Part shown: one piece after another, positions 1 to 25,896 of the stretch | Position numbering within the stretch: position 1 is the first letter of the stretch | Layout of the letters: each line of letters starts with the position of its first letter | IMG/VR virus record: IMGVR_UViG_3300037319_000107 | Location: 1 to 25,896 of that record | Direction: 5' to 3' (one strand) | Source of the DNA: a virus | Length of the DNA: 25,896 bases | The notes under the pieces: model-generated | The model's database searches: none | Seen by the model: only the letters and a program-made list of their open reading frames with translations | Told to the model about the DNA's origin: nothing | Position numbers and translations under genes: made by a program

Positions 1-25
1 TATGTCTTATATAAGACTGAATATC

Positions 26-96
26 ATTAAATGCTTATATTCGGTTTGGCTTATATTGTTAAATGCTTATATTCATTCATGCTTATATTCGCATAT
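26..96. repeat. Tandem 9-mer array, exact 16-base period
   Basis: The 9-mer GCTTATATT occurs at 33-41, 49-57, 65-73 and 81-89, a register of exactly 16 bases, with variable 7-base spacers. Two copies extend to the identical 16-mer TTAAATGCTTATATTC (27-42, 59-74). A 12-base palindrome ATATTCGAATAT follows at 93-104 and CTTATATAAG lies at 6-15. The whole stretch 1-261 is AT-rich and I see no credible gene in it. Such phased repeats are typical of protein-binding arrays such as iterons or operators; which one is unknown. The window edge may cut the array. Confidence 0.85.
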
Positions 97-150
97 TCGA
101 ATATTATTTTTCGGAACAACATTAGGTCTTTGACTGCAAAATAAGCAAGG

Positions 151-231
151 CGGCTTTTCGAAAAGAAATCAGATTTTTGCATTTGGCTAAATTTTATTTT
201 CAATTCGGAAGACGGCTTTTCAAAAAGAAAT
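151..231. repeat. Pair of 19-base direct repeats
   Basis: CGGCTTTTCGAAAAGAAAT (151-169) recurs at 213-231 with one change (CAAAAAG for CGAAAAG). The spacing is 62 bases. The first copy contains the perfect palindrome CTTTTCGAAAAG. They lie between the 16-base array and the terminator of the minus-strand arm, with no gene around them. Function is unknown; a binding-site pair is possible. Confidence 0.7.
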
Positions 232-261
232 AGCACATGCTTGTAGTAAAAATAATCCGAC

Positions 262-298
262 AAAATAAAAACTCCTGACAGAATAATCTGAAAGGAGT
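262..298 (-). terminator. Intrinsic terminator of the minus-strand arm
   Basis: On the minus strand ACTCCT (298-293) pairs with AGGAGT (276-271), and an inner CAGA/TCTG stem closes on a TTAT loop. The run TTTTTATTTT follows (271-262). It lies 18 bases after the stop of the last minus-strand gene, so it plausibly ends the left-arm transcript. Confidence 0.8.
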
Positions 299-315
299 AA
301 ATACTTAGCAATTAA

Positions 316-735
316 TTATGATGGGTCAACAAGTTTGTAAGGTTTGTCCCACTTACCAATTTCAATATCAATGTAGAAAGAGCAACTGAAATAATCAATC
401 ATCGCATCAGACTCATCCCAATGATCATCTTTGAGGATTGCTTTGGCTTTCTCAAGGTACACCAAAGATTCTTTACTGAATGACCTGTGCAGATGAAAAT
501 GGTTTGTTTTAATGTTTGCACTCAACCTTATATTTTCCTGATAAAGATGACCTGTATCTTTGAACTGATTCACATCCCAGTAGTTATCAACGAAATCAAT
601 ACAACCTTCCAATATGCACAATCGCAAAGTACTTGAACCTTTGCCAGACAGCGCAGATTTCATACCGTACTCTTTGTTTAGTACCTTCATGGATGCACGA
701 GCTTTGGTGATGATTTCTGTTGTTACGTAAGCCAT
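316..735 (-). CDS. LPD29-like phage protein, unknown function
   Basis: 139 residues, starting at ATG with AAGGAAT upstream. The N-terminal half (YVTTEIITKARASMK, then EYGMKSALSGKGSSTLRL and a hydrophobic stretch ending IDFVDNYWDV) looks like the domain known as large polyvalent-protein-associated domain 29, common in phage and plasmid proteins. That assignment is from memory of the pattern. The C-terminal half is acidic and aromatic (SCSFYIDIEIGKWDKPYKL). No catalytic motif is visible. It is the last gene of the left arm and is followed by the terminator. A possible -10 (TACAAT, minus strand, 776-771) lies upstream. Confidence 0.75.
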   Translation of the reverse strand: MAYVTTEIITKARASMKVLNKEYGMKSALSGKGSSTLRLCILEGCIDFVDNYWDVNQFKDTGHLYQENIRLSANIKTNHFHLHRSFSKESLVYLEKAKAILKDDHWDESDAMIDYFSCSFYIDIEIGKWDKPYKLVDPS

Positions 736-957
736 GATTTATTCCTTGTTTACCTTGTTGCTAAGACTCTATTGTATCAGAATATTTTATTATTTACCGG
801 AAAGGGTTAGGATTATTACCAATGCCTGATGACACCACAAATAATAAAAAGATTAGTAGTAAAAATTTGAAGCATGATGAAAACCCTGATGAAAGCTATT
901 TTATTTGACTCAGAATCATTGCTCCCTGACTTTTCACCCAATGCTTTTGCTATTAGT

Positions 958-1161
958 CTAAACATCTAACTTTGACCTCATATCTATGAATAATCTTGCT
1001 TTTTCCCAGTTGGAAATACTCACTATAACAAACGAATTAACTTTTGGGTCTTGAACATGAACAACCTGTTGTAAGTAGTCCACGCTAGCTTTGTAGCCAA
1101 ACCCCTGAAGGTAAACCTTGATTGCTGATAGACTTAACCTCTCATTAATTTCATCATGCAT
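958..1161 (-). CDS. Small hypothetical protein (67 aa)
   Basis: I start it at the ATG at 1161 (MHDEINERLS), because AGGAGG lies 6 bases upstream, rather than at an in-frame start 39 bases earlier that lacks such a site. It overlaps the end of the upstream gene by 8 bases, which suggests coupled translation. The sequence reads as a helix then strands (GFGYKASVDYLQQVVHVQD, then FVIVSISNWEKARLFID). I do not recognise a family. The 222 bases downstream (736-957) hold no gene I can support. Confidence 0.75.
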   Translation of the reverse strand: MHDEINERLSLSAIKVYLQGFGYKASVDYLQQVVHVQDPKVNSFVIVSISNWEKARLFIDMRSKLDV

Positions 1162-1402
1162 GACAAGCCTCCTGAGATTCTGATAGGTGGTTCTCCTCAA
1201 CTAAGAACACCGAACCAGACATCCTCAGTTCTTCACCTATGAAGGTAGGTGTATCACTTAGTACAGTATGCTGAATGACCCCTCCTAGCTTCACCCTGCT
1301 GCTCTGAACAATACCAGTAACCCAAGCTTGATCTTGGTACTTAGCAATGACCCATTGACCTGTTCGATCACAATTAGAATCCTCGTTGTATTTGCACTTC
1401 AT
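1154..1402 (-). CDS. Small beta-rich phage protein, SH3-like appearance
   Basis: 82 residues with AAGGAAT 6 bases before the ATG. The core (QWVIAKYQDQAWVTGIVQ, SSRVKLGGVIQHTVLSD, then EELRMSGSVFLVEE) alternates hydrophobic and polar residues, as in small beta barrels, and resembles a phage protein type with an SSRVK-GG-QHTV signature that I recall as uncharacterised. Two cysteines near the N-terminus (C3, C11) are not a clear metal site. Probably cytoplasmic. It is in a run of co-directional small genes and overlaps the downstream gene. Confidence 0.75.
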   Translation of the reverse strand: MKCKYNEDSNCDRTGQWVIAKYQDQAWVTGIVQSSRVKLGGVIQHTVLSDTPTFIGEELRMSGSVFLVEENHLSESQEACHA

Positions 1403-1417
1403 TTTTTATTCCTTATT

Positions 1418-1849
1418 CTATCGTTTGAAAGCTATCATAACTCTTTTGTTAGCGCGGTTATTACCTATGTCAATAACCTCACCGTTTACAACTGCTACTG
1501 CGTGACCTTTGTAACTTACAATGTACCTACCTTTGTTATATGTTTTACAGAAGTTTTTCAGAGTTATACCTTTTTCTGATCTACTGATGCTACTTTTAAA
1601 CGTATTGCGGTAGTATTCTGCACCTGAAGTTGAACCAAAAACAGTAATGTCTTTAAAACCAGCATCTATATATGCTGATACTAGAGTAAGACCCACACAA
1701 GCTCTGCAATCAGGGCGACCGTGATAAGCAAGCAAGTCGTGAGCTTCATCGTAGTCCATTACAGCCGCTGATGCAAGAGCGCGTACAGCACAATCTTTTG
1801 ATTCATCACTTCGTGTTTGATTATTGGGTACTGATTTAATATACTGCAT
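1418..1849 (-). CDS. Papain/C39-like cysteine hydrolase fold protein
   Basis: 143 residues with AGGA 9 bases before the ATG. The pattern matches small phage proteins of the papain/C39 peptidase type: DCAVRALASA near residue 19 (candidate nucleophile C20 at a helix start), a YDEAHDLLAYHGR segment, and a C-terminal half with GRYIVSYKGHAVAVVNGEVI. There the His of GHAV and the Asp of VIDIG would complete a Cys-His-Asp triad. No signal peptide, so it would act in the cytoplasm. Protease activity is inference; such folds can also be inactive binders. A -10-like TATAAT (minus strand, 1889-1884) lies upstream. Confidence 0.6.
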   Translation of the reverse strand: MQYIKSVPNNQTRSDESKDCAVRALASAAVMDYDEAHDLLAYHGRPDCRACVGLTLVSAYIDAGFKDITVFGSTSGAEYYRNTFKSSISRSEKGITLKNFCKTYNKGRYIVSYKGHAVAVVNGEVIDIGNNRANKRVMIAFKR

Positions 1850-1904
1850 TTTGAATCCTGATAAAACTGTTGCTGAAGCATTGATTATACATCAAAACTT
1901 AGAT

Positions 1905-2150
1905 TTAGTACTGAAAATGTCGTTTAATCTGCCATACTTGAAATAAAGCTTTACCTGATTCATCTTCATCTAAACAAACATGAGCCACCGTCTTAAGAAC
2001 CTTCGCAAAACGAAAACCATCCAGCACATCAATCTCGTGTGTACAACCGTTTGCAATAGCCCAAGCGTCAGTTGTTTTTCTGTAACTGAAGTACTTGCCA
2101 TTGCTTTTCTCTTGGAACTCACCTTGATTCGAATGGTTTTCAGTGATCAT
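1905..2150 (-). CDS. Small hypothetical protein (81 aa)
   Basis: The ATG is preceded by AAAGGAG at good spacing. The sequence holds a strand-rich middle (KYFSYRKTTDAWAIANG) and an acidic turn (CLDEDESGKALFQVWQIK). I do not recognise it. It is transcriptionally separated from the gene upstream by a terminator and has its own -10/leader element (2186-2166), so it may be the first gene of a short unit. Confidence 0.7.
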   Translation of the reverse strand: MITENHSNQGEFQEKSNGKYFSYRKTTDAWAIANGCTHEIDVLDGFRFAKVLKTVAHVCLDEDESGKALFQVWQIKRHFQY

Positions 2151-2165
2151 GCTGTTTCTCCTTTG

Positions 2166-2186
2166 GGTTGCTATGTGCTTATTATA
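2166..2186 (-). promoter_or_regulatory. -10 element with conserved leader (copy C)
   Basis: On the minus strand TATAAT (2186-2181) is followed by AAGCACATAGCAACC and then the AAAGGAG of the gene at 1905-2150. The same -10 plus 15-base leader occurs at 2976-2956 and 3292-3272. No good -35 box is visible, so an activator or a non-canonical contact is possible. Confidence 0.55.
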
Positions 2187-2189
2187 ACG

Positions 2190-2222
2190 AAAAAAAACTC
2201 CCTGCAGGATATACCCGCAAGG
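2190..2222 (-). terminator. Intrinsic terminator, minus strand
   Basis: CCTTGCGGG (2222-2214) pairs with CCTGCAGGG (2208-2200) through seven Watson-Crick and two G-T pairs across a TATAT loop. AGTTTTTTT follows. It ends the unit with the gene at 2241-2507, 19 bases after that stop, just before the -10 of the next gene. Confidence 0.8.
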
Positions 2223-2240
2223 ATTTAAAGGTTATTTATT

Positions 2241-2507
2241 TTATCTTTTTGAATCAGTTAACAATGCTCTGATTTCAACAAGTGACTTTTGTGCATCAAG
2301 TTGTTCTGTCTCCAAGCCACTCCACCACCCAGTACTTGCTATCTTATCAAGTGGTTCAAGTAGTTTGTTTAAGTCTTTTTCATGCGTTTTCTTTGCAATT
2401 GCTGATTTTATATCACTAGTTAACCAGAAAAAACCTTCAGCACCTCCTCCTGATTCAACCCACAGTTCAGCAACAGCTTCAATTAAAGAAAGGTTTGTAT
2501 TGTGCAT
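2241..2507 (-). CDS. Small hypothetical protein (88 aa)
   Basis: The start (ATG 2507) overlaps the stop of the upstream gene as TAATG, with GGAG nearby, so translation is probably coupled. The sequence is largely helical and amphipathic (LIEAVAELWVESGGGAEGFF, then KDLNKLLEPLDKIASTGWW). No motif recognised. It is the last gene before the terminator at 2190-2222. Confidence 0.75.
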   Translation of the reverse strand: MHNTNLSLIEAVAELWVESGGGAEGFFWLTSDIKSAIAKKTHEKDLNKLLEPLDKIASTGWWSGLETEQLDAQKSLVEIRALLTDSKR

Positions 2508-2728
2508 TACTTTGCTCCTGATCTAATAAATTCACTCAATTCCATATCACCTGTTAAGTCATAACCGTGAATGGCAAATAATTCAACAACATCCGCGCAC
2601 ATGTCACGATCAGATTCTATCACAAGTTTAGCAAATGCTTCAAGTGCATCTGCATAAATACCAACAATGTTTTCGGGTGTTATCAACTGGCATTTTTCAG
2701 CCATAGCGATTATTTCTTGTCTAGTCAT
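2507..2728 (-). CDS. MTR-type small phage protein (73 aa)
   Basis: I start it at MTRQEIIAMAEKCQL, 19 bases after the stop of the upstream gene. The longer in-frame start at 2812 would overlap that gene heavily. The SD is weak (GAGG at -15 or GAAG at -7). The N-terminus matches that of the gene at 5567-5857 (MTRDDIIRMAKEAEL), and both continue with an ALEAFAKLV/DLEHFAALV helix. This common phage protein type has no function that I know of. The two copies are paralogues within the window. Confidence 0.7.
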   Translation of the reverse strand: MTRQEIIAMAEKCQLITPENIVGIYADALEAFAKLVIESDRDMCADVVELFAIHGYDLTGDMELSEFIRSGAK

Positions 2729-2747
2729 TTTCTTCAAATACCTCAAC

Positions 2748-2939
2748 TTATCTTTTTTCGATGTTAGATGGAGAGTAGTGCTGTGGGACATCACCGCACC
2801 ATCGACCATCATGTGTTGCTAAAACTCTCTTCGGAGTGAAGCCAAAAACCAAACCAGTACAAACTGTACCTTGGTAGTTGACCCACACTTCATCACCTAT
2901 AGAGATTCCTTTTGCTTTCATTTGTTCCTGTGCTGTCAT
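2748..2939 (-). CDS. Small SH3/KOW-like protein (63 aa)
   Basis: AGGAGAGACAAG immediately precedes the ATG, an excellent SD. After a short helix, ISIGDEVWVNYQGTVCTG and VFGFTPKRVLATHDG read as the strands of a small SH3-like barrel, and YSPSNIEKR ends the protein. Similar small proteins occur in phage early regions; the function is unknown. A conserved -10/leader element (2976-2956) lies directly upstream, so this is probably the first gene of the unit 2939-2241. Confidence 0.7.
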   Translation of the reverse strand: MTAQEQMKAKGISIGDEVWVNYQGTVCTGLVFGFTPKRVLATHDGRWCGDVPQHYSPSNIEKR

Positions 2940-2955
2940 CTTGTCTCTCCTGTGG

Positions 2956-2976
2956 GGTTAGTATGTGTTTATTATA
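2956..2976 (-). promoter_or_regulatory. -10 element with conserved leader (copy A)
   Basis: On the minus strand TATAAT (2976-2971) is followed by AAACACATACTAACC and then the SD of the gene at 2748-2939. The -10 sits in the imperfect dyad GTGTATAATAAACAC. It is the same element as at 2186-2166 and 3292-3272. Confidence 0.6.
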
Positions 2977-3004
2977 CACACACCAGAACACGATTGCAGA
3001 GGGT

Positions 3005-3256
3005 TTACCCTACTCTGTCTATCTTTAAAAATTCTTCTCTTGTCAGTTGCATGACGTAGCCTGTCTTGGTCAAAACAGTGCAGTTACCGAGGCAGTCCCA
3101 GCCGAAAGCAAGAAACGCTTTAACTTTGCGAATTTGTTGCGTATTCAGCGAACGGCACTCATTGTGTGACAGTGCTGAACAAAGTCCTCTGAACTTACTA
3201 GCCTTCATGTCTCTGATAAAAGTGCGAATAAGATATTGATTTGGATAGTGCTTCAT
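3005..3256 (-). CDS. Small hypothetical protein (83 aa)
   Basis: ATG at 3256 with only a weak SD (GTAGA). The sequence is basic at the N-terminus (MKHYPNQYLIRTFIRDMKAS) and carries four cysteines (CSAL, NECRS, DCLGNC) without a regular CxxC pattern. No family recognised. It follows the -10/leader element at 3292-3272. Confidence 0.6.
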   Translation of the reverse strand: MKHYPNQYLIRTFIRDMKASKFRGLCSALSHNECRSLNTQQIRKVKAFLAFGWDCLGNCTVLTKTGYVMQLTREEFLKIDRVG

Positions 3257-3271
3257 TTAAATCTACTGTTT

Positions 3272-3292
3272 GGTTGGTATGTGTCTATTGTA
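3272..3292 (-). promoter_or_regulatory. -10 element with conserved leader (copy B)
   Basis: On the minus strand TACAAT (3292-3287) is followed by AGACACATACCAACC. The surrounding dyad GTGTACAATAGACAC is close to that of copy A. It lies 16 bases before the start of the gene at 3005-3256. The -35 match is poor. Confidence 0.55.
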
Positions 3293-3321
3293 CACGCATT
3301 TCAGTACAGTTGAAATTTATT

Positions 3322-3663
3322 TTATGAGTATTTGTTCTTGACCAAGTGATAGAATTTAACTAACTCGTTGTCATACTTACTAGCCCAATCTACAACGTCA
3401 CCCTCAGGCTTGTAACTCTCATCACCCCACATGCAAAACCCAGCATCTTCAGCAAGGTCTTTAATGTCATCGGTAAACTCTGATTCAGCATCATAGTCAG
3501 GTGCTAGCTTTTTAGCCTCACCAATGCCTGCTTTTATAGCAGTTAGTATACCTAACCGCGTCAAGGCCGCTAGCGCCTCTGGTGGAAAGTCAAACTGGTA
3601 GACAGCACTACCATCTTCGTTCTCACGTATTTGGGTTACGTTGCCCGTTCCTTCATCATTCAT
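3322..3663 (-). CDS. Hypothetical acidic protein (113 aa)
   Basis: The start is ATG 3663 (MNDEGTGNV), chosen because GGAGG stands 8 bases upstream; an in-frame start 24 bases earlier has nothing comparable. A strand (SAVYQFDFPPEALAALTRLG) and helix (ILTAIKAGIGEAKKL) are followed by a very acidic stretch (DYDAESEFTDDIKDLAEDAG). Similar proteins occur in other phages without assigned function. It overlaps the upstream gene by 8 bases. Confidence 0.75.
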   Translation of the reverse strand: MNDEGTGNVTQIRENEDGSAVYQFDFPPEALAALTRLGILTAIKAGIGEAKKLAPDYDAESEFTDDIKDLAEDAGFCMWGDESYKPEGDVVDWASKYDNELVKFYHLVKNKYS

Positions 3664-3880
3664 TTGTGTATCCTCCAAAATAATCAATAATAATACTAAT
3701 AGCGTTTATTCGTTTGTTAATTTCTACAATGTCTTTTTTCTTGTCTAGCTCAAAGACGGCGCACCCTTCGTTTTGTTTTCTACGAGATAAATTATTCTGT
3801 AAGTTTTCTAATATCTCCTTTAAGTTACAGACAGTAATCTTATCTGCGTCATCATGACATATTGTTAACATCAAGTCCAT
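3656..3880 (-). CDS. Small coiled-coil-like protein (74 aa)
   Basis: AAAGGTG precedes the ATG at 3880. After a short hydrophobic start, LKEILENLQNNLSRRKQNEG and KKKDIVEINKRINAISIIID look like two charged helices joined by GCAVFEL, so a small helical hairpin or coiled coil is likely. It overlaps its neighbours on both sides (29 bases upstream, 8 downstream). Family not recognised. Confidence 0.7.
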   Translation of the reverse strand: MDLMLTICHDDADKITVCNLKEILENLQNNLSRRKQNEGCAVFELDKKKDIVEINKRINAISIIIDYFGGYTNE

Positions 3881-4112
3881 AAGTCACCTTTGCCTTTGCA
3901 CCAGACAGCTTTGCCATCTTTGTTAATAAATCATTCAACGGCTCTAACATCAAAGCCCTGCAACAACTAAGTGTAATGGGGCTGAACTCAGTACCGCTAT
4001 CGCTTTCCTCTACTCGGTTTAAATACTTATCAAAGAGTTCTTTAACAAGCCCTTGCAGTATTAAAGCTTCTTCTTCATTACGCATATCAGCGCCTACTTG
4101 TTCATAGTTCAT
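3852..4112 (-). CDS. Small hypothetical protein (86 aa)
   Basis: AAAGGAAACTGGTA leads to ATG 4112. The stretch GLVKELFDKYLNRVEESDSG followed by EFSPITLSCCRALMLEPLND resembles an uncharacterised phage protein type I have seen in early regions. Mostly helical, no catalytic motif. The start touches the upstream stop as TAATG, so the two are coupled. Confidence 0.7.
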   Translation of the reverse strand: MNYEQVGADMRNEEEALILQGLVKELFDKYLNRVEESDSGTEFSPITLSCCRALMLEPLNDLLTKMAKLSGAKAKVTYGLDVNNMS

Positions 4113-4312
4113 TACCAGTTTCCTTTATTAGTAATATCAACAGTCATCTTGGTTGCTAACCCATTATACTCAATTTCCCAGCTCATTGTTATTATAGCTC
4201 CAATACCTGAACTAATATCGCACTCAACAGTTATTTCAGACACAATGTTGTTTAGTTCCGACACTTCAAGAATCTTTTCTACATCCCTAGGTAGTAGTGT
4301 TACTTTGCTCAT
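4112..4312 (-). CDS. Small beta-rich hypothetical protein (66 aa)
   Basis: AAAGGAGAAGAACT stands before ATG 4312. The sequence alternates in strands (EITVECDISSG, GAIITMSWEIEYNGLATK, MTVDITNKGNW). It may form a small sheet. No family recognised. Its SD lies 12 bases after the stop of the GC-rich gene at 4325-4492. Confidence 0.7.
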   Translation of the reverse strand: MSKVTLLPRDVEKILEVSELNNIVSEITVECDISSGIGAIITMSWEIEYNGLATKMTVDITNKGNW

Positions 4313-4324
4313 AGTTCTTCTCCT

Positions 4325-4492
4325 TTAATCGATTATGTCAATGGCGGTTACTTCCCAGTCGACATCGCCGTGGTCTGGGGCCTCTCGCTCCAGCTTGTCC
4401 CATGCTTCATCCTCGGCTTCCTCATGGGTGTCGGCCTCTACGATTAGCGTCACATACGAAGTGCGCTTTAGTTCTATGGCGTATGCTTTCAT
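4325..4492 (-). CDS. Small phage protein, 55 aa, GC-rich
   Basis: It starts with MKAYAIELKRTSYVTLIVEA behind AAAGGAGAAGAACGC, a very strong SD that lies inside the C-terminal codons of the upstream gene (ATGA overlap). The strand-helix-strand order with THEEAEDEAWDKLERE and DVDWEVTAIDIID is like small phage proteins of the DpnD/PcfM appearance, which is a weak resemblance. I count 88 G/C in 168 bases (52%), against 33% in the gene at 8022-8177, so it stands out from the arm. Confidence 0.75.
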   Translation of the reverse strand: MKAYAIELKRTSYVTLIVEADTHEEAEDEAWDKLEREAPDHGDVDWEVTAIDIID

Positions 4493-4902
4493 GCGTTCTT
4501 CTCCTTTAACTTGTCTTCAATGGCGCGGGTAATACTATGGTACAGAGTTTTGTTTGCAGCATGGTACGTAGCGATAGCGGGAAAAACCTGCTCAACTTCC
4601 TCATCCGTCAGCCCTACCCAAGGCTTCTGTGTTTCCGGAGGGGCACCTTTATACACATCTTTGACGGAAACGTGGTTACTCCTGTTCCACCAAAGTAACG
4701 CAGCGTGTTTTGCCTCATCGGAAATACTAATAGTTCCCTTCCTCTTTGTCCATTTTTCATCGTCAAATTTGGGCGAACTACACCCGCAGCCGCAGGAAAT
4801 ATAGTATTGCCCCGGGGAATATCCACATGAACCATCCTTATGTTTCATTTCTGGCTGATTCCCATCAAATGGACATGGCTTCATAATTTCTAAATTAGCC
4901 AT
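4489..4902 (-). CDS. Lar-like zinc protein fused to a GLT module
   Basis: 137 residues behind AAAGGACAAGAATT. Residues 7-75 have the frame of Lar restriction-alleviation family proteins: MKPCPFDGNQPEM, then CGY, ISCGCGC and LLWWNRSN. The first knuckle is CPFDG, so the usual second cysteine is an aspartate. Candidate ligands are C10, C26, C37, C39 and C41. Lar proteins modulate type I restriction; that role here is inference, and many Lar-like phage proteins are untested. The C-terminus (KPWVGLTDEEVEQ to KLKEKNA) is a second module, also found alone in the gene at 5391-5570. The codons of the final KEKN form the SD of the downstream gene. Confidence 0.7.
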   Translation of the reverse strand: MANLEIMKPCPFDGNQPEMKHKDGSCGYSPGQYYISCGCGCSSPKFDDEKWTKRKGTISISDEAKHAALLWWNRSNHVSVKDVYKGAPPETQKPWVGLTDEEVEQVFPAIATYHAANKTLYHSITRAIEDKLKEKNA

Positions 4903-5182
4903 AATTCTTGTCCTTTAATTCTTTTCGTAAGCGTGTATGAAAATCTTCTTCGCTATCATCCCCAGACACTAACCAATCCACCCGTTTAACATATATATAA
5001 GATTGCCTCAACATCTCGACTGCGGTTTGAAATGCAGCAATAGTTTCTGCTGTATAGTGATGACCTGTAACATCCCCCCACTCATTCCACTCTTCATTAT
5101 CATTATCTACAATTAGTTGCTCAATGTCGTCAGCAATTTGAGTTAATTGATACTGTGTGTAATTAAAATGTCCGCCGCTCAT
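4895..5182 (-). CDS. MSGGHFNY-type phage protein (95 aa)
   Basis: It begins MSGGHFNYTQYQLTQIADDI, the signature of a phage protein type I recall as widespread but uncharacterised. It continues with an ETIAAFQTAVEMLRQSYIYV helix and KRVDWLVSGDDSEEDFHTRL. GGAG lies upstream and the start overlaps the previous stop as ATGA. All-helical, cytoplasmic, no active site visible. Confidence 0.8.
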   Translation of the reverse strand: MSGGHFNYTQYQLTQIADDIEQLIVDNDNEEWNEWGDVTGHHYTAETIAAFQTAVEMLRQSYIYVKRVDWLVSGDDSEEDFHTRLRKELKDKNYG

Positions 5183-5394
5183 TCTTTAACTCCAAAATGT
5201 TGTTTAATCTTGCTCACAGTCAGAATATCGTATCCTTCTGAGCAAGGTTGTTCATCGCTCCACACATTCACAACACCCACGCATTCCTGCACAATCGATT
5301 CAGCAAACGATTGTAAACATAATTGAAAATGAGGGTTAGGCTCTACGTCTAAACTCCAAATCTTATCAGCAAGTTTTTTAATTCGTTCGTTCAT
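5179..5394 (-). CDS. MNERIK-type small protein, copy 1 (71 aa)
   Basis: MNERIKKLADKIW, then LQSFAESIVQECVGVV and a C-terminal KIKQHFGVKE. The same order (MNERIKELF, FAKLIVNACIAEM, LFGVKP) occurs in the gene at 6325-6567, so they are paralogues. The type is common in phages and lacks a known function. Its SD (GAGGGAGAAG) is built into the LREKN codons of the upstream gene; start and stop overlap as ATGA. Confidence 0.8.
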   Translation of the reverse strand: MNERIKKLADKIWSLDVEPNPHFQLCLQSFAESIVQECVGVVNVWSDEQPCSEGYDILTVSKIKQHFGVKE

Positions 5395-5570
5395 GTGTTC
5401 TTCTCCCTCAACTTAGCCTCAACACCCTCAGCAACACCCTTACCGCTACACCATAGTTGGTAGCCTTCAGCGTTATGCGTGTTTTCATCAACAATCTGCT
5501 CCACCTCCTCCTCCGTTAACCCAGCCCAAGGCTTATGTCTGTATTGATTCATGTTGTGATCGCCGCTCAT
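5391..5570 (-). CDS. Stand-alone GLT-module protein (59 aa)
   Basis: It starts at ATG 5570 behind AAGGAGTAACAC, with ATGA overlap to the upstream gene. The N-terminus MSGDHNMNQY echoes MSGGHFNYTQY of the gene at 4895-5182. The rest, KPWAGLTEEEVEQIVDEN to KLREKNT, matches the C-terminal module of the Lar-like protein at 4489-4902. It thus looks like a recombined small gene. Function unknown. Confidence 0.75.
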   Translation of the reverse strand: MSGDHNMNQYRHKPWAGLTEEEVEQIVDENTHNAEGYQLWCSGKGVAEGVEAKLREKNT

Positions 5571-5857
5571 GTGTTACTCCTTGCGAGAATACGTTTTACT
5601 GAGTCGGCTTTAGCGTTAAACCACTCATCTCGATACGAATCTTCAGGACCAGCCGCCTTAGCACACGCCTCACGCTCTGCCTCGACCACCTCTTCAACGC
5701 ACACTTGCCACAACTGTGAATGCTTGTTGTTGTAGTTGTCCCTGACAAGGGCGGCAAAATGCTCCAAGTCCTCAATAGCCAAGCTGTGTTCTTCTATATT
5801 CATGTGGCAGTGAAGCTCCGCCTCTTTTGCCATGCGAATAATGTCATCGCGGGTCAT
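5567..5857 (-). CDS. MTR-type small phage protein (96 aa)
   Basis: MTRDDIIRMAKEAELHCHMN, then DLEHFAALVRDNYNN and CVEEVVEAEREACAKAAG. This helical protein type is frequent in phage early regions and has no known function. A shorter paralogue is at 2507-2728. The SD (AAGGAGAAT) lies in the last codons of the upstream gene. Base composition is visibly higher in GC than the flanking arm. Confidence 0.8.
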   Translation of the reverse strand: MTRDDIIRMAKEAELHCHMNIEEHSLAIEDLEHFAALVRDNYNNKHSQLWQVCVEEVVEAEREACAKAAGPEDSYRDEWFNAKADSVKRILARSNT

Positions 5858-5860
5858 GTG

Positions 5861-6019
5861 TTATTCTCCTTCTTGAAGAAATTCATCTTGCTCATCGGTA
5901 GACATCTGAGCAAAGGTCTGAAAGTGGTTCTCACCACAGCATTGGAACCGTGCATTTACCTCGCACCCGCAGTAACAGCAGTATTGCGTGTCGTCTGCTA
6001 ATAGTTCTTCTCGTGTCAT
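5861..6019 (-). CDS. Cysteine-rich mini-protein (52 aa)
   Basis: It begins MTREELLADDTQYCCYCGCE behind AAGGG at 8-base spacing. Cysteines 14, 15, 17, 19, 28 and 29 with H32 could bind one zinc ion (CCYCGC ... QCCGENH). The remainder is acidic. No named family recognised; it resembles the many tiny zinc-ribbon-like phage proteins. The gap to the next start is 3 bases and its final codons supply that gene's SD. Confidence 0.7.
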   Translation of the reverse strand: MTREELLADDTQYCCYCGCEVNARFQCCGENHFQTFAQMSTDEQDEFLQEGE

Positions 6020-6028
6020 AATATACCC

Positions 6029-6181
6029 TTAACTAAAATAAGTTAACCAATGTACGCAGGTAGGCGCGATGTCGTATAGGTAGCTACTATCTACACACTC
6101 TACCTGCACCCAGTCCAGCGCTGTTTCTGATGCATAGTAGCACCCTATAACAGTGTCGCCTATCGCTTCAGTAATTATCAT
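6029..6181 (-). CDS. Small hypothetical protein (50 aa)
   Basis: ATG 6181 with GGATGA upstream, a moderate SD. The sequence (MIITEAIGDTVIGCYYASET, then DWVQVECVDSSYLYDIAPTC) has three cysteines and two tryptophans and ends HWLTYFS. Not recognised. It is the first gene behind the promoter at 6242-6269 and thus heads the transcript through the GC-richer small-gene cassette. Confidence 0.6.
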   Translation of the reverse strand: MIITEAIGDTVIGCYYASETALDWVQVECVDSSYLYDIAPTCVHWLTYFS

Positions 6182-6241
6182 AGTGGTTCATCCGATAATA
6201 ATGTTGTTTCAGACAGTATACCATTCTCTTGCCTTGTGTCT

Positions 6242-6269
6242 ATTGTAGCTGTGTTGTTGAGCTTGTCAA
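6242..6269 (-). promoter_or_regulatory. Sigma-70 promoter, minus strand
   Basis: TTGACA (6269-6264), a 16-base spacer, then TACAAT (6247-6242) on the minus strand. This is the best -35/-10 pair in the left arm. The -35 lies in the inverted repeat GTTGA-CAAGC-TCAAC, a possible operator. It would drive the genes from 6181 leftward. Its -10 is followed by AGACACAAGGCAAG, a weaker version of the leader at copies A-C. Confidence 0.75.
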
Positions 6270-6324
6270 CTTTTATTTTCTGATATATTCACCGGTGTTG
6301 TATTTATACATCATTTGTGCTTGA

Positions 6325-6567
6325 TTATGGTTTAACTCCGAAAAGATTTTCTAACATTCTACATTGATCATCAATGCAATTATTGTATTCGCATTCATAT
6401 AAGTAACCTGTGTAAAGATCACCTCTAAAACTTTTTCGCATTTCTGCAATACAAGCATTGACAATCAACTTAGCAAACTTGTCTTGATCAATCTCCCATC
6501 TTGAACCATCGCGATTAGAAATGAATACTTCAGACTTTATGAACAATTCTTTAATTCGTTCGTTCAT
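6325..6567 (-). CDS. MNERIK-type small protein, copy 2 (80 aa)
   Basis: I start it at the ATG at 6567 (MNERIKELFIKSEVF) by alignment with the paralogue at 5179-5394; a 48-residue upstream extension in frame lies mostly inside the preceding gene. SD weak (GGTGG). Shared elements are the FAKLIVNACIAEM helix and the terminal LFGVKP. Extra cysteines (YECEYNNCIDDQC) appear in this copy. Function unknown. Confidence 0.75.
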   Translation of the reverse strand: MNERIKELFIKSEVFISNRDGSRWEIDQDKFAKLIVNACIAEMRKSFRGDLYTGYLYECEYNNCIDDQCRMLENLFGVKP

Positions 6568-6856
6568 ATGCCACCACTGGTTCTGTTTGATAAGTGTACA
6601 GTGTGCACATTCCATCTTCAAAAAATAAGAACACCACAGCTTGTCCTGACTGTTCATTAAGGAATCCTGTAGTCCAGACCTCACCCACCACAGCGATTGA
6701 AATCTTCTCAATTCCTAAGTTTGTATTATAACCTAATCTATCTAATTTAACCTTTGTTTCTTCTTGAGTTGTGCAAGTAAGAGGTAAATTTAGTGTTGTT
6801 GCACTCACTGAGAAAACAGACAACCAAAGCATCAATGCTAACATTTCTTTTTTCAT
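6551..6856 (-). CDS. Small exported protein with signal peptide
   Basis: 101 residues, CAGGAAAATATT before the ATG. Residues 1-19 (MKKEMLALMLWLSVFSVSA) form a typical Sec signal peptide with VSA as the likely cleavage site. The mature part has two cysteines (C28, C84) that could form a disulfide, and two strand-rich segments (KISIAVVGEVWTTGF, QAVVFLFFEDGMC). A periplasmic role, perhaps superinfection exclusion or envelope modulation, is speculation. Confidence 0.75.
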   Translation of the reverse strand: MKKEMLALMLWLSVFSVSATTLNLPLTCTTQEETKVKLDRLGYNTNLGIEKISIAVVGEVWTTGFLNEQSGQAVVFLFFEDGMCTLYTYQTEPVVAYERTN

Positions 6857-6869
6857 AATATTTTCCTGT

Positions 6870-6971
6870 TCATTTGTTTAAAGTAATTTTTCTTCTAACA
6901 TTGCAACAACAACAACAACTGCGTAGTACTGAGTTGTATTTTGTTGGAAAAGCAATAATTGTTGATTTCAT
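6870..6971 (-). CDS. Possible 33-aa protein with five cysteines in a row
   Basis: ATG 6971 overlaps the stop of the upstream gene as ATGA, and the frame stays open to 13 bases before the next gene. The peptide starts MKSTIIAFPTKYNSVLRS and then reads CCCCC, encoded by a GTT-type trinucleotide run, and a basic tail. The overlap argues for a gene. The short length and simple repeat argue against it. Confidence 0.35.
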   Translation of the reverse strand: MKSTIIAFPTKYNSVLRSCCCCCNVRRKITLNK

Positions 6972-7198
6972 TTTAGTACATCTACATAGTAAACACAATC
7001 AAATTCTGAACCATCTAATAAATTAACATAGGTATTAAAACAGCGAACACCGCATGATACATCAGACCTAAATAATACCTCATTCTTAAAAAACCAATTC
7101 TCTTTAAGAACAACAGCAATACCTTCACAAATTCTATAGTCATTTACAATATAAGCAATCCAATTCCTATCTTCAAGAATTGACTCATAATCATTCAC
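6968..7198 (-). CDS. Small hypothetical protein, GTG start (76 aa)
   Basis: GTG 7198 (reads MNDYESILEDRNWIAYI) follows GGAG by 6 bases and overlaps the upstream gene by 8. The longer in-frame start at 7294 lacks an SD and would overlap that gene by about 100 bases. The core (EGIAVVLKENWFFKNEVLF, then SCGVRCFNTYVNLL) reads as a small sheet. Family not recognised. Confidence 0.65.
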   Translation of the reverse strand: MNDYESILEDRNWIAYIVNDYRICEGIAVVLKENWFFKNEVLFRSDVSCGVRCFNTYVNLLDGSEFDCVYYVDVLK

Positions 7199-7445
7199 TA
7201 TCTTCTCCGGTTGACTTGGCAATTGCTGCTTGTGCCGCATATAGACCGTCTGTCCAAAAGTCATCACCTTCTTGGTAAAGCAGCACATCGTCATTTTCTA
7301 TGTACCATCGCAAAGTAACCATGAGATCATTATTTATGTCATCTAGTCTTCGCAATTCATTGGACGCTTCCTTGAAAGTGCTGTCGTCAATTTTACACTC
7401 ATCTAACTTGTCAGCTAACATCAGTGCTTGTGATTTTGGTGTCAT
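7191..7445 (-). CDS. Small helical phage protein (84 aa)
   Basis: AAGGATAAGTAAA precedes the ATG. The order MTPKSQALMLADKLDE, ASNELRRLDDINNDLM and LYAAQAAIAKSTG resembles a common phage early protein of unknown function with a terminal AAIAKATG-type helix. It starts 1 base after the stop of the lysin gene, so the two are probably co-translated. Confidence 0.75.
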   Translation of the reverse strand: MTPKSQALMLADKLDECKIDDSTFKEASNELRRLDDINNDLMVTLRWYIENDDVLLYQEGDDFWTDGLYAAQAAIAKSTGEDSE

Positions 7446-7446
7446 T

Positions 7447-8022
7447 TTACTTATCCTTCTTATGGTAGAAATGATGGAAACCTATTGTAGCATAAACATG
7501 TTTAGTTTTTGTCCAAGCATTAGAAACTTTTTTTGTTGCGTACCACATGACTGTTTCAGGTAGCATTGTTTCAAACATTCCATTGCTCATTTTGTGAGCT
7601 AACTTATAGATATAATCATATGATTGTTTATCATAATAAGTTAACGTTTGACTTATTTTATTTATATCCGGTTTGTTTTCAAGAGTGTAACTAAACTGCT
7701 TACGTTGGTTAACTACTTTGCAATAGGTACTAGGATACCTTTCGCTATTCTTGCGGTTCTCTATAACAGAAGCAACCGCAAGAATGCCTAATTTACTCTC
7801 ACTTCGAGCTTCGTAGTATAAAGCATTCATCAAACAATTCTTTTGTTTGTTTACCTTAAGGTTAATAATCTTTTCTGTTTTAACATGTTCCAGCTTAACA
7901 TATTCTGGTTCACTGTTCTTAACAACATTTCTCTTTTTAAAACTATTATCTTTGTATGTGTTTAAAAGAGAAAGAGAGATTATTACTGAAGCAACATAAA
8001 ATAAGAATTGTTTGGTACTCAT
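7447..8022 (-). CDS. SleB-like cell-wall hydrolase with N-terminal anchor
   Basis: 191 residues. Residues 62-191 match the cell-wall hydrolase SleB family: NCLMNALYYEARSESKLG, where E71 would be the catalytic acid, then AVASVIENRKNSERYPSTYC, QRKQFSYT and a terminal IGFHHFY. The family cleaves peptidoglycan glycan strands as a lytic transglycosylase or amidase-like enzyme. Residues 5-21 are hydrophobic with no evident cleavage site, so a signal-anchor (SAR-type) lysin is possible. GGAG lies 10 bases upstream and the start overlaps the upstream stop (TAATG). It sits among early genes, away from any holin. Confidence 0.8.
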   Translation of the reverse strand: MSTKQFLFYVASVIISLSLLNTYKDNSFKKRNVVKNSEPEYVKLEHVKTEKIINLKVNKQKNCLMNALYYEARSESKLGILAVASVIENRKNSERYPSTYCKVVNQRKQFSYTLENKPDINKISQTLTYYDKQSYDYIYKLAHKMSNGMFETMLPETVMWYATKKVSNAWTKTKHVYATIGFHHFYHKKDK

Positions 8023-8177
8023 TACATTAATTCTCCGCGTTTTTGTTGACGCTGTTTTGAGAAATCTTTCTTCTTATCTTTTGGCTTATCTTGTTTGTAC
8101 TTATCTTCATCGTAATCTTTTTTCTGAGAATTGCGTTTGATACTCTTGTTGTTCTGTAAGCAAGAAGTTTGTGACAT
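8022..8177 (-). CDS. Lysine-rich small protein (51 aa)
   Basis: MSQTSCLQNNKSIKRNSQKK opens the protein; about half of all residues are charged (KDYDEDKYKQDKPKDKKKDF), so it is probably disordered. SD is weak (AGG at -8), but its stop overlaps the lysin start as TAATG, which supports a real gene. It might bind nucleic acid; this is only from charge. Confidence 0.6.
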   Translation of the reverse strand: MSQTSCLQNNKSIKRNSQKKDYDEDKYKQDKPKDKKKDFSKQRQQKRGELM

Positions 8178-8203
8178 TTTATTTACCTGACTTTAGTTAA
8201 TAA

Positions 8204-8404
8204 TCAATTTGTTTGCTGTGCAAGATCACATCTTTGTTGGGATTGCTCTGCATTTTGCTGCATTTCTACAGCATCATCATATTGTACACCTTTTACGATG
8301 AATTCTACATCTTCTTTAAAATAATCTACTATGACAACATCATATAGACGATTCACAGTAGTGTTACGAACGATCAAGATTTCTTTTTCGTTTTCAATGA
8401 GCAT
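8204..8404 (-). CDS. Small hypothetical protein (66 aa)
   Basis: ATG 8404 with a weak AGAAAGA site. Strand-rich first half (EKEILIVRNTTVNRLYDVVI, then DVEFIVKGVQYDD) and a glutamine-rich helical end (MQQNAEQSQQRCDLAQQTN). Not recognised. A promoter candidate lies immediately upstream (8418-8447). Confidence 0.65.
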   Translation of the reverse strand: MLIENEKEILIVRNTTVNRLYDVVIVDYFKEDVEFIVKGVQYDDAVEMQQNAEQSQQRCDLAQQTN

Positions 8405-8417
8405 AATATTCTTTCTG

Positions 8418-8447
8418 ATTATATTTAAAATTTACAAACACAAGCAA
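8418..8447 (-). promoter_or_regulatory. Possible sigma-70 promoter, minus strand
   Basis: TTGCTT (8447-8442), 18 bases, TATAAT (8423-8418) on the minus strand. The -10 is consensus and the -35 has four of six matches. It lies in the 44-base gap before the gene at 8204-8404. Confidence 0.45.
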
Positions 8448-8448
8448 A

Positions 8449-8610
8449 TTAGTCTGCGTTTCTTTCACTGCTGTACTCAACGTAGCTGTCAAAGGACAGT
8501 AGCATTTGGCGACTGTCATCTTCTGTTACGTACTCTGCATCACTCTCAGCGAACCTAGATTCTACATCAATTTTTGATGTTGTTGAAGAATATTTTTTGT
8601 TTTTTTTCAT
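8449..8610 (-). CDS. Small acidic protein (53 aa)
   Basis: MKKNKKYSSTTSKIDVESRF, then an acidic middle (AESDAEYVTEDDSRQMLL) and FDSYVEYSSERNAD. GGAG stands 6 bases before the ATG, inside the last codons of the upstream gene, whose stop is 2 bases away. Not recognised. Probably translated with that gene. Confidence 0.65.
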   Translation of the reverse strand: MKKNKKYSSTTSKIDVESRFAESDAEYVTEDDSRQMLLSFDSYVEYSSERNAD

Positions 8611-8612
8611 GT

Positions 8613-9086
8613 TTAACTCCATAGGGATTGAAAATATTTACCAAACAACTGACAACCTTTTTGTATCCTCTGATCATAAGCATCTAGACCGATTCTATCA
8701 CAAATTACAGCATTTATTTGTTCAGTAAAAGAACTATTTTCATCAACTTTACTATGATCGAAAAATATATCCATAGTTTTTCTTTCATTTGCGATCTCTC
8801 TCATAGCAAAGATCATTTCATTAAGTGCATAGTCCCACCGCAAATGATAGTTTTCATCGATATCGTAATCATTTTTTGATTCTGGTGCAGATGTAGACCG
8901 TAAGTTTTCAGGAACATCAATGTCATCAATGCTTCCAGAACCTTTCTTATTTTGCCTAAGCTTTTCAAGCAAAGGTGCGGCAATAATAGCAAGAACGTAA
9001 TCGGCATTATCAATATCACTGTCGTGTATTTCTACTCTTGTTGACAGTTTGTCATCTTCTGCAAAACCACCAATGTTTACTATCAT
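8613..9086 (-). CDS. Conserved phage protein, unknown function (157 aa)
   Basis: The order PLLEKLRQNKKGS, DIDVPENLRS and then ENYHLRWDYALNEMIFAMRE is a pattern I recall in uncharacterised early proteins of T4-like and T5-like phages (an HxRWDxxLxEMIxA core). AGAAGG lies about 10 bases upstream of the ATG. Mostly helical, no catalytic motif, no export signal. The stop nearly meets the next gene, so the unit 9543-8449 is compact. Confidence 0.7.
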   Translation of the reverse strand: MIVNIGGFAEDDKLSTRVEIHDSDIDNADYVLAIIAAPLLEKLRQNKKGSGSIDDIDVPENLRSTSAPESKNDYDIDENYHLRWDYALNEMIFAMREIANERKTMDIFFDHSKVDENSSFTEQINAVICDRIGLDAYDQRIQKGCQLFGKYFQSLWS

Positions 9087-9087
9087 G

Positions 9088-9543
9088 TTATTTGTTACCT
9101 TCTCTTTTTTGGATTACACTTTTGTTAATAGGAAATATTGAGTAGTTTTCTCTAATCACATCTATCTTACCATCTCTATGAGCGCTCTCAAGTTTAACTA
9201 AAAGAAACAAATGCTCCAACATTGATGAAAGTCCTGCGGTTGTCATTTCAACTTCACCTTCACCCAATGCCAAAATAAAACACAGCAAACTTAAATTTTC
9301 AAGGTCTTGTCTTGAATCATCAGAAAACACCTGAAACTGTTCGTAATCAATAGTGTTTATATAGTTTAAACTGCTCTGTATTTCGTAAACTTCAACATCG
9401 TCCAGTTTTTCAAAATAATCACCAGCAGGTAAGAACTGATGTTGTCTAACTTCAAAAGCTGCTTTTAGAACCCAATTGGGTAGTTTTTTATTTTCTAGTA
9501 CTCTACCTAGATTTAGAAATTTAATATCTTGTATCAAGATCAT
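9088..9543 (-). CDS. Hypothetical protein (151 aa)
   Basis: ATG 9543 overlaps the stop of the upstream small gene as ATGA. The middle contains a long helical region (DLENLSLLCFILALGEGEVE, TTAGLSSMLEHLFLLVKLES). I do not recognise a domain. It sits one base from the conserved phage protein downstream and may act with it. Confidence 0.7.
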   Translation of the reverse strand: MILIQDIKFLNLGRVLENKKLPNWVLKAAFEVRQHQFLPAGDYFEKLDDVEVYEIQSSLNYINTIDYEQFQVFSDDSRQDLENLSLLCFILALGEGEVEMTTAGLSSMLEHLFLLVKLESAHRDGKIDVIRENYSIFPINKSVIQKREGNK

Positions 9544-9689
9544 TCTTCCTCATTGTTATTGACATCAATATTTTCTGCACTGAAATCTGTGTTGTCCAGT
9601 AACCTTTGACTTTCATCAGACCTGACCCCGTTGCTCACAGGGAAAGGCCATTTGCTAGGTATCGTCTGTGGATTCTGGTTCTGGGTCAT
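9540..9689 (-). CDS. Small protein starting inside the HU-like gene (49 aa)
   Basis: ATG 9689 lies out of frame inside the 3' end of the HU-like gene (35-base overlap) and has AAAGGA 8 bases upstream. The frame reads MTQNQNPQTIPSKWPFPVSN and ends NNNEEE, with the stop overlapping the next start as ATGA. The SD plus two-sided coupling make it a credible gene. Proline- and asparagine-rich, probably disordered; function unknown. Confidence 0.65.
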   Translation of the reverse strand: MTQNQNPQTIPSKWPFPVSNGVRSDESQRLLDNTDFSAENIDVNNNEEE

Positions 9690-9990
9690 TGTAGTTTTCC
9701 TTTAAGTAGTTTTGTATTCTGGTGTCTGATACAACTGATAGTCTATATGCATCATACCATGACAAACCACCTTTTCCATCGGGAACACCACGAATTCTCA
9801 TCTTTTTTACTCGTAAAATACCAATACCACTGATTCTAACAGGTACATTTTCAGCTAATAGAACTTGAATGTTGCCCACAAAGTGATCTAGTACATCTTC
9901 TACCTCGTACTGATGGTAACCAGATGACTTTGCAACCATAGCGATCAGTTGTCTGTATTTTTTGGACTTTCGTTTTTCTTTGAAACCCAT
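9655..9990 (-). CDS. HU/IHF-like DNA-binding protein
   Basis: 111 residues. KYRQLIAMVAKSSGYHQYEV, EDVLDHFVGNIQVLLAEN and VPVRISGIGILRVKKMRIRG follow the HU/IHF order: two helices for dimerisation, the GIG-type turn and the start of the DNA-binding arm. The arm tip is short and lacks the usual NP motif (RIRGVPDGKGG). A C-terminal acidic tail (DPEPESTDDT) is added. It probably bends or compacts phage DNA as a dimer. The start overlaps the upstream gene by 46 bases. Confidence 0.75.
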   Translation of the reverse strand: MGFKEKRKSKKYRQLIAMVAKSSGYHQYEVEDVLDHFVGNIQVLLAENVPVRISGIGILRVKKMRIRGVPDGKGGLSWYDAYRLSVVSDTRIQNYLKENYNDPEPESTDDT

Positions 9991-10205
9991 AAGTTTACTT
10001 TCATAAAATTAGGAAACATAACGTTGATGTTACCTTTGTTGTGCATTTGCGATGTTCGAGCAACAATCATATCATTGATTTCTGTCATGTACTCAAAAAC
10101 TTTGTGATGATTTGCAAAAGTAAAAACATCACCTTCTTTCAGTTTGTTTAATTGCAAAGGAACAGTCAACGACTCCCAATCGGCAAGGTCATGTTCATTC
10201 AACAT
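9945..10205 (-). CDS. Small hypothetical protein (86 aa)
   Basis: AAAGGTTAAA stands before ATG 10205, one base after the ThyX stop. The segment LNKLKEGDVFTFANHHKVFE suggests a small strand-rich fold; NVMFPNFMKVNLWVSKK is followed by a polar tail overlapping the HU-like gene. Not recognised. Confidence 0.65.
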   Translation of the reverse strand: MLNEHDLADWESLTVPLQLNKLKEGDVFTFANHHKVFEYMTEINDMIVARTSQMHNKGNINVMFPNFMKVNLWVSKKNESPKNTDN

Positions 10206-10206
10206 T

Positions 10207-11118
10207 TTAACCTTTGCTTACGTTGTTAGCGATCAACTGACGATACTGAACCCAACCCATGAAGTTACCAGACCAAGGTTTACCACTCATGTCAATATGA
10301 GTAAGACCTTCAAAGTCCACTTCTTCTTCAATAGCATCAGTAACCATCTTCATTGTCATAGGGGAAGCAATATGTTCAACAGGACTTGCGTGAACAGGTA
10401 CAGAGTTGATCAGCCGATCAAAAACAAAAGATGCTTTCTCTAAACTCACATCATTCTTACGATAAGAAATCTGAGCGCAACAACTTGCACTAATCATTTT
10501 TGATTCTTCTGCTGTAATATATTTCTCATTTTCATCAAGGTAGTGCAAAATCTTGCTACCACGATCACGATGTACAGTTACATACGGAACGTGCCACTCA
10601 CCTTCATACAAATTGAAGGCTTCACTATTCCTGTAACTATCAAACATTTTGGTTGCTAGTTCTTTAATCTCAGGTTGAGCATCTGCATGATCGCGTAACC
10701 AAAACCAATTGTTAAACTCACTAGAAGTTAACACAGTCTTGATCAATTGAAAAGGTTCTAAGATACGATTGACAATCTGTTTGTGCAATCCCATGTCACG
10801 CATTACATTAGCAAAAGAAATAGCACTGTCACGAGCAGCTAACCAAAGTTGTTTAGCACCTTCTACATTTTCAATTTCTTCGTTAGCTTGCATTCCTGCT
10901 CGATTCTTCCCCCAATGAACAGGCATTGCAGGATTGGTCTTAAGTAATTCTATAACCTTGTCAATGGGGATGGCTCGTGAGCTTGCTGCATTTCGACTAA
11001 ACACACGGTGTGTCATTAGTTCACCATGAATAAACCTTGGGTACACCAACTCAAAAGTAGTCAACCTTGATTCCATATCCTTGTTGTAACTATCTTTAAT
11101 AATCTTAACTTCAATCAT
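10207..11118 (-). CDS. thyX: Flavin-dependent thymidylate synthase ThyX
   Basis: 303 residues, AAAGGAAAATTAA before the ATG. ThyX makes dTMP from dUMP with methylene-tetrahydrofolate, FAD and NADPH. The signature normally written RHRxxSxNExSxR appears as THRVFSRNAASSRA (residues 36-49). The first Arg and the NE glutamate differ, a variant I recall from other phages and some bacteria. Further blocks are AMPVHWGKNRAGMQ, EPFQLIKTVLTSSEFNNWF, RDHADAQPEI and EESKMISASCCAQISYR. Together with dCMP deaminase upstream, which yields dUMP, it forms a dTTP branch. Confidence 0.92.
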   Translation of the reverse strand: MIEVKIIKDSYNKDMESRLTTFELVYPRFIHGELMTHRVFSRNAASSRAIPIDKVIELLKTNPAMPVHWGKNRAGMQANEEIENVEGAKQLWLAARDSAISFANVMRDMGLHKQIVNRILEPFQLIKTVLTSSEFNNWFWLRDHADAQPEIKELATKMFDSYRNSEAFNLYEGEWHVPYVTVHRDRGSKILHYLDENEKYITAEESKMISASCCAQISYRKNDVSLEKASFVFDRLINSVPVHASPVEHIASPMTMKMVTDAIEEEVDFEGLTHIDMSGKPWSGNFMGWVQYRQLIANNVSKG

Positions 11119-11129
11119 TTAATTTTCCT

Positions 11130-11237
11130 TTATGTTATCTTTTGATTTGCTATCTTTTGACTCATTCTTAGTCTTTTCTTAAGTAATGACTTTTCATTTG
11201 ATTGAAAGTATTTGATAATGCAAAATACAATTTTCAT
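11130..11237 (-). CDS. Possible 35-aa basic peptide
   Basis: ATG 11237 overlaps the upstream stop as ATGA. The frame runs to 11 bases before the ThyX start. It reads MKIVFCIIKYFQSNEKSLLK and then a strongly basic end (KRLRMSQKIANQKIT). The 5' part is hydrophobic. The ATGA overlap and the filling of an otherwise empty gap support it; length and lack of a strong SD leave doubt. Confidence 0.45.
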   Translation of the reverse strand: MKIVFCIIKYFQSNEKSLLKKRLRMSQKIANQKIT

Positions 11238-11443
11238 TTTATCCACCAGTTAATTAAGCCAAACAAATAAATAGCACCAGATGCTGCTTCTACAAGAATT
11301 AAAGCTCTGTCTTTGTATTTAAAACCTACGATACACCAAAGTATACCACCGATAGCACCAAATATTAGATTCAGAGGAAAAATATTTAAACTAGTCAGCA
11401 TCATACCTATCATGTAAAAGAATGTACCTGACCACCTAATCAT
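11234..11443 (-). CDS. Small membrane protein (69 aa)
   Basis: Two or three membrane segments: WSGTFFYMIGMMLTSLNIF, NLIFGAIGGILWCIVGF and LVEAASGAIYLFGLINWW, separated by the KYKDRA loop. It resembles an uncharacterised phage membrane protein type with a LTSLNI-P-N pattern. It overlaps the deaminase stop as ATGA. A role at the inner membrane is likely, but which is unknown. Confidence 0.75.
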   Translation of the reverse strand: MIRWSGTFFYMIGMMLTSLNIFPLNLIFGAIGGILWCIVGFKYKDRALILVEAASGAIYLFGLINWWIK

Positions 11444-11886
11444 GGATTGCTATACTTCTGTATAATAATATTCGATTCCTTGAGTAGTTTTATTCCTGAA
11501 TCATCTCTGTAATTTTCTAAATATACTACTCTTTTGATTCCTGCTTGTACCATCATAGCAGAACAATGCAAACAGGGTGAAAGCGTAATATACATTGTTG
11601 CGTCAATACAACTCACACCTTCACGAGCAGCTTTAAGTATAGCGTTGTTTTCTGCGTGAATAACTTCTTTTTTTGTAACCATCATTGGTTTGTTTGGAAA
11701 AGGTTGTACCTTCTCTTCTTCGCAAGCATTAGAACGGCCTGTAGCGGTTCCATTGAACCCACTTAGGGTAACACCTTGCTTAGTAACTAAGATAGCGCCC
11801 ACCTTCGCTCTAGTGGCTTTAGATAGAAAACTGTGCAGTACAGCAGTGTTCATGTAAGTCTCATCAAGTTCTTTTTGATTTGCCAT
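11440..11886 (-). CDS. dCMP deaminase
   Basis: 148 residues of the cytidine/deoxycytidylate deaminase fold. H77-A-E79 is the zinc ligand plus catalytic glutamate, and PCLHC (C105, C108) gives the other ligands. KVGAILVTKQGVTLSGFNGT is the substrate-side strand pair. The enzyme converts dCMP to dUMP in the cytoplasm, feeding ThyX two genes downstream. Length and motif order fit the T4 Cd / ComEB group. A riboside deaminase is less likely because of the HAENNAI and ALLMxxGI-type context (SAMMVQAGIKRVVY). Confidence 0.9.
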   Translation of the reverse strand: MANQKELDETYMNTAVLHSFLSKATRAKVGAILVTKQGVTLSGFNGTATGRSNACEEEKVQPFPNKPMMVTKKEVIHAENNAILKAAREGVSCIDATMYITLSPCLHCSAMMVQAGIKRVVYLENYRDDSGIKLLKESNIIIQKYSNP

Positions 11887-11889
11887 AAT

Positions 11890-12360
11890 TTATTTGCTTC
11901 TTTGTTTCTTAAGCTTATGCTGGATGTTGGACAAACTAGAGTGATCTTTCTTAAGCTTGCGGTGAAGAGTGCGCCAGTAGTTCATTTCAATGAAAGACAG
12001 TTTAGAATTAGATTCTGTATCATCACGATCACTCTGAGTCCACAAGAAATCAATCTTAGTTTTCAGCTTCTTAATGTAATCTTGATCTTGTTGAAGAACC
12101 AAACTTAAACCAGTGGTCAGGCACTGAAGCTCCTCTTGTGTAAGTCCATCAGGAGGCACAACCTTAACAGGAGTCTTCTTCAGCAGAACAGGTTCTTGCA
12201 ATGGTTTGCCCTGCATTGCTCTTTCAGCTTTCTGCCAGACTATCTCAGCAAGACAAATCTCAGTGTCTTCTAACCCAATATGGTTGCACATATGGTAGAA
12301 TTCTTTTTTAAGCAGCATCGGTTTTCCTTGCGTTGGTTGTTGAAGCACGTAGTCTAACAT
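11890..12360 (-). CDS. Hypothetical helical protein (156 aa)
   Basis: First gene of the left arm next to the hub. I start at ATG 12360 (MLDYVLQQPTQGKPMLLKKE); an in-frame GTG at 12384 also exists, and neither has a good SD. The middle (PDGLTQEELQCLTTGLSLVL) and the basic C-terminal part (MNYWRTLHRKLKKDHSSLSN, then KLKKQRSK) suggest a long helical, perhaps coiled-coil, nucleic-acid-binding protein. Not recognised. Confidence 0.65.
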   Translation of the reverse strand: MLDYVLQQPTQGKPMLLKKEFYHMCNHIGLEDTEICLAEIVWQKAERAMQGKPLQEPVLLKKTPVKVVPPDGLTQEELQCLTTGLSLVLQQDQDYIKKLKTKIDFLWTQSDRDDTESNSKLSFIEMNYWRTLHRKLKKDHSSLSNIQHKLKKQRSK

Positions 12361-12411
12361 GTTTTTCTGAGGAACGCAACACACTGCGTGAAAAAAGATT
12401 CAAACAAAGCG

Positions 12412-12440
12412 TTGACAAGACCGATTGGTTGTGCTACAGT
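12412..12440 (+). promoter_or_regulatory. Hub sigma-70 promoter, plus strand
   Basis: TTGACA (12412-12417), exactly 17 bases, TACAGT (12435-12440). Transcription should start near 12447. It is the first plus-strand promoter of the window and would read through the structured RNA and repeat array into the right-arm operon. Confidence 0.8.
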
Positions 12441-12447
12441 CCAACTC

Positions 12448-12558
12448 ATGGGTATGAAGAACGGTAACTACTTCTGGTCTGATCAATTGACCGATAATCC
12501 CAACCGAACTATGTGGTTAACACCATCTTGTCTAGGTAAAAGGGTGTATACTTGGTAG
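12448..12558 (+). CDS. Possible leaderless 36-aa leader peptide
   Basis: The open frame starts MGMKNGNYFWSDQLTDNPNR and ends KRVYTW, 36 residues with three Trp. The predicted transcript start falls on or next to its ATG, so any mRNA would be leaderless; no SD is present. Its TAG stop overlaps the 5' strand of the stem described for the hub RNA. This could be a leader peptide or chance. Confidence 0.3.
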   Translation: MGMKNGNYFWSDQLTDNPNRTMWLTPSCLGKRVYTW

Positions 12559-12656
12559 AGCGAAAGCTCCCTGTGTGTGCATTGAATGACAAGCGAAACC
12601 TCACGAAAAGAGATCGTAGCTACGCCACAACGAGGTAAACTCAGGTTTACGCTCTA
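12556..12656 (+). ncRNA. Candidate structured RNA in the hub
   Basis: TAGAGCG (12556-12562) is a perfect complement of CGCTCTA (12650-12656) and would close a domain of about 100 bases. Inside, GAGC-GAAA-GCTC (12558-12569) is a GNRA tetraloop hairpin competing with the closing stem. ACCTC (12598-12602) can pair with GAGGT (12632-12636), and GTAAAC-TCAG-GTTTAC (12635-12650) forms another hairpin. CGTAGCTACG (12615-12624) is a dyad. The region is far less AT-rich than the sequence just downstream and has no long frame. The mutually exclusive pairings suggest a switch or a regulatory RNA; no known family recognised. Confidence 0.5.
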
Positions 12657-12692
12657 AAAGGCTGTGCTATGTGTCCTACGAAAAGTTTATCA

Positions 12693-12768
12693 TTAAGTTA
12701 TACCTTAAGTATATATCTTAAGTTATACTTTAATGTTATTCTTAAGCTTATACTTAGGTAAAGTATAA
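12693..12768. repeat. 12-13-base AT-rich repeat array (origin candidate)
   Basis: Six degenerate units begin at 12693, 12705, 12718, 12730, 12742 and 12754: TTAAGTTATACC, TTAAGTATATATC, TTAAGTTATACT, TTAATGTTATTC, TTAAGCTTATAC and TTAGGTAAAGTATAA. The period is close to one helical turn, and CTTAAG palindromes recur. Almost pure AT content next to the divergence point and just upstream of the replication genes fits an iteron-type origin or an operator array. Replication use is inference. The 438-base hub between 12361 and 12798 holds this array, the promoter and the RNA, but no long gene. Confidence 0.65.
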
Positions 12769-12798
12769 AAAGAAAAGAATTAAGAAAAGGATTGAATT

Positions 12799-13014
12799 AT
12801 GGATAAAGTAAAAGCTGTGGTAGAGTATTTTGGTGATCCTGTTATTGTTGATTTTAATGATGACCCAAACTTTAAGGTTGCTTATTTAGACTCTATAAGA
12901 GGTCATCCAAAGTTGGGTGATAGGAATAATGTTTGTACATCACGCATTAGAACTATACATTTTGATGATACAATCGAGACTGATAATACAATCTACAAGA
13001 GGGCCAAAAGCTGA
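12799..13014 (+). CDS. Small hypothetical protein (71 aa)
   Basis: AAAAGGA precedes the ATG at 8 bases. The sequence begins MDKVKAVVEYFGDPVIVDFN and continues with acidic and strand-like stretches (RTIHFDDTIETDNTIYKRAK). I do not recognise it. First right-arm gene, with stop and next start overlapping by one base, so it is co-translated with the ligase. Confidence 0.75.
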   Translation: MDKVKAVVEYFGDPVIVDFNDDPNFKVAYLDSIRGHPKLGDRNNVCTSRIRTIHFDDTIETDNTIYKRAKS

Positions 13015-13631
13015 TGACACGAACAATTGATTTTCCTCGTGAACTACCAAAGACTAACCAACCAGAACTAGAGAATTGGTTCATGGATTCTGATATGTAC
13101 AAAAAAGATACATGGACTGTCACAGAAAAACTAAATGGTTTGTCTTGTACTTTTTATCTTAATGAAGACGGTGAGTTTTACGCATGCTCACAGAACAGGT
13201 GCTTAAAAGACGACAATAAAAATTCTTTTTGGGCGCTTGCTCGCAAGTTCAAAGTAGAAGATATAATGCGTAGGAACAGTATGAAAGGTATGGCAATACT
13301 AGGTGAAATGATTGGTGCAAATGTTCAAGGTAATCAGTACTGTGTTAAACTTGACTTTTACGTGTACAATATGTACAATGTTTGTACTGAAAAGTATCTG
13401 TTGCCTGTACAACTCAATGCTGCGTGTAAAAGACTAAATCTGAAGCACGTTCCTTTTTTGAGCGAAAATACAACACTTGATGAAAAAACAGCTCAAGATG
13501 TGTTAAACTTTTCGGAAGGTAAATCAATGATCAATGGTTCCGATAGAGAAGGAGTTGTGTTCTTCAGCAATAGTAAAGACAACGTGAGTTTCAAAGTTGT
13601 TAGTAATTCATGGTTGATCAAAAAAGAATAG
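13014..13631 (+). CDS. RNA-ligase-like nucleotidyltransferase
   Basis: 205 residues with the ligase/capping nucleotidyltransferase motifs: I as EKLNG (K39 the adenylated lysine), the GEMIGANVQGNQY block and VKLDFYVYNMYNV around motif III, IV as REGVVFF and V as VSFKVVS. EKxNG and GxxxQxNxY favour the RNA ligase 2 side over DNA ligase, whose motif I is KxDG. Only the adenylyltransferase domain is present, without an OB-fold or other C-terminal domain. It may reseal host-cleaved tRNAs or other nicked RNA; a tRNA gene lies in the same arm. Substrate is not shown by sequence. Confidence 0.78.
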   Translation: MTRTIDFPRELPKTNQPELENWFMDSDMYKKDTWTVTEKLNGLSCTFYLNEDGEFYACSQNRCLKDDNKNSFWALARKFKVEDIMRRNSMKGMAILGEMIGANVQGNQYCVKLDFYVYNMYNVCTEKYLLPVQLNAACKRLNLKHVPFLSENTTLDEKTAQDVLNFSEGKSMINGSDREGVVFFSNSKDNVSFKVVSNSWLIKKE

Positions 13632-13641
13632 GAGTAATTTG

Positions 13642-15372
13642 GTGAATTTTATTAAGCATGTGAGTTGTGAAAAATGCGGGTCATCTGATGCAAAAGCAGT
13701 TTATGAAGGTGGTTCATCTCATTGTTTTGCTTGTGAGTTTACAATACCATCACAATACTTTAAAGAACAGAATCCCAGTAAGAACAAACGAGTTCGTAAT
13801 AACCCAAAGAAGGAAGAAGAGAAAATGGAAATTAAAACAAACAGCAAACCAGCTATGACCTCTGAAGAGAATGCATCGATCAAATCAGAGACTGGTGTGC
13901 ATGGTAAGAACTTTCGTTTTTTGAGGGACAGCACAACAAAACCTTTTGGTATTCGCTATGCATATGACTACGATACAGAAGACGTAATTGAGCAATATTA
14001 CCCAGTGACACAAGAAGGTCAGATCGTTGGTTATAAAATTCGTGAAGTACCAAAGAACTTCTTCTCAAAAGGTAGAACGGGTGCTGATTGCGAGTTGTTT
14101 ATGCAATTCAAATTTAATCGTGGTGGTAAGTATGTAGTGATCACTGAAGGTGAGCTTGATGCTTTGTCTGCTTATCAAATGATCTCTGACTACAACAAAA
14201 GTAAGAATAGTGACTTTGAAACAGCGGTTGTATCACCAACTACAGGTGCCCAGTCACATAAACAGATTGCTGCACAATATAAGTTTCTGGATTCGTTCGA
14301 ACAGATTATTGTAGCGTATGACAATGACAAAGCAGGTAAAGATGCCACTGAGAAACTTTTGACAGTATTACCTAAAGGTAAGGTCAAGATAATGCACATG
14401 CGATTCAAAGATGCAAACGAATATCTTGAGAAAGGTGAAGACAAAGCTTTCGTCAGTGATTTCTATAAGGCTAAGACTCATGTACCTGTAGGTGTTGTTG
14501 GTAGCGGTGAAATTTCTGATTCAATGCGTCAAGAATTTATGACACCTAAGATTCCTTTGCCTCCTTTCATGCACAAGCTTCAGGATATGATGTCAGGTGG
14601 TATTCCACTTGGACGCATTGTCAATTTAGCAAGTGCCAGTGGTACAGGTAAGAGTACCATTGTGGATGAGATTGTGTACTACATGTTGTTCAATTCACCG
14701 CACAAAGTTGGTATTGTTACTCTTGAAAGTACAACAGGTCAATACGGTAATAAGTTACTTTCCCGTCACATTGGTTTGAAGCTTGAACTAAAGACGAATG
14801 AACAAGCTTTGGAAATATTGGCTTCAGATAATGTTAAGAAGAAAGAAAAGGAATTGTTCTGGACAGACTCAGATGAACATCGTTTTTATCTGATTGATGA
14901 CCGTGATGGTGGAGTAGACAATGTGAAAGATGCTATTGAAAACCTAGTTATTAGCTGTGGTTGTAAAGTTATTGTTCTTGACCCAACTCATGATGTTATT
15001 GGAACATTACCTAACGAAGAGCAAGAATCTTTCTATAGTTGGCAGAAAGGTATGGTAAAATCCCATAACTGCACCTTCTACAATGTTATGCATACTCGCA
15101 AAACAGCTAATGGTCAGAAATCAGGAAGTACTGGTGCTGACTTGAGTGAAGAAGATATCCAAGGTTCTTCAAGTGCTTACAAAAGTGCAGCTTGTAACCT
15201 AATGTTCTCTCGCAACAAAGAATCCGAAGATTCAATCGAACGTAATACAACTACTATGAAAGCAACAAAGATTCGTTGGTCAGGAAGAACAGGTGTAGCT
15301 GGTAAGTACTATTATGACAACGACACTCATACCATGTACGATCTGGATGACTACTTGAATAACAATCATTAA
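13642..15372 (+). CDS. T7 gp4-like primase-helicase
   Basis: Start is the GTG at 13642, since GGAG lies 7 bases upstream; the TTG one codon earlier would be only 4 bases away. 576 residues: a zinc-binding domain (C9, C12, C28, C31), a charged linker, a TOPRIM primase core (VVITEGELDALSA near 165 and VAYDND near 225), then a RecA-type hexameric helicase with Walker A SASGTGKST near 333 and a VIVLDPTHDV Walker B. It would unwind DNA and make primers at the fork, with the polymerase downstream and the SSB. C-terminus is acidic (YDLDDYLNNNH), as in T7 gp4, where the tail contacts the polymerase. Confidence 0.93.
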   Translation: MNFIKHVSCEKCGSSDAKAVYEGGSSHCFACEFTIPSQYFKEQNPSKNKRVRNNPKKEEEKMEIKTNSKPAMTSEENASIKSETGVHGKNFRFLRDSTTKPFGIRYAYDYDTEDVIEQYYPVTQEGQIVGYKIREVPKNFFSKGRTGADCELFMQFKFNRGGKYVVITEGELDALSAYQMISDYNKSKNSDFETAVVSPTTGAQSHKQIAAQYKFLDSFEQIIVAYDNDKAGKDATEKLLTVLPKGKVKIMHMRFKDANEYLEKGEDKAFVSDFYKAKTHVPVGVVGSGEISDSMRQEFMTPKIPLPPFMHKLQDMMSGGIPLGRIVNLASASGTGKSTIVDEIVYYMLFNSPHKVGIVTLESTTGQYGNKLLSRHIGLKLELKTNEQALEILASDNVKKKEKELFWTDSDEHRFYLIDDRDGGVDNVKDAIENLVISCGCKVIVLDPTHDVIGTLPNEEQESFYSWQKGMVKSHNCTFYNVMHTRKTANGQKSGSTGADLSEEDIQGSSSAYKSAACNLMFSRNKESEDSIERNTTTMKATKIRWSGRTGVAGKYYYDNDTHTMYDLDDYLNNNH

Positions 15373-15383
15373 TCTTGACGTAG

Positions 15384-15416
15384 ACCCAGAGTTGTGATAG
15401 ACTCTGGGTTTTCTTT
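15384..15416 (+). terminator. Hairpin with T-run before the polymerase gene
   Basis: ACCCAGAGT (15384-15392) pairs with ACTCTGGGT (15401-15409), followed by TTTCTTT. It lies 12 bases after the primase-helicase stop and just before the SD of the polymerase. No downstream promoter is visible. A weak TTGACG-17-TAGACT pair (15375-15403) overlaps the stem itself. Partial termination or attenuation is possible. Confidence 0.7.
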
Positions 15417-15431
15417 ATTGGAGAACTATAA

Positions 15432-17618
15432 ATGGATTTGACGAAAGACTGGATTTATGACCTTGAGACGTACAAGTCAGCGTTTACGTTTGCTGTTGTT
15501 CGTGCTGATGGCAAATTCCCTCGTGTATTTGAGGTGTCTAATCGTTTAAACGAGCTTGCACGTATCTATGCTTGCGTAGACCACATTGAATCCACCAAGG
15601 GACGCATGGTGGGTTTTAACAACGTAGGTTTTGACTACCCTATCCTGCATGAAGTGTTAGTTGGTCGCAGTGCTTGGAATCTAAAATCAGGTAAGCAAAT
15701 TGCTTCTGCTGTGCATAAGCTTGCACAAAAACAGATCGACTCCTTCAAGGACAACGGTTTCGGTAACAGCATCAAAAGTGCTGATGAGATAGTAAAGCAA
15801 GTTGACCTATACAGAATCCATCACTTCAACAACAAAGCAAAGGCTACTGGTTTGAAGATGCTTGAATTCAACATGCGTCTTGAAAACATTGAAGACCTAC
15901 CTTATGCTGTAGATGCTGAACTTGATGGTGAACAGATCGACAATCTTAAAACGTACAATATGCACGATGTGAATTGCACATTGGCTTTCTATTTGAAGTC
16001 TTTGCCACAGATAGAATTTAGAGATAACCTGAGCATAAAGCTTGGGCGTGACTTTACTAATGCTGATGACACCAAAATTGGTGCAGAATACTTTCAAATG
16101 AAGCTTGAGGAATCAGGTGTAAATCTGCATCATTACAAAGATGGTAAGAAGGTAATAAAACAGACTAAACGCGATAAGATCGTGATCAAAGATTGTTTAT
16201 TCGACTACTATACTTTTGATCGTCCTGAGTTTCAAGCTGTTTACGATTGGTTTTCTAATCAAGTAATCACTGAGACTAAAGGTGTATTTTCAGATGTCGA
16301 AGAACATAACCTTGGTGAAGTTGCCAAGTATGCTAACCTTACTGTCAAGCGCAAGAAGTTAAAAGGTGCACCCATTGATGAAGAGATTGTCAACTTCAAG
16401 AAAGAACATCCTTTGGGTTGGGTAGAAATAGAAGAACTAAAAGCAACTGAGTATCTATTTGATTCTAATGGTGACCATGTAACAGAACATGTAATGGATG
16501 AAGATGGTTGTCCTGATCTATCCAAGAAACCAAAGAAGGTTCGAGTACCTAAGAAGTCACATTGGGGTTGCTACAACATTGCTGAGACTCTGAACGTCAT
16601 GGTTGATGGTTACCGTATCGACTTTGGTGTAGGAGGTGTACACGCTTCATTGTCAGAGAAGGTTGCTAGTGCTGGTAAAACTTACATGATTCGTGATGCT
16701 GACGTTAAGTCAATGTATCCCAACGTTGCTATCGCAAATAAGATTTATCCTGAACACCTAGGCGAACAGTTCTGTGTTATTTATCAAGACATGTACGAAC
16801 AACGCAAGTCATATGGTAAGAACACTGCTGAGAATGCAATGCTTAAACTTGCACTTAACGGTACTTACGGTAAGAGCAATGACAAGTATTCTGTTTTCTA
16901 TGACCCTAAGTTTACAATGTCAATCACTATCAACGGTCAGTTGTCTTTGCTAATGCTTGCTGATAGACTACTACGTATTGAGAACCTAAAGTTTATTCAG
17001 TTCAATACAGATGGTCTTACTGTAGCAATGCCTAGAGATGCTGAAGATCAATACAATGATATTTGCACTCAGTGGCAAAAAGATGTAGGTTTGGAGTTAG
17101 AGTTTGTTGACTACAGTAAGATGTACATCAGGGACGTAAACAATTACTCTGCTGTGTACACAAACGGCGACACCAAGCGCAAAGGTGCTTATCAGTACGA
17201 AGGTTTAGAGTGGCACAAAAACCAAGGTGGTCTGGTTATTCCAATGGCTGTTGAAGCAGCTATGGTACACGGTACAGACGTTACTGAGTTTATAAAAGAT
17301 CACCTTGATAAAGGTAATTTATTTGACTTTATGTTGCGTACAAAAGTACCTCGCAGCTCTAAACTTGTGTTAGAATTCGAAGATGGGCGTGTAGAGAATC
17401 AACAGAACATTTGCAGGTACTACCCTTGTAAGACAGGTGGTAAGCTTGTCAAGTTGATGCCAGCACTGCCAGACAACGAAGATCAAAGCGCAAGAAGACT
17501 AGGTATTGATACTTCTTGGCACGTAAAAACTTGTAACAACATAGCTGATTTCGGTTATGATGTGGACTTGGATTATTATGTAAGTGAAGCTGAAAAGCTT
17601 GTTATCAGAAAGATTTAA
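15432..17618 (+). CDS. Family B DNA polymerase with 3'-5' exonuclease
   Basis: 728 residues, GGAG 8 bases before ATG. Exonuclease motifs are intact: Exo I D10-L-E12, Exo II N64 to D68 (NNVGFDYP), Exo III Y175 to D179 (YNMHD). Polymerase motif A is DVKSMYPN with D424, motif B is KLALNGTYGK (residues 472-481) and motif C is FNTDG with D527. Canonical motif C is DTD; here the first Asp is Asn 525 while the second is kept. A long insert (about 280-385) separates the domains. It replicates the phage genome with the gp4-like primase-helicase. Protein priming is not indicated, since a primase is present. Confidence 0.92.
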   Translation: MDLTKDWIYDLETYKSAFTFAVVRADGKFPRVFEVSNRLNELARIYACVDHIESTKGRMVGFNNVGFDYPILHEVLVGRSAWNLKSGKQIASAVHKLAQKQIDSFKDNGFGNSIKSADEIVKQVDLYRIHHFNNKAKATGLKMLEFNMRLENIEDLPYAVDAELDGEQIDNLKTYNMHDVNCTLAFYLKSLPQIEFRDNLSIKLGRDFTNADDTKIGAEYFQMKLEESGVNLHHYKDGKKVIKQTKRDKIVIKDCLFDYYTFDRPEFQAVYDWFSNQVITETKGVFSDVEEHNLGEVAKYANLTVKRKKLKGAPIDEEIVNFKKEHPLGWVEIEELKATEYLFDSNGDHVTEHVMDEDGCPDLSKKPKKVRVPKKSHWGCYNIAETLNVMVDGYRIDFGVGGVHASLSEKVASAGKTYMIRDADVKSMYPNVAIANKIYPEHLGEQFCVIYQDMYEQRKSYGKNTAENAMLKLALNGTYGKSNDKYSVFYDPKFTMSITINGQLSLLMLADRLLRIENLKFIQFNTDGLTVAMPRDAEDQYNDICTQWQKDVGLELEFVDYSKMYIRDVNNYSAVYTNGDTKRKGAYQYEGLEWHKNQGGLVIPMAVEAAMVHGTDVTEFIKDHLDKGNLFDFMLRTKVPRSSKLVLEFEDGRVENQQNICRYYPCKTGGKLVKLMPALPDNEDQSARRLGIDTSWHVKTCNNIADFGYDVDLDYYVSEAEKLVIRKI

Positions 17619-17622
17619 AACA

Positions 17623-17796
17623 ATGTACTATTATGTGTATAATAAGCAATATCAGAGCTTGCAAAAGTATGATCAACAGGATAAGTTAATTTCTAGCATG
17701 TCCATGCCTCAGTCTGACCTAAACAAAATAGCTCAGTTGAACATAGAAGAAAATATTTTACAAAGTGTTGAAAGAAAGTTGAAATATGAGGTATAA
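17623..17796 (+). CDS. Small hypothetical protein (57 aa)
   Basis: It starts MYYYVYNKQYQSLQKYDQQD four bases after the polymerase stop, with only a weak AGAAAGA upstream. Tyrosine- and glutamine-rich with an IEENILQSVERKLKYEV helix at the end. Not recognised. Its last codons contain the -10 box of the tRNA promoter. Confidence 0.5.
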   Translation: MYYYVYNKQYQSLQKYDQQDKLISSMSMPQSDLNKIAQLNIEENILQSVERKLKYEV

Positions 17797-17797
17797 T
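17768..17797 (+). promoter_or_regulatory. Sigma-70 promoter for the tRNA unit
   Basis: TTGAAA (17768-17773), 18 bases, TATAAT (17792-17797). The -10 overlaps the stop of the small gene before it. Start expected near 17804, about 77 bases before the tRNA. Confidence 0.7.
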
Positions 17798-17803
17798 CTA
17801 CGT

Positions 17804-17880
17804 TGGAAGTAAGGTAGCGCCTTACAACTCATTACAAGAGATTGTTGTAAAAATAGGATGCAAAGTCCTGTACAAACATC
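17804..17880 (+). ncRNA. Hairpin-rich 5' leader of the tRNA transcript
   Basis: Three consecutive hairpins can form: GTAAGG/CCTTAC over TAGCG, then TTACAAC/GTTGTAA over a 15-base loop, and AGGA/TCCT over TGCAAAG. The order vaguely imitates D, anticodon and T arms, but the acceptor arm and T-loop consensus are missing. It could be a processing leader or a decayed tRNA. Confidence 0.4.
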
Positions 17881-17955
17881 ACGGGATTCGTTCAACGGAT
17901 AGGACATCTCTCTTCTAAAGAGATAATAGTGGTTCGATTCCACTATCCCGTACCA
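17881..17955 (+). tRNA. tRNA-Arg (anticodon UCU)
   Basis: The acceptor arm ACGGGAT (17881-17887) pairs with ATCCCGT (17945-17951). D stem GTTC/GGAC, anticodon stem TCTCT/AGAGA with loop CTTCTAA (anticodon TCT at 17914-17916), T arm AGTGG-TTCGATT-CCACT, then A and an encoded CCA. It reads AGA, a codon common in the right-arm genes and often poorly served by bacterial hosts. All 75 bases fit the canonical cloverleaf. Confidence 0.95.
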
Positions 17956-17994
17956 GTTTGTAGTATGATGATTTCATTTTACTATAAAAATAAA

Positions 17995-18035
17995 GTCAAC
18001 AATTAGTTGACAAGGTATTTGCAATTTGTTATAAT
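17995..18035 (+). promoter_or_regulatory. Consensus sigma-70 promoter with operator-like dyad
   Basis: TTGACA (18007-18012), 17 bases, TATAAT (18030-18035): both boxes and the spacing are perfect consensus. The -35 lies in the right arm of the inverted repeat GTCAAC-AATTA-GTTGAC (17995-18011), a possible repressor site. The transcript has a short leader with a CTGCTT/AAGCAG hairpin (18049-18066) before the SSB gene. Confidence 0.9.
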
Positions 18036-18095
18036 TGCCATTCGGTTACTGCTTCCGTATAAGCAGAGTCTCTTTATTAAAGTCAAAGGAAATTT

Positions 18096-18749
18096 ATGCA
18101 AAAACTAACAGGTATGCTTTTGTACGTACAACTCAACAAGCCAGCTAAAGGCTATGTAAAACCCGGTAGCCCACCAAAAGCTGACGAGTGGAAAGCATCT
18201 GTAGCGATTACAGATGAAGATGTACTAGATGAATATGAAGCATTCACTAAACAGATTGATGCAGCTACTTCCATCAAGAAAGTAAAAGTTGCTGATTTTG
18301 AAAGCATCTATAAAACCGCTGCTCCAGAAGATGCGGATAAAAATGTTTGGGTGATTACTCTGCGTAAATCAACAGAGCTTGGTAAAACTGGAAAACCAGT
18401 ACCTGACTTATACAAACCAAAAGTGTTTGAGAAAGTAGGAACTACTCTTATCGATGTTACAAACAGTAAACTGCCAGCCAATGGTTCTTACGGTTCAATC
18501 AGTATTGATAAGTTTGAGCGCACAAACGGTACAACTTCTTTGTATCTGAAGAATGTATTAGTTACTGAAATGATTGAGTACATAGCTGAAGAAAGTACTT
18601 ATAATGCAGGTGATGAGTTTGGAGATTCAACAGAAAAAGTAGTTACAAAGCAAAAAGTTGAGGAAAAGCCAAAAGCTGAAGTGAAACCAAAAGCTCGTGC
18701 TAAGGTAGTAACTGGTTTTGATGATATTGATGATGATATTCCTTTCTAA
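18096..18749 (+). CDS. Single-stranded DNA binding protein
   Basis: 217 residues, AAAGGAAATTT before the ATG. A strand-rich N-terminal body (TGMLLYVQLNKPAKGYVKPG to YLKNVLVTEMIEYIAEE) precedes a Lys/Ala/Pro linker and the acidic tail TGFDDIDDDIPF. An OB-like core with an acidic tail ending in Pro-Phe is the hallmark of phage SSBs, whose tail recruits partner enzymes. The gene stands behind a consensus promoter, as expected for a protein needed in quantity. It coats single-stranded DNA at the fork. Confidence 0.85.
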   Translation: MQKLTGMLLYVQLNKPAKGYVKPGSPPKADEWKASVAITDEDVLDEYEAFTKQIDAATSIKKVKVADFESIYKTAAPEDADKNVWVITLRKSTELGKTGKPVPDLYKPKVFEKVGTTLIDVTNSKLPANGSYGSISIDKFERTNGTTSLYLKNVLVTEMIEYIAEESTYNAGDEFGDSTEKVVTKQKVEEKPKAEVKPKARAKVVTGFDDIDDDIPF

Positions 18750-18752
18750 ATT

Positions 18753-18971
18753 ATGAAACTCAAAACACCAAATACTTCTGTCAAACCAGTAATACTTGTA
18801 GTAATTTTACTAGTGTTGGTCTTGGTGTTTTGCCCTATGGCAATCATCTGGTCACTCAACACTTTGTTTCCTGTGTTAGCCATTCCATTTGGAATCTATC
18901 AATGGTTAGCAATAATAATTCTAAACTGCACTTGGTTTGCCAGAGCATCTCTCAGTAATAAAAAGGATTAA
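18753..18971 (+). CDS. Small two-segment membrane protein (72 aa)
   Basis: Two hydrophobic helices: VILVVILLVLVLVFCPMAII and a second in AIPFGIYQWLAIIILNCTWF. The middle WSLNTLFP-IPF motif is one I recall from small uncharacterised phage membrane proteins. It starts 3 bases after the SSB stop without its own SD, so translation is probably coupled. Inner-membrane location. Confidence 0.75.
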   Translation: MKLKTPNTSVKPVILVVILLVLVLVFCPMAIIWSLNTLFPVLAIPFGIYQWLAIIILNCTWFARASLSNKKD

Positions 18972-18975
18972 TATA

Positions 18976-19194
18976 ATGAATCAAAAAGACGCAATCTCTA
19001 GTTTAGTAAAACTTTACATTGAAGAAGAATCTCTTTCGGAGCAAGTTAAAGAGATTAAAGATATGGCAAAAGACTCAGGTTTAGACCCCGCTATTCTATC
19101 GGCAGTAGCGAAAGCTATTGTCAAGAACAAGGTGGATGATCTACGAGTTAAATCAGATGAGATTCTAAAAGCTATCGAAGTAAGTCGAAGTTAA
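18976..19194 (+). CDS. Small helical protein, GapR/DsbA-like appearance
   Basis: Start ATG 18976 (MNQKDAISSLVKLYIEEESL) behind AAGGA, preferred over an in-frame start 13 codons earlier. 72 residues, all helical: SEQVKEIKDMAKDSGLDPAI, then VAKAIVKNKVDDL. The layout is like small DNA-binding helical proteins such as GapR (DUF2312) or T4 DsbA, but the match is only by pattern. Followed by a terminator, it closes the SSB unit. Confidence 0.65.
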   Translation: MNQKDAISSLVKLYIEEESLSEQVKEIKDMAKDSGLDPAILSAVAKAIVKNKVDDLRVKSDEILKAIEVSRS

Positions 19195-19200
19195 CATTTA

Positions 19201-19230
19201 CCCCAAGGCTAGTAACCTTGGGGTTTTTCT
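19201..19230 (+). terminator. Intrinsic terminator after the SSB unit
   Basis: CCCCAAGG (19201-19208) pairs perfectly with CCTTGGGG (19216-19223), loop CTAGTAA, then TTTTTC. It stands 15 bases before the SD of the exonuclease gene, for which I see no promoter of its own. Confidence 0.85.
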
Positions 19231-19244
19231 TTATAAGGAGAATT

Positions 19245-20231
19245 ATGAGTAAAAAATTACTTATTGTAGATGGAGACTTAGTAGCATTTCAACAAGCCGC
19301 TGGTATTGAGAAAAGAACTATCATTGTAAAACATCTGACATCAGAAAGAGAAAAAGAATTTAGCAATAGAACAGAATTGAAAAAGTTTCTATTAGATAAG
19401 AACATTGCTTTTGAACCAAGTAATTACGAGATCACTGATCATCAGCACCCTTTGGATATTTCAATAGCAATATCTAATCTAAATCTGTTTCTTAAGAAAT
19501 TACAAGAATCAACATGGTGTGATGATGTAGAGATTTACTTAGGTGGAGGAAATACCTTTAGACATGACTTACCATTGCCTTCACCTTACAAAGACAAAAG
19601 AGCAAACCTCATAAGACCTGTTCATTTGCTGGCAATTAGAAACTACATGAGAGTCAAGTGGAAAGCTAAAATAGTTGACAATGGTTTAGAAGTTGACGAT
19701 GTAGTTACAATACGTGCCTATGAATGCTTACAGGAAGGTCGTGACGCGGTTTTAGCAAGCGTAGACAAGGACAGCTACCAGTGTCAAGGTATTTCATTGC
19801 TGAACTGGACTAATGAAGACGCTAAGATCGAACTTGTTCCTGATGTTGGTCATTTGTACAAAGATAAGGTGGCTGTAAAAGGTAACGGTCTGATGTTCTT
19901 GGCTTTCCAAGTATTAGGAGGTGATGCCGCTGATACATACAAAGGTTATGATTTGTCAGAAGTAAAATACGGACCTACCAAAGCAATGAGCGCTTTGAAA
20001 GACTGCAAAACTGAACAGGAAATTCTTAAAGTGATGATCAACGAGTTCAAGAGACTGTATCCTGAACCTTTCAACTACACAGACTGTCATGGTGTATTGC
20101 ATGAAGAAGCGGACTGGTTCGATATGATATGTCTTTACTGGGAAGTTGCTTATATGAAGAGAAGTTGGGATGACAATAGCAGCTTTATGCAGTTTTCAAT
20201 GCAGAAAGGAGTCAATCCTTATGACAATTGA
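19245..20231 (+). CDS. 5'-3' exonuclease / flap endonuclease (T7 gp6, T5 FEN type)
   Basis: Start ATG 19245 (MSKKLLIVDGDLVAFQQA) behind AAGGAG; the earlier in-frame start lies in the terminator. 328 residues. Acidic residues of the PIN-like fold are LIVDGD at the N-terminus, then LEVDDVVTIRAYE and LASVDKDSYQ. VLGGDAADTYKGY is the H3TH region. The enzyme removes RNA primers and resects DNA ends in phage replication and recombination. It overlaps the next gene by 11 bases. Confidence 0.88.
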   Translation: MSKKLLIVDGDLVAFQQAAGIEKRTIIVKHLTSEREKEFSNRTELKKFLLDKNIAFEPSNYEITDHQHPLDISIAISNLNLFLKKLQESTWCDDVEIYLGGGNTFRHDLPLPSPYKDKRANLIRPVHLLAIRNYMRVKWKAKIVDNGLEVDDVVTIRAYECLQEGRDAVLASVDKDSYQCQGISLLNWTNEDAKIELVPDVGHLYKDKVAVKGNGLMFLAFQVLGGDAADTYKGYDLSEVKYGPTKAMSALKDCKTEQEILKVMINEFKRLYPEPFNYTDCHGVLHEEADWFDMICLYWEVAYMKRSWDDNSSFMQFSMQKGVNPYDN

Positions 20232-20718
20232 CCTGTATAATACCGCTGAGGTAAAGAAAGTTAGAGAGCAATTAATAAAAGAACAAGATGGTCTATGTGC
20301 AATTACAGGAATACCTACTGCTAGTAATAATTTTGCACTTGACCACAAGCATGACGATGAACAACTTGTTCGTGGTGCTGCACATAAGCAAGCTAACGCT
20401 GCTTTGGGTAAGTTAGAGAATTTGGCGGTAAGATACTTGTATTGGTATCCAGAAGGTTTGTCGCAGTTTCTCATATCTTGTGCAGAATACATTAACAAAG
20501 ACCCTGACAGGCGATGGCGACATCCGGGTTGGTTGAAAAAAGCCAATACTTCTTTTAATAAACTGAAAGAAGGACAAAAAGATGCTGTGTTGCTAGAGTT
20601 AGGTCAGAGTGAGTGCAAAAATGGAGTAGAACGCAAGAAAGCATTCCAAAAAGCACTTTTAACACGTAGATTTTCTCATGACTCAATCCATGAGACGATC
20701 AACAAAGCAAAGGAATAG
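20221..20718 (+). CDS. Endonuclease-VII-like HNH nuclease
   Basis: Start ATG 20221 with AAAGGAG about 9 bases upstream. 165 residues. LDHKHDDEQLVRGAAHKQAN followed by AALGKLEN has the order of T4 endonuclease VII (DHDH, RGxLCxxCN, LG), which cuts branched DNA. The catalytic pair here is D41-H42 with H44 and N59. The two CxxC knuckles of endonuclease VII are not present (only C26 nearby), so the zinc site seems lost, as in some phage homologues. A long helical C-terminus follows. Confidence 0.78.
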   Translation: MTIDLYNTAEVKKVREQLIKEQDGLCAITGIPTASNNFALDHKHDDEQLVRGAAHKQANAALGKLENLAVRYLYWYPEGLSQFLISCAEYINKDPDRRWRHPGWLKKANTSFNKLKEGQKDAVLLELGQSECKNGVERKKAFQKALLTRRFSHDSIHETINKAKE

Positions 20719-20719
20719 T

Positions 20720-20905
20720 ATGAAAATTAAAATATTACAGTGTCAAAACGATCTTTTGTGGTACAATGATTGCATCGGTGAAGAATTTGATGTTACGGTC
20801 ATAACTGATAATTGCTATTGGGTAAAAGTAAAACCTGAAATATTCAATTCTATAAATTGGGTATACAGAGATAACGCAACTATAACAGAAGGAAATATAA
20901 AATGA
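20720..20905 (+). CDS. Small hypothetical protein (61 aa)
   Basis: Start ATG 20720 (MKIKILQCQNDLLWYNDCIG) one base after the previous stop, with AAGGA 6 bases upstream. Strand-rich (EFDVTVITDNCYWVKVKP), three cysteines. Not recognised. Stop overlaps the next start as ATGA, so it is co-translated with the exonuclease. Confidence 0.7.
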   Translation: MKIKILQCQNDLLWYNDCIGEEFDVTVITDNCYWVKVKPEIFNSINWVYRDNATITEGNIK

Positions 20906-21861
20906 AACATTCAAATGAAATTGTAGAAAAAGTTGTCAGGTTAGTAGGTTCTGGTTTGAGTAGTAGGAAGGTTGGTTCTCAACTAGGTCTTGGTAAATCT
21001 ACAGTAAATGACATTTGGAATCGATGGATTAAAGACCCTTTTGTTTTTCACAACAATGAAGAATCAGATGTTCCCTCTAATGAAGGTGCTAAAATTCTGA
21101 TTTTTGATACAGAAACAGCAGCAGCTACTGCTCTTACTTTTGGTCGATTCAAAGTAAATCTATCTCAAGACAATATCTTGGACAATGGAGGCTGGTTACT
21201 GTGTGCTTGCTGGCGTTGGTTAGGGCAATCAACAACCCACAGCATTTATCTTACACCTGAAGAAATAGAAAGTAAAGATGATAGTAGAATCGTAGCAAAA
21301 CTATTTGAACTGTATGAACAATCAAATGCTGTTCTGGCTCACAACAGTTTAGGTTTTGATCACAAAGTTGTACAAGCAAGAGCTATTTTTAATGGTTTTC
21401 CCCCACTGCCGCAAGTCAAAGTGCTAGACACCTTGCAGTTGGCTCGTAAATACTTAAAGTTACCAAGTAATCGATTGGATGCAATTGGTGAGTTTTTTGG
21501 TTTAGGTCGCAAAGTAAGTACAGGTGGTATCTCATTGTGGCGTAAGGTGCAAGACGGTGACGAACAGGCAATGAAAGATATGGTTACTTATTGCTTGCAG
21601 GATGTAGACTTGTTGTATGATATTTACTTACGTACTCGTCATTTAGGTCGCGCAGGTTCGGACTTTAATGCTGCACTGTACTTTGATGACGATCTGGTTC
21701 GTTGTCGTGTCTGTGGTAGTTCTGAGGTAGAACCAACAGGTCGAACTGTTGAGACATCTTTGAACTCTTTTGATGAACTAAGGTGTGGTGAATGCGGTGC
21801 AGTACATCGTCATCGTACTCCTAAGACTTCTAAAGAAAAGAGAAAAAGTTTGCTAATGTAA
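20902..21861 (+). CDS. DEDD exonuclease with N-terminal HTH and C-terminal zinc ribbon
   Basis: 319 residues in three parts. Residues 3-45 are a helix-turn-helix of the transposase/Hin type (EKVVRLVGSGLSSRKVGSQL, then GKSTVNDIW). Residues 65-248 are a DnaQ/RNase H-like 3'-5' exonuclease: D69-T-E71, N148 to D153 (NSLGFD), D175-T, and Y230 to D234 (YCLQD), a DEDDy set. Residues 268-298 are a zinc ribbon (C268, C271, C295, C298). The core is common in phages; the HTH is an unusual addition. It may process DNA ends or act as a sequence-directed nuclease. Confidence 0.8.
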   Translation: MKHSNEIVEKVVRLVGSGLSSRKVGSQLGLGKSTVNDIWNRWIKDPFVFHNNEESDVPSNEGAKILIFDTETAAATALTFGRFKVNLSQDNILDNGGWLLCACWRWLGQSTTHSIYLTPEEIESKDDSRIVAKLFELYEQSNAVLAHNSLGFDHKVVQARAIFNGFPPLPQVKVLDTLQLARKYLKLPSNRLDAIGEFFGLGRKVSTGGISLWRKVQDGDEQAMKDMVTYCLQDVDLLYDIYLRTRHLGRAGSDFNAALYFDDDLVRCRVCGSSEVEPTGRTVETSLNSFDELRCGECGAVHRHRTPKTSKEKRKSLLM

Positions 21862-21878
21862 CTTAGTTGTATTATAAT
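21850..21878 (+). promoter_or_regulatory. Possible promoter at the 3' end of the exonuclease gene
   Basis: TTGCTA (21850-21855), 17 bases, TATAAT (21873-21878). The predicted start (about 21885) is only about 17 bases before the terminator hairpin at 21902, so the transcript would be met by it immediately. Confidence 0.5.
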
Positions 21879-21901
21879 AACCTATAAAATTTAAACACCA
21901 A

Positions 21902-21927
21902 CCCCGGCTAATAACCGGGGATTTTTT
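21902..21927 (+). terminator. Intrinsic terminator
   Basis: CCCCGG (21902-21907) pairs with CCGGGG (21915-21920), loop CTAATAA, then ATTTTTT. It precedes the SD of the next gene by 5 bases and lies downstream of a candidate promoter (21850-21878). Confidence 0.85.
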
Positions 21928-21941
21928 AATTAAAGGACAAC

Positions 21942-22121
21942 ATGTCAAAAATCTTGAAAACTTCTATAAATTGGTGCATAAACAGTAATCTAAAAGTTTT
22001 AGTTTACGCTTTCTGGTTGACACTTCTTCCATTTTATCTGTTTGCTTATTTTGATCAAGCAAAAGATGATGCTCTTTATGATTTGAAACTTATTAAAAAC
22101 ACAGAAAAGGAATACTCATGA
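21942..22121 (+). CDS. Small single-pass membrane protein (59 aa)
   Basis: AAAGGA stands 6 bases before the ATG. It reads MSKILKTSINWCINSNLKVL, then a membrane segment (YAFWLTLLPFYLFAYF) and an acidic tail (DQAKDDALYDLK). Positive residues before the segment place the N-terminus in the cytoplasm. Stop overlaps the next start as ATGA. Function unknown. Confidence 0.7.
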   Translation: MSKILKTSINWCINSNLKVLVYAFWLTLLPFYLFAYFDQAKDDALYDLKLIKNTEKEYS

Positions 22122-22621
22122 CACAATCTTACGATTTCTATGACTTTCAAATGGATTGTTATGCGTTCAACGAGATTGCAAAAAAACACAAGCTCACCTC
22201 TTTAAAAGACATGGCACTTCAGTATGAACTAATCTTAGAAGAAACAAAAGAGATTAAAGAAAGAGGCATCGACAATAACAACGTAAAAGAAGTACTAGAT
22301 GGTTGTATTGATGTGATGGTGACAGCTTTGGGTCTGATGCAAAAGTTAGAGTTTCTGGGTATTGATGTACGGACTGCTATGCGCGATACAGCAGCAAATA
22401 ACCTGTCTAAATTCCCTAAAGACGAAGAAGAAGCTTCCAAGACGTTCAATGAATACATGAACAGAGGTATTCCTGTTGATGTGCAGTACAATGAAGAGTA
22501 TCAGGTGTTTGTTGTTAAGAACCAACAAGACAAAGTTATGAAGCCTTTTAGCTTTGAGAGCAACGATCTTAGCAACTGCATTCCTAACGAACTATTAACG
22601 AAAGGGTTTGAAACAAAATGA
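22118..22621 (+). CDS. MazG-like NTP pyrophosphohydrolase
   Basis: 167 residues. The four-helix core has the MazG-type metal motif: EETKE (helix 2), then EVLDGCIDVMVTALGLM (ExxD, helix 3), followed by NLSKFPKDEEEASKTFNEYM, typical for phage MazG-like proteins. Such enzymes hydrolyse (d)NTPs to monophosphates or lower ppGpp-like signals; the substrate cannot be read from sequence. The C-terminal 45 residues form a separate strand-rich part. Overlaps both neighbours as ATGA, with the second pyrophosphohydrolase directly after it. Confidence 0.82.
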   Translation: MTQSYDFYDFQMDCYAFNEIAKKHKLTSLKDMALQYELILEETKEIKERGIDNNNVKEVLDGCIDVMVTALGLMQKLEFLGIDVRTAMRDTAANNLSKFPKDEEEASKTFNEYMNRGIPVDVQYNEEYQVFVVKNQQDKVMKPFSFESNDLSNCIPNELLTKGFETK

Positions 22622-23037
22622 GTATACAACCAGTAACAAAAGAAGTAACTTGGAAATCAGCAACAAAAGAAATGCAAGATTGGATTTGGGAAGAAGAGCT
22701 TTCTGAAAAAGAATCAGAGGCACAAGAACCCGGTACTAAGTATGATAATGGTAAGTTGCAATATACACTAGTACCACCATATGCAATTCAACAGGTTGCT
22801 CGTAACCTCACAGAAGGGCTAAAGAAGTACCATGAGCGTGATAACTGGCAGAAGGTAGACGGTGCTAAACAACGGTACATGGACGCTCTGATGAGGCATT
22901 TTGAAGCCATCAGGAGAGGTGAAACATATGATTTAGATAGTAGCGACCCAACTATCAGTCACATGTCTGCTGTAGCTGTAAATGCACTCTTCTTGCTGGA
23001 ATTTATGTATAATCCTAAGTTGCAAAACAAAGAATAA
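22618..23037 (+). CDS. dATP/dGTP diphosphohydrolase-like protein (DUF5664 type)
   Basis: 139 residues. PGTKYDNGKLQYTLVPPYAI, ARNLTEGLKKYHERDNWQKV and the AKQRYMDALMRHFEAIRRGE and SHMSAVAVNALFLLEF helices are the pattern of the dATP/dGTP diphosphohydrolase N-terminal domain, which includes cyanophage MazZ. MazZ gives dGMP for 2-aminoadenine synthesis together with PurZ. No PurZ is in this window, and the domain also occurs in phages with ordinary DNA. Precise substrate is inference. Co-translated with the MazG-like gene before it. Confidence 0.78.
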   Translation: MSIQPVTKEVTWKSATKEMQDWIWEEELSEKESEAQEPGTKYDNGKLQYTLVPPYAIQQVARNLTEGLKKYHERDNWQKVDGAKQRYMDALMRHFEAIRRGETYDLDSSDPTISHMSAVAVNALFLLEFMYNPKLQNKE

Positions 23038-23054
23038 AACACTCAATACTGATC

Positions 23055-23083
23055 TTGATTTAACGAAAAAGCAGTGATATAAT
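23055..23083 (+). promoter_or_regulatory. Sigma-70 promoter before the reductase block
   Basis: TTGATT (23055-23060), 17 bases, TATAAT (23078-23083). The -10 is consensus and the -35 has four of six bases. It would drive the gene at 23113 and nrdB/nrdA. Confidence 0.75.
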
Positions 23084-23112
23084 AGGAATCCGCTACCTTG
23101 AAAGGTTTGATA

Positions 23113-23523
23113 ATGAATAATAAAGCAGTGCGCCCAAACGCAATCGTAGCCATGTGCATAATCTCTGAGTCTGAGATTGTCAAGATTTTACCAAATTACT
23201 CAAGTGATTTTGAACACAGACAGATGGAGTTTCAAAACTTCTTGTATTCACTTGGAATGGATGTTGAGAAGCCCTATCAGCGTCAAGACGGATTACAACA
23301 CAGAAACCGATGCAACGAAGTTGTAGTCTGCAGCCGATGGGTTGGTAGTTCTAGACTAGATTCTGAATGGTTGAAAAGTGGATATGCCAGCAAGGAAGCA
23401 ATTGACAAAGCAAGCGGAAGTAAATTAACGGAAGATATTTATCGGTCTAGATACGAAACTGAGGATGCTCAAGCATTGTTAGAGTCTCGTGATAGATACG
23501 ACACACCACCAACAGAGGAATGA
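23113..23523 (+). CDS. Hypothetical protein (136 aa)
   Basis: Start ATG 23113 (MNNKAVRPNAIVAMCIISES) with AAAGG about 7 bases upstream; a TTG 15 bases earlier is in frame but lacks an SD. The middle (LGMDVEKPYQRQDGLQHRNR, then NEVVVCSRWVGSSRLDSEWL) is rich in Arg and Trp. No motif recognised. It is the first gene behind the promoter and stands directly before the reductase, so it might regulate or support it. Confidence 0.7.
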   Translation: MNNKAVRPNAIVAMCIISESEIVKILPNYSSDFEHRQMEFQNFLYSLGMDVEKPYQRQDGLQHRNRCNEVVVCSRWVGSSRLDSEWLKSGYASKEAIDKASGSKLTEDIYRSRYETEDAQALLESRDRYDTPPTEE

Positions 23524-23527
23524 TGAA

Positions 23528-24520
23528 ATGCTAGAAAAATACTTGTTACCTATCAATGAAAGACAGGAACCAATCGAATTTGCCGACCAACAACTTAAGG
23601 TTTTTTGGTTACCTGATGAGATTAAAGTAGAAAAAGATATTCAGGATGTATTAGTAAACTTTACACCTGCTGAAAAACACGCAGTTATTACTACACTAAA
23701 ACTATTCAGTATTTATGAAACACATGCTGGTTCTGAATACTGGGGTTCTAGGTTTAAGAACATGTTCAACGGTGCAGAGTTCCACAGGATGGCATCTGTC
23801 TTTTCTATGTTTGAGTTAGCTGTTCACGCACCTTTCTACAACAAGATCAATCAGTTGTTGCACATTGATACACCAGAATTCTACACTTCATACTTGAATG
23901 ACCCAGTGCTAAACCAACGTGTAGAGCACATTGGTGAAATTATCGATCACCCTGATGACTTAATTTCGTTAGGTGCTTTTTCAATGGTAGAAGGTGTGAT
24001 TTTGTACAGTAACTTTGCCTTCTTGAAGCACTACCAATCTCAAGGTAAGAACAAGTTGATGAACATCGTTCGAGGAATTAATTTTTCAGTACGTGATGAG
24101 AATCTGCACTCTACTGGTGGTGCTTGGGCTTTCAGATACAAATTAGAGTTAGAGAAGCAAACACTGTCAAAAGAAGCATTCGAAAAGAGAAAAGAACAGA
24201 TCGAAGAGCAAATCAGAGTAGTTGCCCAGAAGTTATACGAACATGAGTGTCAGATAATTGGTAAGTTGTTTGAGCAAGGTGAGATCAAGGGTATTACGGC
24301 ACATCAACTTGAGAACTTTGTGCAGTCAAGAGTTAATGAGTGTCTGAAGGAATTAGGTTTTGCAAAACAGTTCAATGTGACATATAATCCTATTGCAGAA
24401 TGGTTCTACAAAGGTATCAACGATTATTCATTCAATGACTTCTTCAGTGGCATGGGTAATCAGTATCATCGTAGTTGGGATAGCGCAGACTTTATATGGA
24501 AAAAGGAAACAAATGAGTAA
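23528..24520 (+). CDS. nrdB: Class I ribonucleotide reductase, beta subunit
   Basis: 330 residues. Start ATG 23528 (MLEKYLLPINERQEPI) with AGAGGA 8 bases upstream. It holds the di-metal/radical cofactor that activates the alpha subunit. Candidate ligands are E64 (SIYETHAG), E96 and H100 (MFELAVHAPFY), E155 (MVEGVIL), E191 and H194 (RDENLH), with Y104 the likely radical tyrosine. The first pair is E-x3-H, not the E-x2-H of E. coli NrdB (E115, H118). The second pair is canonical. Overlaps nrdA by 8 bases. Confidence 0.93.
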   Translation: MLEKYLLPINERQEPIEFADQQLKVFWLPDEIKVEKDIQDVLVNFTPAEKHAVITTLKLFSIYETHAGSEYWGSRFKNMFNGAEFHRMASVFSMFELAVHAPFYNKINQLLHIDTPEFYTSYLNDPVLNQRVEHIGEIIDHPDDLISLGAFSMVEGVILYSNFAFLKHYQSQGKNKLMNIVRGINFSVRDENLHSTGGAWAFRYKLELEKQTLSKEAFEKRKEQIEEQIRVVAQKLYEHECQIIGKLFEQGEIKGITAHQLENFVQSRVNECLKELGFAKQFNVTYNPIAEWFYKGINDYSFNDFFSGMGNQYHRSWDSADFIWKKETNE

Positions 24521-25896
24521 TATTTACAAAGAACTAAGTGAAGAGCGTAAGAAACTACAAGAGCAAGAACTTGTGCCTCAGTGGTATACAACTGCTGGTT
24601 ATCAGATGTTCAAAGATAAATATGAATATGAAACACAAGGTCGATCTGTTCGTGGACAGTTCGAACGCATTACAAAGACAGCAGCTAAACATGTACCAAT
24701 GCTTCCAGAAGCAGAACAGGAGTTCTTTAAGCTGTTATGGAACGGCTGGTTGTCACCTAGCACACCTGTACTAGCAAACATGGGTACAACCCGTGGTATG
24801 CCTGTATCATGCTCAGGTACTGTTGCTGATGACTCTGTGGATGGTTTCTACAGCAACTTACATGAAGTTGCGATGCTTACCAAGTATGGTTTTGGTACAG
24901 CAACTGATCTTAGTGGCGTAAGACCCCGTGGTTCAAAAATTAGCGTAGGTGGTAAAGCTTCTGGTGTTCTACCTGTGATCAAAGAACATGTAAATGCAAT
25001 GCGTAATATTGCACAAGGTACAGCACGTAGAGGTGCTTGGGCTTTCTACTTAAACATTGAACATGGTGACTTTAATGAAATTGCAGATCACATCTTATCT
25101 GAACCTGATGATTTGAATGCAGGATGGACAATTAACCAGTCTTTCATTGATCGTTTAGAATCAGGTGATGAAGAAGCTGTTAATCGTTTTCAGAAGTCCA
25201 TGAAGATTAAAATGGTAACTGGTAAAGGGTACTTCTTCTTCATTGATAAAGCAAATGCCAAACGTCCAATTACTTATGTTGACCGAGGGTTAAAGATTAA
25301 TAACTCACAGTTATGTTCTGAGATTATGCTATTCAATGACAAAGATCACACTTACACTTGTGTTCTATCTTCTATGAATGCATCAAAGTACAGAGAATGG
25401 AAAGATACACAAGCACCTTATTGGGCAACAATCTTTTTGGATTGTGTAGCATCTGAGTTTGTTGAGAGAGCAGAAGGTATTCACGGTCTAGAGAAAGCCG
25501 TCAGATTCACCAAGAAGAGCAGAGCGTTGGGTTTGGGTTTGTGTGGTATTCATACACTGTTCATGCAAGAGATGTTACCATTTGAGGGGTTTGATGCACA
25601 CATGCTAAGTCAAGAGATTCAGACAGTTATTTGGAATCAAGCAGAAACCGCTACAAAAGAAATGGCTGTGATATTAGGTGAACCAGAGTGGTGCAAAGGC
25701 TATGGTATTCGCAACACCCACTTAATAGCTATTGCGCCTACTAAATCAACTGCTTTGCTAATGGGTGGCATATCAGAAGGTATAAACCCTGACCCCGCAA
25801 TGAGTTACAATCAGACAACTTCTGCTGGTGAAATTGATCGATTGAATCCTGTGTTGCTTACTTTGATGAAAAAGAAAGGTGTTTATACAAAGAAAC
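24513..25896 (+). CDS. nrdA: Class I ribonucleotide reductase, alpha subunit (partial, 3' cut)
   Basis: 461 residues visible from ATG 24513 (MSNIYKELSEERKKLQEQEL), AAAGGA upstream; the frame is open to the window end. Reduces ribonucleoside diphosphates with NrdB. Visible features: PSTPVLANMGT, MPVSCSGT with the first redox Cys, the catalytic NNSQLCSEI with N, C and E in the usual places, and YTCVLSSMN with the second redox Cys. GLGLCGIHTLFM and the NPDPAMSYNQTT loop follow. The N-terminus goes straight into the catalytic barrel without an ATP-cone. Confidence 0.95.
   Translation, partial: MSNIYKELSEERKKLQEQELVPQWYTTAGYQMFKDKYEYETQGRSVRGQFERITKTAAKHVPMLPEAEQEFFKLLWNGWLSPSTPVLANMGTTRGMPVSCSGTVADDSVDGFYSNLHEVAMLTKYGFGTATDLSGVRPRGSKISVGGKASGVLPVIKEHVNAMRNIAQGTARRGAWAFYLNIEHGDFNEIADHILSEPDDLNAGWTINQSFIDRLESGDEEAVNRFQKSMKIKMVTGKGYFFFIDKANAKRPITYVDRGLKINNSQLCSEIMLFNDKDHTYTCVLSSMNASKYREWKDTQAPYWATIFLDCVASEFVERAEGIHGLEKAVRFTKKSRALGLGLCGIHTLFMQEMLPFEGFDAHMLSQEIQTVIWNQAETATKEMAVILGEPEWCKGYGIRNTHLIAIAPTKSTALLMGGISEGINPDPAMSYNQTTSAGEIDRLNPVLLTLMKKKGVYTKK

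Follow-up and report, generated by a model that had tools for sequence, protein, structure and literature searches.

To our knowledge, few regulatory RNAs have been described in virulent phages, and fewer still have a testable anatomy. The comparison systems for RNAs that act at replication origins are ColE1 RNA II and the transcript-primed origins of T4, and RNAs that form R-loops are rich in G-runs. In phage HK022, the putL and putR RNAs are protein-free antiterminators that suppress termination via the zinc-binding domain of the RNA polymerase β' subunit; put RNA is a folded, cis-acting element of ~70 nt with two stem-loops, located just behind the early promoter that drives a long operon and present in two copies, at PL and PR, with putL beginning near +1 (PMC9378689). 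A different kind of RNA is produced by PAK_P3, whose sRNA1 and sRNA2 are abundant, late RNAs of ~100 nt encoded in intergenic regions, one of them between tRNAs (PMC4933390).

The window analyzed here is the whole of a 25.9-kb freshwater phage record (IMGVR_UViG_3300037319_000107, positions 1-25,896). Its closest named relative is the Limnohabitans phage DC31 (megablast, 80.7% over 29% of positions 8000-25896), filed in its record under Pakpunavirus. DC31, which carries a G-rich leader, has been isolated, and the host genus can be cultured (PMC12195039). A divergent junction from ~12321 to ~12799 separates left-arm genes on the minus strand from right-arm genes on the plus strand, and the following features lie in and beyond it:

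12412-12440, plus strand: sigma70-type promoter, TTGACA-N17-TACAGT with an extended TG (sequence match and homologous junctions)
12447/12448, plus strand: putative transcription start, its position deduced from the −10
12448 to ~12690, plus strand: predicted structured leader RNA element, the type T5 leader cassette, ~240 nt and gap-free in the window and in contigs L042 and L080
12448-12558, plus strand: 36-codon frame MGMKNGNYFWSDQLTDNPNRTMWLTPSCLGKRVYTW, leaderless if translated, TAG at 12556-12558 (open reading frame with its ATG at, or 1 nt past, the putative +1)
12603-12610, plus strand: 8-nt direct repeat, left copy (ACGAAAAG), on the 5' side of a long hairpin
12678-12685, plus strand: right copy of ACGAAAAG, flanking the same hairpin
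12693-12768, plus strand: degenerate, AT-rich repeats resembling CTTAAGTTATA, separating the RNA element from the first gene
12799-13014, plus strand: gene that opens the right-arm operon, 71 aa (gene call)
13014-13631, plus strand: second right-arm gene, RNA ligase (Pfam PF09414, PHROG 968)
13639-15372, plus strand: Toprim/DnaB-type primase/helicase (Pfam/PHROGs search)

The 71-aa protein lacks the Cys-containing N-terminal part (MNRVICDECETVxHCM...) present in several relatives. On the minus strand, a leftward promoter-like site at 12300-12384 stands back to back with the rightward promoter and, by eye, seems conserved in relatives. The sole find of a tRNA/tmRNA search was a tRNA-Arg, away from the leader element; it is followed by a TTGACA-17-TATAAT promoter (18007-18100), whose small hairpin leader is seen again in L003, DC31 and L018.

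The promoter is found where the original prediction placed it. Although a bare match of this kind is at chance level in the region (5 found, 5.9 expected), the aligned junctions of 27 of 31 sequences, counting the window and DC31, contain TTGACA-N16/17-TA(C/G)A(A/G)T. A primase search had collected 76 related IMG/VR loci, and the 31 are the sequences in which both flanking genes could be located. We infer that this promoter serves the right (replication) arm and is early. In the three copies of the element the promoter hexamers are kept while the 17-nt spacer and most of the gap between −10 and +1 differ, and strong conservation begins at CATGGG, the putative +1.

From this point on, the element is the best-conserved DNA common to the window and L042, with 87% identity, whereas the polymerase gene reaches 79% and the primase 70%. 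The window shares it with only two other IMG/VR contigs, L042, which was among the primase-search loci, and L080, which was found by DNA pattern. Beyond L042/L079 and L080, scanning IMG/VR and GTDB genomes for the pattern returned chance matches only (L081-L084, L087, L092), as did a distant blastn search against named phages and plasmids, where the matches were short. An HMM of the three copies, run against the fetched loci, found no element in the G-rich junctions, and 25 related records searched whole contained no second or displaced copy; the element is single-copy in the window and L042 and does not occur at the leftward promoter. The claim that it belongs to no known family held up in Rfam 15, which gave zero matches in the region at the gathering threshold and, in a permissive search to E 10, two meaningless ones at E 7-9. 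It is comparison, rather than the statistics of the window alone, that makes the region special.

A consensus fold of the three copies contains the following helices:

12462-12506, plus strand: helices P1 (12462-65/12503-06) and P1a (12476-79/12489-92), invariant (consensus fold)
12513-12526, plus strand: hairpin P2, with pair 12517/12522 U-A in the window and L042 and C-G in L080
12527-12593, plus strand: helices P3 (12527-32/12588-93) and P4 (12543-51/12575-83), enclosing P5 (consensus fold)
12558-12569, plus strand: hairpin P5, GAGC-GNRA-GYUC, with loop GAAA in the window and GUAA in L042 and L080
12612-12674, plus strand: long 3' hairpin P6-P9, tip GUAAAC-NNNN-GUUUAC, with one-sided pair-preserving changes in P6

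P5 is the GAGC-GAAA-GCTC hairpin that had been recognized in the window at the outset. Across the three copies 96.4% of cells are paired. The change in P2 is the sole two-sided compensatory one, one-sided pair-preserving changes fall in P4, P5 and P6, and at least five cells are broken, so that the covariation proposed as a check in homologues is present in weak form. The consensus fold exceeds column shuffles (z −3.9, 0/300), a generous value because the shuffles were mononucleotide and ignored dinucleotides; within-pair shuffles equal the covariation score in 173 of 500 cases, and the fold with three sequences therefore stays short of proof. Single-sequence folding energies are ordinary (z −0.40 for the window, −1.07 for L042 and −1.64 for L080). 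Taken together, the predictions indicate that the element is probably folded.

These data have led us to put forward, tentatively and as the best explanation, that the element is a cis-acting, structured, untranslated leader RNA of ~240 nt belonging to the early replication operon. It is positioned directly behind the promoter, is conserved above its neighbor genes, carries no protein-level constraint, has a predicted fold shared by all three copies and has been exchanged between lineages. Transcription from the right-arm early promoter would begin with the element itself, at 12447/12448, and take place early in infection. No forward-strand terminator was found in 11500-13500, so the leader would stay joined to the operon mRNA and act in cis. 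In the mechanism considered most likely, the folded nascent RNA would influence how the early genes are expressed, either by attaching to RNA polymerase during elongation, in the manner of HK022 put RNA, or by shielding or processing the 5' terminus of the operon transcript. Weighing against a cis-acting leader are the restriction to three sequences, the broken pairs and the ordinary single-sequence energies. The slot may also need no such structure, since the G-rich leaders of most relatives have no visible similarity to it.

By analogy, HK022 putL appears to be the closest functional counterpart, as the element likewise starts at the putative +1, downstream of what would be the early promoter of a long operon. 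However, put RNA is ~70 nt long with two stem-loops, whereas the element is ~240 nt with several stems and a different predicted fold, and the put RNAs occur at both early promoters, whereas the element is single. Because of these differences in size and copy number, it is not filed here as a put RNA. Binding to RNA polymerase as put does, taken as a step by itself, is unlikely.

The position that the element occupies is filled differently in most relatives, which have behind the promoter a short, G-run-rich leader that leads into AT-rich repeats and then the same opening gene. Four sibling types were distinguished by eye: T1 (CGGGACGAGGGACGGAGGGAC), T2 (CAGGGGTCAGGGGCAGCAG), T3 (CAACGGGGCTGCGGGGGCAGC) and T4 (CAAGGGGGTTACGGGGGTTAGCG). 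The T1-T4 leaders (for example those of DC31, L044, L077 and L018) resemble T5 in having the same promoter upstream and AT-rich repeats and the same gene downstream, but they are short and G-run rich and have no homology to it except the 9-mer GACAAGCGA, which is possibly due to chance. When the sibling leaders were examined for G-quadruplexes, adding G4 terms left the fold unchanged. At least four G-run-rich types are scattered over the primase tree (junctions of L044, DC31 (L002), L077, L018 and others).

In the primase tree of 32 phages, the T5 carriers are spread over three branches: the window groups with L003 (T2) and L006 (T1), L080 (row L095) lies inside a T2/T4 group, and L042 stands alone on a long branch. 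A tree uniting the three carriers is rejected (p-AU 3.2e-6), and the primase tree requires at least three changes for T5 and 11 for all leader types. The separate branches and the rejected one-clade tree identify the leader as an exchanged cassette, and T5 would be one of several interchangeable cassettes between the promoter and the AT-rich repeats in this phage clade. In L042 (3601-4257) and L080 (4693-5298), the left-arm gene is separated from the element by an inserted HNH-like endonuclease gene, named from its sequence, which lies directly upstream of the element. Exchange might have proceeded by homing with co-conversion; the gene is missing from the window.

The G-rich siblings also bear on the main rival of a cis-acting leader, in which the junction is a replication origin, the promoter RNA primes or forms R-loops into the AT-rich repeats, and the leader governs its folding. 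It holds this rank because relatives have AACTKMAGTT repeats in the junction and their leaders are G-rich. Seven AACTKMAGTT sites are found in Curvibacter phage P26059A and three each in L042, L031 and L080; promoter, leader and repeats with 12-nt spacing come together at the divergent junction, upstream of replication genes. In the P26059A record (L091, 56664-56800), several such sites at 12-nt spacing could be candidate origin iterons or operators. As in ColE1 RNA II and R-loop origins, the candidate origin here combines a promoter and AT-rich repeats with a leader that is structured or rich in G; unlike in ColE1, no antisense RNA I is seen and the element has no G-run cluster. The AT-rich repeats of the window occupy the position of the AACTKMAGTT repeats of relatives but match the motif poorly, and the first repeat pattern tried on this array did not set it apart from background. 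The cumulative GC skew changes direction at the junction, which proves nothing about an origin because the turn coincides with the change in gene direction. The papers searched described no such mapped origin, and we regard this reading as unlikely.

Also unlikely, and placed after the origin, is a small RNA cut from the leader and acting in trans on host or phage targets, a version of which the original prediction had allowed as a free regulatory RNA. Very high nucleotide conservation with no selected frame is what such an RNA would show, and cutting could take place at the paired ACGAAAAG motifs. The two copies of this 8-mer change in concert: both read ACGAAAAG in the window, ACAGAAAG in L042 (4590-4597 and 4665-4672) and ACGGAAAG in L080, and none of these sequences recurs on the same strand elsewhere in its own contig; the chance of such concerted change is ~1e-3 by a hand estimate. 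A pair of processing sites or of protein sites would account for it. PAK_P3, with its two abundant sRNAs, offers a precedent for non-coding RNAs in a virulent phage, and DC31 is filed under Pakpunavirus, although the PAK_P3 sRNAs are shorter than the element, late, and located in other intergenic regions (PMC4933390). A small RNA also sits poorly with the lack of a terminator, and a search for antisense targets within each contig yielded none that was convincing (12-nt matches: window 0, L042 0, L080 1).

A gene for a leaderless 36-codon microprotein, with a structured 3' part, is a much less probable account. The ATG at the putative +1, the length and the stop are the same in all three copies, with no indels, and between L042 and L080 the change of TTA TTA to CTT TTG preserves Leu-Leu. 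Those codons sit in hairpin P2, however, where the same changes turn U-A into C-G and alter the loop. Between the window and L042, the first 111 nt differ at five sites, distributed 2/2/1 over codon positions, and the four altered codons are all non-synonymous. This absence of codon periodicity suggests that the RNA rather than the peptide is constrained, and the frame is probably not a selected protein. The peptide has no Pfam or PHROGs match, and tblastn returned chance-level matches only (E 2-8); among these, matches in Aeromonas jumbo phages sharing KNxNYxxxEQLTDxPxR were discarded as being at chance level (E 2-5). The short frame with its TAG over a stem exists as first described, from ATG to stop, but shows no selection at the protein level.

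Less probable again is the reading of the original prediction itself, an attenuator or RNA switch in which two pairings exclude each other next to a translated stop. The inverted repeat TAGAGCG/CGCTCTA is present (12556-12562/12650-12656), in a number no different from shuffles (one 7-mer inverted repeat in the RNA against a mean of 1.17). Extended to 10 nt (12556-65/12647-56), it overlaps both hairpins and pairs at 9/10 in the window, matched in 27% of shuffles, and at 10/10 in L042 and L080, where 1.7% of shuffles are as good. The change in the P5 loop from GAAA to GUAA, along with that of a stem pair from G-C to G-U, preserves the local GNRA hairpin; the loop change fits both pairings, because GUAA stays a GNRA loop and completes the long helix. 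The alternative helix would cost 7.5 (window), 8.2 (L042) and 11.7 (L080) kcal/mol over the minimum fold, predicted energies that favor the local hairpins; nine of its pairs are invariant, one is broken in the window and none covaries. The hallmarks of an attenuator, a leader peptide under selection and an intrinsic terminator as the alternative fold, are missing from the 36-codon frame, with its lack of synonymous bias, and from the forward strand of 11500-13500. Since the energies favor the local hairpins, the helix never covaries and there is no terminator, we reject the attenuator and assign the switch a very low probability. What finds support in the arrangement first described is a conserved promoter with a conserved, structured RNA directly downstream.

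Least credible is that the element is functionless passenger DNA beside a free-standing HNH homing endonuclease: the HNH-like gene neighbors it in L042 and L080, and co-conversion of flanks would explain its spread, but the window has no such gene there and ~240 nt have stayed gap-free and better conserved than the neighboring genes.

The cis-acting leader thus remains our preferred, if tentative, reading. A promoter followed by a leader is ordinary; the unusual part is an RNA element, undescribed until now and known from three copies, that stands in for G-rich leaders at a site where leaders are swapped. A bolder and rather improbable extension is that the slot is a swap site for unrelated RNA leaders doing the same job differently, as an RNA-only modifier of RNA polymerase or as an origin primer RNA, and that T5 would be a new autonomous RNA class exchanged like the allele of a specificity system. 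What is new is the RNA element, while its kind, the phage leader RNA, is already known. Across ~30 related phages, at least five types of leader occupy a single promoter slot, and leaders could therefore be swapped behind a fixed promoter to probe the role of early leader RNA.
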